Source of the DNA: Bacteroidota bacterium
GTDB taxonomy: Bacteria > Bacteroidota > Rhodothermia > Rhodothermales > UBA10348
Direction: 5' to 3'
Assembly: GCA_029262835.1 (NCBI GenBank)
Contig: JAJCYQ010000023.1
Span: forward strand, 40,767-104,766
DNA: 64,000 nucleotides
This document shows, in pieces, positions 1-64,000 of this stretch. The number at the start of each line of letters is the position of its first letter. Within the stretch, counting starts at the first letter, position 1. The notes under the pieces were generated by a model that saw only the letters and a list, made by a program, of their open reading frames with translations, was not told where the DNA came from and did not search any database. Both the position numbers and the translations under genes were made by a program.

Positions 1-1025
1 AGACCAGCCTTCGCGGCAGGCGCGCCTTCTGTCACGGACGTGACCTGGGCCGCACTGCGGGGTACGTTCTGCAGATCGGCCAGCGTTTCTGGCACGCGAT
101 CAAAGGTGACGCCAAGGAAGCCACGATCCACGCGTCCCTTTTCAATAAGCTGATCCGTGACATTTCGGACGACATCGACCGGAATGGCAAAGGCAATGCC
201 CTGGTTGACTCCCGTCCTGGAGTAAATCGCGGAATTGATACCCACCAGTTCTCCCTGCAGGTTGACGAGAGGGCCGCCCGAATTGCCGGGGTTCACGGCC
301 GCATCGGTCTGGATGAGGGATGCGAACGGGTTGATGTTGCCCAGCTGGACGCTGGTTCGCCGCAACGCACTCACAATACCGGATGTGACGGTGTTGCCAA
401 GGTCTTCCGACATGGGCGACCCGAAGGCCAGGACCCATTGCCCGATTCGGATTCGATCCTTCTCGCCGAACGAGATGGCAGGAACCGTGCCTTCAAAACC
501 TACGAGCCTCAGGACAGCGAGGTCCGAATTGGGATCACTGCCCACGACTTCGGCCTTGTGGAATGTCCCGTCGTGGAGCATGACCTCGAGATCATCCGCC
601 CCGTCAATGACATGGTAATTGGTTGCCAGAAATCCATCATCACGGATGAAAACGCCCGACCCGAGCGCATTTGTACGGAACTGCTGAGGTTCTCCCTGTG
701 GCTGTTGTCGGAAGAAATTTTCGAACGGTGATCCTTCGAACGGATTGACGAGCGAGCGCTCGACGAGGCGTTCGGACCGGATCTGTACAACGGTCGGAGA
801 GACGCTGTCCGCGACGCGTACAAAGGCGTCGTCGATCGAAACGCGCTGATCAACACGCGTGTCTCCTTCGTAATGAACCCGCGGATCCACACCCTGCGCG
901 GACGTGGGTTTCATGATCCGTTCGGACACGCCCAGGATGTCCGACCCGGCGGTTGCGAACAGGATACCGGCCAGGAACGTGATGACGATAACGAGTGAGT
1001 AGGGAAGGGCTCTTCGTGTATTCAT
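1..1025 (-). CDS. Do-family serine protease (DegP/DegQ/HtrA-like), 3' end cut by window edge
   Basis: This frame is absent from the ORF track because it runs off the left edge; I translated it from the ATG at 1025. About 341 residues are visible. They begin with a signal anchor (RRALPYSLVIVITFLAGILF), followed by a trypsin-like domain with the full triad: His in TNYHVIDGA, Asp in NSDLAVLRL and Ser in NPGNSGGPLV. A PDZ domain begins at GFLGVTFDRV and is cut off. Known family role: periplasmic or envelope quality-control protease/chaperone. It lies 102 bp downstream of mpl in the same direction as the efflux operon, which would suit an envelope-stress function. Family assignment is firm; DegP versus DegQ versus DegS cannot be decided without the C-terminus. 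Confidence 0.93.
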   Translation of the reverse strand, partial: MNTRRALPYSLVIVITFLAGILFATAGSDILGVSERIMKPTSAQGVDPRVHYEGDTRVDQRVSIDDAFVRVADSVSPTVVQIRSERLVERSLVNPFEGSPFENFFRQQPQGEPQQFRTNALGSGVFIRDDGFLATNYHVIDGADDLEVMLHDGTFHKAEVVGSDPNSDLAVLRLVGFEGTVPAISFGEKDRIRIGQWVLAFGSPMSEDLGNTVTSGIVSALRRTSVQLGNINPFASLIQTDAAVNPGNSGGPLVNLQGELVGINSAIYSRTGVNQGIAFAIPVDVVRNVTDQLIEKGRVDRGFLGVTFDRVPETLADLQNVPRSAAQVTSVTEGAPAAKAG

Positions 1026-1127
1026 GACAGCGTAGCTGGGAAAGTTCGAGTTTCACATCTGGCACCGAAAAAAATGTGCCATTCTTTCCAACGTTTCTCC
1101 GCACGGCGTTCGTATGCGGACAACCTG

Positions 1128-2597
1128 TCAAATTGTCGCGAGTGCCTCCAGAAGTCGCCCATGAATACCGCCAAAACTGCCGTTTGACATGATGAGGGCC
1201 ACATCGCCCGGCTGGAGGTAGCGCAACAACATAGGCAGCAGGGCATCGGCATCGGTGCCTTTGAACGCATCTGTACCGTGCAACGTCACATCCGCCAACA
1301 CGTGATCCACGTCCATGAAATTGGACGGATCGTCGTTGTACCTGAACGGTGGTGTGCTCAGGAAGAGGGCATCGGCCGCTCGGAACGCGTCGGCGTAACC
1401 AGCTTCGAATACCTTGCGGCGGCTCGAGTTGGAGCGCGGCTCGAAGACCGATACAATACGGCGGTCCGGCCACCGCTCCCGGGCGGCCTGGATCGTTGCC
1501 CGGACCGCCGTTGGATGATGGGCAAAATCATCGACGACCACCACACCGTGCTCTTCGCCACGGACCTGCTGCCGGCGTCGTATCCCCTCAAAAGAGGCAA
1601 ACGCTCTTCCAATCTCGTCGGGGGAGAGGCCTTCATCCAGACAGATACCCATTACAGAGAGCGCGTTCATGAGGTTGTGGCGGCCACTCATGTTGAGGAA
1701 CATGCTCTCCAACACCTCTCCATGGACAACGGGCGTGAACCTGATGCCGCCATCGCCGGGCCGGATGTCACGTGCCGTAATGTCTGCGTTGTCCCTGTCC
1801 AGGCCGTAATAATGTACGCGCGCTTTCCCGTGCCCCGCCAGCTCCCGGGCTTCTGCATCGTCTGCGTTCAGCATGAGGAGCCCACGCTCCGGAACGAGCG
1901 ACACAAACGCGCGGAACGCCTCCCGGTAGTCGTCCATGCTGGCGTAGATATCGGCATGGTCGAACTCCAGGCTCGTCACAATAGCCGACTGCGGACGGTA
2001 ATGCATGAATTTCGGCCGCTTGTCGAAATAGGCCGAGTCGTATTCGTCGCCTTCCACCACGAAGTGGGTGCCCGATCCGACATCGAACGATACGCCGCCG
2101 TTGTTCATGACGCCGCCGACGAGAAAGCCGGGCTGAAGGTTGTTTGAGCGCAGAACGTGCGTCAGCAGGCTGGTCGTTGTGGTCTTTCCGTGCGTACCCG
2201 TAACGACGAGCGAGCGCCTCTCGCCGATGAAGTACCGGGCGAGGGCTTCTGGAAGGGAAACCTGCGGAGCGCCGTTCTCGCGGGCCCAGGCCGCCTCGAC
2301 GTGCGTAGGTGTGCAGGCATTTCCAATCACGTAGAGGTCTGCGATGCCGGGTAGCCGCGCGGCGTCGAATCCCTCGTATACCCGAATGCGTTGGGCGGCG
2401 AGCCGCGTACTCATTGGGGGATACACGGCAGCATCGGAGCCACTGACGCGCTTTCCGGCCTGCTGGAACAGTCCCGCCAGCGATCCCATTCCGGTACCGC
2501 AGATGCCAATCAGGTATACGGATTCGGGATCTGCCGGCGGCTCGGGGCGCTTGAAAATGCGCAGGTGCGCATCCGGGAAGGCTTCCAGGGGCTTCAT
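1128..2597 (-). CDS. mpl: UDP-N-acetylmuramate:L-Ala-gamma-D-Glu-meso-DAP ligase (murein peptide ligase)
   Basis: 489 aa, normal for the Mpl family. Known reaction: ATP-dependent attachment of recycled murein tripeptide to UDP-MurNAc in the cytoplasm. The N-terminal Rossmann segment reads YLIGICGTGMGSLAGL and is followed by GSDAAVYPPMST, a combination typical of Mpl rather than MurC. The Mur-ligase ATP-binding loop is VVTGTHGKTTTTSLLTH, near residues 110-125. A central DEYDSAYFDKR segment and a C-terminal ligase domain (FAHHPTAVRATI) follow. Its start overlaps the stop of the upstream RND pump by 4 nt, so it is probably translationally coupled. It implies DAP-type peptidoglycan recycling in this organism. 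Confidence 0.95.
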   Translation of the reverse strand: MKPLEAFPDAHLRIFKRPEPPADPESVYLIGICGTGMGSLAGLFQQAGKRVSGSDAAVYPPMSTRLAAQRIRVYEGFDAARLPGIADLYVIGNACTPTHVEAAWARENGAPQVSLPEALARYFIGERRSLVVTGTHGKTTTTSLLTHVLRSNNLQPGFLVGGVMNNGGVSFDVGSGTHFVVEGDEYDSAYFDKRPKFMHYRPQSAIVTSLEFDHADIYASMDDYREAFRAFVSLVPERGLLMLNADDAEARELAGHGKARVHYYGLDRDNADITARDIRPGDGGIRFTPVVHGEVLESMFLNMSGRHNLMNALSVMGICLDEGLSPDEIGRAFASFEGIRRRQQVRGEEHGVVVVDDFAHHPTAVRATIQAARERWPDRRIVSVFEPRSNSSRRKVFEAGYADAFRAADALFLSTPPFRYNDDPSNFMDVDHVLADVTLHGTDAFKGTDADALLPMLLRYLQPGDVALIMSNGSFGGIHGRLLEALATI

Positions 2598-5500
2598 TCT
2601 GTGGTTGCGTGCACGTCAGCTGGTTCAGGGGTTTCGCCACCCAGCATTCGACCCAGTCGGACGGAGAGCGAGTCGAACGTGGAGTACATGACCGGTACAA
2701 TGACGAGCGTCAGGAACGTCGCGAACGTGAGACCACTGATGATGGCTGTTCCCATGGGGCCCCAGAACTGCGTGTTTTCTGACCCGAACTGGAAGTCCGG
2801 ATTGAGGTCTGTCAGAAGGCCGACGAAATCAATATTGATGCCGAACGTAAGGGGGATGAGTCCCAGGACCGTCGTCATGGCGGTGAGCAGTACCGGACGT
2901 AGTCTTGTAGCGCCCGCCTCCACAATGGCTTTCTGTTTTTCCATGCCACGTTGGCGCAGCTGCATGGCGTAGTCGATGAGAACAATGTTGTTGTTGACGA
3001 CGATTCCAGCCAGCGAAATAATCCCGATGAACGTCATGAGACCAAAGGGTGTGCGCGTCAGGATCAGCCCGAGAAGCACACCGATCAGGCTGAATCCGAC
3101 GGCAATCATGATAATGAATGGGGAGGAGACCAGATTGAACTGGGCCACCATGATCATGAAGACCAATGCGACGCCAACGATGAGCACAACAGTCAGAAAG
3201 CCAAAGCTCTCCTGCTGCTCCTCGTTCTCACCGGTGTATGCCATGGAATACCCTGGCGGCATAGCCTGCTCAAAATCCGACAGAAGGGCCTGGACCTGCC
3301 CCAGGATGGCCTGCCCGTTGAATCCTGCGGCGGCCTCGGCCGTGACAATAGCCACGCGGTCCAGGTCGAGCCGCGTGATCGATCCCAGGCCGCTCGACAG
3401 GTTGACATCTGCCACCGAAACGAGCGGTATCTGAACGCCATCCTCGAAAATGGTAAGGTCCCGAACGCTCTCAAGCGTGGATCGGTCTTCTTCGCGCAGT
3501 CGTACAATAATATCGTATTCATCATCGCCCGTGCGGTACGTCCCGGATTCGAGCCCGTTTATTGCCGCCCGGACCTGTCGGGCAACGATTCCCGTACTCA
3601 ACCCAAACCGGGCCGCCCGTTCGCGATCAATATCTACGCGCAGCTCGGGACGCCCCTCATTCAGGTTGTCTTCAATGTCTACCAGTCCTGGAATGGCACC
3701 CGACTCGGAGGCCGTTCGCAGGCGTTCGACCACGGTCCGGGTCATGGTTACGATCTGATCGAACTCGGGTCCGGTAATTTCGATATTCACCGGTGCGCCT
3801 GTCGGGGGGCCATCCTGGTCCTTGTCAATGGCAATCGACACACCCGGAATGCCCTGGAGGCCATCGCGGATCCGATTGAGAGAGATAAAGGAGTCCTCGG
3901 ATCGCGATGCGTAATCTACCAGGTTCATGGTGATACGCGAACGCTCGGGGCTCGACGCACTGCCACCAAAATCGGAATCGGCACCGACCCCGACATTCAC
4001 GAGCATGTTCTTGACATTGGCCTCGAAGGCCGGATTCTGATCAATCAGGGCTTCAATACGCGTGGTGGCTTCGCGTGCCACGCGGTCCGATGCGTCGATG
4101 TTCATCCCGAGCGGTCCCTCGGCAGTTACCCGTATCTGGCCCGGTGACGTGTCCGGAAAAAACTCTACACCAGTCGGGGCCGCAATGAACATGCCGATGA
4201 TGATAAGCAGCGAGCCGAGCGTCGTATTCAGGAGGCGCGACCGGTTGTCGGTAAGGAGCAGCGTCTTTCGCCTCACGAGGGTTCCAAGAAAGCCGAGCAC
4301 GATGATGGCGGCTGGGAACAGGACCAATTCGGCGGCAGTGGAGAATGCAACGTCGGCTTTGGCCAGGCTCATCAGGTAGAGTGCGCCGAGCGAAAGCCCA
4401 GTCAGGAGCGCACCCGCTTTCACGCTGCCCCAACCTCCGAGCAGGACGGTTTCAGCCGTGTGAACCACGACGCCAACAGCTCCCAGAGCCAACAGCGCTG
4501 CGCCGGGGACAAGGAGAACCATTGACGCCATCTGGCCGAGCGAGGAGCCAACAAGCAGCCCAGCGAGCGAGAGCACGAATCCCAACGTGAATGCGGACAA
4601 CGCACCGGTATTGCGTATCCACGCGCGCCTGACCGTGTAGTCGCGGACCAACATCCATGTCAGGAACACCCGGTATTTTGAAACGAGCCACGGGAGGAAT
4701 CGCTGTACGAAACGATCACCCAGTTTCTTCAGCGCGCGTGTGTGCAGGAAGTACACAAGAGGAACGGCTACGACGAGAACAACAAGTGTCTTCCAGTTGG
4801 CCAGTCCGAGGAGGGCCCCTAGAACAAGGACCGTCAATATGCCAAGGCGCCTGGCCAGCGGCGGACGCGCTGCCACGCGCTCGCCTTCGAGGCGAACGAA
4901 AATACCTGTGAAGACCGGGTTGATGATCAACGCGACAAACAAGGAGGAGACAAGCGTTACGATCAATGTGAGTGGCATGTAGGACATGAACTCACCGATG
5001 ATTCCCGGCCAGAAGAGCATGGGGGCGAATACGGCGACGGTCGTTGCCGTCGATGCCACCACCGCGCTGGCGACTTCACGCGTTCCCCGGCACGCCGCAT
5101 CGAAACGTTCGTATCCCTCTTCCCTGAATCGATAAATATTTTCGACAATCACGATCGCGTTGTCCACCAGCATGCCAAGCGCGATAATGAGGGAGAACAG
5201 AATCACGAAGTTGAGCGTGTAGCCCATGGCCTGGAACAGGATGAACGAGAGCAGCATGGACATGGGAATGGCAATCCCCACCAGCACAGCATTCCGTACA
5301 CCAAGGAAGAAGAGCAGTACGATCACGACGAAGATGAGGCCGCTGATGATGTTGTTCTCCAAATCCTTGATCAGGTCTCTCACGTCTTCCGACGCGTCAC
5401 CGGTCACAATCACCTCCGTTCCACTTGGAAACGGAAACGCGTCCAGTACCGTCCGTACCTCGCTGACCGTTTCAAGAATGTTTTCGCCCGCTCTTTTTTT

Positions 5501-6406
5501 AATGTTCAGGCTGATTACCGGTAGCAGCGCCTGCGCCTCCTCGGCATACACGTCCAGACTTCCATCGGGCTGTTCCACCTGGCGAACAGACAGTCGCGAG
5601 TACGATGTCCGATCGGCAAACCCGAATTCGACACGCGCGACGTCCCGGATGTAAACAGGCCTCCCGTCTGGCGTATCGATGACAAAGTCCCCGATCTCGG
5701 CGGGGTCCCTGATTTCACCGTCGACGCGGACCAGCCAGTTCATCTCATCGACATCGATCGAGCCGCCCGGAAGATTCGTATTCTCGTCCCGGATGGCCTC
5801 GGCAATGTCCTGGAAGGTGATGTTGTACCCGTTCATGCGGTTGACGTCCACATGCACCTGCACCTCGCGCTCGAGCGCACCAATTACATCCACTTCGAGT
5901 ACGGTCGATATGGATTCCAGGTCGTCTTCAAGCTGTTCTGCCACGCTCTTGAGCCGCGTCAGCGAATACGGCGCCGACAGGTTCACCGTCATGATCGGAA
6001 ACTCCGAGAAGTCAATCTCCGATACAATGGGTTCTTCTACATCGTCCGGCAGATCGCTCTTGGCTAGATCTACCTTGTCGCGGACCTTGGAAAAAGCTTC
6101 ATCAATCGAGACGTCCGGGTCAAACTCAATGATTACAGTGGAGACACCTTCTGTAGAGGTCGACCGGATTTCCTTGATGCCCGTGATAGCCTGGACTTCC
6201 CGTTCAATGTGCTGCGTGATCAGCGATTCAATGTCATCTGGGGAAGCGCCTGGAAAAATAGTGGTTACTATGATGTTGGGGATCTCAATCGAAGGTTGGG
6301 CCTCCTTTGGGATGGTGACATAGCTGAACAGCCCCCCCAGCGTGAGCACGGCCGTGAGGACGAGGATTGACGTCCTGTATTCGATGGCCTTGTCGGTAAT
6401 GCGCAT
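2594..6406 (-). CDS. RND efflux pump permease (AcrB/HAE superfamily) with an enlarged central membrane region
   Basis: 1270 aa, about 200 more than typical RND pumps. The first half has the usual order: TM1, a periplasmic porter domain, then TM2-6, including GMLVDNAIVIVEN where the first acidic relay residue is kept and the second is Asn. The second half has TM7 (LLIIIGMFIAAPTGVEFFP), a second porter domain and TM8-12 with GIVVNNNIVLIDY. Between roughly residues 510 and 725, where a short cytoplasmic linker is expected, I see about six extra hydrophobic stretches (e.g. LGILTVLVLGALLGLANW, AELVLFPAAIIVLGFLGTLV). It sits in an operon with adaptor and TolC-like genes, overlapping the adaptor by 1 nt and mpl by 4 nt. 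Substrate unknown. Confidence 0.94.
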   Translation of the reverse strand: MRITDKAIEYRTSILVLTAVLTLGGLFSYVTIPKEAQPSIEIPNIIVTTIFPGASPDDIESLITQHIEREVQAITGIKEIRSTSTEGVSTVIIEFDPDVSIDEAFSKVRDKVDLAKSDLPDDVEEPIVSEIDFSEFPIMTVNLSAPYSLTRLKSVAEQLEDDLESISTVLEVDVIGALEREVQVHVDVNRMNGYNITFQDIAEAIRDENTNLPGGSIDVDEMNWLVRVDGEIRDPAEIGDFVIDTPDGRPVYIRDVARVEFGFADRTSYSRLSVRQVEQPDGSLDVYAEEAQALLPVISLNIKKRAGENILETVSEVRTVLDAFPFPSGTEVIVTGDASEDVRDLIKDLENNIISGLIFVVIVLLFFLGVRNAVLVGIAIPMSMLLSFILFQAMGYTLNFVILFSLIIALGMLVDNAIVIVENIYRFREEGYERFDAACRGTREVASAVVASTATTVAVFAPMLFWPGIIGEFMSYMPLTLIVTLVSSLFVALIINPVFTGIFVRLEGERVAARPPLARRLGILTVLVLGALLGLANWKTLVVLVVAVPLVYFLHTRALKKLGDRFVQRFLPWLVSKYRVFLTWMLVRDYTVRRAWIRNTGALSAFTLGFVLSLAGLLVGSSLGQMASMVLLVPGAALLALGAVGVVVHTAETVLLGGWGSVKAGALLTGLSLGALYLMSLAKADVAFSTAAELVLFPAAIIVLGFLGTLVRRKTLLLTDNRSRLLNTTLGSLLIIIGMFIAAPTGVEFFPDTSPGQIRVTAEGPLGMNIDASDRVAREATTRIEALIDQNPAFEANVKNMLVNVGVGADSDFGGSASSPERSRITMNLVDYASRSEDSFISLNRIRDGLQGIPGVSIAIDKDQDGPPTGAPVNIEITGPEFDQIVTMTRTVVERLRTASESGAIPGLVDIEDNLNEGRPELRVDIDRERAARFGLSTGIVARQVRAAINGLESGTYRTGDDEYDIIVRLREEDRSTLESVRDLTIFEDGVQIPLVSVADVNLSSGLGSITRLDLDRVAIVTAEAAAGFNGQAILGQVQALLSDFEQAMPPGYSMAYTGENEEQQESFGFLTVVLIVGVALVFMIMVAQFNLVSSPFIIMIAVGFSLIGVLLGLILTRTPFGLMTFIGIISLAGIVVNNNIVLIDYAMQLRQRGMEKQKAIVEAGATRLRPVLLTAMTTVLGLIPLTFGINIDFVGLLTDLNPDFQFGSENTQFWGPMGTAIISGLTFATFLTLVIVPVMYSTFDSLSVRLGRMLGGETPEPADVHATTE

Positions 6407-7515
6407 CAGTTCCCTCGATTGGAGATGCGAACGGCATCGCCTGTCGTGACATTGGTCTGCCCGCTTACAATGAGCTGCTCGCCGGGAGCCAGGCCGCTGG
6501 AAATGAGCGTGCGGCCCGATTCGGTGGGACCAGGTTCGATGGTCTTGAGGACAGCTCTTCCATCCTCTACGACATACACCGTGTAGCCGCTCTCATCTCG
6601 CAGAATGGAGTTCTGGGGCACAACCACCTGATCTTCATACGTTGCCCGTGTAAGCAATACGTCGGCGATCATTTCCGGCTTCAAGACGCCGTCTCGGTTG
6701 TCCAATTCAATTTCCACAGTGAATGTCCGGCTGCCCGGATCAATTACCGATCCAACGAAGGTCGCCTTGGCATCCCGGACATCGCCACCGTATGCGCGGA
6801 ACCGGACCTGCACGGGCGTACCCTCTGAAATATCATTGGCGTAGGTTTCAGGTACCCCGGCCCGCACGCGGACAAATTCTGTATTGACGATGCGAAGGAG
6901 GGCGGCGCCCGGCGCCACCTGCTCCCCTGGATCGATCATATGCTCTTCGATCGTCCCATCGAAGGGCGCTTTGACCGCCGAAAATTCCAGTTGCCGCTCG
7001 GCCGATGCCACGGCAGCCTGCGCCTGCGCAAGCGCCGCAGCGGCCTGGTCCCGCTGGGCGGTCACGTTCTCGAATTCCAGGCTTGAGATGATGGAGTCGG
7101 CAAACAGCCTTTCCTGCCGGTTGAATGTCTGGTCGGCGAGCTTGAAGGCCGCCTCTGCCGCACGTGCAGCCGCCCGGGCCTGTTCAAGGGCGGATCGGAC
7201 CAGGCGGTCATCGAGTCGCACGACAACATCACCCTGCCGCGCGCGCGTTCCAAGGGGGGTTATGTTCACGATCGTTCCTGCGGTCTCGGCCGAAAGCGTG
7301 GCATCGTTCATCGAAATGACCGAGCCCGTGAGCTGAACGAACTCTGTGAATGGCTCCGGTCGAAGCGTCACGGTTTCCACCTGCAGCGTACGCTCATTGC
7401 CGCCAGTCGCTGGCGCGGGGAGCGGTTTTGCCTGGTCCGCGGCAGGTTGCTGCTCGGGGTTCTGGCATGCGGCCACCGTAAGCGCGAGAAGAAGTAAAAA
7501 TAACCTGGGATGCAT
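6406..7515 (-). CDS. RND efflux periplasmic adaptor (membrane fusion protein), lipoprotein
   Basis: 369 aa. The N-terminus MHPRLFLLLLALTVAACQN has a lipobox (VAAC), so it is probably lipid-anchored. A lipoyl/barrel-sandwich half (GTIVNITPLGTRARQGDVVVRLDD), an alpha-helical hairpin rich in Ala/Gln/Arg (about residues 105-170), the second lipoyl half (VKAPFDGTIEEHMIDPGEQV) and beta-barrel and membrane-proximal domains follow. It links the inner-membrane pump to the TolC-like channel. It lies 11 nt downstream of the TolC-like gene and its stop overlaps the pump start by 1 nt, a standard tripartite operon order with the channel gene first. Confidence 0.95.
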   Translation of the reverse strand: MHPRLFLLLLALTVAACQNPEQQPAADQAKPLPAPATGGNERTLQVETVTLRPEPFTEFVQLTGSVISMNDATLSAETAGTIVNITPLGTRARQGDVVVRLDDRLVRSALEQARAAARAAEAAFKLADQTFNRQERLFADSIISSLEFENVTAQRDQAAAALAQAQAAVASAERQLEFSAVKAPFDGTIEEHMIDPGEQVAPGAALLRIVNTEFVRVRAGVPETYANDISEGTPVQVRFRAYGGDVRDAKATFVGSVIDPGSRTFTVEIELDNRDGVLKPEMIADVLLTRATYEDQVVVPQNSILRDESGYTVYVVEDGRAVLKTIEPGPTESGRTLISSGLAPGEQLIVSGQTNVTTGDAVRISNRGN

Positions 7516-7526
7516 GGAGGTATGGG

Positions 7527-9107
7527 CTACGGGGTAGAATCGCCGAGTGCCGTCTGATAGGCACTGAGTGCGACGAGATAGTCGTGTGTGGCCTGGAGAA
7601 AGTTCAGGCGCGCCTCGTCGAGTTGATTGCTGGCCTCGCGGACCTCGATGGGGCTGGCGACGCCCTCTGCCAGGCGGGCTTCTGCGAACTCAAAGTTGGT
7701 TTCAGCGAGGGCAACGTTGTCCTGCTGGGAAACCATGCGGGTACGTGCCGATGCTACGTCACGCAGCGCGGCGCTGACCTCGGTCCTGACGGTGCGTTCC
7801 AGGAACTTCGTGTCGAGTTCGGCACGTTGCAACGCAATTTTGCGCTGCTCGAGGCGCTGACGCGATGCCATGCCGTTGAACACATTCCACGTCAGGCGGA
7901 CGCCGCCGCTCACCGTGCGGTCCCACCAGGCGTCCGAGAAGAAGCCGAGTTCTTCGGAGGAAAATAGGAAAGGATTATTGGGATCCGAGGAGGTCACGAC
8001 CCGGTCGTCGGGCACACTACCCTGGAAATTATAATTGAAGAAGGCGTCAAGCGTGGGCATGAATTCGGCCCGCGCGACTTTAAGCTGGATGCGTTCGAGT
8101 TCCGTATTGATGCGGGCCTGTGACAGGTCAGGACGCCTGGCCAGCGCCCGTATGGCAGGTGAGGCGTCCGGATCAGGAGGAGGGAACCGGAGCGCGTCGG
8201 CTTCAAGCGAACCCCTGAGCCGGATGTCGAGCGTCACCTGAATGCCAAGGGTCAGTTTCAGGGCATCGAGCTGGGCGGCATATTCCGTTTCACGCTGCGT
8301 CAGCGCCGATTCCAGGTTGGCAAGCTCAACTGCCGCTGTCAAGCGCTGGAATTTCGGAGCAGTGCCTTCCTCGACCTGTCTGGATATCTCCGACAGCGTA
8401 CGCTCTGAGCGAGTCACTGATTCACGCGCCACATCGACACTGGCCTGAGCGAGTAGCGCGCCATAAAAAAGACGCCGGACGTCATCGACGAGTAGTTGCT
8501 GCTGCCGATTCAGACCCGCCTCGGTAAAGGGCTCCAGCCACCTGGAGGCCCCCCGTGCGCCGAAAAATGCCCGTCCGTCGAAGATTTTCTGGGTAACAGA
8601 CAGCCCGGCCAGGTACTGATTGGCAACCCCGAACGGATTCCCGCCCCCATCCTGCGCAACCCCAGCCGCTTCAAGGCCAGCCTGTTGGCGCTGAAAAAAC
8701 TCCTGGACTGTAATGGGCGATGTACTGTCGTCACCGTCGGTGCGGGCCTGCTCGTTGAAACTCAGCCAATCAATGAAGCCCAGCGACTGGAAAAACCCCC
8801 CTGCCTGGGATCCAGTGAACGGATTGGCTGTCCTGAAATTCCTCGTGTAGGAGGATGAGAGGTCAATCTGTGGAAAAAGCTCCGCCCATCCCTCACGGAC
8901 CTGCGCGCCCGCCGTCCGCAGGTCGAGTCGGGCCTGCTCAAGCGCAATGTTCTGCGCGAGCGCAACCTGGAGCGCTTCGTCAAGCGTCAGGACCAGTCTC
9001 TCGGCCGCTGGCTCGCTTCGTCCAGACGGTGCGTCAACGGACTGGGCACTCAGAGACCCGGCACCCACGACAGCGAGAAGTATCAGACAGGGGACGGCGC
9101 GTTTCAT
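7527..9107 (-). CDS. TolC-family outer-membrane efflux protein
   Basis: 526 aa from the ATG at 9107. I prefer this start to the ORF-track start at 9167 because it places a clean signal peptide (KRAVPCLILLAVVGAGSLSAQ) at the N-terminus. The body has two homologous TolC halves. The first begins LTLDEALQVALAQNIALEQARLDL; the C-terminal half has VNVFNG-type turns and long helices ending ANQLDEARLNFLQATHDYLVALSAYQTALG, the usual end of this family. It forms the outer-membrane exit duct for the RND pump encoded downstream, and is probably the first gene of the operon tolC-like / adaptor / pump / mpl. Confidence 0.94.
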   Translation of the reverse strand: MKRAVPCLILLAVVGAGSLSAQSVDAPSGRSEPAAERLVLTLDEALQVALAQNIALEQARLDLRTAGAQVREGWAELFPQIDLSSSYTRNFRTANPFTGSQAGGFFQSLGFIDWLSFNEQARTDGDDSTSPITVQEFFQRQQAGLEAAGVAQDGGGNPFGVANQYLAGLSVTQKIFDGRAFFGARGASRWLEPFTEAGLNRQQQLLVDDVRRLFYGALLAQASVDVARESVTRSERTLSEISRQVEEGTAPKFQRLTAAVELANLESALTQRETEYAAQLDALKLTLGIQVTLDIRLRGSLEADALRFPPPDPDASPAIRALARRPDLSQARINTELERIQLKVARAEFMPTLDAFFNYNFQGSVPDDRVVTSSDPNNPFLFSSEELGFFSDAWWDRTVSGGVRLTWNVFNGMASRQRLEQRKIALQRAELDTKFLERTVRTEVSAALRDVASARTRMVSQQDNVALAETNFEFAEARLAEGVASPIEVREASNQLDEARLNFLQATHDYLVALSAYQTALGDSTP

Positions 9108-9199
9108 GTAGAACGTGGGATGGGGAAAGCAACAGCCGCGAAGCGAAAACAGGCAACGACCGGCCATTACGTCCCGCAGGCTGACTGGTTACGTGAAGT

Positions 9200-10276
9200 T
9201 CATGTATACTCGTCGAGTTGGTTCGCCTGCAGGTAGTCTACCACGTTTTTCACCTGTTGCGATGCGTCCCTGTGGCAAATCAGTACGGCATCGGCCGTGT
9301 CGACGACCACGAGATCATGGACACCGACGAGGGCTATGAGCTTGTCTCCTGCCTGAACAAGGCAACGGCCCGAATCATGGACGATGGCGTTCCCTGAAAT
9401 GGCATTCCCATGGCGTCCTTTCGTCGAGAGGTCATAGACCGCTTTCCAGTCTCCGACATCGTTCCAATCGAAATTTCCAGGTACTACATAGACTTTTTCC
9501 GCGTGCTCCATGACGCCATAGTCAATGGAAATGGACGGGCAGGACTGGTAGGCCCGCGTGACGGCAGACGCCTCTTTTTCCGTCCCCATTGTGCTACCCG
9601 TACCTGAAAACGCGTCCCATACGTCAGGAATATGCTTCTCAATAGCGGCAAGGATCGAGTCGACGCGCCAGATGAACATGCCGCTGTTCCAGAGGAAGTC
9701 CCCGGAATCAATGAACCGCTCGGCTGTTGCCTCATTGGGCTTTTCGGCAAATGTCTTTACATACCATGCGCCAGAGTCGGCCTCAGTGGTATGCTGCACA
9801 GAGTCATACTGAATGTACCCGTAACCGGTCGCGGGGTATGTGGGCTCAATACCGATCGTTACGAGCGCACCTTGTTCGCTGGCTTTGTCAATGCCGATTT
9901 GAAGGACACGCTGGAAGGAGGATACATCGCCAATCCGGTGATCAGCAGGGAGGACGACCATGATGGCATCCGGGTCGGACTGCTGCAGACGCAGCGCCGC
10001 GTAGAGGATGCATGGCGCTGTATTTCGTCCGATCGGTTCCGCCAGAATGTTCTGCTCTGGGAGTGCTGGCAATTGCTTCCGTGTCGTCTCAACGTAGTCT
10101 GTGTTCGTAACTACATGGCAGTTATCTGGAGGAATCAGACCCGACAGACGTTGCACCGTGGCCTGTATCATGGTGTCCTCGCCCACGATATCAAGGAACT
10201 GTTTCGGCGAGTTACGTCGGCTGACAGGCCAGAATCGGCTTCCAATGCCGCCTGCCATGATGACTGCGTGGACCAT
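9200..10276 (-). CDS. manC: Mannose-1-phosphate guanylyltransferase (GDP-mannose pyrophosphorylase)
   Basis: 358 aa, the single-domain length (no fused phosphomannose isomerase). Known reaction: mannose-1-P plus GTP to GDP-mannose, a precursor for surface glycans. The nucleotidyltransferase signature is VIMAGGIGSRFWPVSRRNSPKQF at the N-terminus. The sugar-phosphate binding region is FAEKP, followed by GDFLWNSGMFIW and later FDWNDVGDW. All are diagnostic of the ManC/GMP family. It may belong functionally with the surface-polysaccharide genes at 58.7-61.8 kb. The 92-bp gap to the TolC-like gene leaves open whether it is co-transcribed with the efflux genes. Confidence 0.95.
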   Translation of the reverse strand: MVHAVIMAGGIGSRFWPVSRRNSPKQFLDIVGEDTMIQATVQRLSGLIPPDNCHVVTNTDYVETTRKQLPALPEQNILAEPIGRNTAPCILYAALRLQQSDPDAIMVVLPADHRIGDVSSFQRVLQIGIDKASEQGALVTIGIEPTYPATGYGYIQYDSVQHTTEADSGAWYVKTFAEKPNEATAERFIDSGDFLWNSGMFIWRVDSILAAIEKHIPDVWDAFSGTGSTMGTEKEASAVTRAYQSCPSISIDYGVMEHAEKVYVVPGNFDWNDVGDWKAVYDLSTKGRHGNAISGNAIVHDSGRCLVQAGDKLIALVGVHDLVVVDTADAVLICHRDASQQVKNVVDYLQANQLDEYT

Positions 10277-10480
10277 GGTGGTAGTGGTTTGACTCGATGG
10301 TGGGCGGGAATCAACAGGAGACCGTGCCCCAGGTTTCGGTCAGCAGGTGTACAGAATTGGCTACACAATGTCGGAGACTTCCCTGCCATGTTGCCCCTTT
10401 TTGGCGCTGATTGACCACTGGCCCGGCATTTGAAGAGCCGGTTGACGAAACGTTCCGTTCTTCATCCATGGGTTATGATT

Positions 10481-10996
10481 ATGAAAAGGTTTACTACCGG
10501 TGCCTTCGCCGTCACGCTGACACTTTCGCTGGCCGCCTGCAACATAGATACAGGCACGGGTCCGGTTGGCCCCCAGGGCCCGCCTGGAAACGCCAATGTG
10601 TTCTCTCTGAACTTTGTGTTCTCGATGGACGATGCGGCCGTGAACGGATCGGTGGCATCCGTTCAGTACGACGTTCCCGATTTGACGCCGCTCGTGGTGG
10701 ACGAAGGAGGGGTTCTGATGTTTTTCCGGGACCAGGGAACGTGGACCGCCATGCCGTGGACCATTGGCGTGGAATCACAGGACCTGCCCGCAGTGGACTA
10801 CACCCTTTCACTGGGCTTTGGATACGACGTCGGATTCCTGGAAGTATTCTACGAGGCCTCTACGCTGGCCGTTGACCTGCTCCAGGAGCCGGACCGCGAG
10901 GTCAAATTGGTGGTCATAGACGGCGCTGCGTTCGGGAAGCAGGGTGTCGATCTGACAAATTGGGATGCAGTCCGTACGGCATATGGCCTTGATTGA
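10481..10996 (+). CDS. Small lipoprotein with a short collagen-like Gly-X-Y stretch
   Basis: 171 aa from ATG 10481 (another in-frame ATG lies at 10475; the ORF-track start at 10430 is upstream of any sensible signal peptide). The signal sequence MKRFTTGAFAVTLTLSLAAC ends in a lipobox. Directly after the Cys come four Gly-X-Y triplets (GPVGPQGPPGNA). The rest is a compact beta-rich domain with a QYDVPDLTPLVVDEGGVLMFF segment. I do not recognise the C-terminal family; similar short lipoproteins occur in Bacteroidota. It stands alone on the plus strand, divergent from manC and convergent with the secreted-nuclease gene. Lipoprotein status is well supported; function unknown. Confidence 0.75.
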   Translation: MKRFTTGAFAVTLTLSLAACNIDTGTGPVGPQGPPGNANVFSLNFVFSMDDAAVNGSVASVQYDVPDLTPLVVDEGGVLMFFRDQGTWTAMPWTIGVESQDLPAVDYTLSLGFGYDVGFLEVFYEASTLAVDLLQEPDREVKLVVIDGAAFGKQGVDLTNWDAVRTAYGLD

Positions 10997-11072
10997 CTTC
11001 CCCGGCAGCGACTTCAGTTTGTGCGTCGTGTGTCGATACTGGATCTGTAACCAGAAACCAGTCAGCCGGAAC

Positions 11073-11261
11073 ATGAAACCCCTCGAAACGAACCGCCGGG
11101 AGAGCAGGAAAAAAGCCCAGACCGCTACCATGCGGCGTATTGTCGCCGAGTTCATGAAGACGGCTGGGGCGGAGTACAGGGAGGCGGGATATCCTTTCGG
11201 GAATTCGATGGATGGCCTCCTGATCTGGTTCGAATATGGGCAGCATTCGACGGACAACTGA
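11073..11261 (+). CDS. Possible small ORF, 62 aa, unknown function
   Basis: An ATG at 11073 opens a 62-codon frame in the 289-bp gap between the lipoprotein and the nuclease gene. The product is basic at the N-terminus (KPLETNRRESRKKAQ) and then mixed (IVAEFMKTAGAEYREAG). No signal peptide, membrane segment or known motif is visible, and the ribosome-binding site is not convincing. Codon composition looks coding-like in the second half only. It is kept as a weak candidate; the gap is otherwise empty to my eye. Confidence 0.25.
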   Translation: MKPLETNRRESRKKAQTATMRRIVAEFMKTAGAEYREAGYPFGNSMDGLLIWFEYGQHSTDN

Positions 11262-11285
11262 AGCACCTCGCCGCCGTCGCACGCA

Positions 11286-12431
11286 TCAGAATTTGGTGAA
11301 GGTCCGGACGGTGCCCAAGGTGCCCGTGCGGAGCAGATAGATACCGGGCGCCAGATGCCCAACGTCGAATTCCAGATCTGTCGTACCGGCCGTCTGCGCG
11401 GGGCTCACGCTCCGGCCCAGCGTATCGTACACACCAACAGTCGCTCCGGGCCTGATGCCGCGAACGCGGAGGGTCACTGAAACAGGATTGGGCCAGACTT
11501 CCAATTCCGGCCGTACAGGCTGCTCGCCGGTGGAAGTGTTTACGACGACCGGCAGCAGTCGGGTGAACACGGGTACGTGATCCGATGTGTTGCTCAGGAA
11601 ACCTGGAATACCCTGTATGACCGAGCTGTGCCGATCGGTTGAGCCCGCATCTGCAGCGGCAAACAGTTCATTGCTCAGCAGGATATGGTCAATAGTAGAC
11701 GCCTGCGAGCCGCAGAATGTGCACACGCTGGCATCTTCAAGAGGCAATGTGGAGAAGCGGTAGTTGACTGTGTCCTGCATGAAATTTTGGTAAGGCGAGT
11801 CCTGTCCGCTCGTAATGGATGCGCGGAGTTCATCGTTGTAATCCCCGAGCACGACGAGATTGGTGCTCGATTCCAGGAAATCCAGGCGGAACTTGAGTCG
11901 TGAGGAGGCTTCCTGCCTGCGCGACCAGGAGTCGAGATCGGAGAATGCCTTCATGTGGACCGTGATGAAGGTCGCCGTGAAGCTGGTGTCGGGCAGCGTG
12001 ACCAGGGCTTCCATGACGAGCGGTGGTCGGCCAGCAAATGCGTTCGTGAAATCCGTCAGGATGTGCTCCGTCCTCAGCGGCTGGATCACGTCCGGGTTGT
12101 AGATGAACCCGATGCGCTGCTCCCCACTTTGCGTTGCCAGAGCACTCTCGTACGCGCCGCCAAGCGCCGCCAATACGCTTTGGAGCGCCAGAGGACTGGC
12201 TATTTCCTGGACGGCCCAGAGGTCGATGTCCGAAGCCGCGAGCACGTCACGCACATTGTCCTGCTGGCGCTCCTCATTCGACGGACCGTTCGACGCGCTT
12301 CCGAACCACTCGATATTCCACGTTGCGACGTCGAGCGTCGCCGCGCTGCCGACGCCCTGCACCTGCGCAGACGCAGCAGACGGAGCCAGCAGCAGTATTG
12401 CGACTGACGCGTAAAACCAGGTTCGAATCAT
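11286..12431 (-). CDS. Secreted endonuclease/exonuclease/phosphatase (EEP) family protein with T9SS sorting tail
   Basis: 381 aa. A Sec signal peptide (FYASVAILLLAPSAASAQ) precedes an EEP fold with its usual catalytic stations: VATWNIEWFG, LWAVQEI (metal-binding Glu), HMKAF, LGDYNDE (Asp/Asn), IDHILLS and SDHVPVF (Asp-His). From about residue 305 there is a type-A-like sorting domain: VWPNPVSVTLRV, GVYDTLGRSV, APGIYLLRTG and a basic end. The product is therefore probably an active extracellular phosphodiesterase or nuclease delivered by T9SS. It is the last gene of a co-oriented run starting at 23741, separated from the propeller lipoprotein gene by 9 nt. The exact substrate (DNA, RNA, lipid or inositol phosphate) is not decided by sequence. 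Confidence 0.88.
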   Translation of the reverse strand: MIRTWFYASVAILLLAPSAASAQVQGVGSAATLDVATWNIEWFGSASNGPSNEERQQDNVRDVLAASDIDLWAVQEIASPLALQSVLAALGGAYESALATQSGEQRIGFIYNPDVIQPLRTEHILTDFTNAFAGRPPLVMEALVTLPDTSFTATFITVHMKAFSDLDSWSRRQEASSRLKFRLDFLESSTNLVVLGDYNDELRASITSGQDSPYQNFMQDTVNYRFSTLPLEDASVCTFCGSQASTIDHILLSNELFAAADAGSTDRHSSVIQGIPGFLSNTSDHVPVFTRLLPVVVNTSTGEQPVRPELEVWPNPVSVTLRVRGIRPGATVGVYDTLGRSVSPAQTAGTTDLEFDVGHLAPGIYLLRTGTLGTVRTFTKF

Positions 12432-12440
12432 GGAGACAGC

Positions 12441-13694
12441 CTATTCGAAATCGGTATTCAACCGGAAGCGGGAAATGCGGTTGTTTCCCGTGTCGGCCAC
12501 GTAGACAATACGCTCGAAATAGGCGACGCCAAGCGGCCCGTTGAACTGACCGGAGCCATCGCCCGGTCCGCCGAATGACACATTGACCGGCTGCGTACTG
12601 GATGAGCCGGGAGGCGGGCTTACGCCTTCAACACCTTGTCCGGTGAAGACATGCAGGCTGTCCGACCCGGTATCGACTACGAAAATGAAGTTTGTACCGT
12701 CCATGGCGACCGTGATGTCGCCCACCCTTTCGAATTTGAATTCATCGTAGAGGAAGGAGTCGCCTGCCTCAGGATTGAAGGTAACCTGCAGTTTTTGCGC
12801 GTCGGGTTGGAATTCCGTTCCATTCGGCGTGTCAACGACGCGGATGGAAAGGGCCGAGAATCGCAGTGCGGGCGCTCCCGGGAGCCCAGGGGTCTGGCCG
12901 ACCAGAAAGTGCCTCTCCTCGCCGAAGAAGGCCCGCTGCGGAGGGTGAACGAAGGTCGTCACGGTCGACGGGAAGACGGAGCTGCGGAGGCTCGGGTTCG
13001 TCGGGCTGAGGGAAATCAGTGCCTGCCGCGGCGAGCCGTCGGGTCTGAACTCAAGGATGATATTGTGGGGGAAGAGGATGGAGCCGGCATCGTTGACGGG
13101 CCCCGTACGAGAAATATAGACGTTGTTGTCGGGCAGGACGCCGACGCTAGTGAACTCGACGTCTTGGTCGGTCGCGACCGGGTCCGGTCGGTTGAACCGG
13201 CGCGAATCGTCATCGAACGGATGCCAGATGATGTCGGCAATACGCGGCGATCCATCGGAAATGCCGTCAAAACGGTATACGACAGGCAGATTCCAGTTCT
13301 GACCGGCGAGCACCGTGTCTCGGCGCGCCGTCACATAGAGGTGCATGCGCCGGTCCTGGATTACGCTCGTCGCGCCTCCGGGAATGGCAATCAGCTCTGC
13401 CGCCCGCCCGGAGAGATCCATGATGTGTACGCCCGCTTCGTCGGCCACGTAGAGCAGTTCGTCGTATCCAACATAGACATCCTTGGGCGCGGAAAACGTA
13501 CCGGCACGGCCCTGTGTGAAGAAGGGAAACAGTGGCACATACTCGACCTCGTTGATGAGCGACGGCTCGGCGCGGCCGGCGTCAAAAATTTCATCCGTCG
13601 TGACGTCGTCCTTGGAGCCAAACACGCCGTCGCACCCGGCCGTGAGGACGGTCGCCAGCAACAGTGGTATGAAGAGCAGGGTTCTCATTCTCAT
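12441..13694 (-). CDS. NHL/6-bladed beta-propeller lipoprotein
   Basis: 417 aa. The N-terminus RTLLFIPLLLATVLTAGCDG is a lipoprotein signal; an alternative Met lies two residues downstream. Repeated blade-like motifs follow, e.g. PKDVYVGYDELLYVADEAGVHIMD, FIFVVDTGSDSLHVF and FNGPLGVAYFERIVYVADTGNNRISRF, the last being a classic NHL repeat. Such propellers generally bind ligands or proteins at the cell surface; no catalytic residues are evident. Its start overlaps the stop of the PorV-like gene by 1 nt, and it precedes the secreted nuclease gene by 9 nt, so it belongs to the same transcription unit. Confidence 0.85.
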   Translation of the reverse strand: MRMRTLLFIPLLLATVLTAGCDGVFGSKDDVTTDEIFDAGRAEPSLINEVEYVPLFPFFTQGRAGTFSAPKDVYVGYDELLYVADEAGVHIMDLSGRAAELIAIPGGATSVIQDRRMHLYVTARRDTVLAGQNWNLPVVYRFDGISDGSPRIADIIWHPFDDDSRRFNRPDPVATDQDVEFTSVGVLPDNNVYISRTGPVNDAGSILFPHNIILEFRPDGSPRQALISLSPTNPSLRSSVFPSTVTTFVHPPQRAFFGEERHFLVGQTPGLPGAPALRFSALSIRVVDTPNGTEFQPDAQKLQVTFNPEAGDSFLYDEFKFERVGDITVAMDGTNFIFVVDTGSDSLHVFTGQGVEGVSPPPGSSSTQPVNVSFGGPGDGSGQFNGPLGVAYFERIVYVADTGNNRISRFRLNTDFE

Positions 13695-14719
13695 TACAAC
13701 GTCAGGTTGAGTCCTACCCGGTTCACGTTTCCGAGACGATCCAGCCGGTTGAAGGCGTAATCAAAGCGCAGGTCGGGGCCCGAAATGGGCAGTTTCAGCC
13801 CCACGCCGAAGCTGGGTGTTTCGAACTCCTCGATGGCGAACCGGTAGCCCGTGCGCAGGAAAAGCAGGTCGTCCCAGCCGTACTCGACGCCGACATTCCA
13901 GTTTTCGGCATTGTCATTGGGGTTGTTCAGCTGCGCGGAGACCTGCACCATGTGATCGGGCCGGTCACGAAACAGTTCGTACACGGCCCCCATATGGAAA
14001 GTGGTCGGCGGCGTGATGGATTCGAAGTCCGTCTCCTGGACGGTCGGATTCGTTCCGATGACCGTACGCTCCAGCGTGCCGTCAGGGCGTCCGTCCACGC
14101 CGAAATTGCGGACCGAAACGGCGATATCCAGTCCGGTAGTCCCGACTGCGTAAAAGAAGCCAACGTCAAAGACGACGGTATTCGTGGTGAGCCCGGCCAC
14201 GCTTTCCCGGATGTACTTCGACGTGATGCCATAGGAGAAAAGGTCTGTAAGCCGCTGCGAGAACGTGACGCCGAGCGCCAGATCACGCAGCTCAAAGGTC
14301 TGGCCCGTTCCGAAAGGCTGGAACTCTGTCGTCACATCCATCTCGCCCGAATCCATGGTCTGTATGCTCGATGCAACGGCCATGTTCGTGCCGGGAATGG
14401 GATAGATGATACCTGCGTAGTCGAGCACGACGTCGGCGAAATATTCCGTGTGGAAAAAACCCGCCTGGATGCCCGTTGACTGTGCGACCAGTGCCGGATT
14501 CCAGAATATGGCGCCGACATCGGATGCCGATGCGACGACGGTCTGGCCGAGTGCGGCGCTTCGGGCATCGACAGGAATCTTGAGGAACTGGAAGCCGGAC
14601 GTACCGGCCCGTTCGTCTCCGAGGGAGGGCAGGAGCTGGGCGGCGGATGGCTGCGTTCGCCCACCGAGAACGACGAGCGCGGGTAGCAACAGGAGGATAT
14701 GTAGGAAACGTATGCGCAT
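13694..14719 (-). CDS. PorV/PorQ-family outer-membrane beta-barrel protein
   Basis: 341 aa. The signal peptide is followed by the signature of this family: GFQFLKIPVDARSAALGQT, then SASDVGAIFWNPALVA, then aromatic-alternating barrel strands to the C-terminal FDYAFNRLDRLGNVNRVGLNLTL. PorV-like barrels act in type IX secretion (shuttling cargo after translocation) or as related FadL-like outer-membrane proteins. It sits between a TonB receptor and a propeller lipoprotein, overlapping each by 1 nt. Context with three T9SS-tailed proteins suggests a locus-dedicated PorV-like partner, but that is inference. Confidence 0.87.
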   Translation of the reverse strand: MRIRFLHILLLLPALVVLGGRTQPSAAQLLPSLGDERAGTSGFQFLKIPVDARSAALGQTVVASASDVGAIFWNPALVAQSTGIQAGFFHTEYFADVVLDYAGIIYPIPGTNMAVASSIQTMDSGEMDVTTEFQPFGTGQTFELRDLALGVTFSQRLTDLFSYGITSKYIRESVAGLTTNTVVFDVGFFYAVGTTGLDIAVSVRNFGVDGRPDGTLERTVIGTNPTVQETDFESITPPTTFHMGAVYELFRDRPDHMVQVSAQLNNPNDNAENWNVGVEYGWDDLLFLRTGYRFAIEEFETPSFGVGLKLPISGPDLRFDYAFNRLDRLGNVNRVGLNLTL

Positions 14720-17625
14720 CAGAATCGGAAGGCCACCCCGAGCACGATATGGCGTTGGGGGAGGAACCGTGCCGGGTTCAGGGGCGGCAGACCGCCCGAA
14801 TCGGGGTCGTCGAATCGGAGATCACGTGTCCCGGTCGGTACATCGAAATTCCGGTTGCCGCGCAGCGTGGTCATGTCCACCTTGTTCGGGTCGATATCCG
14901 GGAAGGCCTCTCCTGTAACAGGGTTCACAATAATGCTGTTGGACTGATTGAAGAGGTTCGTAACCTCGAGCGTGAACACGACATTGGTACCCGCGACGGG
15001 GACGGTGCGCTGCGCGTTCAGATCGAACCACCACCAGGCGTCGCCGATCTCTGAGAACCGCTCTGCGGGGTCCTGGACGCGCTCGTAGATGGGCCTCCAG
15101 TCGGCTTCGCCCGTGAATGGGTTGACCTGGTTACCACGGAACTCCACGGGCGTGAAGCGCTGCCCACTCCGGTAGGTGGAGGAGAGGAAGACGCGGAACT
15201 TGTTGAGTCCCGGGATGCCAGCGAGCGGCGATGGCTTGTCGTACGAGTACGTCACGCTGGCCTTGATGTCTACCGGGCGGTCCCAGGCGAGTGGCGTCTC
15301 AAACGTATTGTCGATGTCGCCATCGGCCAGGAATTGGCTGAGGGCGTCGTTGTTCGTCGAGCTGAGTCCCGTGGCGCGGGAATAGGAGGCCGATACCTGT
15401 CCCTGGAAGGAGCGGCCAATGCGCTTGAGATAGCTGGCTTCAATACCCCGCACACGGGCAAAATCACCGTTTATGCGGAAGGCGCGTGTGACGTCGCGCC
15501 CGGTCGGGTCCTTTACGGTCACGTTCTGCACGGTGATGAAGTCGAACTTGTCGCGCCAGAACCCGGTCAGTGTCAGCACATCGTTGCTGGTAAACTGGGT
15601 GCGTAGGCCAAGCTCATAGCTGATATCGACCTCCGGGTCGAGGTCGGGGTTACCGAGATCCGAGAAAAACGACCGGTCCTGGAAGAACGGGTCCAGACCT
15701 GTGTACACAAACGTCGGGTGCGGCAGGATGGTCGAGTGGCCGTAGTTGAAAAACAGCACGCGATTCTCCTGGATGGGGAAGGAGACGCGCACCTTCGGCA
15801 GCATGCGAAACTTGGTGGCAAGACCAAAGACATTCACCGTGCCGTCCTTGTAGGACTCCCGGACCGAGTCCAGGATGGGTGCCTGGGGGTCGTCGATCAG
15901 ATCATCCACATATTTTCCAGGTGACCAGTACTCGAGCCGCGTGCCGAGGTTGGCGACGAGACCGCGGAACCGAATCTGATGGCTGACCCAGAGGCCTCCG
16001 CGGCGCGGCTTGACGCGCCAGATATCGGACGCTTCGCCAAGCCGGTTCGTACCCGTTCCCTCGGCGTCGGAACCAATCGGCGCGCCGACCCAGGGACGAA
16101 TGACATCAATCCATTGGTAGTCATTGAATTTCATCTCCAGACCCACGTTCGTCTGGTGATTTTTGGACACCGAGAACCGGGTATACGACACGCGGGCCGT
16201 CCATTCTTCGGCAAAGTGATCGTGGAATTGGGTGGCTATGCCCCCATTGTTGATGAGGCCCGGTCCCGGGAGCACGAAGAGTGCGTTCGGATCGAGTGGC
16301 TGGCCGTCATTGTCCACGAAAATATTCGGGGGGAAGGTCACAATGCTGGCCGGATCAAGCTCTGACGTAACGGCCTCAGGGCGCCAGCGGCGACCGTTGG
16401 CATCGGCGCGCAGCCGCGTGAAGAGGCGCGAAACCTGGATGTCATAGAAGGACCGGTCTCCAAGTACGTGGGACCACTTTACATACGATATGATGTTGTC
16501 GTGAGCGTACGTGTTGGCATTGTCCGGATCGAGAATGAATGCATATTGGAAGCCAGGTTGGACAATGGCGTCGTTCCCGGTTACCTGCAGCATGCGCGTG
16601 TTCTGGTTCACGGTGAACGAGCGCTGGTAGGATCCCTGCAGCTTCATGCCCGGCTTGAGCTGGTAGGTCAGCTTGGAAATGCCATTCCAGCGGTTACCCG
16701 TGCGCGGCATGAGGAAGGTGCCATCGACGAGCGACGTCCGGACCTGGTCGGGGGTGGACTGAAGACGCGTAAATCCATCGGAAAGCTGCACCTGTCCCGA
16801 CACGAAAAACCGGAGCTTCCCTTTGACGATGGGCCCGCTCAGATTGAATTCGAAGACTTCCTCCTTGAAGTTGGACTCGGCGTCGTCATTGAATCCCAGG
16901 TGATCCCGCTTGTGGTTGAAAAAACCCTCGAAGGTATCGGTGCCATCCTGGGTCTGTACGCTCACGACGCCCGACGTGACATCGCCGAATTCTGCTCCCA
17001 CGCCGCCCGTCGTTACCTCTATGGACTGGAAGGAATTCGACCCGAGGTCGAGCCCGAAGCCCGTGCCGGCGAGCGGATCCTTGGCCGAGACGCCATCTAC
17101 GATGAATCCGGTCTCATTCGCACGGCCGCCCCGGATATAGAGTCCTGTGGGGTCCTGCATAATACCGACCTGGGAAGAAACTGCATCCTGAACGTCCCGC
17201 AGTGGAGCTGCTTCCAGTTGCTCGCGACTCAGCCGAGTGGTCGATGCCGACTCCTCGACATCCACCAGTGGGCGCTCGCCGATAATGACCACCTCATCTT
17301 CCGTCGAGAGGACCGCTTCACCCAGTTCCACATTCAGCACGGTTTCCTCGCCGTCACGGATCTGCACGTCGGTGAAGAGTTTCGTCTCGAATCCGATGTA
17401 GGAAATGCGCACCGAATATTGTCCCGCGCGCAGGTTCTCTATCCGGTATCGGCCGTCGGAGTCTGTTGCCGCACCGCTCGTCGTGCCGGTTACTATGACA
17501 TTCACGCCGATGAGCGGTTCATTGAATTCGGTGTCGATGATGCGACCGACGAGCGTGCCCTGTGCCAGTGCCTCAGGCGCCATGACGAGGAAAAAGACCG
17601 CTATCAGAACCAGGTATCTTCTCAT
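14719..17625 (-). CDS. TonB-dependent receptor with N-terminal carboxypeptidase-regulatory-like domain
   Basis: 968 aa. A signal peptide (LVLIAVFFLVMAPEALAQ) is followed by a CarboxypepD_reg-like domain (GTLVGRIIDTEFNEPLIGVNVIV...GFET, residues 20-100), a linker with possible TonB box (EDEVVIIGERPLV), a plug domain (AVSSQVGIMQDPTGLYIRGGRANETGFIVDGV) and a 22-strand-type barrel ending in the aromatic QRHIVLGVAFRF. It transports an unidentified substrate across the outer membrane using TonB energy; a tonB-like gene lies at 53861. It is not clearly of the SusC type (no SusD neighbour). It overlaps the upstream lipoprotein gene and the downstream PorV-like gene by 1 nt each. Confidence 0.93.
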   Translation of the reverse strand: MRRYLVLIAVFFLVMAPEALAQGTLVGRIIDTEFNEPLIGVNVIVTGTTSGAATDSDGRYRIENLRAGQYSVRISYIGFETKLFTDVQIRDGEETVLNVELGEAVLSTEDEVVIIGERPLVDVEESASTTRLSREQLEAAPLRDVQDAVSSQVGIMQDPTGLYIRGGRANETGFIVDGVSAKDPLAGTGFGLDLGSNSFQSIEVTTGGVGAEFGDVTSGVVSVQTQDGTDTFEGFFNHKRDHLGFNDDAESNFKEEVFEFNLSGPIVKGKLRFFVSGQVQLSDGFTRLQSTPDQVRTSLVDGTFLMPRTGNRWNGISKLTYQLKPGMKLQGSYQRSFTVNQNTRMLQVTGNDAIVQPGFQYAFILDPDNANTYAHDNIISYVKWSHVLGDRSFYDIQVSRLFTRLRADANGRRWRPEAVTSELDPASIVTFPPNIFVDNDGQPLDPNALFVLPGPGLINNGGIATQFHDHFAEEWTARVSYTRFSVSKNHQTNVGLEMKFNDYQWIDVIRPWVGAPIGSDAEGTGTNRLGEASDIWRVKPRRGGLWVSHQIRFRGLVANLGTRLEYWSPGKYVDDLIDDPQAPILDSVRESYKDGTVNVFGLATKFRMLPKVRVSFPIQENRVLFFNYGHSTILPHPTFVYTGLDPFFQDRSFFSDLGNPDLDPEVDISYELGLRTQFTSNDVLTLTGFWRDKFDFITVQNVTVKDPTGRDVTRAFRINGDFARVRGIEASYLKRIGRSFQGQVSASYSRATGLSSTNNDALSQFLADGDIDNTFETPLAWDRPVDIKASVTYSYDKPSPLAGIPGLNKFRVFLSSTYRSGQRFTPVEFRGNQVNPFTGEADWRPIYERVQDPAERFSEIGDAWWWFDLNAQRTVPVAGTNVVFTLEVTNLFNQSNSIIVNPVTGEAFPDIDPNKVDMTTLRGNRNFDVPTGTRDLRFDDPDSGGLPPLNPARFLPQRHIVLGVAFRF

Positions 17626-19283
17626 TATCGACTCGGGAAGTCCAGGGCGCGGAGCAGCGCATGCACGACGAGTTGCCCCGCCGGGTCGCTTTCTCCTGGC
17701 GCAGTGAAGTTTTCCGTACTGTTCAAATCGTTCAGGAGGGGAAGCGCCATGAGCGCAATGCGGCGGTCGCTGCTTATGGATGCGACCGTCGTCGGGTCGG
17801 TCCAGTCGCCGCTGCCCCCGCTGGCCGAACGGAACCGGAACGCTCCTGTGTAAAGGGGCTCGATGTTGGCGCCGACGGCCCGGTATGGCCGCAGATTGAT
17901 GAAGAAGCGGTTCGATTCGAGCGGTGGCAGGCCGAGCGATGTCCCGATTGTGGTGGGCGTCACCGGTGCGCCTGTACCAAGTTCAAGGCGCCGGACGGAA
18001 TCAGGGACCACCAGTGGCTCGGAAAGCGGCAGGAGGAGTACCGCTGCGTTGTCTGTAAAGTCTGTGTCGACGGTGGGCACATTTACAGGGCTATGGACGA
18101 GCATTTTTCCACCGTTTCCGAAAAATTCGGCCATGGCGGGGGCAACAAACGGCATGTTGTCCGTGCCCACGTTGCCGGTCGTGCTCGTCGACACCCAGTA
18201 TATGTACCTGTAGAGCGAGAGGGTGAGCCGGAGCATGGGTTCAGCCACCGGGGGTAGCGCAGATGACCGGGGTACGGTGCCAGACGAGCCTGTTGTAAAC
18301 GGCTCCGAAATGTCCCATGTGTCCACAGGGCTTCCAGCTGGCAAAAAAGCCTCAAGTACGCCCAGATGATATTGCTGGACGACGGGATTCGTGGCCAGCC
18401 GGTAGTCATTCACATACAGGATGTCGGATGCATTCCGCTTGACGCGCCAGGTGAATCGCTCAATGGTGCTCGTCGTGTCTGCCTGGTCTGTCGTTCTGAT
18501 ATAGAAGGTGTTGTCAGCGTCGAGCAGCATGCCCGGGACGACGAGCGAGGTCGCCTCAACGCCGCGCCCGAGGAAAAGGCGGGCATCTACTTCGCTGGCT
18601 GTAGTTACCTGGTTCTGGTCGCCGACGAGCGTTACGAAATCGAATTCAGGTGGTATTTCAACAAAAGAGGTACTGTCATTCAGACTGAGACCAATCGATT
18701 TCAGGTTCTGTACGCCGTCCGGGTCGTCCGGGACGAAAGCAAAGCTGATGACAGGAAAAGTGGTATCCGGTGGCAATTCAAACTGGCTGAACCGGATGGT
18801 GGGCGGCGAATTCTGGATTGGAAATACGCTGCGTGCGGGTGACGGGTCTTTTTCGCCCTCGTTGTCTACCGCGCGGACTTCAACAATCACATTGGCTACA
18901 GATTCGCCGGACGGCAAAGGAAGTAGGAGGAGCGAGTCGTTACGTGTCGTGAATATCCACCCAGCGTCACCTGCCGGAGACTCCGTAGCCGGAAAGACGC
19001 GCAGGTCGAAACCGGATACAAAGCCATCGGGGTCATCTCCCGACCAGGAAAGTCGCAGTGTGGACAGCAGCCGGTTATCATCGGCCAGATTGTCGACGAG
19101 CGATTCATCCCGCACACTGAGCGACGTGTTGGGGGGCTCGTTCTGAAGGGAACTGCCTTCAAAATCGCTGTCACAACTGGTCAGCGTGACCAGAAAGAGC
19201 AGGGTCAACAGAAGAATGACCAGCCGCGACTGGCGGTCGTCAACAGTCGGGAATGCGAACACGGGGTGACGGAATAGGGTCAT
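17625..19283 (-). CDS. Large lipoprotein with Fn3/Ig-like repeats and a possible amidotransferase-like domain
   Basis: 552 aa. The long N-terminus RLVILLLTLLFLVTLTSC is a lipoprotein signal. Two immunoglobulin/fibronectin-like segments follow (RLSWSGDDPDGFVSGFDLRV; FAFVPDDPDGVQNLKSIGLS). From about residue 290 the pattern ILYVNDYR...LGVLEAFLP...YIYWVSTS...MAEFFGNGGKMLVHS resembles class I glutamine-amidotransferase-like folds found in surface proteins, without an obvious catalytic triad. Function unknown; it may bind substrate for the adjacent TonB receptor, whose start overlaps its stop by 1 nt. A strong terminator-like hairpin lies immediately upstream of its ATG. Confidence 0.8.
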   Translation of the reverse strand: MTLFRHPVFAFPTVDDRQSRLVILLLTLLFLVTLTSCDSDFEGSSLQNEPPNTSLSVRDESLVDNLADDNRLLSTLRLSWSGDDPDGFVSGFDLRVFPATESPAGDAGWIFTTRNDSLLLLPLPSGESVANVIVEVRAVDNEGEKDPSPARSVFPIQNSPPTIRFSQFELPPDTTFPVISFAFVPDDPDGVQNLKSIGLSLNDSTSFVEIPPEFDFVTLVGDQNQVTTASEVDARLFLGRGVEATSLVVPGMLLDADNTFYIRTTDQADTTSTIERFTWRVKRNASDILYVNDYRLATNPVVQQYHLGVLEAFLPAGSPVDTWDISEPFTTGSSGTVPRSSALPPVAEPMLRLTLSLYRYIYWVSTSTTGNVGTDNMPFVAPAMAEFFGNGGKMLVHSPVNVPTVDTDFTDNAAVLLLPLSEPLVVPDSVRRLELGTGAPVTPTTIGTSLGLPPLESNRFFINLRPYRAVGANIEPLYTGAFRFRSASGGSGDWTDPTTVASISSDRRIALMALPLLNDLNSTENFTAPGESDPAGQLVVHALLRALDFPSR

Positions 19284-19285
19284 GT

Positions 19286-19327
19286 TGAAAAAAGAACAAC
19301 CCTGGGGCGCCTGGCGGCGCCCCAGGG
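19286..19327 (-). terminator. Intrinsic terminator or attenuator hairpin directly before the 19283 start codon
   Basis: Read on the minus strand: a perfect 12-bp GC-rich stem (CCCTGGGGCGCC / GGCGCCCCAGGG, plus-strand arms 19300-19311 and 19316-19327) with a 4-nt loop, followed by TTGTTCTTTTTT. This is a textbook Rho-independent terminator for the 19351-21525 gene. The U-tract ends only a few bases before the ATG of the next gene, so it may also act as an attenuator controlling readthrough. Confidence 0.85.
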
Positions 19328-19350
19328 CATTCTTTCAGATCGCACGTGCG

Positions 19351-21525
19351 TTATTTCACAAGCATCATGGTGCGCGTCAGGCTCTTCTCACCCGTCTGCA
19401 GACGGTAGAGGTAGAGACCGCCTGCGAGACCTTCTGCCTCAAAGCGGGCAGTGTGCTCACCAGCTGTCTTGTCCTCTGAGACAAGCGTCGTCACCTTGCG
19501 GCCCAGTACGTCATACACTTCGAGCGTAACCGGTCCGGTTGTGCCGACCTCATAGCGGATTTCGGTCGATCCCGTGAACGGGTTCGGGAAATTCTGCTGG
19601 AGCGCCACAACGCGTGGGAGTACGTCATCCTCGTTCGCCACGTTCGTGACTTCGCCGATGTCGTCAAGGCTTCCGGGCTCCAGCTTGAAGTTGCTGAAGG
19701 AGAACCAGAGCGTGCCCTGTACGAATGCCAGTGTTTCGCCTTCCGCAAATACGGTGCCTGGATCACCACCTTCATAGGACAGGTTGCTCGATGCATCGTC
19801 GACGCGAAGGGCATCGTCATCTGTACCATTTGAGACGTTGAACTCACCGAAAGGCCCACTTGGCGCATCCGCGTTTGTTGCGGTCACTGTCACGTTCTCG
19901 ACGCGAACGAACATGCCTTCAAGAGACTCCGCCACCTCTGAATCCTGCAGTGCGCTCGTTGGCACAACGATGGGGCTGAAGATATCACCTCCTGTCGACA
20001 CGATTTCAAAGGTGTAATCACGCAATTCAGTCAGGTCGAAACTCTCGCGAACCTCGGCGTTCGTAATCCGAATTACGTCTCCCTGGTTCACACCGGCTGC
20101 GAGCAGAGGGTTGCCAGAGCTACGGAGTGTCAGGCCTGACCAGGGGCTGGCACCGTCCTGGACGGCCAGAACGCCTGTCGCCGGGTCAGTCATGACGGTC
20201 ACTTCCAGATCCATATCGACGACGAAGCGGTCGAAGGGTGAACTGCTGGAACCCGAAGCTGGCTCCTGGATGTCACGAACGTCCGTGATCCCATCAAACA
20301 ACACGCGGTACGAGTTCTCTACCGTAGTCGACACGGCGCCTTCGTTGTCCGTTGCGCTGATCGTGAATGTGACAAATGAGCGGTCAGCCTGAGCAGGAAT
20401 CTGGAACGTCCATGTTCCATTTCCAGCATCCGTGCCCGCGACGGTACCCGAGGCTCCGCCGGAAGTCGTGAAATCCAGCGAAGTTGACGTCAGCGTACGT
20501 GTCTGATCGACTGCAATATCCGCAGCAATCGTCACCGGGTTGTTGCCTGGAATGGTAGACGGCAATTCAATATTTGAGATATTCGGCGGCGTCTGCGTGA
20601 TAACCAGATCGGCATCTTCCCATGGCGTGATCTTGATCAGAGCAACCGCAGGATCTCCAATCTCGAACGGGTCGAAATCCGAACGCAGAAGCGCAAATCC
20701 CTGCACGTTCACGGTCGCACCCACCGGAGGCGCCGTAAAGTCGTTCGTTGCATTGAAGTCGGACGGGTAGTCCGTGCGGTCATTGCGGAATTGCAGCGAA
20801 ATGTCGTCGTTGGAAATGACGGCGTTTGTTGCCAGGTCGCGAAGGGCCCAGTTCGGGCGGTCGTCTGTCCGGTTGGGAGACTGGAAAACCTGGACGCCTT
20901 CAATACGGACAAAGTCCTGGTGCAGCGCACTGAAGTTGTCCCAGTTGGCACGTCCCTGATTAGTGCCCGTCGGCTCGTTCAGATCGGCGATTGTGACGGT
21001 CCGTGGCTCCAGAATGGAGGCTGGCAGGCCCTGGTCCTGGTATGTCCCGAGGAACTCTACATTCGATGGAGAGAACTGGATGCCGACACCAAAGTAGGCG
21101 ATTTCGCCCGTGAAGCGGACGACATCACCCACGAACAGGTTCAGCGAGCCGGTCGCGCGGAAGTTTCCATCCACAACCTGCATGACCTGTCCATCAAATC
21201 CAGCCGTAGCCGCATTCACGTCACGAACAAAATAGTGGACGCGTGAGGGTTCGTTTGTTGACGAGTTGACGCTCGATAGACCGGAATTACGGGGGTCGGA
21301 GACGACGACAGCCGTAAACTGGACGGTTTCACCCTCGAATGGGGAGCGGATATTGGCAACGATATCATCGAAAGTGATATCGGCACCAAGCGCATTCGCA
21401 GCATCAATACCTGCCTGCGGGATGGCATTGATCTCGGCAATGGTTGAGACGGTCTGAGCCTGTGTCGTCTGGATGGCAAATGCTGCAATGAGCAGTAGCA
21501 TCCAGGTAGTAGCCAGTTTTTTCAT
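19351..21525 (-). CDS. T9SS-secreted multidomain protein with OB-fold-like and Ig-like modules
   Basis: 724 aa. Signal peptide (TTWMLLLIAAFAIQTTQAQ), then an N-terminal module (GETVQFTAVVVSDPRNSG... GDVVRFTGEIAYFGVG) resembling OB-fold domains that accompany extracellular nucleases. A middle Ig-like section (IAADIAVDQTRTLTSTSLDF) and a second OB-like half (GVNQGDVIRITNAEVRESFD) follow. The C-terminus is a clear type-A sorting domain: LQQNFPNPFTGSTEIRYEV, LEVYDVLGRKVTTLVSED, GLAGGLYLYRLQ and a basic MMLVK end. It has no catalytic signature of its own. It is co-oriented with the EEP nuclease at 11286. T9SS export is well supported; the nucleic-acid link is inference. Confidence 0.85.
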   Translation of the reverse strand: MKKLATTWMLLLIAAFAIQTTQAQTVSTIAEINAIPQAGIDAANALGADITFDDIVANIRSPFEGETVQFTAVVVSDPRNSGLSSVNSSTNEPSRVHYFVRDVNAATAGFDGQVMQVVDGNFRATGSLNLFVGDVVRFTGEIAYFGVGIQFSPSNVEFLGTYQDQGLPASILEPRTVTIADLNEPTGTNQGRANWDNFSALHQDFVRIEGVQVFQSPNRTDDRPNWALRDLATNAVISNDDISLQFRNDRTDYPSDFNATNDFTAPPVGATVNVQGFALLRSDFDPFEIGDPAVALIKITPWEDADLVITQTPPNISNIELPSTIPGNNPVTIAADIAVDQTRTLTSTSLDFTTSGGASGTVAGTDAGNGTWTFQIPAQADRSFVTFTISATDNEGAVSTTVENSYRVLFDGITDVRDIQEPASGSSSSPFDRFVVDMDLEVTVMTDPATGVLAVQDGASPWSGLTLRSSGNPLLAAGVNQGDVIRITNAEVRESFDLTELRDYTFEIVSTGGDIFSPIVVPTSALQDSEVAESLEGMFVRVENVTVTATNADAPSGPFGEFNVSNGTDDDALRVDDASSNLSYEGGDPGTVFAEGETLAFVQGTLWFSFSNFKLEPGSLDDIGEVTNVANEDDVLPRVVALQQNFPNPFTGSTEIRYEVGTTGPVTLEVYDVLGRKVTTLVSEDKTAGEHTARFEAEGLAGGLYLYRLQTGEKSLTRTMMLVK

Positions 21526-21542
21526 GGGTTCTGTCAGGTTGG

Positions 21543-23741
21543 TTATTTGATGATGACGAACTTGCCACGCTGAACGTCGCCGTCGTCAAGGTCTTTCACG
21601 GTGAACAGGTAAAGGCCTCCAGCGAGCCCCAGGCCGTTGTCGGACAACAGGTCCCAGGAATGTTCACCACCAGGCTGGATGCGACCAGGCGCGCTGAAGT
21701 CGTCAAACCACCGGGTATCCCCGATGTAAGTCTCAGCGTCATGATCGAGTGTCGCTACGATTTCACCCGCGAGCGTGTAGATCCTGATCTGGGATCGCGG
21801 CGGGAGATTGTAAAAATTGAGTTTGCGCGTCCGGTTCGAGTCGCCGTCCCAGGCGGCATTGACGCGGTAGGGGTTGGGATAGACGCCGACCTCCTGCGTG
21901 CCTTCATCATCGGCGGGCGTGCCAGGGAACACCCGGATGCTGTTCGCCACACGGGATGACTCGAACGGATTGAGCCCGGCGTCCGGGTCTCCACGGTCGA
22001 ATGCCGTCACGGCAAACAGGTACTGCCAGCCGTTACGCAGGTCACGCGCTTCAAAACGATACCAATATTCGGTCGGGTCGCCCTCGAACTGGCGGGCCTC
22101 GTCGAGTTCGACTTCTCCGAAGCCGTTGTTGAAGCCGGTCCGATTTCCGGCCACGTCGTACTGTGCAATGAGTGACGCCGCGTCGGCGATATTGCCTCCG
22201 CGATCGTCACCGGGATCCGAGCGGTAGAGCCGGTAGCCTTCGAAGTCCTGTTCACCCGTTACGGGATCAACCGATTCTTCAGCCGTCCGGTCCCAGTAGA
22301 GTGCCACAACCGGGGTATCGGTCGCCGGGTCCCGCTCGAATTCAACGCGGACACGGGGCGATGCCGGGGGCTCCGGAATCAGATACCGATCCAGCACGCC
22401 GTTTCCATTCACATCCTCGCCAGCATCGAGCCGGCCATTGAAGTTATTGTCCTCGCCGCCATACGTGCGCCGGGCCCACTGGATATTGTTGGCAAGCAGG
22501 GCGCGGGTTTCGGGCGTATCGACTGACTTGCCACCTGGACCTTGGAATTCCTCTGGTTTGAGGGCGGCAACGAGCGCGAACGTGACCTGGAGGGTATCGC
22601 CGGGGAGGACCTGGGGGACGGGTCCCATGGGCGTCAGGCCAATCCAGTTACCTGCCGAAATCTGTCCATCGGTCCGAAGGCGCGTGAACCAGGCCTCTTC
22701 TGCGTCTTCAAGTTCTGCCTCGGACCCAAATTCGGCGGGATTTGGAAACGGCGTGGACATGCGGCGGTAGCGCTCGTCGTCATTTCCGGGTCGGTTCAGT
22801 TCGTCGCTTCCTCCCGAGAAAAGCCACCAGCGCGGGTTGACTACGGGGGGCTGCAGGCCGTCTGCAACGAACTCATCGGCTACGGCCGGATGGAAAAAGC
22901 GCTTGCGGCCGGTCGCGGGATCACGCCACTCGGCGCCAAGGACAGCGACCGATCCGTACGTGTTCAGAGTCTCTTCGGCGCCACCCGCATTGAATGCGTA
23001 CATGGTCTGGAGCGAATCAATGTACCCGAGTCCGCCTTTGTTGAAGAACGCGCCACCGGTGTCGTTCGTGGTATTCACATTGCGCACCACGAGGTCGTGG
23101 AAGAGGCCTACGTATACGTCCTCCCATGCGGCTACCGACGTGTTGATGATGTCGAAGTTCAAAATGGCAAACGACTCCGTGAACGGAAAATTCCACGCGA
23201 ATGTGGACATTTCAACGGTCATGCCGAGCCGGCCAGCCACGTCCGGAAGCTGGATGGACGTGTTCGGGAGCACGCTGGACGTGTCTTCAAATGCCGTAAG
23301 CAGATCCTGGTGACTGACGGCGTCGCGCGTGAATACTTCGGACGTCGGAAGAGACGAGCGTGTCCGGAAGAGCTGGTTCTGCGCGAATTCATAGCCCGTG
23401 GCACCGGGCGAGTACCCACCTGAAGACGTGACGGCACCTGTCCGGACCGTGATCGTGCCGTCTGAGCGACGCGCCCCGATCCAGAGACCTGCTTCAAACA
23501 GGTGCTCTACGCCTGAGTTCAGAGGAAACTCGAAGGAGGGATCACCCGTCGGATTGTTGCGCACGTTCGAGCGGCCCACGAAGCCAGCGTTCGTGACCGT
23601 GATACCCACGTTACCTACATCGATCAGGGCTTCCTCGAAAGAGGCCTGGGCACGAACCTCATGGGCAGGCGCTCTGGCCGTCACCACGAGGACGGCCAGG
23701 AAAACAGCAGGAAACAGGACAGATTGGTAGCGGAATAGCAT
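21543..23741 (-). CDS. T9SS-type secreted protein with calcium-loop motifs, unknown function
   Basis: 732 aa. Signal peptide (SVLFPAVFLAVLVVTARAPAHE), then a large extracellular region. At about residue 420 two adjacent DxNxNGxxD-type loops occur (NNFNGRLDAGED, VNGNGVLDRY), likely calcium-binding. A fibronectin-like segment follows (VVALYWDRTAEES...FEGYRLYRS). The C-terminus has sorting-domain features: VGVYPNPYRVNAAW, IRIYTLAGEIVATL, GLAGGLYLFTVKDLDDG and a final GKFVIIK. It is the first gene of the seven-gene co-oriented run, 17 nt before the OB-fold protein gene. A structural or adhesive surface role is possible; no enzyme signature seen. Confidence 0.82.
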   Translation of the reverse strand: MLFRYQSVLFPAVFLAVLVVTARAPAHEVRAQASFEEALIDVGNVGITVTNAGFVGRSNVRNNPTGDPSFEFPLNSGVEHLFEAGLWIGARRSDGTITVRTGAVTSSGGYSPGATGYEFAQNQLFRTRSSLPTSEVFTRDAVSHQDLLTAFEDTSSVLPNTSIQLPDVAGRLGMTVEMSTFAWNFPFTESFAILNFDIINTSVAAWEDVYVGLFHDLVVRNVNTTNDTGGAFFNKGGLGYIDSLQTMYAFNAGGAEETLNTYGSVAVLGAEWRDPATGRKRFFHPAVADEFVADGLQPPVVNPRWWLFSGGSDELNRPGNDDERYRRMSTPFPNPAEFGSEAELEDAEEAWFTRLRTDGQISAGNWIGLTPMGPVPQVLPGDTLQVTFALVAALKPEEFQGPGGKSVDTPETRALLANNIQWARRTYGGEDNNFNGRLDAGEDVNGNGVLDRYLIPEPPASPRVRVEFERDPATDTPVVALYWDRTAEESVDPVTGEQDFEGYRLYRSDPGDDRGGNIADAASLIAQYDVAGNRTGFNNGFGEVELDEARQFEGDPTEYWYRFEARDLRNGWQYLFAVTAFDRGDPDAGLNPFESSRVANSIRVFPGTPADDEGTQEVGVYPNPYRVNAAWDGDSNRTRKLNFYNLPPRSQIRIYTLAGEIVATLDHDAETYIGDTRWFDDFSAPGRIQPGGEHSWDLLSDNGLGLAGGLYLFTVKDLDDGDVQRGKFVIIK

Positions 23742-23780
23742 ACAGTACGTGGTTCAGGCCGCGGCAATTCGCTGAAAACC

Positions 23781-23814
23781 GTGAACAGTGAACATAGCAG
23801 TTTTCAAGCGGTTG
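23781..23814. promoter_or_regulatory. Operator-like repeats in the divergent 23742-23842 gap
   Basis: The 101-bp gap between the secreted-protein gene (minus) and the methyltransferase gene (plus) holds a 7-bp tandem direct repeat (GTGAACA twice, 23781-23794). It is flanked by an imperfect inverted repeat, GCTGAAAAC on the left and GTTTTCAAGC on the right. It could be a regulator site for the long envelope run. No promoter of certain type was identified. Confidence 0.3.
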
Positions 23815-23842
23815 GTAAAGGCAAAGTTTTACACACTACACA

Positions 23843-24556
23843 ATGTTAACCGGACATTCTCGCGTTTTCAAGGCTGAAATCAGTTCGCTGTCGGTTTTCG
23901 TTCTACTCGCCGCTACCATTTCAACAGGGTGCGCGGGGGAGCGCGACCGTAGTACCTGGATGGGACGCGAAATTGCCGGTGTCATGTCGTCCGAGCACGG
24001 CGCTGTCTGGCTTGACCGCCCCGAGCGGGATGCTGAAGAACTGCCAGGCCGGCTGTTCGCCGCGCTGCGGCTGACCGCGTCGGATCATGTGGCCGATATT
24101 GGAGCAGGAACAGGATTTTTTACCTTCCCACTCGCTGAACGCGTGCCGCATGGACGTGTATACGCGGTAGAGGTACACGAAGCGTTCGTGGACACGCTCC
24201 ACGCGCGCGCCGGGAGGCTTGCTGTGCGCAACGTGGTCCCGGTACTGGGGGCGGTCGACAACCCATCGCTTCCCGAGGAGCGCCTGGATCTCGTCCTCAT
24301 TGTTTCCTCCTACCACGAATTCTCGCATCCACAGGAAATGATGGCGCACATCTACCAGGCACTCCGGCCGGGTGGACGACTCGTCATCGTGGAGTATCGG
24401 GGCGAAGACAGGACAATTCCCGTCGAGCCGCTGCACCGCATGACCGAGGCGCAGATCCGTCTCGAAATGGAGGCGGCTGGCTTCGAGTGGCTCGAAACAC
24501 TCGACATCCTGCCCATGCAACACGTGGTTACGTTCCGGCGGCCGGTGGAGCCGTGA
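23843..24556 (+). CDS. Class I SAM-dependent methyltransferase with an export/lipoprotein-like N-terminus
   Basis: 237 aa. SAM-binding motif I is VADIGAGTGFFTFPLAE (residues about 80-96), followed by GRVYAVEV and the later post-motif LRPGGRLVIVEYRGED. Upstream lies a conserved-looking WLDRPERDAEELPGRLFAAL segment. Before that, the N-terminus has a hydrophobic stretch ending in Cys (SSLSVFVLLAATISTGC), i.e. a signal peptide with a plausible lipobox. Homologues with signal peptides are known to me in this family, but how SAM would be supplied outside the cytoplasm is unclear. Substrate unknown. Divergent from the T9SS cargo run, convergent with the AlkA-like gene. Confidence 0.82.
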   Translation: MLTGHSRVFKAEISSLSVFVLLAATISTGCAGERDRSTWMGREIAGVMSSEHGAVWLDRPERDAEELPGRLFAALRLTASDHVADIGAGTGFFTFPLAERVPHGRVYAVEVHEAFVDTLHARAGRLAVRNVVPVLGAVDNPSLPEERLDLVLIVSSYHEFSHPQEMMAHIYQALRPGGRLVIVEYRGEDRTIPVEPLHRMTEAQIRLEMEAAGFEWLETLDILPMQHVVTFRRPVEP

Positions 24557-24578
24557 CGGCCATGTGGACGGATGGCAT

Positions 24579-25202
24579 TCAGGCGGGTATGTCCAGGCTC
24601 CGCCACAGATACCACGCCGCAATGGTCCTATAGGGCTTCCAAGGGGTCGATGCGTCGGCCGCGTCGGCCGGGGCGGGCAGCTCGTCGAGCCCGTAGAGGC
24701 GCGCCAGCCCTTTCCGGATTCCGAGGTCGGATGCCGGAAATACATCGGGGCGTCCGAGGCAGAACATGAGGTACATCTGGACCGTCCAGGGGCCGATGCC
24801 CTTGACGCTTGTGAGACGCGCCTCTATTTCCGCATTTTCCATGGTGGCCATCACGCTGGCGCCAGGAATCTGGCCGTCTGCGGCGTGCCGGGCGAGATCC
24901 ATGATGGCCGTTGTTTTGGCGCGCGACAGGCCAGCAGAGCGCAGGGCATCTGGGTGGGTCTCCAGAATGACGTCCGGTTGCGCGGGGTTGCCTGTGATGG
25001 CCAGGAGCCGACCGTGGATGGTGGCCGCGGCCTTCCCTGTGAGTTGCTGGTAGACAATATTGCGAACGAGCGCCTCGAACGGTGGCTCCTCAGTCCGGGG
25101 CGTGAGGGTGACGGGTCCTGCACGGCGAATGAGCGCGCCGAGGGCAGCGTCAGACGCCGTAAGGTGACGCAGGCACTGGTCGATATCGAAAGGCCAGGAC
25201 AT
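24579..25202 (-). CDS. DNA-3-methyladenine glycosylase II (AlkA-type, HhH-GPD)
   Basis: 207 aa from the ATG at 25202 (start MSWPFDIDQC); the 359-aa ORF-track version extends into non-homologous sequence that overlaps the opposite gene. The HhH-GPD core is clear: FEALVRNIVYQQLTGKAA, then LTSVKGIGPWTVQMYLMFCLG (helix-hairpin-helix) and VFPASDLGIRKGL containing the catalytic Asp. It lacks the N-terminal TBP-like domain of E. coli AlkA, as is usual for short bacterial versions. It removes alkylated purines from DNA. It is convergent with the methyltransferase gene (22-nt gap) and divergent from the TauE/UreH-like gene. Confidence 0.93.
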   Translation of the reverse strand: MSWPFDIDQCLRHLTASDAALGALIRRAGPVTLTPRTEEPPFEALVRNIVYQQLTGKAAATIHGRLLAITGNPAQPDVILETHPDALRSAGLSRAKTTAIMDLARHAADGQIPGASVMATMENAEIEARLTSVKGIGPWTVQMYLMFCLGRPDVFPASDLGIRKGLARLYGLDELPAPADAADASTPWKPYRTIAAWYLWRSLDIPA

Positions 25203-25269
25203 GGTGTATATTCCGGTTTGAGCACATTGGATGCGGACGTAAAGATACACCTTGGAGGGAGCGCTTTTC

Positions 25270-25902
25270 GTGGATTGGATAGTGACCGCTGTCGTGCTGG
25301 CCATCGGGGGCAGCCTCCACTGCATGGGGATGTGCGGAGGATTTGCCATGCTGGCGCATGCGGGAGGTCGTGCGGGGCAGCGTTTTCTGGCGTACGGGCT
25401 TGGAAAGACGTTCGTGTACGTCGCGCTCGGCATCGTTGCAGGGGCCGTTGGACAGGCCGTGTCGGTAACGCCGGTGGCGTCGCGCACACTTCGCGTGGTC
25501 GCAGGTATCGTCATGATCGTGTCCGGTCTACAGCTCGGGGGGTGGGTCGCTCTCGAGCGGCTGTATATGCCACGGGCGGCTGGAAGGATCGTGGATGCCC
25601 TGGCGTCCCGCTTACGGCAGGCGTCGGTGGCTGGCCGTTTTGCTATGGGGGCGCTCAATGGACTCCTGCCTTGCGGCCTGCTCTATGCGGCGCTTGGGGG
25701 AGCGGCGGCGACGGCCCTGTGGTGGGAAGGGGCGCTGTTCATGGCCGTTTTTGGACTGGCTACGCTGCCAGCGCTTCTCCTGGCTGCCCAGTTCGGACGG
25801 CTTCTGGATGCGGATCGCCGGCAGGTGCTCATTCGCGTTGGGGCCATCATGGTCATCGCTTTCGGCGTACTCCTGATTGTTCGCGTCGGGCACCAGATGT
25901 AG
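25270..25902 (+). CDS. TauE/SafE-UreH-like membrane protein, probable metal or redox partner of cbb3 biogenesis
   Basis: 210 aa. I choose the GTG at 25270 over the TTG at 25252 because a Shine-Dalgarno-like GGAGGGA (25254-25260) sits 9 nt before it. The product has about six TM helices. The first carries GGSLHCMGMCGGFAML, the Cys/Met-rich motif of the UreH/DsbD_2-like subgroup often encoded beside cytochrome cbb3 genes. A second conserved repeat is NGLLPCGLLYAALGGAAAT. Members are proposed to handle copper or electrons in cytochrome oxidase maturation; the role here is inferred from adjacency to ccoS, with which it is convergent (15-nt gap). Confidence 0.88.
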   Translation: MDWIVTAVVLAIGGSLHCMGMCGGFAMLAHAGGRAGQRFLAYGLGKTFVYVALGIVAGAVGQAVSVTPVASRTLRVVAGIVMIVSGLQLGGWVALERLYMPRAAGRIVDALASRLRQASVAGRFAMGALNGLLPCGLLYAALGGAAATALWWEGALFMAVFGLATLPALLLAAQFGRLLDADRRQVLIRVGAIMVIAFGVLLIVRVGHQM

Positions 25903-25917
25903 GGCGTTGAGGGCGTG

Positions 25918-26085
25918 TCAACCCGCCTTGGCACCATCATCGTCTTCGTCTTCGTCGACCAGCATGCGCATGCCGGGAGTGTCGACATCGTCGTACTGGC
26001 CCGAGCGGACGCTCCAGATGAATGCGGCTACGCCGACGCCCGCGAGGGCCAGTGCAAGTGGAACCAGGAAGTAGAGGACATTCAC
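25918..26085 (-). CDS. ccoS: Cytochrome cbb3 oxidase assembly protein CcoS
   Basis: 55 aa, missed by the ORF track because it is short and starts with GTG (26085). Translation begins MNVLYFLVPLALALAGVGVAAF, then WSVRSGQYDDVDTPGMRML, the unmistakable CcoS pattern of one TM helix plus a short cytoplasmic GQ[FY]DD-TP motif, and ends in an acidic tail. CcoS is needed for cofactor insertion (heme b and CuB) into CcoN. The GTGA at 26082-26085 is both its start and the stop of ccoI, arguing for coupled translation and supporting the non-ATG start. Confidence 0.95.
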   Translation of the reverse strand: MNVLYFLVPLALALAGVGVAAFIWSVRSGQYDDVDTPGMRMLVDEDEDDDGAKAG

Positions 26086-28571
26086 CGTCGAAACCGTGTC
26101 TTGTGGCTCTTGAGCGATGACAAAACGACAACGAAGCTCGATATGGGCATGGCTACGGCCGCCAGGAGGGGTGTTACAAGACCCACCAGGGCGGCTCCTG
26201 CGCCCATCACATTGTATGCCAAGGAGAAGGTCAGGTTGCGGCGAACCACGCCGACGACGCGCGTTGCGTGTTCAATCAGATCCCGTGCGGCACCGAGGCC
26301 TGGTCGGGTCACGTACACGTGAGCGGCCATGCGGCTCGCAGCCGAGCCGTCCGCGACGGCGAGGCCGATATCGGCGGCCCGGAGAGCTGGCGTATCATTG
26401 ACGCCATCTCCGACAACAAGAACGTGATGGCCCTCATCCTGGAGCGCCTCAACCAGCTGCTTCTTGCGCTCCGGCGAGGCGGCGCCAATGGCGCGGCCAG
26501 CGGTCACACCAACACGACTGGCGACATGCGCTGTCGTCGCCTTGTCATCCCCAGAGCAGATCCAGACCTCGGTCCGGGCCGAAAGCCAGTCAATGGTTGC
26601 GCGGGCATCGGGCCGGACGGGATCGGTAATGGCTACGACAGCTGCCAACATACCATCAATTTCTACAGCAACGGGCGTTCGGCCACCCGCTGCCATTCGC
26701 GCCGCGGCTCCTTCGAGGCTCTTCGGCACCGTTGCGCTATCCAGAATCCACGCTGGCCGGCCGACGCGGACGCGTTGGCCATCGACGCGCGCTTCGATGC
26801 CCGTCGATGGAACGAGGTGGACGCCGGTAGCCGGTTCGAGCGGACGTCCATCGGCCCAGGCAGTGAAAGCGCGGGCTATGGGATGGGAGAGTCCGGTTTC
26901 GACTGAGGCGGCAAACAGCATGGCACCTATCGTTCCCTCGAAGGCATCGATCCGCATGGCGCCTTCGGTGATGGTACCCGTCTTGTCGAGTATGACGGCC
27001 GTAATGGACGTCGCGCGTTCCAGGATGCGTTCACCCTTTATGAAGAGTCCCCGCCGGGCGGCGCGCCCAAGACCCACGGCGAGCGCCAGGGGCGTCGCCA
27101 TGCCGAGTGCGCAGGGGCACGTGATGACCAGGAGAGCCACCACATGGCTGACCGCACGGGCAGGATCGATGACAGACCAGGCCACGGCCGATATGCTGGC
27201 CAGCGCGAGGACCGAGATGGAGAACCAGCCGCCCAGCGCATTGGCCGCGCCAAGAAGGCCCGGCCGGGATGCGGGTGATGCACCACCCGGCTCTGAAACC
27301 CACGAAACAAGGCTTCCAATGCGTGTCCGCGGCCCCGTCCGCGCCACCTGTATGGTGAGTGGAGATGTTTCATTGATGGTGCCAGCGAACACCGTGGTCC
27401 CCGGGCGCACAAAGACAGGGCGGCTCTCGCCCGTCAGGACGGCGTGCCCGACATGGCTTTCTCCGTCGGCAACGCTACCGTCGACCGGAATCAATTCTCC
27501 TGGCTCCACGCGTACGAGATGTCCGGCGACCAGGTCGTCGGCCTGGACGCGTTCCGTGCGGCCGTCGGCCATCTGGCGACGCGCCACGCTTGGAACGAGG
27601 GCGAGCAGGCGATCGGACGTATCGCCCGCCAGGCGCTGGGCGCGAAGTTGGAGCCAGCGCGCCGTGAGGAGCGCAGCTATCAGGACGGTGATGGAATCGA
27701 ACCAGATTTCGCCGCTCCCGGTGATCGTAGCCCACGCGCTGTAAACGAATCCAGTCAGGATGCCGGCCGAGATCGGCGTATCCATGTGGATGTGCCGGAG
27801 TGATCGGGCTCGCGCCGCAACACGAAGCGAAGAAACCGCCCGTCGGAAAAACACACCGCCCCCATAGACAACAGCCGGGACCGCGAGTAGAAGACTCAGC
27901 CACCGGGCGGCACTGCCGAGCCCTGTTGCGTCACTGTCGAGCCCGCCGTACAGCGCAAAAGCGAGCAGCATTACGTTTCCGGCGAGGGCCCAGGCGACGC
28001 CAACACGAACGAGCAGCCCCCTTTCCGCGCGCGAGGCTCCAGATTGAGATTCGCCGCGTCCCGGAACGCGCGGCTCGACCGGGTATCCGAATCGGGCCAG
28101 CCACCTGGCAATGTCTGACAGCGCGACCTCACGCGGATTCCACGTGAGCGTGAGTCGTCCCCTGGCCAGTTGAAGCCGGGCTGAATACGCTCCGTCCACC
28201 TCTTGCGGCAGGCGTTCGACGAGCCACACGCAGGCGGCGCAGTGCACGCCGTCCAGATAGAGGTCGGTTCGGTAGCGCCCGCCGTCCAGTGGCACGGCGT
28301 GCTGCTCCATGAAATCGGGCGAATCGAGTTCCTGCAGTAGCGATTCGGGCGCAGAGGAGGAGGGTGGCCGGAGCCGGCCCACAGCTGGCGACGATTCCTT
28401 GAGACGGTAATACGTGGCATCGAGTCCCGAGTCCTGGAGAATGCCGTAGACCGTGCGGCAGGAAGAGCAGCAGAACGCCGGTTCCCGGGCGCGGAGAGCC
28501 GGCGGAACGGGAAGCCCGCAGTGGGCGCATTGTGCGCCGCGAGGGGCAGTCACGTCCTTCCGAGCGCTCAC
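26082..28571 (-). CDS. ccoI: Copper-transporting P1B-type ATPase CcoI/FixI
   Basis: 829 aa from GTG 28571, which overlaps the ccoH stop as GTGA; the 922-aa ORF-track version runs back into ccoH. Domains in order: an N-terminal cysteine cluster (CAHCG...FCCSSC, residues 10-35), a heavy-metal domain with GVHCAACVWLVE, TM helices, the actuator domain, the CPCALGMATPLAL metal-transport motif, the phosphorylation motif DKTGTITEG, SHPIARAF, and GDGVNDTPAL. It exports copper for assembly of the CcoN CuB centre. Its stop overlaps ccoS. All catalytic motifs are intact. Confidence 0.96.
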   Translation of the reverse strand: MSARKDVTAPRGAQCAHCGLPVPPALRAREPAFCCSSCRTVYGILQDSGLDATYYRLKESSPAVGRLRPPSSSAPESLLQELDSPDFMEQHAVPLDGGRYRTDLYLDGVHCAACVWLVERLPQEVDGAYSARLQLARGRLTLTWNPREVALSDIARWLARFGYPVEPRVPGRGESQSGASRAERGLLVRVGVAWALAGNVMLLAFALYGGLDSDATGLGSAARWLSLLLAVPAVVYGGGVFFRRAVSSLRVAARARSLRHIHMDTPISAGILTGFVYSAWATITGSGEIWFDSITVLIAALLTARWLQLRAQRLAGDTSDRLLALVPSVARRQMADGRTERVQADDLVAGHLVRVEPGELIPVDGSVADGESHVGHAVLTGESRPVFVRPGTTVFAGTINETSPLTIQVARTGPRTRIGSLVSWVSEPGGASPASRPGLLGAANALGGWFSISVLALASISAVAWSVIDPARAVSHVVALLVITCPCALGMATPLALAVGLGRAARRGLFIKGERILERATSITAVILDKTGTITEGAMRIDAFEGTIGAMLFAASVETGLSHPIARAFTAWADGRPLEPATGVHLVPSTGIEARVDGQRVRVGRPAWILDSATVPKSLEGAAARMAAGGRTPVAVEIDGMLAAVVAITDPVRPDARATIDWLSARTEVWICSGDDKATTAHVASRVGVTAGRAIGAASPERKKQLVEALQDEGHHVLVVGDGVNDTPALRAADIGLAVADGSAASRMAAHVYVTRPGLGAARDLIEHATRVVGVVRRNLTFSLAYNVMGAGAALVGLVTPLLAAVAMPISSFVVVLSSLKSHKTRFRR

Positions 28572-29044
28572 GGCAGACTCCACTCCCGCCGGAGTTCGTG
28601 TATAAACCGGTCTGAGCCGCGCATGGCATCTATACGAACGTCCCACAGCCCTGCACCATGGGCAGATACGGTCAGATCCGTGGCTGTGCCCGATGCATCT
28701 ACCCGAAAAGGAATGACCTCGGAGAAGGTCGCTTCGTGCGGCCGCGTCAGCGTCAGTGTTCCCTGCGCATCCGGTACGGGCTCTCCATTCCGATCCAGAA
28801 GTTCGAGCTGAAGTGTGCTGTTTTCCGCATGTTCGACGTCCACCGTCCACCCCAGTGCGCGGCTGGCTGCGCGCGTCGCAGCGATCTCATCCCAGGCAAC
28901 GGCTTTGTCGTAATAGCCAGGAATGACCTCGGGGCCTCCGTCCACACGGGACGCGAAAAGAAGGCCGAACGTCATCGTCATGCCGAAAAGAATAAGGCCG
29001 ATGATAGCGGCTGGCCAGGTCCAATCTGTTGTCGGGGTTTTCAT
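28568..29044 (-). CDS. ccoH: CcoH/FixH family cbb3 oxidase biogenesis protein
   Basis: 158 aa. One N-terminal TM helix (WPAAIIGLILFGMTMTFGLLFA), then VIPGYYDKAVAWDE, the conserved FixH motif with the YY-K-W pattern, and a periplasmic beta-rich domain with the TLTRPHEA and GLWDVRIDA segments. It is thought to stabilise the CcoI/oxidase assembly. It overlaps ccoG by 4 nt at its start and ccoI by 4 nt at its end, so the three are translationally linked. Confidence 0.92.
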   Translation of the reverse strand: MKTPTTDWTWPAAIIGLILFGMTMTFGLLFASRVDGGPEVIPGYYDKAVAWDEIAATRAASRALGWTVDVEHAENSTLQLELLDRNGEPVPDAQGTLTLTRPHEATFSEVIPFRVDASGTATDLTVSAHGAGLWDVRIDAMRGSDRFIHELRREWSLP

Positions 29045-30474
29045 GGGCGTTCGCTCGGACCCAGCAATGTGAAGGAGCGCTCAAGCACCTGACCGTCCGA
29101 AAACTCGAGCAGGAAGTTTACAGGCATGGTGTCACCCGCAAAGGCGGTACTGGGGGCCATGACCCAGATTTCAACGCGGCGCATTTCACCGCCATCGAGG
29201 GTGAGGGGGAGGGCCTCTACCGGCCGCAGGTCAAGTGAAGAACCGTCGGCAACACGCACCGTGAAGGACGCTGGAACCGGCGTCTGGTTGCGCACGCGGA
29301 AACGCAGGCGGTTGGCAATGCGCCCGTCACCGAGCTCGGTGTAGGGCTCGCCGACGGCGCGCCCGATGTTGATGTCATAGTCAGCGCGCTGCGTCAGTAC
29401 GATCGAGAAGGCAGACAGTACGAAAACAAGGGCGATCGCGTAGATGACCGTTCGCGGGCGGAACAGTCGGGTTTTCTTGCCCTCCAGCTCCCGTTCGGAT
29501 GTGTACCGGATAAGCCCACGGGGTTTTCCAATGTTGTCCATGATGTGGTCGCACGCGTCAATGCATTGCGTACAGGCCACACATTCCATCTGCAGGCCAT
29601 CCCGGATGTCAATCCCTGTTGGGCATGTGCGTACGCATGCGAAGCAGTCAATGCAGTCGCCCTTCTGCTCGGCGCGGCCCTCTTCCTCTTCCTGCAGCTG
29701 TTTTTTGGACCTACGGGCGCGGGGCTCGCCACGGCCAGGGTCGTAGGAAACGATGGCAGAGTCTTCATCGAGCATGATGGACTGCATGCGGGCATAGGGA
29801 CATGTGATGGTGCACATCTGCTCCCTGAATATGCCGAAATCAAACAGGATGAGGCCAGTAGTAATGGCCATCACCAGAAAGAAGCCCCAGTGTTCGGTGG
29901 GCGGGGCCTGCATCCAGGTGAGGAGCGCTTCCCAGCCAACAAAGTAGGCGACAAAGGTGTTGGCAAGCAGAAGGGAGATCACAAGGTAGATACTCCACTT
30001 GGCGGCTTTTCTCCATGCCTTGTCGACGGACATGGGGCCCTCGTCGCGGCGCTTGCGAACGTGTTCCTTTCCCTCGATGAGGCGCTCAATCGGACGAAAT
30101 ACGAATTCCAGGTAGACCGTCTGGGGACACGCCCATCCGCACCATACGCGTCCCAGAAGCGCCGTGACCAGGATGACGGCCACCATGATGGCGATCAGCA
30201 TGAGCATCAGAAGGAGCGTGTCTGTGGGATAGAACACGGCCCCAAAAAGGGCGAATTCCCTGTGTACCACATCCAACAGCATGGCCGGCTTGCCACCGAT
30301 GTGTACAATGGGCAATGCGAGGTAGGCGAGAACGAGCAGAAAGCCGGTCCAGCGCCGCCGAGTCAGGAAGCGCCCCTTGCTTTCTACAGGGTACAGCCAC
30401 TTGCGCTTGCCATCCTTGCCAAGAGTGGACAGTACCTCATCAGGGGACTGGAGGATAGCGGGGCCATCGGCCAT
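29041..30474 (-). CDS. ccoG: Cytochrome c oxidase accessory protein CcoG (RdxA/FixG, 4Fe-4S)
   Basis: 477 aa, typical length. The N-terminal half holds TM helices with GRVWCGWACPQTVYLEFVFRPIE, diagnostic of CcoG. The iron-sulfur part shows CIDCFACVRTCPTGIDIRDG and MECVACTQCIDACD, two 4Fe-4S motifs. A C-terminal Ig-like domain follows (RFRVRNQTPVPASFTVRV). CcoG is a cupric reductase in cbb3 assembly in well-studied systems. It lies 6 nt after ccoP and overlaps ccoH by 4 nt. Confidence 0.95.
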   Translation of the reverse strand: MADGPAILQSPDEVLSTLGKDGKRKWLYPVESKGRFLTRRRWTGFLLVLAYLALPIVHIGGKPAMLLDVVHREFALFGAVFYPTDTLLLMLMLIAIMVAVILVTALLGRVWCGWACPQTVYLEFVFRPIERLIEGKEHVRKRRDEGPMSVDKAWRKAAKWSIYLVISLLLANTFVAYFVGWEALLTWMQAPPTEHWGFFLVMAITTGLILFDFGIFREQMCTITCPYARMQSIMLDEDSAIVSYDPGRGEPRARRSKKQLQEEEEGRAEQKGDCIDCFACVRTCPTGIDIRDGLQMECVACTQCIDACDHIMDNIGKPRGLIRYTSERELEGKKTRLFRPRTVIYAIALVFVLSAFSIVLTQRADYDINIGRAVGEPYTELGDGRIANRLRFRVRNQTPVPASFTVRVADGSSLDLRPVEALPLTLDGGEMRRVEIWVMAPSTAFAGDTMPVNFLLEFSDGQVLERSFTLLGPSERP

Positions 30475-30480
30475 GGAGTA

Positions 30481-31128
30481 TTACGTTTCCTCTTCGTTGT
30501 CTTCCGCAGGGCTTTCCTCATACAACGTGCCCTGTGGCTCTTTGGCTCCCTCCGGGTTGGTGCCTTCAATGGAGCGGATGTAAGCCACGAGTTCGGAGCG
30601 CTCCTGTGGCGCAAGAATGCTTCCCCAGGGCGTCATGCCCTTGTCGAGGACGCCCTCCGTGATCACGGTATAAATGTCCACGTTCTCATTACCGTGAATC
30701 CAGTAGGCATCTGTCAGGTTGGGACCGATCAGGCCTTCACCACTGGCTCCGTGGCAGACCGCACAGTTGGCGCTGTAGAGCTGCTGTCCCGCCGCAATGG
30801 CCTCCTCCACACCCACGAATGCAGCAATAGCGTCATTGGAGACTTCAAACGTGGGATTCTGCGCTTCCCATGCCGTTCGGATTTCAGCGAGTTCGGCCTG
30901 GTCCGATGCCAACTTTTCCTCGTACGTGGGAATGATGTCAAAGACGTGCATGCCCAGAACGTAGACGGGGGCAAACGCCACGCATATCCAGAAGAGCCAT
31001 ACCCACCAACCGGGCATGGGGTTGTCATATTCTTCGATGCCGTCATAACTGTGCCCCTCGATGAGGGGCTCGTCCTGCGAGGCAGACTGATTCGGGTTGG
31101 CGTCGTCGCGATGCGTATCGTTACTCAT
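30481..31128 (-). CDS. ccoP: Cytochrome cbb3 oxidase subunit CcoP, short one-heme form
   Basis: 215 aa. An acidic N-terminus with IEEYDNPMPGWWVWLFWICV is the CcoP N-terminal domain and TM anchor. Only one c-type heme motif is present (NCAVCH, about residue 128), with a candidate axial Met in GVLDKGMTPWG. Classical proteobacterial CcoP has two heme domains and about 300 residues, so the second heme domain is absent. An acidic tail ends the protein. It transfers electrons to CcoO/CcoN. It overlaps ccoQ by 4 nt. Confidence 0.93.
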   Translation of the reverse strand: MSNDTHRDDANPNQSASQDEPLIEGHSYDGIEEYDNPMPGWWVWLFWICVAFAPVYVLGMHVFDIIPTYEEKLASDQAELAEIRTAWEAQNPTFEVSNDAIAAFVGVEEAIAAGQQLYSANCAVCHGASGEGLIGPNLTDAYWIHGNENVDIYTVITEGVLDKGMTPWGSILAPQERSELVAYIRSIEGTNPEGAKEPQGTLYEESPAEDNEEET

Positions 31129-31307
31129 TTTGATTCCTCTTGCACGTCCTCGGAGTCATGGAGTGGCATGTTCTTGTGGTGTTCGCGTTCAGATTTCTTC
31201 ATGAGTACGACGCGAAGTGTGACCAGAAGAAAGGCGACCACAAAGGCGAGCAGCCCAATGATGGCCAGATCACCTGTTTCGAGACCGCGGACGACTTCTT
31301 TGAACAT
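31125..31307 (-). CDS. ccoQ: CcoQ-like small cbb3 oxidase subunit
   Basis: 60 aa. One TM helix (LAIIGLLAFVVAFLLVTLRVVL) followed by a charged cytoplasmic tail (MKKSEREHHKNM). Sequence conservation in CcoQ is weak, so the call rests on size, topology and exact position between ccoO and ccoP, overlapping the latter by 4 nt. CcoQ stabilises the oxidase in other bacteria. Confidence 0.85.
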   Translation of the reverse strand: MFKEVVRGLETGDLAIIGLLAFVVAFLLVTLRVVLMKKSEREHHKNMPLHDSEDVQEESK

Positions 31308-31346
31308 GATGGGTTGGGGGGCTGGGCGCGTTTCCGGTGGCGGGTG

Positions 31347-32027
31347 TCAGTTGATATCAGTGCCGAGACGCTGCAGGTAGGCGACAAGCGCTACAATTTC
31401 TTTGTCTTCCAGGCCGTCGGGTCCCCCGGTTTCGGCAACGCCCTCGGCAATGCGCGTGGCCTGTGTCCGGGCATCACGGACTGCAGATTCGATCTCGGCG
31501 TCGGAATATGGCACACCCACTTTGCGGAGTGCGCTCATGCGGGACGGAATGTCCTCGAAGTCAAGGTCATTGGCGAGCAGCCAGGCGTACGGTGGCATGA
31601 GTGACTGTGGACTTGTTGAACGGGGATCTTCCATATGCCGAACGTGCCACAGGTCCGGGTACTTGCCTCCTACACGGTGCAGGTCCGGGCCCGTTCGTTT
31701 TGACCCCCAGAGGAAGGGATGGTCATAAACGTGTTCCCCTGGTTTGGAATATTCTCCGTAGCGCTCAATTTCATCGCGGAACGGCCGGACCTGCTGGGAA
31801 TGACACCCGACACACCCCTCACGGATGTAGACGTCCCGGCCCGCCAGTTCAAGCGGCGTGTAAGGAAGGACGGTCTCAATACGGGGAACATTGCTCTCCA
31901 CCAATACCAGCGGCAGGAATTCGACCGTGCCACCTATGAGGATGGCGATGGTCGTAAGCAGGGTGAACATGAACGGCCAGCCTTCCAGTTTGCGGTGCTT
32001 GCCGTCTGTTTCAATGAATGGACTCAT
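31347..32027 (-). CDS. ccoO: Cytochrome cbb3 oxidase subunit CcoO (mono-heme cytochrome c)
   Basis: 226 aa. The N-terminal TM helix (PFMFTLLTTIAILIGGTVEFLPL) is followed by the heme motif in REGCVGCHSQQVRPFRDE, the hallmark of CcoO. GSKRTGPDLHRVGGKYPD and SLMPPYAWL, containing the axial Met, come next. It relays electrons from CcoP to CcoN. It starts 14 nt after the ccoN stop. Confidence 0.96.
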   Translation of the reverse strand: MSPFIETDGKHRKLEGWPFMFTLLTTIAILIGGTVEFLPLVLVESNVPRIETVLPYTPLELAGRDVYIREGCVGCHSQQVRPFRDEIERYGEYSKPGEHVYDHPFLWGSKRTGPDLHRVGGKYPDLWHVRHMEDPRSTSPQSLMPPYAWLLANDLDFEDIPSRMSALRKVGVPYSDAEIESAVRDARTQATRIAEGVAETGGPDGLEDKEIVALVAYLQRLGTDIN

Positions 32028-32041
32028 GACGGTTCAGGGAT

Positions 32042-33493
32042 TCAGGATACAGTGATGGACGAATCGTCGAGCTTCGATGGGGCGGTCGCAATGGTCTTGA
32101 ACAGGTTGACCAGCATAAGGATGACCCCTGCCAGGTACATCAGGCCACCAATGAGGCGCACCCAGTACATGGGTACGATCTGGATGACGGTCTCCATGAA
32201 ATCTGGATAGACGAGGCGACCTGCTTCGTCGAATGCGCGCCACATGAGGCCCTGCGTGACGCCCGCCGAATACATGGCCATGACGTACAGCAGCATACCA
32301 ATTGTGCCAATCCAGAAGTGGGCATTGGCCAGGCGCGGGCTCCAGAGTTTGGTTTTCCAGAGTCGAGGGAGCAGCCAGTAAATCATTCCGAACGTCATGA
32401 ACCCATTCCAGCCAAGCGCACCGGCATGCACGTGGCCAATCGTCCAGTCTGTGTAATGACTCAGGGCGTTCACTGTCTTGACGGACAACATGGGGCCCTC
32501 GAACGTGGACATGCCATAGAATGTGATGCCTATCACGTACATGCGCAGGACAACGCTGTCCCGGAGCTTGTGCCAGGCCCCACGAAGCGTGAACAGGCCA
32601 TTGATCATGCCGCCCCAACTCGGCATCCAGAGCATGACTGAGAATACCATGCCCAGCGTCGCCGCCCATTCGGGAATGGATGTGTAGTTCAGGTGGTGGG
32701 GGCCCGCCCATATATAGATGAAAACGAGGCTCCAGAAGTGGACAATCGACAGCCGGTAGGAGAATACCGGTCGTTCGGCCGCCTTGGGCAGGAAGTAGTA
32801 CATGAGGCCCAGGAACGGCGTAGTCAGGAAGAAGGCCACGGCGTTGTGCCCGTACCACCATTGGATAAAGGCATCCTGGACGCCGGCGTAGATCGGATAA
32901 CTCTTGAAAAGACCGGCCGGTATGGCTAGGCTGTTCCCGATATGGAGAACAGCCACGGTCACGATCGTGGCGATGTAGAACCAGATGGCTACGTACAGAT
33001 GCTTTTCCCGCCTGACCTTCAGCGTCCAGAAGAAGTTGACGGCGAATACAACCCAGATGACCGTGATCAGAATGTCGATGGGCCACTCGAGTTCGGCGTA
33101 CTCCTTGCTGGTTGTGATTCCAAGTGGGAGTGTGATGGCGGCCGATACGATGATGGTTTGCCATCCCCAGAAGTGGATGCGGCTCATAAGGTCGCTGAAC
33201 ATCCGCGCCTTCACGAGTCGCTGCGTGGAGTAATAGACAGCCGCAAAAATGGCGTTGCCGGCGAAGGCAAAAATCACGGCGTTGGTATGCAGCGGCCGGA
33301 GGCGGCCGAACGTCAGGTATGGACCCAGGTTGGCCTGCCAGAATGGCATCTGGAGCGCGATGAGCGCACCAACCAGCATTCCTACGAAGCCCCAGATGGC
33401 GGTTGCCAGGACGAAAAGACGGACAATCCCGTCGTCGAAATGTACAAGTTCGCCCCGGCTTTCCCGGTACGCGTGAGGTTGCGTCGTTTCCAT
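32042..33493 (-). CDS. ccoN: Cytochrome cbb3 oxidase catalytic subunit CcoN
   Basis: 483 aa from ATG 33493 (METTQPHAYRESRGE); the ORF-track start is a TTG 60 nt upstream with no better ribosome site. Twelve-TM heme-copper oxidase: RLRPLHTNAVIFAFAGNAIF carries a low-spin heme His, WWYGHNAVAFFLT the CuB His, WAGPHHLNY the paired His ligands, and SHYTDWTIGHVHAGALGWNG the active-site Tyr and heme ligands. It is a proton-pumping, high-affinity terminal oxidase of the inner membrane. It is first in the ccoNOQPGHIS operon and divergent from a NarL-type regulator; the shared 281-bp region contains palindromes. Confidence 0.96.
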   Translation of the reverse strand: METTQPHAYRESRGELVHFDDGIVRLFVLATAIWGFVGMLVGALIALQMPFWQANLGPYLTFGRLRPLHTNAVIFAFAGNAIFAAVYYSTQRLVKARMFSDLMSRIHFWGWQTIIVSAAITLPLGITTSKEYAELEWPIDILITVIWVVFAVNFFWTLKVRREKHLYVAIWFYIATIVTVAVLHIGNSLAIPAGLFKSYPIYAGVQDAFIQWWYGHNAVAFFLTTPFLGLMYYFLPKAAERPVFSYRLSIVHFWSLVFIYIWAGPHHLNYTSIPEWAATLGMVFSVMLWMPSWGGMINGLFTLRGAWHKLRDSVVLRMYVIGITFYGMSTFEGPMLSVKTVNALSHYTDWTIGHVHAGALGWNGFMTFGMIYWLLPRLWKTKLWSPRLANAHFWIGTIGMLLYVMAMYSAGVTQGLMWRAFDEAGRLVYPDFMETVIQIVPMYWVRLIGGLMYLAGVILMLVNLFKTIATAPSKLDDSSITVS

Positions 33494-33600
33494 GAATGGT
33501 GTGGTGGGTTCAGTAGCAGCCCCATGATATGTGTTTTTTGCGTTGTTTGGCAAGCCCCGTTGCCGGTGCGTTCGGCGGCGGGGGGATCCTGCACTGCGCT

Positions 33601-33617
33601 GTAGGTGAATATCCTAC
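33601..33617. promoter_or_regulatory. Palindromic operator candidate 1 upstream of ccoN and the NarL-type regulator
   Basis: GTAGGTGAATATCCTAC: 5-bp perfect arms around a 7-bp centre. It matches the second site with the shared pattern GTRGGYGAATNYCCYAC. It lies 108 bp from the ccoN ATG and 158 bp from the regulator ATG. Length and symmetry fit a dimeric LuxR-type HTH protein. Confidence 0.6.
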
Positions 33618-33642
33618 GTGCGGTCCGGCAGCGGGCAGTCAT

Positions 33643-33659
33643 GTGGGCGAATCCCCCAC
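33643..33659. promoter_or_regulatory. Palindromic operator candidate 2, 42 bp from the first
   Basis: GTGGGCGAATCCCCCAC: same architecture as the site at 33601. Arm positions 3 and 15 change together (A-T to G-C) so symmetry is kept. Centre-to-centre distance is 42 bp, four helical turns, placing both on the same DNA face. Confidence 0.6.
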
Positions 33660-33684
33660 GTTGGATGAAGAGACGCCACTATTC

Positions 33685-33699
33685 ACGTGTGGTACACGT
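33685..33699. promoter_or_regulatory. Third inverted repeat in the ccoN/regulator gap
   Basis: ACGTGT-GGT-ACACGT, perfect 6-bp arms with a 3-bp centre. Its centre is 41 bp from that of site 2, but its sequence is unrelated to the other two, so a different protein may bind it. Confidence 0.4.
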
Positions 33700-33774
33700 C
33701 CCGTCATGACTCGCGTCAAGATCTTCTTATCGTCAAATGAGGATCACTTCGTTCACCTGTCATCGTGCAGCATC

Positions 33775-34449
33775 ATGCAGGATCAAGACATCATCCATGT
33801 CGGCATTGTCGACGATCACCCACTCATGAGGAAAGGTCTCCGGCTGGTACTTGAGGCCGAGAAGGACATCAGGGTCTGCTGTGAAAAGGAAACCGCTGAA
33901 AGCATGCTGGAAACCCTGGAACAGGCTCGTCCGGCCGTGGTCATTGTGGACGTATCGCTTCCGGGAATGAGTGGGATCGAACTCATTCCGCGCATTCATG
34001 CCATCAATTCGGGCATCAAGGTCCTCGTCGTATCGCGGCACGATGAGTCGCTATATGCAGAACGGGCCATCCGCGCCGGAGCGCGCGGATACCTAATGAA
34101 GATGGCCGCCGGCGAAGAGGTGGTAACGGCCGTCCGGCGCGTCCTGGGAGGCGGTATCTACGTATCCAACGAAATCAACGAGCGCCTCCTGCAGGGCATG
34201 GCCCTTGGGAAGAGCGCGTTCAACCGGTCACCACTGGATGTCCTTTCGAACAGGGAACTGGAGGTGTTCGAGATGACGGGTCACGGCCAGGGAACGAGGG
34301 AAATATCCGAGCGCCTCGGGCTTTCGATAAAGACCATCGAAAGCTACCGGGCCAGGATCAAGACGAAGCTCAACCTGGCTGGCGCGGCCGAGCTCATGCA
34401 ACACGCCGTGCAGTGGGTCGAAAGCGAAGTCGTTCGGCGGTCAGCCTGA
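33775..34449 (+). CDS. NarL/FixJ-family response regulator
   Basis: 224 aa from ATG 33775; the ORF-track extension upstream runs through the palindromes and is unlikely to be translated. Receiver domain: VGIVDDHPLMRKGL (acidic pocket), VVIVDVSLPGMSG (phosphoacceptor Asp near residue 57) and GARGYLMKM (conserved Lys). C-terminal LuxR HTH: LSNRELEVFEMTGHGQGTREI followed by GLSIKTIESYRARIKTKL. Its cognate kinase is not adjacent; the only kinase-like gene in the window is degenerate. Divergence from ccoN with operator-like sites suggests it controls the oxidase operon and itself, an inference. Confidence 0.93.
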   Translation: MQDQDIIHVGIVDDHPLMRKGLRLVLEAEKDIRVCCEKETAESMLETLEQARPAVVIVDVSLPGMSGIELIPRIHAINSGIKVLVVSRHDESLYAERAIRAGARGYLMKMAAGEEVVTAVRRVLGGGIYVSNEINERLLQGMALGKSAFNRSPLDVLSNRELEVFEMTGHGQGTREISERLGLSIKTIESYRARIKTKLNLAGAAELMQHAVQWVESEVVRRSA

Positions 34450-34462
34450 CACGATCTCTACG

Positions 34463-34482
34463 CCGGGTTATTCGCCCGGTTT
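34463..34482. terminator. Small hairpin between convergent regulator and FKBP genes
   Basis: CCGGG-TTATTCG-CCCGG followed by TTT on the plus strand, overlapping the FKBP stop codon. It could serve as a weak terminator for the response-regulator gene; the short stem and short T-run limit confidence. Confidence 0.35.
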
Positions 34483-35247
34483 GACGATTTCGTTCATCGT
34501 GACCTCGAACCGGATGACTTCCCACGGCGGAATGACCCCGCTGATACCCGCAGCTCCGTAGGCCAGGTTCGGGGGGATGAGAAGCGTGCGGGAGGAGCCG
34601 ACCTGCATGCCGAGTACGCCCTGTTCGAAGCCGGGAATCACGGTGCCGCCACCTATCGTGAAGAAGAAGTCGCCGCCCGCCACATTGGATGCGTCGAAAA
34701 GCTCTCCATCGGAGCGGAAGCCGAAGAATTCCACGAATACGATGTCACCGAATTCGGCTGTTCGGCCTTCTCCCGGTTCGGTCTGTGTGATTTTAACGGT
34801 ATCGAAAATTTCCTTGACCGTAAAGTCATACGTCACGACCGTATTCGGCGGGACACAGCCGCCTTCCAGCACGCAGAATTCTTCATCTCCAAAGCCTTTC
34901 TCGGGAGGTATGACCAGGCGGCGCGTACCACCTTCCAACATGCCCTGCAGCCCTTCGTCCCACCCGCGCAGTCCCTGCCCGACACCAAGCGTAAAAGTCA
35001 GGTCTTCACCGTTCAGCTCCGAGGAGTGAAAGACGGTGCCGTCCGGTAGTCGACCTTCAAAGGTCGTAATCAGCGTCTGGCCAAAGAGGACAGTCCGGCC
35101 CGAACCTTCAATCACATCTGTGACTTCAACGGCGGGTCCGCTGTCGCCCCCCCCACCATTCGAGTCGGAAGAGCAGGCAGCGAGGAGCCCCGCGGACAGC
35201 GCGACGGTGAGCGTGAAAAGAAAGCGTAAGCGCAAGCGGAACATCAT
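34468..35247 (-). CDS. Tandem-domain FKBP-type peptidyl-prolyl isomerase lipoprotein
   Basis: 259 aa from ATG 35247 (a second Met follows directly). The signal RFLFTLTVALSAGLLAAC ends in a lipobox and is followed by a Ser/Gly linker. Two FKBP domains lie in tandem: residues about 40-145 (VLFGQTLITTFEGRLPDGTVF, GWDEGLQGMLEGGTRRLVIPP) and about 150-255 (FGDIVFVEFFGFRSDGELFD, VIPGFEQGVLGMQVGSSRTLLIPP, YGAAGISGVIPP). They catalyse proline isomerisation, presumably in the periplasm or at a membrane surface. It is downstream of mdh in the same direction, 106 bp away. Confidence 0.93.
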   Translation of the reverse strand: MMFRLRLRFLFTLTVALSAGLLAACSSDSNGGGGDSGPAVEVTDVIEGSGRTVLFGQTLITTFEGRLPDGTVFHSSELNGEDLTFTLGVGQGLRGWDEGLQGMLEGGTRRLVIPPEKGFGDEEFCVLEGGCVPPNTVVTYDFTVKEIFDTVKITQTEPGEGRTAEFGDIVFVEFFGFRSDGELFDASNVAGGDFFFTIGGGTVIPGFEQGVLGMQVGSSRTLLIPPNLAYGAAGISGVIPPWEVIRFEVTMNEIVKPGE

Positions 35248-35325
35248 GGTTGACGGGAGGGAGAAAATGACTCTGTTTGCCCCAGCGAACGCCACCGCCC
35301 TGCAGCAGGTTCACCCGAAAGCGAG

Positions 35326-35353
35326 GAAAAACAGGGTAAAAATCCGTACCCGG
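35326..35353 (-). terminator. Possible weak terminator after mdh
   Basis: On the minus strand, just after the mdh stop: GGGTA-CGGATTTT-TACCC followed by TGTTTTTCC. A 5-bp stem with a T-rich tail; weak but in the expected place. Confidence 0.35.
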
Positions 35354-36295
<942 letters not shown>

Positions 36296-36436
36296 TCAAT
36301 TCAGTGGTACATGGTGAACAGGTCCATTCTACAACGAAACGGCGTGAGGGTCCGCGACATGAGCACCCTGAATGGGCAATATTTTGCAAATTCATAACCC
36401 GGAGGTCGGTCGCCTGCCTTAGCTTGGCTTCTTTCG

Positions 36437-37939
36437 ATGCAAACGCCCAAACGGATGACCAACCCCGTGACAACACTCCACACGATTCGCTCCTCATTTG
36501 TCCACCGACGCAGGCAGCCGCTCCGCCAGGTGTCTCGACGTTTTCTGGGACTGGCCGTACTACTCGTACTGGGTGTCGGGCTCGGTCAAGGACAGACAGC
36601 GGCCTGGGCCCAGGACGCACTACGGGAGCGCCCACAGGGCGTCATTTTCTTTATCGCCGATGGCACAGGTTCGGCAACGTACACGCTCGCCCGTGACTTC
36701 CTGCGCGACCAGCGTGGCCCAGGGACAACGCTTTCCATGGACGCGGACCAGAAAGGATCGGTCGTTACACACGCTGTCAATTCCCGCATTACCGACTCCG
36801 CCTCGAGCGCTACGGCCTATGCCACGGGAGTCAAAACCTACAACGGTGCCATCGGCGTGGACCCCGATACGCTGCGGCTCGGCACCCTGCTTGAAGCCGC
36901 GGAGTCGAACGGGTGGAACACAGCGCTCATTTCGACCGCCCGCATAACGCACGCCACGCCGGCCGCCTTTTCGGCGCACGTACCGCTGCGCGCGCAGGAA
37001 GACGAGATTGCGCAGCAACAGCTCGCGCAGGGTATTGAAATCCTGCTCGGCGGTGGGCGAAGTTTCTTTTTTGGTCCAGAAGAGGGCGGGGCGCGCCGAG
37101 ACAGTACAGATATTGTAACAGGTTCCGGGTATGGACTCGTATCTACACGCGATGAACTTCTAGGCGCAACGCGACTGCCGGTACTGGGGCTGTTTTCAAG
37201 CAGCCACATGGCCTACGAAGTGGATCGGCGTCACACCGAGGAGCCTTCCATTGCAGAAATGACGTCGTGGGCGCTCGAGCGCCTCGCGTCTGCCGACGAG
37301 CCCTTTTTCATCATGATCGAAGCGGGTCGCATTGATCACGCAGGCCACAACCGCGATGTCGTAGCCCACCTGGCTGACATGCTGGCCTACGACGAGGCGT
37401 ATCGGGTGGCGGCGGCGTTTGCATCCACCCGGGACGACATCCTGCTGCTCGCCACGTCCGATCACGAGACAGGAGGCCTTACGCTCGGTGGAGAGTGGGA
37501 AGGGGGCGGATCGGGCTACCGGTACGACCCGGCACCGATTCCGGCCACCCAGTCGTCCATTGAGCGGTTTTCGCAGCAGTATGCCGAGTGGGTCCAGGCG
37601 CCCGAGACCCTGCGCCAGCGCGTTGTTACAACCCTCGCTGCAGATTTTGGCTACACGCTCGGGGAGGCCGATGTCTTCCAGATGGAGCGATTCCTGGCGA
37701 GCAGAAACCTGAACGGACTGCGCGCGTGGCTCGAGAACCTGCTGCGGGACGTGATGGCCCAGCGCGCCGCCGTCCACTGGAGCACGTCCGGGCACACGGC
37801 GGTCGACGTGCCTCTCTTCGCCCGTGGACCCGGCGCCGCGGCCTTCTCTGGATCGCTCGACAACCAGGAAGTGGGCCGTATTCTGTCTATCCTGATGGAT
37901 GCGGACCTCGGCGCCGAAACGGAGAAGCTCAGGCGGTGA
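36437..37939 (+). CDS. Alkaline phosphatase (PhoA superfamily)
   Basis: 500 aa (an ATG six codons in is an alternative start). The long basic N-region with SRRFLGLAVLLVLGVGLGQG and AWAQD is an export signal; the twin Arg raises the possibility of Tat export. Catalytic elements: VIFFIADGTG (metal Asp), TDSASSATAYATG (nucleophilic Ser after Asp), ITHATPAAFSAHV, MIEAGRIDHAGH and LLATSDHETGG (metal ligands), plus STSGHTAVDVPLFARGPGA at the C-terminus. It releases phosphate from organic esters in the periplasm or outside, and could act downstream of secreted nuclease activity. Confidence 0.93.
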   Translation: MQTPKRMTNPVTTLHTIRSSFVHRRRQPLRQVSRRFLGLAVLLVLGVGLGQGQTAAWAQDALRERPQGVIFFIADGTGSATYTLARDFLRDQRGPGTTLSMDADQKGSVVTHAVNSRITDSASSATAYATGVKTYNGAIGVDPDTLRLGTLLEAAESNGWNTALISTARITHATPAAFSAHVPLRAQEDEIAQQQLAQGIEILLGGGRSFFFGPEEGGARRDSTDIVTGSGYGLVSTRDELLGATRLPVLGLFSSSHMAYEVDRRHTEEPSIAEMTSWALERLASADEPFFIMIEAGRIDHAGHNRDVVAHLADMLAYDEAYRVAAAFASTRDDILLLATSDHETGGLTLGGEWEGGGSGYRYDPAPIPATQSSIERFSQQYAEWVQAPETLRQRVVTTLAADFGYTLGEADVFQMERFLASRNLNGLRAWLENLLRDVMAQRAAVHWSTSGHTAVDVPLFARGPGAAAFSGSLDNQEVGRILSILMDADLGAETEKLRR

Positions 37940-37942
37940 TGC

Positions 37943-37965
37943 GCGTGCCCGGTCAACACGCTTTT
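37943..37965 (+). terminator. Possible weak terminator after alkaline phosphatase
   Basis: GCGTG-CCCGGTCAA-CACGC-TTTT immediately after the stop codon. Short stem with four Ts. Confidence 0.35.
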
Positions 37966-38020
37966 AAGTATTCGGATAGGGGGGCGATACCGTAATCAGG
38001 ATGAACCCCTCTTTTCCCTC

Positions 38021-38668
38021 ATGATCACATTTCCCCCCAACAAGGCGGTCAGCCTGCAGGATGTTTCAGAGTCCCTCCGTGGGCCTCTGGCATCGCTCGG
38101 AGTGTGCCTGCAGACGCTGCGGGATCACGCCGGGCAGGATGCCGCGCCCTTCGTAGCGTCGGCACTTGGCGATGTGGAACGGCTTTCACGTCTGGCCCGG
38201 CATCTTCTCGAGTGGAGCGAACTGGAGGCCGGGACGCTGAGGGCGCATGCAAGCGCCTTTCAGGTCTCGGACCGCCTTACGGATGTCGTGGAGTGGCACA
38301 TGCAGCAGGCGCGCCTGGCTGACATCCCCTTTCGCATGGCGATCGAGCCGGGAGATGACCGTGCCTGGACAGATCCCGACCATGCCGCAGGTATACTGGA
38401 TGCGCTGTTGGAGCACGTGTTGGCCACAATGAAGGAAGGTGGAGTGGATGTGGCTATCGACATTGGCAGCACCGACTGCGCCATGAACATCACGGCCGAT
38501 CACGCGGCAGGCCAGACCGATACCATGCACCTGGCCAGGGCGCGTGCGCTCGCCGACCTGCTCGGAGGGCATGTCACGCTCAAGCCCTCGGTCTCCGCCG
38601 GTACAGTCTTCGCCGCTCATTTTCCGCTCCGCCTGCCGCGTCAGACGACGCTCCACTTGGCCGCCTGA
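38021..38668 (+). CDS. Degenerate stand-alone histidine-kinase-like protein
   Basis: 215 aa. The N-terminal helix pair resembles a HisKA dimerisation domain, with SESLRGPLASLGV aligning to the usual SHELRTPL motif; the phosphoacceptor His position is Glu. The VERLSRLARHLLEWSELEAG second helix fits well. The C-terminal half looks like a reduced HATPase: ILDALLEHVLATM replaces the N-box Asn with His, IDIGSTD stands for the G1 box, and a final SAGTVFAAHFPLRLP matches the last strand. There is no sensor or TM domain. It is probably a pseudokinase scaffold or HPt-like protein; target unknown. Moderately sure of the fold. Confidence 0.7.
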   Translation: MITFPPNKAVSLQDVSESLRGPLASLGVCLQTLRDHAGQDAAPFVASALGDVERLSRLARHLLEWSELEAGTLRAHASAFQVSDRLTDVVEWHMQQARLADIPFRMAIEPGDDRAWTDPDHAAGILDALLEHVLATMKEGGVDVAIDIGSTDCAMNITADHAAGQTDTMHLARARALADLLGGHVTLKPSVSAGTVFAAHFPLRLPRQTTLHLAA

Positions 38669-38707
38669 GGCGGTTCCGGCCGGAATCTTTGCCCGTCCCG
38701 TGCGGGT

Positions 38708-40438
38708 ATGCCGTGCATGGACGCGCGCATTCGCACATCGGTATTCCAGGAGTTCCTCGGCACGGACGACACCATCGTCGTTACGGACACTGAAACCACA
38801 GGTACCTCGGCCAGAGCGCACCGCGTAATTGAGATAGGGGCGGTTCGAATTGCGCATGACGGCTCGCTGACCACGTTTTCGGAGCTCATCAACCCAGGCA
38901 CCGCCATCCCTTCGCGTATTACCCGCATTACCGGCATCAGCACGGGGCACGTGTTCGGCAAACCGGGTGCCGCAGCGGTGCTGCCGCGCTACAGGGCGTT
39001 TCTGGACCATGGCCTCTTCACGGCGCACAACATCGCCTTTGACCGGGGCTTTCTGAACGCCGAACTGGAGCGCGCCGATATGGACCTGCTGCCGGCGCGC
39101 GGTCTCTGTACGCTGCGCCTGGCACGGCGCCTGCTTCCCGGGCTGCGGTCCAAGAGCCTGGCCAGTCTGGCCACGTTCTACCGTTTGGAAGCGTCTGGCA
39201 GGCACCGCGCGCTGCGCGATGCGGAGATCACGACGGCAGTGCTTGAACGCCTGCTGCAGCACGCCTTCGAAGATCACGGCATTCGGCAGCTTGACGAACT
39301 CATTACCCTGCAGACGCGCAACTATGCCTCCGTGCGGCCTCTTTCCACGCATGTGGAGCGCATTCGGCGGGAGACGCTGCCGCTCGTGCCGGACGAGCCC
39401 GGTGTGTATCGCATGCGGGACGGCCGCGGAAAGCTGCTCTATATCGGCAAGGCCCGCGCGCTTGCGTCGCGCGTGCGCAGTTATTTCAATGCCGTCGAGG
39501 CGCACCCGGCGCGTATCCGCAAGCTGATTGCGGCTGTCAGGCACATTGACTGGGAAGTCCTGCCCACGGAACTCGACGCCCTCGTCGTCGAGTCGCGCGC
39601 CATCAAGCAGGAAGACCCGCCCTACAACCGGGCGCAGACGCGCTATGTGGAGCGGCCGTGGTTGCGCCTTGACCCCGGTGAGGCGTATCCCCGAATTACA
39701 GCGCAGGTTCTGGTACGCTCCGACGGAGCGCGGTATTTCGGCCCCTTGAAATCGAGGAGGCAGGCCGCCAGCCTGATCGAAATCATAGAGCGGGTTTTTC
39801 GGCTTCGGAACTGCTCGCAGAAGGAGCTCGATGGCGGGCGCCGCTGCCTGCGGGGAGACATGGGTCGGTGCCTGATGCCGTGTGAGCGACCTGACCCGGA
39901 GGCTTACGCGGCGGAGCACGCGCGCGTCGCCTCCTTTCTCGAGGGCGACGTGGACGACGTGGTGGCCGAACTGGAGGCCGACATGGCACATGCGGCCGGG
40001 GCGCTGGATTTCGAGACGGCGGCGCGCATGCGGGACTGGATCCAGCTCCTGGACGATCTCGTGGTAGAAGGAGGAGCCGTTGCGGAGCCCGTGGACGGGC
40101 TCGACCGTGCGGTGTGGCTCTGCCGCGAGGGCGAGGATCACGCGACGGCAGCGCTACTCAGGGGGGGCATCCTGGCGTGGACCGCGCGGCTGCCTGTGCC
40201 CGTTGGGGCGGGTAATCTGGAGCATATCCACGCCTCGTGGGAACGCGCCGTCCAGGCGCCCCTGCCGGAGGGTGACCCCACAGGTCGCGAAGAAGTCGAC
40301 GCAAGACGCGTACTGGAACACTGGATGTTCGTGTACCGCGACGAGCTTGCCGTGGTAGATCGCCGCGCCGGGGAAGCCCCCGTGATGTGGGCGCAACGCA
40401 TCATGGACGCTGTGACAGCGCGCGCTGGTAGACGTTGA
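38708..40438 (+). CDS. DnaQ-like DEDDh exonuclease fused to GIY-YIG (UvrC/Cho-type) nuclease
   Basis: 576 aa. The exonuclease domain (about 20-185) has VTDTETTGTSARAHRVIEIGAV (two acidic residues), TAHNIAFDRGF and GRHRALRDAEIT, giving a complete DEDDh set. The GIY-YIG domain (about 225-310) has DEPGVYRMRDGRGKLLYIGKARAL and ALVVESRAIKQEDPPYN. A UvrC-like Cys region (GGRRCLRGDMGRCLMPCERP) and a UVR-like coiled segment (ALDFETAARMRDW) follow. It probably acts in DNA repair. The fusion type is known in several phyla. Its 3' end overlaps the convergent glgA 3' end by 38 bp. Confidence 0.92.
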   Translation: MPCMDARIRTSVFQEFLGTDDTIVVTDTETTGTSARAHRVIEIGAVRIAHDGSLTTFSELINPGTAIPSRITRITGISTGHVFGKPGAAAVLPRYRAFLDHGLFTAHNIAFDRGFLNAELERADMDLLPARGLCTLRLARRLLPGLRSKSLASLATFYRLEASGRHRALRDAEITTAVLERLLQHAFEDHGIRQLDELITLQTRNYASVRPLSTHVERIRRETLPLVPDEPGVYRMRDGRGKLLYIGKARALASRVRSYFNAVEAHPARIRKLIAAVRHIDWEVLPTELDALVVESRAIKQEDPPYNRAQTRYVERPWLRLDPGEAYPRITAQVLVRSDGARYFGPLKSRRQAASLIEIIERVFRLRNCSQKELDGGRRCLRGDMGRCLMPCERPDPEAYAAEHARVASFLEGDVDDVVAELEADMAHAAGALDFETAARMRDWIQLLDDLVVEGGAVAEPVDGLDRAVWLCREGEDHATAALLRGGILAWTARLPVPVGAGNLEHIHASWERAVQAPLPEGDPTGREEVDARRVLEHWMFVYRDELAVVDRRAGEAPVMWAQRIMDAVTARAGRR

Positions 40439-41864
40439 GGTAGGAAGCCGCGGCGCGGTCCCAGGAAAAGTCCTGTTGCATGGCGCGCCGCATGGCGGCG
40501 CGCCATATGTCCTGGTCCTGGAACGTATCAATGGCCCGGTGGAGCGTGGCGGCGACGACATCCGGGCGCGCATCATGGAAGGAAAAGCCGGTGCCCTGGT
40601 CGGGATGCTCGTCGAGGTCACGCACCGTGTCGGCCAGCCCTCCGGTGTGGTGCACAATCGGCAGCGTGCCGTAGAGCATGGAATACATCTGGTTGAGGCC
40701 GCACGGCTCGTAGTGGGAGGGCATCAGGAAGGCGTCCGCGCCTGCCTCAATCCGGTGTGAGAGGCCCTCGTCGTACCCGACGAAGAGGCCTACTTTGTCC
40801 GGGAAAATCGCCGCCAGACTGCGGAAGAAACCCTCCAGCCAGGGCGCTCCGCTGCCGAGCACAATGAGCCGGAACTCCCGCTCCCGGAGTACCTGTTCAA
40901 GCTCGGGGACCAACAGATCGAAACCCTTCTGATCGGCCAGGCGCGAGACAATGCCTATGACAGGTACGTCCGGCGGAGCCGACAGGCCAAATTCGGCGAG
41001 CAGCGCCGTGCGGCAGGCTGCTTTGCCTCCCAGGTCGCCGGCGCCATAGTGCGCGGCCAGGTGCGCATCGGTCCGGGGATTCCAGTACGCCGTATCGACC
41101 CCATTCAGTATACCGGTAAGATCGTTGTGCCGGGCCGACAGCACGCCATCCAGGCCGCAGCCGAGGAGGGGCGTCTGGATTTCGGCGGCATATGTTGGCG
41201 ATACGGTCGTGATCTGGTCGGCTTCGACAAGGCCAGCACGGAGGCAGGAGAAGGCACCGTCCATGTGGTAGGCGCCGCCCGGAACCGCGTGATCGACGGG
41301 GAGCCCCGCTTCCCAGGCGTAGTGGGGATGGGTCAGGCCCTGATAGGCCAGGTTGTGGATGGACAGCACGCTGCGCGCCTGGCGGAAGCGCTCATCCCAC
41401 GCATACGCGTGCCGGAGCATGGCGGGCATGAGGGCCGTCTGCCAGTCGTTGGAGTGCACGATGTCGGGCGAAAAGGCGTATCGCTGCATGACGTCGAAGG
41501 CCGCCTTCTGCAGCAGGATGAAGCGGCGGGCTTCGTCCACGTGGTCTGTGTAGAGCGTACCGCGGTGGAAGAAGCGCGGGCAGTCAATCAGGTAGACCTC
41601 GACTTCCGAGTCAGGCAGGTGGCCATACCAGACGTGATACGGAACGGGTTCGTCTCCGAGCGTAACGTTCAGCTCGCCGAGGTCATCGGCATGTACAAAC
41701 CCGTGATCAAAAACGGGGATGCGCGCGTACAGCGGCAGGAACACCTTGATCCGGATATCCGGGCGGGCGCGCGACAGCGCCACTGGCAGGGCACCGGCGA
41801 CGTCGGCGAGGCCACCGGTCTTCACAAAGGGAACGCATTCGCTCGTTGCAAAACAGACATTCAT
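40401..41864 (-). CDS. glgA: Glycogen synthase (ADP-glucose-dependent, GT5)
   Basis: 487 aa from ATG 41864 (MNVCFATSECVPFVKTGGLADVAGALP); the ORF-track extension upstream lies over the opposite M14 gene. The KTGGLADV nucleotide-binding motif, the SPDIVHSNDWQTALMP region and the C-terminal GIVSRLADQKGFDLL and PSHYEPCGLNQMYSM motifs are diagnostic of GT5. It elongates alpha-1,4-glucan from ADP-glucose in the cytoplasm. Only 30 bp separate it from the divergent M14 peptidase gene. Confidence 0.96.
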   Translation of the reverse strand: MNVCFATSECVPFVKTGGLADVAGALPVALSRARPDIRIKVFLPLYARIPVFDHGFVHADDLGELNVTLGDEPVPYHVWYGHLPDSEVEVYLIDCPRFFHRGTLYTDHVDEARRFILLQKAAFDVMQRYAFSPDIVHSNDWQTALMPAMLRHAYAWDERFRQARSVLSIHNLAYQGLTHPHYAWEAGLPVDHAVPGGAYHMDGAFSCLRAGLVEADQITTVSPTYAAEIQTPLLGCGLDGVLSARHNDLTGILNGVDTAYWNPRTDAHLAAHYGAGDLGGKAACRTALLAEFGLSAPPDVPVIGIVSRLADQKGFDLLVPELEQVLREREFRLIVLGSGAPWLEGFFRSLAAIFPDKVGLFVGYDEGLSHRIEAGADAFLMPSHYEPCGLNQMYSMLYGTLPIVHHTGGLADTVRDLDEHPDQGTGFSFHDARPDVVAATLHRAIDTFQDQDIWRAAMRRAMQQDFSWDRAAASYLNVYQRALSQRP

Positions 41865-41894
41865 GACAGCAGAACCACTTGTGGAAGGAAAACA

Positions 41895-43001
41895 ATGAAC
41901 CTGGAATCTGTACTGCGCCCGGACGCCTGGCTGGATGAAGACGCGGACATGCCGTATGACGTGATCGGGGAGTCGGAGGAAGGACGCCCCATCCGGGCGC
42001 TCACGGTGGGCCGCGGGCCCCGCCGGATGTCGCTCCTGGCCGGAGCCCACGCCGATGAGCCGGCGGGGCCCACCACGCTGCGAGCGCTCGCAGCGGCGCT
42101 TATGACCACACCGGAAGCGTTCCGCGCGCTGCTCGAGGAGTGGACCCTTTGCATTGTGCCGCATGTGAACCCCGACGGAGAGGCCAGAAACGCGTCGTGG
42201 CGCGCGGCGTGGCCGGACACGAGGGCATATCTGCGTGACGTCATCAGGGAAAAGCCTGGGCGGGATGTGGAGTTCGGATATCCGGACATGCGTCCCGAAA
42301 ATAGGGTGGTCGCGGCGTATCTGCGAACGCACGGGCCGTTCGATGTGCATGCGAGCCTGCATGGCATGGGTTTTTCAGATGGGGCCATGCTCCTCATAGA
42401 CAAGCACTGGGGGTACCGTACGGAGCATCTGCAGCGGGCGTTCGAGCGTGCCGCGGCCGAACACGGCCTGCGCCTGCATGACCACAACCGAAAGGGAGAG
42501 AAGGGGTTTTTCAGGATTGCCGAAGGCTTCACAACAACCCCAGAGGGCGCGGCCATGCGGACATGGTTCCGTAGCCGTGGCGACGAACCCTCGGCGCTTC
42601 TGTTTCGCGACAGTTCAATGGAGTTCGTGCGCTCGCTCGGTGGTGATCCACTCTCGGTGGTCACGGAGCTTCCGCTCTTCCTCGTTGAAGGCGCGCGTGA
42701 ACCGGAAACGCCGACAGCCTATCTGGCATTCCGTGAGCTCCTGCCCGAAATCCGGGCCCACCTCGCTGCCGCTGCTGCGCCACGGGATGCCGACCCGGCT
42801 ACCGGCGCCCACGGGACTGACACAGGTGCGGCCAGAGGCGGCCACGGGACTGACGCGGGTGCGGCCAAAGGCGGCCACGGGGACGCTCTTGCGGCGGCGC
42901 TCTGGGAGCCCTTCGGCCTGCATCCCGTTCCGGTTCGCGCCGCCGTCGATATCCACCTCCGCACCATTGAAGCGGCGGCGGCTACAATCCGGGGAGCGTA
43001 G
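41895..43001 (+). CDS. M14-family zinc carboxypeptidase/amidase-like protein with a repetitive C-terminal linker
   Basis: 368 aa from ATG 41895, preceded by GGAAGGA (41883-41889), a good ribosome-binding site; the long ORF upstream is spurious. Zinc ligands are visible in AGAHADEPAGPTTL (HxxE) and DVHASLHGMGF. No signal peptide is seen, so it is probably cytoplasmic. From about residue 304 a Gly/His/Ala-rich segment consists of an 11-residue unit (GAHGTDTGAAR-like) repeated in tandem before a final domain. The substrate is unknown; relatives include carboxypeptidases and succinylglutamate desuccinylase-like enzymes. Confidence 0.85.
   Translation: MNLESVLRPDAWLDEDADMPYDVIGESEEGRPIRALTVGRGPRRMSLLAGAHADEPAGPTTLRALAAALMTTPEAFRALLEEWTLCIVPHVNPDGEARNASWRAAWPDTRAYLRDVIREKPGRDVEFGYPDMRPENRVVAAYLRTHGPFDVHASLHGMGFSDGAMLLIDKHWGYRTEHLQRAFERAAAEHGLRLHDHNRKGEKGFFRIAEGFTTTPEGAAMRTWFRSRGDEPSALLFRDSSMEFVRSLGGDPLSVVTELPLFLVEGAREPETPTAYLAFRELLPEIRAHLAAAAAPRDADPATGAHGTDTGAARGGHGTDAGAAKGGHGDALAAALWEPFGLHPVPVRAAVDIHLRTIEAAAATIRGA
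42804..42896 (+). repeat. 33-bp in-frame tandem repeat in the M14 gene
   Basis: Two near-identical 33-bp units (42804-42836, 42837-42869) beginning GGCGSCCACGGGACTGAC, plus a partial third to about 42896. They encode an 11-residue Gly/His/Thr/Asp/Ala repeat, so copy number could vary without frameshift. Confidence 0.85.
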
Positions 43002-43051
43002 AACGGGAGTGTGCCAGGCCGCGGGCGCCGGATTGCTTGCCGCACGGGGGG

Positions 43052-43594
43052 CTACCCGAACAGCAGGCGCACGACGTAGACGGCCGCGATCATGGCCACG
43101 ACGTCGGCCAACAGCCCCGCTGGCACGGCGTGCCGAGTCTTGCGCACATTGACCGCGCCGAAGTACACGGCGATCACGTAAAAGGTGGTTTCCGTCGACC
43201 CGAACATGGTCGCTGCCATCTTGACCAGGATGGAATCTTCCCCGAACTGCTGGATCATGTCGAGCACGATGGCGGCCGATCCTGAGCCCGTCAGAGGCCG
43301 AATGACCATCATGGGCAGCACCTCCGGTGGAATTCCGATGAGCGAGAGCAGCGGGCGCATGCCCTCGACCACAAATTCCATGGCACCCGATGCCCGGAAC
43401 ATGCCGATGGCGAAGAGAATGGCCACCAGGTAGGGAATGATGGTGACGGCGACGCGAAACCCGTCCTTGGCGCCTTCAACAAACTCCTCGTAGACGGGGA
43501 CGCGTTTGAGCATACCGTAGAGCGGAAAGCCCACGATGAGAAGCGGCAGCACGAATACCGAGGCGGTTTCTATGAATGAGCGTAAGAATTCCAT
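43052..43594 (-). CDS. SpmB-like nucleoside-recognition (Gate) domain membrane protein
   Basis: 180 aa with about five hydrophobic segments: SVFVLPLLIVGFPLYGMLKRVPVYEEFVEGAKDGF at the N-terminus, the IPYLVAILFAIGMFRASGAME segment, and VMPLTGSGSAAIVLD-like Gate motif residues. It matches spore-maturation protein B of Bacillus in pattern. No sporulation genes are seen here; in non-spore formers SpmA/SpmB pairs are of unknown function, possibly transport. It starts one base after the spmA-like stop. Confidence 0.88.
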   Translation of the reverse strand: MEFLRSFIETASVFVLPLLIVGFPLYGMLKRVPVYEEFVEGAKDGFRVAVTIIPYLVAILFAIGMFRASGAMEFVVEGMRPLLSLIGIPPEVLPMMVIRPLTGSGSAAIVLDMIQQFGEDSILVKMAATMFGSTETTFYVIAVYFGAVNVRKTRHAVPAGLLADVVAMIAAVYVVRLLFG

Positions 43595-43595
43595 G

Positions 43596-44555
43596 TCAGA
43601 CCTCCCCGTCAGGTTGTGTGCGGTAGCGTTTCATGCGTGAGAGCAGCTTGGCCGCTGTGATGGCCACAACGAGTGAAATGAATGTCACGATGATGATGGC
43701 AAAAATCAGCTGATTGATCTGCAGCCCCATGAGGGCCACCAGGATGACGGGCGGTACGAGCTGCACCGACGCCGTATTCATGGCAAGCAGCATGACCATG
43801 GAGTTGGTGGCCGTATCTGGATTCGGATTCAGCTTCTGCAGTTCCTCCATGGCCTTGATGCCGAGCGGGGTGGCGGCATTTCCGAGACCGAGCATATTGG
43901 CGGTCAGGTTGAGGACAATCATGCCGAGTGCCGGATGGCCTTTCGGGATTTCAGGGAAGAGCGGACCCAGAATCGGCTGCGTGACGCGGACCACAGTATG
44001 AATAAGGCCGGCGGCTTCGGCAATCTTCAACAGGCCCATCCAGAGGGCAATCACGCCGATGAGGCCAAGAGCGAGGGATACGGCGGTCTCCGCCATGTCA
44101 ATAGCCGCCTGCGCAATGGCCGTCATCTTGACAAACTTCACGTCCGCGAACTGGATAACGGCCGTGGCGGTCGAGTCGGTGTGCGAATCCAGCGCGAGCA
44201 CCGTGCCGCGGAGGTCGTTATCGCGGGGAGAGGTCATGTCGCGGATAGTCGCCCAGGGTTCGGGGACAGAGGCATCGGCCGCAAACCGGAGTTGCATACC
44301 GTCGGCTGTCCGGACCAGCATGCCTTCGTAGGCCCCCGTGGGTGCGGCGTCGACCCCATAGAGCGCCCGGTAGCTGTCGGGCGAAATGCGTACGCGTGCC
44401 GGTTGGCGGCGCTGGGCGGCGTCGCCCTCGACGGCCAGTTCGAGCGTCACGTCCGCGCCATTGCGGTACGTGTCGCGCACGAGGTCGCGTGTATCGTAGA
44501 CGAGGGCGAACACCAGACTCGATATGATGAGTCCGCCCCAGATGTAATTGAGCAT
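43596..44555 (-). CDS. SpmA-like nucleoside-recognition domain membrane protein with an inserted soluble domain
   Basis: 319 aa from ATG 44555 (LNYIWGGLIISSLVFALVYD as TM1). Residues about 30-150 form a soluble insert (VTLELAVEGDAAQRRQPARVRIS...). SpmA-type membrane segments follow: ALGLIGVIALWMGLLKIAEAAG, LNLTANMLGLGNAATPLGIKAMEELQ, NTASVQLVPPVILVALMG. The GLGNAATPLG motif is diagnostic. The ORF-track start at 44717 runs into the intergenic hairpin. It is translated just before the SpmB-like gene. Confidence 0.9.
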   Translation of the reverse strand: MLNYIWGGLIISSLVFALVYDTRDLVRDTYRNGADVTLELAVEGDAAQRRQPARVRISPDSYRALYGVDAAPTGAYEGMLVRTADGMQLRFAADASVPEPWATIRDMTSPRDNDLRGTVLALDSHTDSTATAVIQFADVKFVKMTAIAQAAIDMAETAVSLALGLIGVIALWMGLLKIAEAAGLIHTVVRVTQPILGPLFPEIPKGHPALGMIVLNLTANMLGLGNAATPLGIKAMEELQKLNPNPDTATNSMVMLLAMNTASVQLVPPVILVALMGLQINQLIFAIIIVTFISLVVAITAAKLLSRMKRYRTQPDGEV

Positions 44556-44991
44556 GATCAGGCTGTGGCCGGGTGAGGCCGCAGTATACAGATCACGCGG
44601 TGTTAAGGAAACCGAATTACAACCGATTTCCCGTAGGAGGTCGCCGGAGCAGACCTCATGGCGGACTCCTCTCGAGGGGCCTCGTCGACCGGAATACAAA
44701 ACGGGACCGGTATACAAACCGGCGCGGCCGGGATGGCGGAACCACCCCGGCCGCGCCGGTTTCTGCCGATGAGTGCGCCCGCAGGGTCAGTGCGGACGCG
44801 AGAGGGAATAAGCCGTCGGCTGCAGCGTACCGGTACAGGATCCGGTGATCGCTTCGACCTGTTCCTTTCCTCAGGAGGTACAAATTGTAACATCGGCCGT
44901 CGCGCGTGCAGTTTTAAGTCCCCGTCCAGTTAAGATCCAGAATAAGTGGCCGAAAACGATCCAGAAGCCTCGCCCATACCCTCCCCAGGAC
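44556..44991. other. 436-bp divergent intergenic region rich in hairpins
   Basis: Between the spmA-like gene (minus) and the first GH18-like gene (plus). It contains a short hairpin (AGGTC/GACCT near 44637-44664), the large perfect hairpin listed separately, several CCGGT/ACCGG repeats, and an orphan strong Shine-Dalgarno-like AGGAGG at about 44873 not followed by a usable start codon. ORFs on both strands here mirror each other because of the symmetry and look spurious. Confidence 0.5.
44716..44762. repeat. Perfect 17-bp inverted repeat (strong hairpin) between divergent genes
   Basis: Arms AAACCGGCGCGGCCGGG (44716-44732) and CCCGGCCGCGCCGGTTT (44746-44762) around a 13-nt loop. No long T-run follows on either strand, and neither neighbour ends here, so it is not an ordinary terminator. 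Confidence 0.9.
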
Positions 44992-46125
44992 ATGTCCCGT
45001 TCCACTCATTTCCACTTGCTGCCCGCTTTTCTGTTCGCGCTCGCACTGTCGGCGTGCTCGCAGGATGGCTCGGTAACACCGGAGGACGGTTCCTCCGCGG
45101 ACGATGCGCCAGCGGGCGCCAGTCCTTTCCGCATGCAGGCAGCCGGGTATCATCCGGCATGGATGGGCGACGCTTGGACCACGTATGATTTTGAGTTGCT
45201 GGACGTTCTGTTCTTTTTCGACCTGCCCGTCAGCGCAGATGGTCGCCTCGCCGACCGGCAGGGCTGGCCCCATGCGTGGGTGGGTCTTATTTCCGAGGCC
45301 CAGTCGCACAACGTACCCATCCATCTTACGGTGAGCATTCTGGACGCACATGTTTTCCACGCCGTTTTTTCCTCGGAAGAGCGCGTGGAAGAGCTGATTG
45401 GCGACATTACCGACCTGGCGACGTCCGGCTCCGTGGGCGGTATCCACATGGACGTGGAAGTCTTTGAGCCCGTGACGCCTGAGCTGCGCGGCGCGTATAC
45501 CCGCTTCGTGGCCGAACTGCGTTCGCGGCTCAGGGGTGTCCGCGCCGACCTGGAGCTCAGTGTCTTCCTTGCGGCGCTCGACGTGTCCGATGCCTACGAC
45601 GAGGCGGCGCTCGCTGCCGTCAGCGATTTTGTGGTGGTCCAGGGCTACGACCTGCACTGGCTGACGGGCGATACCGCCGGGCCCCTGTCGCCCATCCGGG
45701 GCTGGCCGGGGAGAAGCTGGGATACCATCCTGGCGCGATACGACGCCCTCGGCATTGGCCGGGACCGGATGCTTTTCTCCGTGCCCTATTATGGCTACGA
45801 ATGGCCCACGGAGGGTCCCGAGCCGGGTGCCCGCACTGAGGCGGTCGGCGCGCTGACCACGTTCGCACCCGCGCTCGCAGGTGTGCCCTCGGCGCGAGAC
45901 GCCGCACAGGTGCACGGTCTGCGCCGCGACGCCGCATCGGGCTCCCCGTGGTACCTGACAGGCGACTCGACCGCATGGCGGCAGGGCTGGTTCGAGGACG
46001 CCGAATCGCTCGGCCGGAAATACGACTTTGTGAAGCAGGAGCGCCTCGCGGGCGTCGCCATTTTTCCCCTCTCCTACGGCGACCAGTCGCTCGACAGTAC
46101 GCTCCGCGCAGCGAGGTGGCCATGA
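44992..46125 (+). CDS. GH18-like lipoprotein, first of a tandem paralogous pair
   Basis: 377 aa from ATG 44992. The signal FHLLPAFLFALALSAC ends in a lipobox. The mature part opens AAGYHPAWMGDAWTTYDFELLDVLFFF. It carries GGIHMDVEVFEP where GH18 enzymes have DxxDxDxE: the final D-x-E is kept but the preceding Asp is His. Later motifs VVVQGYDLHWLTG and FSVPYYGYEWPTEG match GH18 barrels, as does QGWFEDAESLGRKYDFV near the end. It may hydrolyse or bind beta-1,4-GlcNAc-type glycans (chitin or peptidoglycan) at the envelope. Its stop overlaps the start of the second copy by 4 nt. Confidence 0.82.
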   Translation: MSRSTHFHLLPAFLFALALSACSQDGSVTPEDGSSADDAPAGASPFRMQAAGYHPAWMGDAWTTYDFELLDVLFFFDLPVSADGRLADRQGWPHAWVGLISEAQSHNVPIHLTVSILDAHVFHAVFSSEERVEELIGDITDLATSGSVGGIHMDVEVFEPVTPELRGAYTRFVAELRSRLRGVRADLELSVFLAALDVSDAYDEAALAAVSDFVVVQGYDLHWLTGDTAGPLSPIRGWPGRSWDTILARYDALGIGRDRMLFSVPYYGYEWPTEGPEPGARTEAVGALTTFAPALAGVPSARDAAQVHGLRRDAASGSPWYLTGDSTAWRQGWFEDAESLGRKYDFVKQERLAGVAIFPLSYGDQSLDSTLRAARWP

Positions 46126-47240
46126 GGCGGCTTACACCCATTTTTTTCCTGTGGATGCTCTCGTGGAGCGCAAACTGGAGTGTACCGGCCCGGGGACAGG
46201 ATGCTCCGCCAGCCGGGGATACCTCACGGGCGCCGCTCGTGGCCGGCTACTACGCCTGGTGGATGACCGATGCGTGGACAGAGATGGATCTCAGCCTCTA
46301 TGACCGGATCATGTTCTTCACAACGCGAGTCGACTCGAGCGGCTTCATCCTGACCCGGAATGGGTGGCCGGATGCCTGGCAGGACTTTCGTACGGCCGCT
46401 GACAGCGTGGGTACGCGGCTTGTGCCAACCGTTGCCATGATGGAAGCGGAAACCATCCTGCCGGTCTTCGCCGACAGTGTGCGCTGGCAGCGCCTGGTGC
46501 AGGATATCGTGCGCATGGTGGACGAGGCCGACAGCCCGGGACTGCACCTGGACGTCGAGCTCTTCGAGCCGGCTCCGGACGCGACTATTGGCGGTTTCCA
46601 CGCGTTCCTGGCGGCGCTGCGCAGGGCGCTGCCAGCCGAAAAAGAAATCTCGGCGTTTGCACCCGCGTTTGATGTAAGCCGGATGTATGGCCTGGACGTC
46701 ATTGCGCCCCATATAGATATGTTCTATGTGCAGGGGTACGACATTCACTGGTTGACGGGGCCCACGGCAGGACCCGTTGCCCCGCTCAAGGCGTGGGAAG
46801 GGCGCTCGTGGAAGGATATCGTGGCGCGCTACCGCGCGGCAGGCATTGAAGATGCCCGCCTTGTCATGACAGTACCATACTACGGGTACGAGTGGCCGGT
46901 CGAGCATACTGGATATGGCGCACCGACAACTGGTGACGGCAGGATCCTGACCTGGGCCCGGGTCGACAGTCTGCGACTTCCCGATCTTCGTCTTTCGGTC
47001 GAAGCGCGTCTCGATAAGCTGGCCGTCCTGCGCGACACGTTGTCGGGCAGTCCGTTCTACACGCGCGCCGATTCGGCGGGCGTCTACCAGGGCTGGTTCG
47101 AGGATGCCGAAAGCCTCGGCGACAAACTGGACTACGTGGGTCGCGAGCGGCTGGGAGGCGTTGCCGTTTTCCTGATGGGATACGACAACGGGCAGTTCAC
47201 TCCGCTTCTGGAGGCTTTCCAGGAGCGCAGAACTCGGTAA
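46122..47240 (+). CDS. GH18-like exported protein, second of the pair
   Basis: 372 aa from ATG 46122 (ATGA overlap with the first gene). Sec-type signal (IFFLWMLSWSANWSVPARGQD), no lipobox Cys. Same architecture as its neighbour: VAGYYAWWMTDAWTEMDLSLYDRIMFF, PGLHLDVELFEP (again HxDxE), YVQGYDIHWLTG, TVPYYGYEWPVEH and QGWFEDAESLGDKLDYV. It is predicted periplasmic or secreted while copy 1 is lipid-anchored, suggesting paired deployment on the same substrate. Its 3' end overlaps the convergent epimerase gene by 44 bp. Confidence 0.82.
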   Translation: MRRLTPIFFLWMLSWSANWSVPARGQDAPPAGDTSRAPLVAGYYAWWMTDAWTEMDLSLYDRIMFFTTRVDSSGFILTRNGWPDAWQDFRTAADSVGTRLVPTVAMMEAETILPVFADSVRWQRLVQDIVRMVDEADSPGLHLDVELFEPAPDATIGGFHAFLAALRRALPAEKEISAFAPAFDVSRMYGLDVIAPHIDMFYVQGYDIHWLTGPTAGPVAPLKAWEGRSWKDIVARYRAAGIEDARLVMTVPYYGYEWPVEHTGYGAPTTGDGRILTWARVDSLRLPDLRLSVEARLDKLAVLRDTLSGSPFYTRADSAGVYQGWFEDAESLGDKLDYVGRERLGGVAVFLMGYDNGQFTPLLEAFQERRTR

Positions 47241-47610
47241 GGACGCCACCGGCATCCTTCGGGTGGACGAAAAAAATCAGCTTGCCGTCGGCGCCCGCTT
47301 TCGGCGCGTCACTGAGCGGCCTGAGACCCTGCTGCCGTACGCGTTCCATCATCCCGTCCGCATTCTCCACGGCGAATGCGAGATGGTGAAGGCCTGGGCC
47401 CCGCTTTTCGATGTGCCGGGCAATGGCACTCTCGGCGGATGTCGCCTCGAGGAGTTCAATCTTGGTGCCGCCCGCATCCAGGAAATACGTGCGTACGCCC
47501 TCGGAGGGGACTTCTTCTACTTTGTATGGAGCGATGCCGAAAAGAAGCCGATAGCGTTCCAGGTCGGCCTCAATGTCGGCGCTGGCTATGCCAATGTGTT
47601 CGAGCTGCAT
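47197..47610 (-). CDS. mce: Methylmalonyl-CoA epimerase
   Basis: 137 aa, typical length, VOC fold. LEHIGIASADIEADLERYRLLFG at the N-terminus, KIELLEATSAESAIARHIEKRGPGLHHLAFAVEN in the middle and IFFVHPKDAGGVLTEFC at the end provide the metal-binding His/Glu residues. Reaction: (S)- to (R)-methylmalonyl-CoA, part of propionate/succinate interconversion. Convergent overlap with the GH18-like gene; divergent from the CDF gene. Confidence 0.94.
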   Translation of the reverse strand: MQLEHIGIASADIEADLERYRLLFGIAPYKVEEVPSEGVRTYFLDAGGTKIELLEATSAESAIARHIEKRGPGLHHLAFAVENADGMMERVRQQGLRPLSDAPKAGADGKLIFFVHPKDAGGVLTEFCAPGKPPEAE

Positions 47611-47693
47611 GGTGAAAGCGAAAACCTGCGGGGGTTCTGGTCGTCAGACTGTAGATTACGTCAACCACCTCCGGTTATCCAGGTTCATTTCCC

Positions 47694-48650
47694 ATGCATG
47701 TCGTTCTGACGGAAAAAGATTACCAGCGCCCGGTCATGCTGGCCAGTCTCCTGGTAGCTCTGGTCATGCTCGTCGGCAAGCTCACGGCGTGGAGCATTAC
47801 CGGGTCGGCCGCCATTTTCTCGGACGCGCTGGAGTCTGTAATTCACCTGTTTGCGACCGGTTTTGCCGGCTACAGCCTGTGGCTTTCGCAGCAGCCAGCC
47901 GACGCAGGACACCCGTACGGGCATGGCAAGGTGGCGTATTTCTCTTCTGGTTTCGAAGGGGCACTGATTGCCATCGCAGCCATATCCATCCTCTATACAG
48001 CCATCGTAGACTTGATTACGGGGCCCGAACTGCAGCGCCTCGGCGTTGGCCTGTGGATCACGGGCGGCCTGGCGGCAGTGAACCTGGTGCTCGGCGGCGT
48101 GCTCGTACGAACGGGGCGGAAGCACCGGAGCGTGGTGCTCGAGGCCAATGGGCACCATGTGCTTACGGACGTCTGGACCAGTGTCGGCGTGCTCATCGGA
48201 CTCGGGCTTGTCATGCTTACTGGCTGGCTGTGGCTCGACCCTGTGGTTGCCATTCTCGTGGCGCTGAATATTCTCTGGACAGCGCTTTCGCTTGTGAGGC
48301 GCTCCGTGCATGGTCTCATGGAGGCGGCTGACCCCGAGGAAACAGAGCGGATCCGGACGCTGCTCGACAGGGCCGTGGAGAAAGAAGTCGTTGAAGGCTA
48401 CCATCAGCTCCGCCACAGGCGCATCAACCATGAAGTTTGGATTGAATACCACCTGCTGTTCGAGAGTGGAATGAGTGTGATGGATGCGCACGATCGCAGC
48501 CACCGCGTTGAAGATGCCCTTCACAAGCTGTTTCCGGGAGACAGTGTGGTCATTACGGCCCACCTTGAACCTTCAGCGCATGACGAGGCGCACCAGGACC
48601 GGCGCCCGGAGCCGGTCGATGTGCTTGGACCACAGGACGACGGGCAATAG
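47694..48650 (+). CDS. Cation diffusion facilitator (CDF) family divalent-metal transporter
   Basis: 318 aa. About six TM helices. TM2 carries SAAIFSDALESVIHLF and TM5 HHVLTDVWTSVGVLIG, the paired metal-binding sites of CDF proteins; HPYGHGKVAYFS is the conserved loop after TM2. The cytoplasmic C-terminal domain (residues about 215-295) ends in a hydrophilic tail. It exports Zn2+, Fe2+ or similar by proton antiport. The next gene, an FAD oxidoreductase, starts one base after its stop. Confidence 0.93.
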   Translation: MHVVLTEKDYQRPVMLASLLVALVMLVGKLTAWSITGSAAIFSDALESVIHLFATGFAGYSLWLSQQPADAGHPYGHGKVAYFSSGFEGALIAIAAISILYTAIVDLITGPELQRLGVGLWITGGLAAVNLVLGGVLVRTGRKHRSVVLEANGHHVLTDVWTSVGVLIGLGLVMLTGWLWLDPVVAILVALNILWTALSLVRRSVHGLMEAADPEETERIRTLLDRAVEKEVVEGYHQLRHRRINHEVWIEYHLLFESGMSVMDAHDRSHRVEDALHKLFPGDSVVITAHLEPSAHDEAHQDRRPEPVDVLGPQDDGQ

Positions 48651-48651
48651 C

Positions 48652-50064
48652 ATGCGAGCCGACCACCAGACGGATCTGTTGATAGTTGGAGGAACGGCGG
48701 CGGGTACGGCAGCGGCGGCGGCGGCGCGCCGGGCGGCGCCCGGCGCGCGCATTCTGCTCGTTGACAAGGGCTATGACCTGGCCTATTCGACCTGCGAGCT
48801 CCCCATGTTCGCCGGTGGACAGATTGACCGGGAAGAGGCGCTCCTGCGCTACACACCGGATGCTTTTTCGGAGACGTTCGGTGTGGACGTGTGGACAGGC
48901 GCCGAGGTGACCGGGTTCGGGGCGCGCGAGAGGACGGCGCTCCTGGCCGATGGGCGCACCGTCCGGTGGCAGCGCCTCATCCTGGCCGTCGGCGCGCGGG
49001 CACGAGTACCGGAATATCTGGCGTCGGCGCCTCATACACCGGGCCCGCAAGGACCTGCCGGTCCGGGTGTCTTCGTTCTCCGGACGCTCGACGATGCCCG
49101 GCGCATCAGGGAGCGCTTTGCCACCGATCCGCCGGCCCACGTGGTGGTCGTTGGCGCCGGATATACCGGGTTGGAGGCGGCCGCGGCGCTCGGCCACGAC
49201 ACGCGTGTGAGTATCGTGGCGCCTGCTGGGCGGCTGTTGCCGTCCGGGCTTTCGGAGCCGCTCTCCCGCGTCGTGGCCGAGCGCCTCACGGCGGGCGGCC
49301 GGATCCTCGTCCGGGCCGCCCGCGCGACGGGGCTCGACAGAGCCCCGGACGGCCGCCCCCTTGCCGTTCGGACCGACGACGGTGAAAAAATAGGCTGTGG
49401 CGCTGTCATTCTGGCCACCGGCATCGCGCCCAATACGGAGGTCGCCGCCGCGCTCGGGCTGCGGCTCGGGGACGAGGGCGCCGTGCGCGTGACGACGGCC
49501 ATGCGGACCAACAAGCCGCACATCTGGGCGGCGGGCGACTGCGCCGCCATTCCGGAAGCCATTACCGGGAGGCCCCGCTGGATTCCTCTCGCCATGAACG
49601 CGTTTCGCACGGGGCGCGTGGCCGGGCGGAATGCGGTCTTCTCGCTCGCACCCTCCGGTGGCCGCCCGGCCACTCTCGAGCCGGCCGTGGCCGCCTTCGC
49701 CGTCCGGCTGGCCGGAGTCGATATGGCCCACGCCGGGCTGCGCCTGGAAGAAGCCCTCGACGCCGGATTCACCGCCGAGGCCGTGGACATCGTCGGCGCC
49801 AGCCATTCGCGCACGCTCGGCGGCGAAGACGTGCATGTACGCGTGGTCTTTGATCGGCGGCAGGGCCGGCTTCTTGGTGCAGAAACCGTGGGACCGCCCG
49901 GCAGCGCACTGCGCATGAACACGGTAGCGGCCCTTGTCAGGCTCGGCGCCAGCATCCACGACCTCGAAGCATCGGACACCGTCTACCATCCGGACATTTC
50001 GCCCCTGCACGATCCGCTCCGGGTGGCGGCGCGTTCCGCCCAGAAGCAGCTCCGTGCCCGTTGA
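48652..50064 (+). CDS. FAD-dependent pyridine nucleotide-disulfide oxidoreductase (CoA-disulfide reductase/NADH oxidase-like)
   Basis: 470 aa from ATG 48652. FAD motif: LLIVGGTAAGTAAAAAARRA. A single redox Cys lies in YSTCELPMFAGGQI at about residue 45, the position used by CoA-disulfide reductases and Nox enzymes. NAD(P) motif: HVVVVGAGYTGLEAAAALG. Second FAD motif: PHIWAAGDCA. The C-terminal dimerisation domain ends NTVAALVRLGASIHDLEASDTVYHPDISPLHDPL. No fused rhodanese domain. Likely redox substrate unresolved. Coupled with the CDF gene. Confidence 0.9.
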   Translation: MRADHQTDLLIVGGTAAGTAAAAAARRAAPGARILLVDKGYDLAYSTCELPMFAGGQIDREEALLRYTPDAFSETFGVDVWTGAEVTGFGARERTALLADGRTVRWQRLILAVGARARVPEYLASAPHTPGPQGPAGPGVFVLRTLDDARRIRERFATDPPAHVVVVGAGYTGLEAAAALGHDTRVSIVAPAGRLLPSGLSEPLSRVVAERLTAGGRILVRAARATGLDRAPDGRPLAVRTDDGEKIGCGAVILATGIAPNTEVAAALGLRLGDEGAVRVTTAMRTNKPHIWAAGDCAAIPEAITGRPRWIPLAMNAFRTGRVAGRNAVFSLAPSGGRPATLEPAVAAFAVRLAGVDMAHAGLRLEEALDAGFTAEAVDIVGASHSRTLGGEDVHVRVVFDRRQGRLLGAETVGPPGSALRMNTVAALVRLGASIHDLEASDTVYHPDISPLHDPLRVAARSAQKQLRAR

Positions 50065-50129
50065 CGCGCCCCGGCGCATCTCCCCGAACCCCCTCCCAGA
50101 TCCAACCGAATCCAAACGAGCAAACCCCC

Positions 50130-51557
50130 GTGGGCATACACGCAAGAAAAGAAGCCGTCCAGCAACTCCTCCGCGATGAAGCCTCGGGCGCCTACGCCGG
50201 GCACGCCCGGCGGCAGCAGGGGGGAGTCGCCGCCGATGAGCGGCAGATCACCGACCTCGTATCGGGCGTCGTGCGCTGGCGGCGCCGGCTCGATTTTATT
50301 GTCGACGCGTTCTACAGGGGCCAGCCGGACAAACTCGACCCCCGGATCCGCATGGTTCTGAGGATGGGGCTGTACGATCTTATCGTGGCCGAAACGCCGC
50401 CACACGCGGCGGTGCATGAGGCCGTTGGCGTCGCGCGGGAGCTTGTGCACAAAGGGGCGGCAGGACTCGTCAACGGAGTGCTCCGCGCCGTGCTCCGCGC
50501 GCCCCGGCTACCCGTGCCCACGACCGGTTCGCGCCCGCGCGATCTGGCCATATGGTATTCCCACCCCGACTGGATGGTCGAGCGCTGGTTCTGGCGCTGG
50601 CCTGAAGAGGAGGTGGTCCCACTACTCGAATACAACAACGCCCGGCCCTGGTGGAGTATCCACGATACAGGGCTGACGGAATCGGACCTGGCCGCGCTGG
50701 GCGAGGAGGGAGAGGACTACGCCGAATCGACCCGCGTACCCGGATTCCTGCGGGCCCGTGCCACGCAGGGACTCGTTCGCAGTGGCGCACTCACCGGCGG
50801 CCGTGCCCGTGTGCAGGACGAAGCCGCAGCCCTCGTTGTCCACGCGTTCCTGGATGTGTTGCAGCCGACCGGGCAGACACCGCCCTCCGGATCTTCGTCC
50901 ACGGACATTCCTCCCGAAGCGTCGGAGTCGGACGCGCGTCCGACCGACCGTCTGCTCCTGGACGTCTGCGCTGCCCCGGGCGGCAAGGCGGTCTACGCCG
51001 CGCTCCTTGCCCACAAACCCCTGCGTGTCATGGCCACCGACCTGCACGCCGGCCGCACCCGCCTCATTGGGCGGCTCGCCGCCTCACACAGCCTCGCGCC
51101 CAATGCACCGGGCCACGGAGCCGCGCCGGGCACGCGCGTCGAAACCCGCGTCATGGATGCCAAAACGCCTGACGAGGACCTCGTGGGGCGCGCCGACGTC
51201 GTACTCGTGGATGCCCCCTGTTCCGGGCTTGGCGTGCTTGCGCGCCGCGCCGATGCCCGATGGAAGCGCACTGAAGAAGATGTTCAGACGCTTATTACGT
51301 TGCAGGCCGACATACTTGACGGCGCCGCGCGGTGCGTGCGGCCGGGCGGCGTGCTCATTTACAGCACCTGTACGATCGAGCCGGAAGAAAACCAGCTGCA
51401 GGTCGAAGCCTTCCTTCAGCGGCACGAGGACTTCGCACGCGAGCCCATACCGTCAACATTTCCCGGCCCCGTCACAGAGGACGGTGACTACCTCAGTCTG
51501 CCGCAGCACACGGGCATGGATGGGGCCTACGCGGCCCGCCTGCGGCTCCGGAAATAA
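50130..51557 (+). CDS. rsmB: 16S rRNA (cytosine-C5)-methyltransferase RsmB
   Basis: 475 aa from the GTG at 50130; a TTG at 50061 overlapping the previous stop is the alternative start (498 aa), and neither has a strong ribosome site. The N-terminal NusB-like domain (residues 1-135; ARKEAVQQLLRDE, PPHAAVHEAVGVARELVHKGAAGLVNGVLR) is typical of RsmB. The methyltransferase domain has LLLDVCAAPGGKAVYAA, LVDAPCSGLGVLARRADARW and LIYSTCTIEPEENQLQVEAFL with both catalytic-region cysteines. It modifies C967 (E. coli numbering). A 31-bp palindrome begins at its stop codon. Confidence 0.93.
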   Translation: MGIHARKEAVQQLLRDEASGAYAGHARRQQGGVAADERQITDLVSGVVRWRRRLDFIVDAFYRGQPDKLDPRIRMVLRMGLYDLIVAETPPHAAVHEAVGVARELVHKGAAGLVNGVLRAVLRAPRLPVPTTGSRPRDLAIWYSHPDWMVERWFWRWPEEEVVPLLEYNNARPWWSIHDTGLTESDLAALGEEGEDYAESTRVPGFLRARATQGLVRSGALTGGRARVQDEAAALVVHAFLDVLQPTGQTPPSGSSSTDIPPEASESDARPTDRLLLDVCAAPGGKAVYAALLAHKPLRVMATDLHAGRTRLIGRLAASHSLAPNAPGHGAAPGTRVETRVMDAKTPDEDLVGRADVVLVDAPCSGLGVLARRADARWKRTEEDVQTLITLQADILDGAARCVRPGGVLIYSTCTIEPEENQLQVEAFLQRHEDFAREPIPSTFPGPVTEDGDYLSLPQHTGMDGAYAARLRLRK

Positions 51558-51583
51558 ATGTAACAATAATTGTTACATTTATT
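51553..51583. promoter_or_regulatory. 31-bp perfect AT-rich palindrome at the rsmB stop
   Basis: Arms AATAAATGTAACAAT (51553-51567) and ATTGTTACATTTATT (51569-51583) around one central A. It includes the rsmB stop codon TAA. It could be a terminator stem, but it is AT-rich with no T-run; the core TGTAACAAT/ATTGTTACA looks operator-like. The strongly AT-rich composition stands out in a high-GC window. Confidence 0.6.
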
Positions 51584-51656
51584 CGACCAGTTTCGGACCA
51601 GCGCAGAGGGCAAATCGGTGTCCCTGTCGAAACCTGCGCGGATATGGGGCATACGC

Positions 51657-51710
51657 CCCGAAATCCGGCTACCCGAAATCCGGCTACCCGGTATCTGATT
51701 ACCCGGAAAC
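51657..51710 (+). repeat. 15-bp tandem repeats in the leader of the second PorV-like gene
   Basis: Two exact units CCCGAAATCCGGCTA (51657-51671, 51672-51686), then a diverged unit (CCCGGTATCTGATTA, 51687-51701) and a partial fourth. They end about 15 bp before the ATG at 51725, so they form the untranslated leader or carry the promoter. Confidence 0.85.
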
Positions 51711-51724
51711 CCTTGCCATACGCC

Positions 51725-52816
51725 ATGCGCCCTGTCAATTTTGCCTCCGCGGCCGCTGCCGTAGTCATTCTTGCGGCGAGCCTCGCCTCGGCCCCGGCCG
51801 CCTCCGGCCAGCGCATTGCCAAGTACGGCGCCGACTTCCTGGCGGGCGGCGTTGGAGCCCGCGCCCTGGGAATGGGAGGCGCTTTCATTGCCTCGGCCAA
51901 CGATGTGCACGCCAGTTACTGGAATCCGGCGGGCCTCAGAGGGGTCAAGACGCCGGAAATCGCCTACATGCACGCCGAGCGCTTCGCCGGCGTCGTGAGC
52001 TTCGACTACGCGGCCTACGCGTGGCCGCTCTCCGAGCAGTCGTCGGTCTCGCTGTCCTTCTTCCGCAGCGGCGTGAACGACATCAAGAACACGCTCGATG
52101 CCTGGGACGCGGCGCGCAACCAGCCCATCCCCAATCCCGAAAGCCGGATTACCACGTTTTCGGCGACCGACTACGCCTTTTTCTTCGGGTACGGCCGGGA
52201 TGCCGGTGAAAATATGCGCATTGGCGCGACGGCCAAGATCATTCGCCGGTCCATCGGCGATTTCGCCGACGCCTGGGGGTACAGCTTTGATGTCGGAGCG
52301 CAGTATCACCGCGGACCGTGGCAGTTCGGCGCGACCGTCCAGGACATTTCGACCATGCTGCAGAGCTGGTCGGTGAACGATGGATCACTCACGAGCCTGG
52401 TCGAGGTCTTTGGCGACGACATGCCCGAGGGGGGCACGGAGCTCGTGCTGCCCGTCATCCGGCTTGGAGCCGCCCGTGTGGCTGCCATTGGCCAGGGCGA
52501 ACTCCGTGTCGAAACCGATCTCGATGTCGCTTTCGATGGCCAGCAGGCCAATGCCTTTTCGGCCGGCGAGACTTCGTTCCATCCGCGCGTGGGCGCCGAA
52601 TATGCCTTCCGCGACCTGGTATCGGTCCGGGCTGGGCTGAGCCGCATCCAGGATACCGATGCCGAGGGGCTGGATCTCACGCCCACCCTCGGTGCGGGCG
52701 TGCACGTCGACCGCATCCATCTGGATTATGGATTCGGGGATTTTGCAGGTCTGGTGTCGGATCTCGGATATTCCCACCGGATATCCCTGAACTTCCGGCT
52801 CGCCGCCCGCGAATGA
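51725..52816 (+). CDS. PorV/PorQ-family outer-membrane protein
   Basis: 363 aa from ATG 51725, where a signal peptide starts (ASAAAAVVILAASLASAPAASGQ); the ORF-track start reads through the tandem repeats. Family signature: YGADFLAGGVGARALGMGGAFIASANDVHASYWNPAGLRG. Barrel strands follow, ending DLGYSHRISLNFRLAARE. It may be a T9SS PorV/PorQ component or a related UPF0164-like barrel. Its stop overlaps the GT2 start by 4 nt (ATGA), and tonB follows, making an envelope operon. Confidence 0.87.
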   Translation: MRPVNFASAAAAVVILAASLASAPAASGQRIAKYGADFLAGGVGARALGMGGAFIASANDVHASYWNPAGLRGVKTPEIAYMHAERFAGVVSFDYAAYAWPLSEQSSVSLSFFRSGVNDIKNTLDAWDAARNQPIPNPESRITTFSATDYAFFFGYGRDAGENMRIGATAKIIRRSIGDFADAWGYSFDVGAQYHRGPWQFGATVQDISTMLQSWSVNDGSLTSLVEVFGDDMPEGGTELVLPVIRLGAARVAAIGQGELRVETDLDVAFDGQQANAFSAGETSFHPRVGAEYAFRDLVSVRAGLSRIQDTDAEGLDLTPTLGAGVHVDRIHLDYGFGDFAGLVSDLGYSHRISLNFRLAARE

Positions 52817-53853
52817 CCACCCCGCACCCACCCGACGCGCACCCGCCCGGAGCACATCTGCCCGAAACACCTTCCGCTGCCCGCCGCACGGTCGCGCTCA
52901 TTGTTCCTCTCTACAACGAGGAGGCGCTGACCGATATTCTCGTCGGCGAAATCGAGGCCTTTCGCCGCACGCGCCCGGAAATCCAGGAAATCCTGCTCAT
53001 TGACGATGGGAGCCGGGACGCCACCTTTCGCCAACTGATGGGGCGTACGGAAGGACTCGATGGATACACGCTCGTGCGTTTCTCGCGCAATTTTGGTCAC
53101 CAACTCGCCGTCTCCGCCGGGCTGGATCTGGCAACGGCCGATGCCGCCGTGATCATGGACGCCGACCTGCAGGACCCGCTCGAAGTGGCCGGGCAGATGA
53201 TTGACAAGTGGAAGGAGGGCTACGACGTGGTCTACGGCATACGTCGTGAGCGCGGCGGCATGTCGTTTATGGAGCGGTGGACGGCCCGCGTGTTCTACCG
53301 GGTCTTTCGGCGCCTGTCGGGGGTCGATGCGCCGCTCGACGCCGGGGACTTTCGCCTTGTTTCGCGGCGCGTGATGGATGCCTGGATAGGGCTCACCGAG
53401 CAGCAGCCCTACGTGCGCGGCCTGATTGCGTGGCTCGGGTTCAACCAGACTGGAATTGAATACGATCGCCCGGCGCGCGTCGCGGGTACATCGAAGTATC
53501 CGTGGGTGAAGCGGCTGAACCTGGCGCTTGACGGCCTGGCCTCGTTCTCGGCCCAGCCGCTGCGCCTGGCCGTGCGGCTGGGACTGGTCATATCGGCAGG
53601 GTCCATCGCGGGGCTCGTGTGGGTGCTCATTACGAAATATGTGCTCGGGACGGCCATCACAGGCTGGGCATCGCTCATTTTCGTGGGGTTTTTCTTCGGC
53701 GGTCTGCAGCTGTTCTTCCTCGGCGTTGTAGGCTCCTATCTGGCCCGGGTGTACGACGAGGTGAAAGACCGGCCCCGCTACGTCGTACAGGATGTGCACC
53801 GGAGCCGCGGCTCGGAGCAAAACCCTGGCCAGGCGGTTGGACCAGAAAAATGA
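52813..53853 (+). CDS. Membrane-anchored GT2 glycosyltransferase (GtrB/DPM1-like)
   Basis: 346 aa from ATG 52813. After a Pro/His-rich N-terminus, the GT2 domain starts ALIVPLYNEEALTDIL, with LLIDDGSRDATF, RFSRNFGHQLAVSAGLDLATADAAVIMDADLQDP (DxD-like) and LDAGDFRLVSRRVMDA. Two C-terminal TM helices (LGLVISAGSIAGLVWVLI, LIFVGFFFGGLQLFFLGVVGSYLARVYDEVK) are typical of polyprenyl-phosphate sugar transferases. It makes undecaprenyl-phosphate-linked hexose for surface glycans. Overlaps the PorV-like gene by 4 nt; tonB begins 7 nt after it. Confidence 0.93.
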   Translation: MTTPHPPDAHPPGAHLPETPSAARRTVALIVPLYNEEALTDILVGEIEAFRRTRPEIQEILLIDDGSRDATFRQLMGRTEGLDGYTLVRFSRNFGHQLAVSAGLDLATADAAVIMDADLQDPLEVAGQMIDKWKEGYDVVYGIRRERGGMSFMERWTARVFYRVFRRLSGVDAPLDAGDFRLVSRRVMDAWIGLTEQQPYVRGLIAWLGFNQTGIEYDRPARVAGTSKYPWVKRLNLALDGLASFSAQPLRLAVRLGLVISAGSIAGLVWVLITKYVLGTAITGWASLIFVGFFFGGLQLFFLGVVGSYLARVYDEVKDRPRYVVQDVHRSRGSEQNPGQAVGPEK

Positions 53854-53860
53854 CAGGCGT

Positions 53861-54631
53861 ATGACACGGCTCAAAAAGGAAGACTGGATGGGAATGGCCA
53901 TGAGCGCGGGGCTGCACGCGTTGCTGTTGCTGCTGCTGGCCTTCATGACGACGTCGCCGCCCGAAGAGCAGCAGGTCGGATTTCTGGAAGTGGAGTTCGG
54001 TGCCTTTTCGGAGGCGCGGCCGCAGCCACGTGCGCCGGAATTACCGGTCGAAAAACCCGAGCCCGAGCCTGAACCCGAACCGGAGCAGGAGGAAGTGCCT
54101 CCCGCCGCCGTGCCGGACGAGGCCAAGCCTGTCGAACTCCCCGATGCGGCTACTGACGTGCCAGCCGATGATGTCGTCCAGGAGCCTGATACGGACGTAA
54201 TTGCCCCCGAAGAAGCTCAGGAAGAGGAGGTGGAGGAAGAGCCCGCAGAGAAGCCCGAGCCGCAGCCGGAAGTGGTTCGCCCGCTCGGAAGTGGCTCGCT
54301 GACCGACGACAGCGATACGTCGACCGGTGACGAAGGAGCGGGCACGGACGAAACGTCGGCCGCCCCGTTCCAGATCGAGGGACTGAACAGGTCGCCTGTG
54401 GCGACGCCGCTGCCGGTGTACGCCGAGCAGGTCAACGCCGAGATCCGGGTACGCATCACGGTCAACCCGCAGGGACGTATTGTACAGCGTATTCCGCTCA
54501 TGAAAGGCAATCCGGCGCTTGAACGTGCGGTCATGGAAGCCCTGCTCACATGGCAGTTCAACCCGCTGCCCCCGAACGCTCCGCAGGAAAATCAGACGGG
54601 CGTGATATCGTTCCGGTTCAGGCTACGCTGA
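53861..54631 (+). CDS. TonB-family energy transducer
   Basis: 256 aa from ATG 53861. A short cytoplasmic N-terminus and single TM helix (SAGLHALLLLLLAFMTT) precede a Pro/Glu-rich periplasmic spacer (PEPEPEPEPEQEE; second acidic block about residues 125-155). The C-terminal TonB domain spans about 185-256 (AEIRVRITVNPQGRIVQRIPLMKG, ALLTWQFNPLPP). It energises TonB receptors such as those at 14719 and perhaps 56110. exbB/exbD are not in the window. Its 3' end overlaps the convergent RsmF-like gene by 40 bp. Confidence 0.92.
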   Translation: MTRLKKEDWMGMAMSAGLHALLLLLLAFMTTSPPEEQQVGFLEVEFGAFSEARPQPRAPELPVEKPEPEPEPEPEQEEVPPAAVPDEAKPVELPDAATDVPADDVVQEPDTDVIAPEEAQEEEVEEEPAEKPEPQPEVVRPLGSGSLTDDSDTSTGDEGAGTDETSAAPFQIEGLNRSPVATPLPVYAEQVNAEIRVRITVNPQGRIVQRIPLMKGNPALERAVMEALLTWQFNPLPPNAPQENQTGVISFRFRLR

Positions 54632-56091
54632 ACGTCGACGCCGCCCCACGTGCGCGGAAACAGGCTCTCAAGGAGGCCGTCTGCCTGCATACGCCCGAGG
54701 CCGAGCGCCGCGCCCTGGCACCGGACAATGACGACAGGAATGTGCGGCGCGGCCGGTGAGACGCCCCGCGGCTCGATCTCGCGTCCAAGCAGGTAGTCGA
54801 CCAGCTGGTCGGGCGCGATCTCGACCGTGCCATTCTGTGCAAATGGGCCGACCACGCGCGCGGCTTCCGTTGTCAGCCGGCTGTCGCTTGTTTTGGGATT
54901 GAACAGGCGCAGGCCCGAGGACACGCCGGTTGTATGGGCAGCGGCCGGGTCGAGCGTGGCACGCCAGGCCAGACCCGGCGACACGAGGCGGCCACGGACC
55001 ATGCGCCAGCGGGCGAGATCCGCGGAATCGAGGCCCAGGATGGACCAGGGGAGGGCGTTGGCGTCCAGCGCGGACCCCGCACGGATGCTCCCGCCAGCGG
55101 AGCCCCTGCCGGCTCTTCCGCCGGTACCTTGGGAGCCCGCATCTTCTTTTTCCAGGATGCACACAAAAAAGCCCCCCGTGTCGTTGTCGTGCGGCCAGAG
55201 CCGGCGCGCGTGGCGGACATCCGCGTGAAAGCGCTCGCCCTGCCACGAAGGCAGGCCCGGGCGCAGGACGAGCCCCGCGATGTCCCGCGGCAGGGCCACC
55301 CGCAAGCCGACAGGCCGTCCGCCACGCGCGCCGAGTACGTCGGACACGACGCCCTCGTTTTCTTCGGGAGAAAACGTGCACGTGGCGTAGGCAATGCGTC
55401 CGCCGGGCCGGACCAGACGTGCAGCCTCCCGCAAAAGCCGTACCTGCGCTCCGCGCAGCGTACTGTGATTGGCGCGGCCGAGCCGCTCGGCATCATGGAG
55501 GATATCCGGGTGACGGCGGCATGTGCCCTCGGCGCTGCACGGCGCATCGACCAGGACGAGGTCAAACGTGTTGTCGGGGGCCGGGAAATCGCCTCCGTCG
55601 GCGACGAGGCGGGTCACATTGGTAAGGCCCAGCCGGTTCATTGTTGTCTGCACAACCCCGAGCCGCGCTCGGGACCGGTCGGCCGCGATGACCGCGCCTT
55701 CCGGCCCGACAGCGAGGGCCAGTTCGGCCGTCTTGTTGCCGGGGGCGGCGCACATATCGAGGACGTGATCGCCGGGCGAGGGCGCGAGCAGATGCACCGC
55801 CAGCAGCGCTGCTTCTTCCTGGATGTGCCACCTGCCGAGCAGGTAGTGGGCCATGAAATCCACGGGCGCAGAATCTGTAGAAATCCTGTACGCTCCGGTG
55901 CGCCACGGAATGGGCACGGCATACCCTGGCACGTGTGGACCTGAATCGGCACCTGGATCGGTACCTGAATGCGACGCGACATCGGCGCGCCAGGCAGTCA
56001 TCGGCAACGCGCGCACGCATGCGGCGCTGAAGGCGGCCGCACCGCCGCAGATGTCGCGGTACGTGTCAACAAGAAGGGAGTAGGCGGCCAC
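54592..56091 (-). CDS. RsmF/NOL1-type RNA m5C methyltransferase
   Basis: 499 aa. The SAM domain has VLDMCAAPGNKTAELALAVG, LVDAPCSAEGTCRRHPDILHD and IAYATCTFSPEENEGVVSDVL, with the two cysteines of m5C enzymes. The C-terminal part (from about 340) includes a PUA-like region (LVDYLLGREIEPRGVSP, VIVRCQGAALGLGRMQADGLLESLFPR) as in RsmF. It methylates 16S rRNA cytosine or a related target. It is the second m5C methyltransferase in 5 kb, on the opposite strand to rsmB. Confidence 0.91.
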   Translation of the reverse strand: MAAYSLLVDTYRDICGGAAAFSAACVRALPMTAWRADVASHSGTDPGADSGPHVPGYAVPIPWRTGAYRISTDSAPVDFMAHYLLGRWHIQEEAALLAVHLLAPSPGDHVLDMCAAPGNKTAELALAVGPEGAVIAADRSRARLGVVQTTMNRLGLTNVTRLVADGGDFPAPDNTFDLVLVDAPCSAEGTCRRHPDILHDAERLGRANHSTLRGAQVRLLREAARLVRPGGRIAYATCTFSPEENEGVVSDVLGARGGRPVGLRVALPRDIAGLVLRPGLPSWQGERFHADVRHARRLWPHDNDTGGFFVCILEKEDAGSQGTGGRAGRGSAGGSIRAGSALDANALPWSILGLDSADLARWRMVRGRLVSPGLAWRATLDPAAAHTTGVSSGLRLFNPKTSDSRLTTEAARVVGPFAQNGTVEIAPDQLVDYLLGREIEPRGVSPAAPHIPVVIVRCQGAALGLGRMQADGLLESLFPRTWGGVDVQRSLNRNDITPV

Positions 56092-56109
56092 GGCGCGTTC
56101 GAGTGTACG

Positions 56110-58056
56110 TCAGAGGGTGAGAACTACGTGGATGCGGGCGGCCAGTTGCTCGTTGCCGGCATCCGGGTGCAGCGTAAGCGGCGTATCGGGCGCATTCAGC
56201 AGGGAGAGCGTCGCGGCAGCTGCATCTCCGAGAAGCCGTTTTGTTGCAGACAGCTCGCTGCGCACGAGCCACGGGCGCTCGGCGAGTGGTGAGTCGGCGC
56301 GGTCAGCGAATGTGCGCGGCGATTCGGCGGCGACGAAGAGGGACAGCCGAACACGCGGAATGGGGTCTACGCGGGCCGACAGGCCAAGTGTGTGTGGGGC
56401 CAAGCCGCTCGTGATCTGCCACCAGAGCACATTGCCGCGCGAAATCATGCGGCTGTAACGGTACCAGAGCGTGGCGTAGCGCGTGCCCGTGATGAGCGCG
56501 CTCGCGGCGACACCGCGCCCCACGAGCCCCGTTGACACATGGGACTCCCGGTTGAAGAAGCGTGGCCGCTCGCGCTGCTGGTCCACGCGTCGCGTCGCCG
56601 TGAGGCCTTTTGTGTCGCGAAACGTAGCCGAAAACTGCATGTCGCGTACCAGGCGACCGGCCGCGCCCGACAGGCGGCGGAGCGTCACGTCGGCGGTGAT
56701 TTCCACGCGCTGACGCCGCGTCGAAAAGCCAGGGTCCGATGTAATACCGACATACGGTTCGTCTGGCAGGAAATCCCCGAACGGGGCGCCGGCGCGCGTG
56801 AGGGAGAGGAGCGAAAGTCCGGTGTCGACATCGGCGCGTTCGGCGTAGAGGCGAAGGCTCGCGGCGGCCGATGGTGCCTGGATAAAGCGCAGCGTGAGCT
56901 GTCCAGCGGCTGACAGCGGCGCCCGCAGTTGCAGCGACGGGTGCCTCATGGACAGGTGCACGGCCGCGTCAACATCCGAGGAGGTGACTTCGAGGCGGGC
57001 CGCTGGAGATGTGTCGAGGATGCGTACGCCGCCGGAAGTCGTTTCCGTCGCGCGCAGCCCCGCCTCGAGGCGCCAGCAGCGGCGGTCGTCGCACCTTCGC
57101 AGCCAGGCGTTTCCACCGCCCTGCTGCACGCGGATGTCTGTCGGGGCATCAATACGCAGGGGACGGGATGCCACGGCAAGATCCCGGCCCCAGCCGCGGG
57201 CTCCGACAGTCCATTGGGCGGCTGGCCGATTCGCGCGCCGAGCGGAGGAATGTCCGGGCGGAGCCCGCGTTATGATCCGCGATACCTCCAGGATGCCAGA
57301 AAAGTCTTCTTCCTCCGTCGGCCACTCCCGGCCGAACTCAGGAATGAAGCGGAAGTCGCGCTGGAGCCTCGCGTGCGCCAGTGTGGACACGGTCCAGGCG
57401 CCGGGCGCTGCATCCATCCGAATCCAGGGAGCGTGGATGCGTACGCGCGGCCGGTCGGTGCCGTTGTAGGAGGACCAGACGCGGTTGGACAGAGCGGGAT
57501 CGGTCATGTGGTGTTCGTCGAACCGGTATCCGGCTTCCATGTGTAGTGCCTCGCGCGTGGATGAGGCCACGAGTTCCATGGCAGGGCCGCTCCGATCCAC
57601 GTTCCGGTCGTCGGCCTTCTGGAAACGGGCAGGGCCGGGATCGCCCGTTTCGTTGAGGGCAGATAACGAGAAACGGAGGTGACGACCTGCCTCGCGCCGG
57701 CTGCGTATGCGGATGGTGCCATCGGACGCGGCGTGGCCCGCGGCGAGGAACCACGCGGGGTCATGGAAGAGGGAATCAACGGCCGCTGTAGCGAACGGGA
57801 GGGCGTTCCAGGGAACGTCGCCAAGGAACGTATGCGCGACGGGAAGGCCATCGACAATAACCTGGGTGGGCCCGGAAAGGGGACCCTCGAGGCCCCGGCC
57901 GTGGACGTCCAGATGGAAGCGGTCGAGCGACGTGGATGCAAGTCCCGGCAGATTGCGGATGAGGTCCGAAGGCCGGTTCTGGGCCGCGGCCTGCAGCGCG
58001 CTGGAGGCCAGAAGGACCACGAGCGCCAGGAATATGGCACGTGCCCAGTGGTTCAT
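56110..58056 (-). CDS. TonB-receptor-like outer-membrane barrel with plug-type N-terminus
   Basis: 648 aa from ATG 58056 (ATGA overlap with the previous gene). Signal peptide (RAIFLALVVLLASSALQAAAQ). A short plug-like domain reads PSDLIRNLPGLASTSLDRFHLDVHGRG and QVIVDGLPVAHTFLG. The rest is beta-barrel-like, ending in ARIHVVLTL rather than a terminal Phe. There is no carboxypeptidase-regulatory domain or evident TonB box. It is shorter than most receptors and encoded with a Wzi-family protein, so it may serve polysaccharide or another exported molecule. TonB dependence is inferred. Confidence 0.78.
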   Translation of the reverse strand: MNHWARAIFLALVVLLASSALQAAAQNRPSDLIRNLPGLASTSLDRFHLDVHGRGLEGPLSGPTQVIVDGLPVAHTFLGDVPWNALPFATAAVDSLFHDPAWFLAAGHAASDGTIRIRSRREAGRHLRFSLSALNETGDPGPARFQKADDRNVDRSGPAMELVASSTREALHMEAGYRFDEHHMTDPALSNRVWSSYNGTDRPRVRIHAPWIRMDAAPGAWTVSTLAHARLQRDFRFIPEFGREWPTEEEDFSGILEVSRIITRAPPGHSSARRANRPAAQWTVGARGWGRDLAVASRPLRIDAPTDIRVQQGGGNAWLRRCDDRRCWRLEAGLRATETTSGGVRILDTSPAARLEVTSSDVDAAVHLSMRHPSLQLRAPLSAAGQLTLRFIQAPSAAASLRLYAERADVDTGLSLLSLTRAGAPFGDFLPDEPYVGITSDPGFSTRRQRVEITADVTLRRLSGAAGRLVRDMQFSATFRDTKGLTATRRVDQQRERPRFFNRESHVSTGLVGRGVAASALITGTRYATLWYRYSRMISRGNVLWWQITSGLAPHTLGLSARVDPIPRVRLSLFVAAESPRTFADRADSPLAERPWLVRSELSATKRLLGDAAAATLSLLNAPDTPLTLHPDAGNEQLAARIHVVLTL

Positions 58057-58685
58057 TCGATCACCCGGCGAAGCCACGCGGGCATGGTGACGTCGATGAC
58101 AAGGCCAGCTGACACCTGTCCGAGGTCAATCCGCGGCGCCGTGAAGGTGCGAAGCAGCCCACCTTCCAGAAAGAGGGCGCCGCGGCGGGTGAGTTGAATG
58201 TCAGCCCGCACATGGGGCTCAATGGCGAATTCGCTCTCGCGCCGCTGTCCGGCCACCAGGTCGGCGTCGTCGAAGAGCATGAGCACATTGCCCGCGCGAA
58301 GACCTGCGCCCAGGACGAGGCGGGTGTGGGCATGCCATGTGGCGCGCCATCCGGCGTGCACAAAGAAGGCGGTCCAGTCGGGGAGCCCTTCCTGGTCACT
58401 GCGGAACGCGAGGCCGATGACGCCCGCGCCGAGCCGGCCGCGGCCGAGCGGCGTGGCCGCCTGGATACGGGCGCCGCCGCGTGGATTCCACGCGGCGGCG
58501 CCTGTTTGCCGGGCATTCAGCGAGGCACCCCCCGAGAGGTAGAGGCGACTGAAGGCCGGAGGTCTTGCGGTCGATGTCGTCTGGCGGGCCAGCACGCTGC
58601 AAGCGTCAGAAAGCGACGATGCGCCGGTGAAAAGAAGGGCGACCAGGTAGATTACGCAAAGACGCGGCCAGGCACTCCCAGTCAT
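58053..58685 (-). CDS. Small exported beta-rich protein, unknown function
   Basis: 210 aa. Signal peptide (RLCVIYLVALLFTGASSLSDA), then alternating amphipathic strands (LYLSGGASLNARQ, GRLGAGVIGLAFRS, LVLGAGLRAGNVLML, VRADIQLTRRGALFLEGGLLRTF) suggesting an 8-stranded outer-membrane barrel. I do not recognise the family. It is locked between Wzi and the TonB-receptor-like gene by 4-nt overlaps on both sides, so it probably works with them. Confidence 0.7.
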   Translation of the reverse strand: MTGSAWPRLCVIYLVALLFTGASSLSDACSVLARQTTSTARPPAFSRLYLSGGASLNARQTGAAAWNPRGGARIQAATPLGRGRLGAGVIGLAFRSDQEGLPDWTAFFVHAGWRATWHAHTRLVLGAGLRAGNVLMLFDDADLVAGQRRESEFAIEPHVRADIQLTRRGALFLEGGLLRTFTAPRIDLGQVSAGLVIDVTMPAWLRRVIE

Positions 58686-60202
58686 GGCTCAAGCCGGCCA
58701 GAGGCGTGCACGCGGAAGCCGATGGCGAGCGATCCGCGCACGTCCGTCTCACCGCCTGAGAGCGCGGGCCCAACGTCCGCGCGGGCAAACAGGCCGGACG
58801 CGTGCCATGCGAACAGGCGGGCAAACGGTCGGACCGTCCGGCGCGTGTTTCCTGTGAGTATGGAGGGCTCTGAGTCATCGGGAAAATCCGCGAGGAGGTC
58901 GTGTTCGCCCTGCCACCGGGCCTCAGCGCCGAGCCGGGTGTGAATCATGTAGTCATTGGCAGCCTTGACGTGGGCTATCCAGCCCTGCCAATCCACGGCA
59001 TCGGCCTGCTGCGCACCAATGCTCCGCAGCAGGTAGACGTAGCGCCCCTCGGGCTGGAATGTCTTGTAGGTGCGGGCGGCGACGGCGAGCCCGCGACCGC
59101 CTATGCTGAGCGACGGGCTGATCTGTGTTTCAGCGAAGGCCGACACGCCGAAAGAAATAGGCTCGCTCAGGTTGAGTACATCCACGTCGTCGAGCATGAA
59201 CTGCAGCGATGCGGCGCGCGTGGGCGTAGAATGCCTCACTTCAAGGCCGAGCAGGCCGTTGTTTTCCTCGTTCTTGGGCCTGTTGTCAATGCTGAACAGG
59301 CCCACGTTGAATGGATTGGCGAACTTGAGCGAGAAGCCGGCCGTGCCGCCCGAGTAGAGCGTGCTGTGCATGAGTGAAATGGACCACTCCGGATGGACAC
59401 GTATATCCAGTCTGTGGGCTGCGAGGAAGCGCCGCTCGGCTCCGACGGCGACCGAATCGTCACCCGCCGTGCCGGTGAAGCGCCCATCGGCCGTAATGCT
59501 GTCCAGTTCATTGAGGGAGGAGTGCAGCACGAGGCGCTCGCTGCCAAGTCTCAGTGCAATGTGATCCATGGGACGCGGATTATCAGACAGCATGAGTCCC
59601 TCGAGGCCGGGCGGCCCCCAGTGCTGCACCAGTCGGCCGAACGTGAGGCCGATAATGGACCCTTCGTACCGGATATACGTGTTTTCAGGACGGATCTGCC
59701 AGCGCAGCGCGGCATCGAGTGCGTCTACATCCCGCTCATAGAATCCATCGTGTCGCCAGCCGAACCCGGCCATCCAGCGGCCCCATCGGGCATAGGATTC
59801 ATATTGGACGAGTTGATACAGGTTGGCGTCCTGATCCGCGCCCGTCCGCAGTGGATCGAAGCCGTCCTGCGCTGTGAGGCGTCCTTCGGCGCGGACCCGG
59901 ATGCCCCAGTTGGCTGGGTGTCGATCGGCGGCCGGAAGCATTTGTGAGGCGAGCCGCGGGAGGGAGCCCGAAAGGCCCTCCAGGAGCTGCCTGGCGTCCC
60001 CTTCGGTGAGCGGGGCCTGCGTCCAGTTCCACTGGGGAGCGCCTCCACGCACAAGCAGTGGCCTGAGGACTTCCCAGACGGGATCGTCTGCAGGCAGCGG
60101 CGCGTCCTGCGCGCGCGCATCAGCCGTAAGGAGCGCGGTCGCCGCGACGAGGACGGTGAGAACAGTCAGATGGAGAGATCGGCGGCGCTCGGCGGAAAGC
60201 AT
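58682..60202 (-). CDS. Wzi-family capsule assembly outer-membrane protein
   Basis: 506 aa from ATG 60202, which exposes a signal peptide (RSLHLTVLTVLVAATALLTADARAQ); the ORF-track start adds 36 residues upstream. The barrel has Wzi-type segments: GFGWRHDGFYERDVDALDAALRW, GLTFGRLVQHWGPPGLEGLMLSDNPRPMDHIALRL, SLMHSTLYSGG and KFANPFNVGLFSIDNRPKNEENN. Wzi attaches or organises capsular polysaccharide at the surface. Divergent from the initiating sugar transferase gene (120 bp), supporting a surface-glycan role. Confidence 0.87.
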   Translation of the reverse strand: MLSAERRRSLHLTVLTVLVAATALLTADARAQDAPLPADDPVWEVLRPLLVRGGAPQWNWTQAPLTEGDARQLLEGLSGSLPRLASQMLPAADRHPANWGIRVRAEGRLTAQDGFDPLRTGADQDANLYQLVQYESYARWGRWMAGFGWRHDGFYERDVDALDAALRWQIRPENTYIRYEGSIIGLTFGRLVQHWGPPGLEGLMLSDNPRPMDHIALRLGSERLVLHSSLNELDSITADGRFTGTAGDDSVAVGAERRFLAAHRLDIRVHPEWSISLMHSTLYSGGTAGFSLKFANPFNVGLFSIDNRPKNEENNGLLGLEVRHSTPTRAASLQFMLDDVDVLNLSEPISFGVSAFAETQISPSLSIGGRGLAVAARTYKTFQPEGRYVYLLRSIGAQQADAVDWQGWIAHVKAANDYMIHTRLGAEARWQGEHDLLADFPDDSEPSILTGNTRRTVRPFARLFAWHASGLFARADVGPALSGGETDVRGSLAIGFRVHASGRLEP

Positions 60203-60322
60203 GTGGGCACTGTATGCAATGGACGACGGCCATAAGGTAGATACAGGAACGTAGCCACGCATGTCCGGTTTGTCAGGACCGGCTTTCGGATATTGCTTTT
60301 TCACACCCATTCCCCATGCTGC

Positions 60323-61792
60323 GTGAGTAGACGTGTTGAACTGCTGGCCCTGATCCTGGTCGATGCCATTGCCGTGGCGGCGGCCAACGCCGTCTGGTAC
60401 AAGGCGCGTTTTGATTGGGACCTGCTCCCGGAGCCGGTGTTTCGACCGGCGGCCGGTGTGATCTGGCTCCTGGTAGCGCTGCTCACCGCTTTTTGGCTCC
60501 TCTTTTTCCTGTTCCTGGGGCTGTACAGAGAGCGCTACGCCGGGTCCCGGTTTGACGAGTTTGTCTCGATCCTGCAGGCGGCCACGCTCGGCATCCTGGT
60601 GCTCTTCTTTGTGCTTTTCATTGAGCAGCTCGACGCGCTCGGGGCGCGAACGAACCTCGCCGCGTACTGGTTTTCGATCGTCGTCTTCGTGTCATTCGGG
60701 CGTATACTGGTCCGTTCACTGCAGAAGGTGCTGATTCTCAAGGGGCGTGGACTGCACCGGGCGCTGATTGTGGGGTGGAGCGATACGCTCTATGCGCTGC
60801 ACGAGGAAGTGGCGCGCTACCCGGAAGCAGGTCTTGACATCGTGGGTGCGGTCCGGCTGGGGACGGGCGCACAGGCTTCGGGGAGCCCCGCGTCGGTCGA
60901 CGCAGCAACGGGCTCAGAGGTTGCTGACGTGAAAACGTCGGGGGACGGAGCGCCCCTTGCGCCCATTCCGTTTCACGATGTAGAGGATTTGCCGCACCTT
61001 ATTGATCGGCTCGAAATCCAGGATGTATTGATTGCGCTGGGATCGAGCGATGGGGAAGCGCTCATGCGGGTGCTGACGCTGTGCGACGGAAAGAATGTGC
61101 ACCTCAAGCTGGTACCCGATTTCTACAGCATCATCGGTGGCATGGCGCGCACGGAACACATGTATGGTCTACCACTGATAGAAGTGCAGCCTGAGCCCAT
61201 GCAGGTTTGGGAGTACGTCGTGAAGCGGCTGCTGGATATCCTTGTCTCGCTTTTGGTTCTGCTTGTTGGTCTTCCAATCTGGGTCATCGTTGGCACCCTG
61301 GTGCGCCTGACGAGCTCCGGTCCTGCCATTTACCGTCAGAAACGGATTGGTCGGCACGGCAAGCCGTTTACGATGTATAAATTCCGGACCATGACACATA
61401 ATGCCGAAGCCGCAACCGGCCCGGTCTGGGCGCAGGCCAATGATCCACGGTACACGGCGCTCGGCCGGTGGCTGCGCAAAACGCGCCTCGACGAGATCCC
61501 TCAGTTCGTGAATGTGCTTCGAGGCAACATGTCGCTCGTTGGTCCGCGTCCCGAGCGGCCGTATTTTGTGGAGAAGCTGGCGCGGGAAATCCCGCTCTAC
61601 AACCGGCGACATCGGGTCAAGCCGGGCATTACGGGCTGGGCGCAGGTCAAGTGGAAGTACGATACAAGCCTGGAAGATGTGCGTCAGAAAGTGAAATATG
61701 ACCTTTTTTACATTGAGAACATGAGTCTGAAGAGGGACTTTCAGATTCTGTTCCGGACCATCTATACGGCCCTGAGGGGAAGCGGACAGTGA
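60323..61792 (+). CDS. Undecaprenyl-phosphate sugar-1-phosphate transferase (WbaP/WcaJ-type, exopolysaccharide initiation)
   Basis: 489 aa from GTG 60323 (MSRRVELLALILVDAI), better placed for TM1 than the TTG at 60293. Four N-terminal TM helices and a CoA-binding-like central domain (HRALIVGWSDTLYALHEEV, LIDRLEIQDVLIALGSSDGEA) precede the fifth helix and catalytic domain: KRLLDILVSLLVLLVGLPIW, YRQKRIGRHGKPFTMYKFRTM, LRKTRLDEIPQFVNVLRGNMSLVGPRPERP, KPGITGWAQV. A low-complexity Ala/Ser/Gly insert (about 180-215) is unusual. It loads the first sugar phosphate on the lipid carrier. It overlaps the E1 gene by 4 nt. Confidence 0.94.
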   Translation: MSRRVELLALILVDAIAVAAANAVWYKARFDWDLLPEPVFRPAAGVIWLLVALLTAFWLLFFLFLGLYRERYAGSRFDEFVSILQAATLGILVLFFVLFIEQLDALGARTNLAAYWFSIVVFVSFGRILVRSLQKVLILKGRGLHRALIVGWSDTLYALHEEVARYPEAGLDIVGAVRLGTGAQASGSPASVDAATGSEVADVKTSGDGAPLAPIPFHDVEDLPHLIDRLEIQDVLIALGSSDGEALMRVLTLCDGKNVHLKLVPDFYSIIGGMARTEHMYGLPLIEVQPEPMQVWEYVVKRLLDILVSLLVLLVGLPIWVIVGTLVRLTSSGPAIYRQKRIGRHGKPFTMYKFRTMTHNAEAATGPVWAQANDPRYTALGRWLRKTRLDEIPQFVNVLRGNMSLVGPRPERPYFVEKLAREIPLYNRRHRVKPGITGWAQVKWKYDTSLEDVRQKVKYDLFYIENMSLKRDFQILFRTIYTALRGSGQ

Positions 61793-63747
61793 CCAGAGAA
61801 CAGGACCTTGAAGCGCTGTACCGCGCGCTTCTGACGCCTCGCCTGATCGAGGAGAAAATGCTCCGGCTCATCCGGCAGGGCCGGATTTCAAAATGGTTCA
61901 GTGGGTACGGGCAGGAGGCCATCGCCGTCGGCGTGACGTTCGAACTGGACGAGCGTGACTGGGTGCTTCCCATGCACCGAAACGTCGGTGTCTGGACAAC
62001 GCGGGGCGTACCGCTGCGGCCGCTGTTCTGCCAGCTCATGGGCCGCGAAGGCGGATACACGAAGGGGCGCGACAGGACGTTTCACTTCGGGCTGCCGTCG
62101 CACCATCTGGTCGGAATGATATCTCATCTGGCCGCCATGTTGCCCGTCGCTGGTGGTCTCGCGCTGGCATCCGTGCTCGATGGCGCACCGCGCGTAGCGG
62201 CCGCCTTTGTAGGGGAGGGAGCGACGCGCGAGGGCGATTTCCACGAGGCGCTGAGTCTGGCATCGGTCTGGAAGCTGCCGGTCATCTTCGTGGTCGAGAA
62301 CAATGGCTACGGACTCAGTACACCGACGCACCAGGCACTGCCGGAGCTGGACCTGTCGAAGAGCGGGCCCGCCTATGCCATGGCGTCCGAGCGCGTGGAC
62401 GGTAATGATGTCGAGGCGGTCCGGGCGGCGGTGCGGCGGGCCCGCGAGCGGGGCCTTCGCGGCGACGGCCCGACGCTGCTGGACCTCGAAACCTTTCGTA
62501 TGCGGGGACATGAGGAGGCTTCCGGTACCAGGTACGTTCCGCAGGAACTGATGGACGAATGGGCGACAAAGGACCCCATACAGCGCTTTGAGGAGGGACC
62601 GGCTTCAGCGCTCCCTGCCGAGCAGCGCACCCGGATCCGGGAGGAAATCGCGGCGGACGTGGATGAGGTCGCGGAATGGGCGCTTTCGCAGCCACATGTG
62701 ACAAGTGTGCCCGATGCCGAACGGCGCGACGTGTTTGCCCCGCAGGCGGAGCGCGGTGCATCTACCATAACTCCATCTGGCACAAGTGAAAAACGCTTCA
62801 TTGACGCCATCACAGACGGTCTCCGGGCGGCCATGGAGGAAGACCCCAGGACGGTTCTCATGGGGCAGGATATTGCCGAGTACGGCGGGGTATTCAAGGT
62901 CAGCGCCGGCTTTCTGGAGGCCTTCGGGGCAGACCGCGTGCGCAATACGCCCATCATTGAGAGCGGCGCGGTCGGCGCGGCCATGGGGCTGGCGCTCGGG
63001 GGGTACCGCGCGGTGCTTGAAATCCAGTATTTTGACTTTATTACGTGCGGCTTCAATCAGATCGTGAACAACCTGGCGACGACCCACTACCGCTGGGGGG
63101 CGCCGCTGAATGTGACGCTGCGTGCGCCAATCGGAGGTGGCATTGGGGCAGGCCCGTTCCACAGCCAGAGCATGGAAGCGTGGTTCTGCCACGTTCCGGG
63201 TTTGAAGGTGGTGTTTCCGTCCGATCCGGAAAGCGCGAAGGCGCTTCTTCTTGCCGCGATCGATGATCCCAATCCGGTCCTTTTTCTGGAGCACAAGAAG
63301 TTGTACCGGTCCATCAAGGGGGAGGTGCCCGATGCGCCGGTACGCATGCCGCTCGGCCGTGCGCGGCTTGTCAGACGTGGGGAGAAGGCCACGATCGTGA
63401 CCTGGGGCGTGGCCCGCTGGTGGGCCGAGGCGGCCGCCGCTGCAACGGGCATAGACGCGGACGTACTGGATCTGGGAACGCTCATTCCGTGGGATCGGGA
63501 GTCGGTCCTGGCCAGCGTCCGCAGAACGCATCGACTATTGGTGGTCCATGAGGCCTCGCGTACCGGAGGGTTCGGAGCAGAGATTGCGGCCGAAATCACG
63601 GAGCTGGCGTTTGAGTATCTCGATGCGCCTCCCATCCGGGTGGGGGCCGAAGACATGCCGGTTCCATTCTCCGTGGCACTGGAGTCTGATATTTTTTCGG
63701 CCGAATCGCGCGTCGCCAGCGCACTCGAGCGGCTGGTGGCGTACTAG
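61789..63747 (+). CDS. 2-oxoacid (branched-chain type) dehydrogenase E1, fused alpha-beta subunits
   Basis: 652 aa starting with GTG at 61789 (GTGA overlap with the upstream stop). Alpha half (about 1-310): GYGQEAIAVGV, the thiamine-diphosphate motif GEGATREGDFHEALSLASVW...VVENNGYGLSTP, and FRMRGHEEASGTRYVP. Beta half (about 335-652): VLMGQDIAEYGGVFKVSAGFLEAFG, TPIIESGAVGAAMGLALGGYRAVLEIQYFDF, FHSQSMEAWFCHVPGLKVVFPSDP, VVHEASRTGGFGAEIAAEI. It decarboxylates branched-chain 2-oxoacids or a similar substrate in an E1-E2-E3 complex; E2 and E3 are not in the window. Fusion is common in Bacteroidota. Confidence 0.94.
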   Translation: MTREQDLEALYRALLTPRLIEEKMLRLIRQGRISKWFSGYGQEAIAVGVTFELDERDWVLPMHRNVGVWTTRGVPLRPLFCQLMGREGGYTKGRDRTFHFGLPSHHLVGMISHLAAMLPVAGGLALASVLDGAPRVAAAFVGEGATREGDFHEALSLASVWKLPVIFVVENNGYGLSTPTHQALPELDLSKSGPAYAMASERVDGNDVEAVRAAVRRARERGLRGDGPTLLDLETFRMRGHEEASGTRYVPQELMDEWATKDPIQRFEEGPASALPAEQRTRIREEIAADVDEVAEWALSQPHVTSVPDAERRDVFAPQAERGASTITPSGTSEKRFIDAITDGLRAAMEEDPRTVLMGQDIAEYGGVFKVSAGFLEAFGADRVRNTPIIESGAVGAAMGLALGGYRAVLEIQYFDFITCGFNQIVNNLATTHYRWGAPLNVTLRAPIGGGIGAGPFHSQSMEAWFCHVPGLKVVFPSDPESAKALLLAAIDDPNPVLFLEHKKLYRSIKGEVPDAPVRMPLGRARLVRRGEKATIVTWGVARWWAEAAAAATGIDADVLDLGTLIPWDRESVLASVRRTHRLLVVHEASRTGGFGAEIAAEITELAFEYLDAPPIRVGAEDMPVPFSVALESDIFSAESRVASALERLVAY

Positions 63748-64000
63748 AAGCCCGTTGAAGACGTAGCGGGCCTCTCGAGCGAGGGTCTTGCGCGGCGAAG
63801 ACAAAGAAGGGCGACGACGCGATGCCATAGCATCGTGGAGGAGCCATGATGCAGTATTCGCCCGCAACCCCCTCGCTCCCTTTGGGTTCGGGCGGCATGA
63901 CAGCATCTTTTGTGTCGTCACTCCTATGCGTAGCTATGGCTATGCAGACGTCGTGACTCCTTGAATCTGCTGTCATGGCGCTCCGAACGAGAGGTCCGCT
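63748..64000. repeat. Non-coding tail with multiple inverted repeats; possible dispersed element
   Basis: No convincing ORF. It contains GCCCG...CGGGC (63750-63771), CGATGC-CATA-GCATCG (near 63821-63836), an ATGACAGCA / TGCTGTCAT pair about 80 bp apart (near 63897 and 63968), and a GTCGTCACTCC / GTCGTGACTCC near-repeat. Composition differs from neighbouring genes. It may be an intergenic repeat family or the edge of a mobile element continuing beyond the window. Confidence 0.45.

Follow-up and report, generated by a model that had tools for sequence, protein, structure and literature searches.

The window analyzed here is a 64,000-nucleotide stretch of a contig from a bacterium of the order Rhodothermales (Bacteroidota). 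Positions 11286-23741 of it hold seven intact open reading frames, all on the minus strand, which we term P1 to P7 in their 5' to 3' order. The features of the locus are:

21543..23741, minus strand: P1, 732 aa, predicted to be exported, with a tail like T9SS sorting domains
19351..21525, minus strand: P2, 724 aa, putative T9SS cargo with two OB-like pairs flanking an Ig domain, related to DUF5689
19299..19328, minus strand: P2/P3 hairpin resembling an intrinsic terminator, with a 13-bp stem and a TGTTCTTTTT tail
17625..19283, minus strand: P3, 552 aa, lipoprotein with a fibronectin-type N-terminal region
14719..17625, minus strand: P4, 968 aa, TonB-dependent receptor with a CarboxypepD_reg domain, plug and barrel
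13694..14719, minus strand: P5, 341 aa, outer-membrane barrel of the PorV/PorQ family
12441..13694, minus strand: P6, 417 aa, lipoprotein with an NHL (beta-propeller) repeat
11286..12431, minus strand: P7, 381 aa, EEP nuclease with a T9SS sorting tail, in a variable seventh slot

The co-oriented, partly overlapping genes described in the sequence-only reading of this DNA are thus present, with 1-base overlaps at three junctions (17625, 14719 and 13694). A strong terminator-like hairpin (19328-19299) sits between P2 and P3 and sets P1-P2 apart from P3-P7, making a single simple transcript of all seven genes improbable. The hairpin was also present in two close relatives, and six of the seven Balneolales loci examined carried a hairpin of unrelated sequence at the same junction. 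An Rfam search of the locus gave no match, a sigma-70 scan returned fewer sites than the chance number, as expected where promoters differ, and no description of the locus was found in the literature searched.

P7 exceeded the cut-offs of both the Exo_endo_phos domain (PF03372, 43.5 bits, cut-off 24.5) and the T9SS sorting tail (TIGR04183, 29.8 bits, cut-off 23), and eight residues that we take to be catalytic from general knowledge of the EEP superfamily (N39, E76, H159, D197, N199, D248, D284 and H285) were all invariant in an alignment of 33 homologs, confirming the earlier description of an intact EEP protein with its own T9SS tail. That description also depended on P7 grouping with nucleases rather than with sphingomyelinases or inositol phosphatases. 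Among the 33 homologs, NCBIfam models of MnuA matched 26, of ExeM/NucH 14 and of exonuclease III (xth) 11, and no sphingomyelinase, lipase or inositol-phosphatase model matched any. Judged by these profile matches, with P7 of the window itself matching nuclease models below their curated cut-offs (12.4 bits against 300 for ExeM/NucH, NF033681), its sequence places P7 in the nuclease branch of the EEP proteins. Its nearest solved relatives in the PDB are EEPD1 and DNase I. Apart from the EEP domain and the T9SS tail the protein holds no further domain, OB region and lamin tail domain both being absent.

P2 likewise carries a T9SS sorting domain (TIGR04183, 39.4 bits, cut-off 23), and its body comprises two pairs of OB-like modules (~67-161 with 205-300, and 434-510 with 539-616) with an Ig domain between the pairs. 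The modules show the order bbb-a-bb, the strand order of OB folds, in an AF2 model (pLDDT 88), match the DUF5689 unit in profile comparison and give weak matches to OB-family Pfam models; on these grounds the OB-fold-like modules proposed for this protein are retained as OB-like. DUF5689 itself (PF18942) was not detected in the P2 of the window and gave a weak match in 2 of 32 Rhodothermales P2s, and the P2s of Balneolales exceeded its cut-off (38-52 bits against 28.6). Searching with the whole P2 model in Foldseek yielded only uninterpretable chimeric multi-domain matches, and a PDB sequence search yielded an Ig match plus sorting tails. In the loci that we read, DUF5689 was found fused to EEP, PLD or endonuclease I, beside P1-P6 or beside TonB receptors, and DUF5689-EEP fusions adjoin the locus in Balneolales. 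The latter lend some support to the proposal that P2 and P7 are separated parts of an ExeM-type enzyme; however, since P2 coexists with such fusions, it is not simply their split-off half. The longer P2 of Balneolales was also considered as an OB-EEP fusion, and this was ruled out, the extra part containing no EEP domain and, in two loci (L165 and L166), including a chitobiase C-terminal/fn3-associated domain.

P1 is the non-receptor member with the widest conservation (mean column identity of 66% over 25 homologs) and has no Pfam family. No Pfam model passed for its tail in any of the 25 homologs, and what points to a T9SS tail here is profile comparison with the tail of P2 (91.6% probability). 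Of the two T9SS-tailed surface proteins originally proposed, P2 therefore stands and P1, below the curated cut-offs, is a candidate. The structural model of P1 was modest (pLDDT 72), its whole chain gave only chimeric multi-domain matches in Foldseek, and a PDB sequence search found no match. The lipobox cysteine of P3 was invariant in 39 homologs, and its PDB sequence search returned matches at chance level only. P6 combines an NHL repeat with a lipobox. P5 is placed in the PorV/PorQ family by NF033709 (188 bits, cut-off 90) and falls below the PorV equivalog (82 against 250). P4, with CarboxypepD_reg, Plug and barrel domains, is single-copy and 59-96% identical to its homologs within the order.

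A TonB receptor, putative binding proteins at the surface and a hydrolase placed there are what the locus shares with Sus-type polysaccharide utilisation loci, a likeness drawn earlier. By membership it is not one of them: neither SusD nor a glycosidase is present among the seven genes, P4 scores far below the SusC cut-off (TIGR04056, 65 bits against 368), a PorV-like barrel and an NHL lipoprotein are found, and the locus is single-copy and strongly conserved where Sus-type loci are variable.

P1-P6 constitute a single-copy six-gene core. Of the 48 Rhodothermales loci in which three or more core genes were present, 47 had them in uninterrupted order, the sole exception (L111) being a region picked on a weak match. 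The order was also kept in all 20 Balneolales loci, one of which was cut after P3, and in each of the 28 named genome contigs that carry six genes, among them contigs of Ignavibacteria, Neomarinimicrobiota and Fermentibacteria. The gene order thus recurs across Rhodothermales, a point on which the sequence-only reading had hinged, and in other classes and phyla. A constant order and a single copy in different families and classes show that the arrangement is not due to chance.

The seventh slot is more variable. P3 and EEP were each found in 59 of the 114 genomes of the order, in nearly the same genomes, and in the survey of Rhodothermales loci 34 had the EEP gene immediately behind P6. Most Rhodothermales show this placement, as does one Ignavibacteriaceae, and in others the gene is next to P1. 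In Balneolales, EEP lay within 10 kb of P1 in 14 of 52 genomes, in several arrangements, against an expectation of ~0.6% per genome (the P value is indicative only, since the genomes are related); near the P1 of Balneolaceae it was not seen. Several Balneolaceae carry a gene for a type I phosphodiesterase/nucleotide pyrophosphatase after P6, sometimes behind a second TonB receptor, and the gene after P6 in Ignavibacteria encodes a DUF5689-PLD protein or, in one Ignavibacteriaceae, an EEP protein with a sorting tail. The nuclease theme suggested earlier therefore recurs beside the core with unrelated folds, and the nuclease is an exchangeable accessory of the six genes. Cores with no nuclease after P6 occur as well (an S41 peptidase, amino-acid kinase, citrate transporter or helicase is found there), and some Bacteroidia have P1 alone, with or without P2; given these cases, the core may have another job.

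The locus was also compared with the distribution of the type IX system. With the weak P3 match of one genome (G033) left aside, the P3-positive genomes of the order have a PorU sortase above cut-off, save one fragmented genome (G076). One family (f13) has a single genome with PorU above cut-off (G084), and within that family the locus is found in this genome alone. Two other families (f14 and f15) have the sortase and lack the locus, which indicates that the locus is not a core part of the T9SS.

The reading that we favor, and to which we give slightly more than even credence, is that P1-P6 form a surface apparatus that captures nucleic acid outside the cell, most likely DNA, and takes it in, with P7 as its cutter. 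P2, P7 and probably P1 would leave the cell via the type IX system and be presented at its surface, where nucleic acid would be held by the four OB-like modules of P2, possibly also by P1 and the lipoprotein P3, and cut by P7. Fragments would then be imported through P4, energized by TonB, with the barrel P5 and the propeller lipoprotein P6 as presumed partners, and may serve, after further breakdown, as sources of phosphorus, carbon and nitrogen, or be handed to ComEC. Of these two fates, we consider nutritional use somewhat more likely than transformation.

The nuclease-free cores of several lineages, the stand-alone P1 of some Bacteroidia and the PorV/PorQ-family barrel would also fit a general surface or T9SS-related assembly with a ligand other than nucleic acid, near which nucleases lie since T9SS cargo is often encoded near PorV-like and TonB genes. 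We find this rather improbable: nucleases of unrelated folds (EEP and PLD) recur next to the core, the modules of P2 are common to the DUF5689 unit of those very nucleases, and the f14 and f15 families carry the sortase without the locus. The surface-export signals on P2 and P7 could instead serve binding and remodeling of biofilm-matrix DNA outside the cell, without import, in the manner of ExeM, as ExeM-type nucleases with OB regions function in biofilm formation (PMC6085458). This is very unlikely, however, as a single-copy, strongly conserved TonB receptor central in the operon should have a transported ligand. Finally, the EEP superfamily includes phosphatases and sphingomyelinases, and P7 could be one of these in a locus taking up phospholipid or inositol-phosphate products. 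We regard this as scarcely credible in view of the nuclease models matched by the P7 homologs and of EEPD1 and DNase I as best solved relatives; moreover, in one related DUF5689 locus endonuclease I occupies the place of the nuclease, and its occurrence in DUF5689 fusions points to nucleic acid over lipid.

Natural transformation, which we judge unlikely, would make the locus an outer-membrane DNA-uptake station in which P2 binds double-stranded DNA, P4 carries it across the outer membrane with TonB energy, P7 does the trimming and one strand passes inward via ComEC. It is suggested by Riemerella anatipestifer, in which the adjacent RA0C_RS04920 (DUF5689) and RA0C_RS04915 (CarboxypepD_reg outer-membrane protein) are each essential for transformation, several transformation-essential proteins are unlike any known uptake machinery (PMC8459023) and tonBA or tonBB mutants are impaired in transformation (PMC8383284). 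Furthermore, in 18 of the 20 flavobacterial-type loci that we read, a receptor of this type and a DUF5689 protein are accompanied by an EEP gene, which usually adjoins the pair. Our locus resembles the Riemerella pair, a CarboxypepD_reg receptor adjoining a secreted DUF5689 protein, but P2 here has a T9SS tail and a DUF5689-like unit that is doubled and divergent, P1, P3, P5 and P6 have no counterpart there, and P4 is no nearer to the flavobacterial receptor than to other TonB receptors. Orthology of P4 to the Riemerella receptor was accordingly not supported, other receptor groups matching at least as well in hhalign profile comparison (E 4e-25 for a SusC-like and 6e-21 for another group, against 3e-13 for the Riemerella-type group). 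A comparison for complementary distribution of the locus and flavobacterial-type receptors was uninformative, because the profile caught a broad receptor group and only three candidates were scored per genome. All 16 genomes of one family (f3) have the T9SS sortase and are without detectable ComEC, P1 and EEP together, but this correlation stems from one clade; some P1-positive genomes are without detectable ComEC (e.g. G196, 98% complete), and ComEC is present in 70 of 85 near-complete P1-negative genomes. ComEC was dropped as a discriminator, its pattern being clear in one family and lacking in Balneolales (Fisher p ~0.015 over related genomes). In addition, a surface nuclease would destroy donor DNA, and the phosphodiesterase/nucleotide pyrophosphatase after P6 in several Balneolaceae better fits nucleotide salvage.

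Of the known systems, ExeM/NucH (Shewanella ExeM; PMC6085458) is likewise extracellular and combines an EEP domain with an OB-type nucleic-acid-binding region, yet here separate chains carry the OB modules and the EEP domain, and P7 has a T9SS tail and no lamin tail domain. The Bacteroidota DUF5689-nuclease fusions encoded next to TonB receptors share an OB-like unit, a nuclease, often a T9SS tail and the receptor; they differ in being one chain and usually lacking P1, P3, P5 and P6. The fusion of DUF5689, a family listed as of unknown function, to nucleases of three unrelated folds makes nucleic-acid binding its candidate function.

Extracellular DNA offers phosphorus, nitrogen and genes in abundance, and to our knowledge the mechanism by which DNA passes the outer membrane in Bacteroidota and their relatives is largely unknown. 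Tentatively, and at less than even confidence, we propose that P1-P6 may be an undescribed outer-membrane nucleic-acid importer, extending from Rhodothermales to Ignavibacteria, Neomarinimicrobiota and Fermentibacteria, which would use a TonB receptor in place of a pilus and secretin, together with an exchangeable surface nuclease. A syntenic, single-copy locus with a nuclease slot, found over several phyla, provides named targets for gene deletion and for protein assays.

The sequence-only reading had placed seven open reading frames on one strand, several overlapping by 1 nt, and these were found as described, with 1-nt overlaps at the P3/P4, P4/P5 and P5/P6 junctions:

P1, minus strand, 732 aa: exported protein
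P2, minus strand, 724 aa: predicted T9SS cargo with OB-like pairs
P3, minus strand, 552 aa: lipoprotein with a fibronectin-type region
P4, minus strand, 968 aa: TonB-dependent receptor
P5, minus strand, 341 aa: PorV/PorQ-family barrel
P6, minus strand, 417 aa: NHL-repeat lipoprotein
P7, minus strand, 381 aa: EEP enzyme, probably a nuclease

Curated families back P4, P5, P6 and P7 in these roles, as well as the proposed type A sorting tails of P2 and P7; the tail claimed for P1 was not recovered by curated T9SS models, and it aligns with the P2 tail in a profile comparison. P1 and P3 matched no useful Pfam family, either themselves or via their homologs, except for fn3 in some P3s. The flanking genes are ordinary: at window 2594-9167 an RND efflux operon, and beyond the other end, at 26082-30474, a heavy-metal P-type ATPase accompanied by a FixG/CcoG-like ferredoxin. 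An alkaline phosphatase (PF00245) gene lies on the opposite strand (36437-37939), ~13 kb from the P1 start.

The order of the core genes, P1 to P6, proved to recur widely. It was unbroken in 47 of the 48 Rhodothermales loci that hold three or more of these genes, the sole exception (L111) being another region, chosen through a weak hit, and it was retained in all 20 loci of the sister order Balneolales, one of them ending after P3. Named genomes hold at least 576 P1 relatives; among the best 80 of these, 28 carry the complete six-gene set in this order, many others ending at contig ends. The full order was seen in Ignavibacteriales, Melioribacteraceae, Flavobacteriia, Sphingobacteriales, Neomarinimicrobiota and Fermentibacteria, and one Bacteroidia group carries P1 by itself or with P2 only. 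P3, single copy save where split across contigs, occurs in all 27 genomes of the window's family, labelled f1, and in 59/114 of its order. Outside the window's genus, most P4 homologs share 59-76% identity with the window's copy, which is high for a TonB receptor and suggests one constant ligand. Genus g4 of the window's family shows a tandem P2 duplication (L070:2976-6908; L072).

Between P2 and P3 lies a strong terminator-like element:

window 19299-19328: hairpin with a 13-bp GC-rich stem and a T tail

Hairpins of like kind and unrelated sequence stand at this junction in 6 of the 7 Balneolales loci inspected and in 12 of 35 relatives overall, few of them in other Rhodothermales. Transcription of P1-P2 is therefore probably separate from, or unequal to, that of P3-P7, in keeping with the occurrence of P1 by itself or accompanied only by P2.

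Locus-bearing genomes of the order have the PorU sortase over the cut-off, save the fragmented G076, and in family f13 PorU fell below it except in G084, the only f13 genome with the locus. Since families f3, f14 and f15 have PorU and the locus was not found in them, it appears to depend on the T9SS without being a component of it.

Turning to P7, residues N39, E76, H159, D197, N199, D248, D284 and H285 were unchanged in all 33 homologs. Kinship with sphingomyelinases or inositol phosphatases would have spoken against a nuclease, and the P7 homologs matched MnuA, ExeM/NucH and exonuclease III models, with no lipase or inositol-phosphatase match among the family models; the closest solved enzymes, EEPD1 and DNase I, were weak matches. 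The EEP gene tracks P3, being present in 59/114 genomes of the order, and the two differ in few genomes, mostly incomplete ones. It directly follows P6 in 34 loci of the Rhodothermales set and precedes P1 in two (L106, L107); f9 and part of f12 encode it away from the locus. The Balneolales homolog is usually longer, with DUF5689 preceding EEP where checked, and is found no more than 10 kb from P1 in 14/52 genomes (chance expectation ~0.6% per genome, the count being inflated by kinship of the genomes). Among other placements there, it adjoins P1 divergently (L162, L164), lies upstream on the same strand (L225) or sits behind a divergent DUF5689-PLD gene (L226), and because these arrangements differ we argue that the association arose repeatedly. 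The Balneolaceae genome G139, in which no P1 was detected, also carries tandem EEP genes (L224:6821-9521) close to a type I phosphodiesterase and a TonB receptor.

The gene after P6 varies: in most Ignavibacteria examined it encodes a DUF5689-PLD protein, in one Ignavibacteriaceae (L283) an EEP with a sorting tail, and in L189 and L199 a sorting-tailed PLD protein. Counter-evidence to the nuclease link comes from L280, L289, L296, L302 and L303, where P6 is followed by something other than a nuclease gene. DUF5689 fusions to endonuclease I, PLD or EEP bear T9SS tails and adjoin TonB receptors or the locus:

L203:7689-9950: DUF5689 with endonuclease I, beside a TonB receptor
L206:7920-10118: DUF5689 with PLD, beside a TonB receptor
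L226:5006-8221: DUF5689-nuclease fusion, locus-linked
L164:898-2733: DUF5689-nuclease fusion, locus-linked

Because unrelated phosphodiesterase folds, endonuclease I among them, share the DUF5689 unit, nucleic acid would be the simplest common substrate, and these fusions suggest that DUF5689, a family of unknown function, may be a nucleic-acid-binding OB unit.

P2 itself appears to be built of similar modules. Its AF2 model (pLDDT 88) contains strand-strand-strand-helix-strand-strand modules:

~67-161, 205-300, 434-510 and 539-616: modules 1 to 4
~331-407: Ig-like domain

In profile comparisons module 1 pairs with 3 (92.6%) and 2 with 4 (91.2%), and module 3 matches the first half of the EEP-fusion DUF5689 unit (91.0%) and module 4 its second half (94.8%), so that P2 resembles a pair of divergent DUF5689-like units; the P2s of Balneolales exceed the DUF5689 cut-off directly. 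Since Foldseek matches of the whole chain were uninterpretable, we only infer from the model that the modules are OB folds.

A possible use of such a locus is suggested by Riemerella, in which transformation requires both a DUF5689 protein and a CarboxypepD_reg outer-membrane protein (PMC8459023, whose consulted passages name no EEP gene); TonB mutants are also impaired, one through iron (PMC8383284). In the 20 flavobacterial-type loci read (L169-L188) a CarboxypepD TonB receptor adjoins a DUF5689 gene, an EEP (Exo_endo_phos_3) gene being adjacent in 18, usually divergently, and from domains and gene order these pairs are probably orthologous to the Riemerella genes. Profile comparison found no specific relatedness between P4 and the Riemerella-type receptor, so the window's locus may resemble that system in how it works without belonging to it.

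That precedent would speak for a DNA-uptake station serving natural transformation, as would family f3, which has PorU, lacks the locus and shows no detectable ComEC in 16/16 genomes (G028-G043), a single clade and hence suggestive only. We consider this use somewhat less likely than a nutritional one. Balneolales have ComEC with or without the locus, and a few P1-positive genomes have no detectable ComEC. Nutritional use is favoured by this retention without ComEC, by the predicted surface nuclease and by several Balneolaceae (L149-L154, L156) in which P6 is followed by a type I phosphodiesterase/nucleotide pyrophosphatase gene, in some cases with a second TonB receptor between the two.

The best reading of these sequences is surface capture, cutting and TonB-driven import of nucleic acid: P2, with P1 and P3, would capture the substrate, P7 would cut it, and P4 would import it with P5 and P6 as partners. 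Beyond what the sequence-only reading had seen, the interest lies in the core's breadth, its fixed order and its exchangeable nuclease slot.
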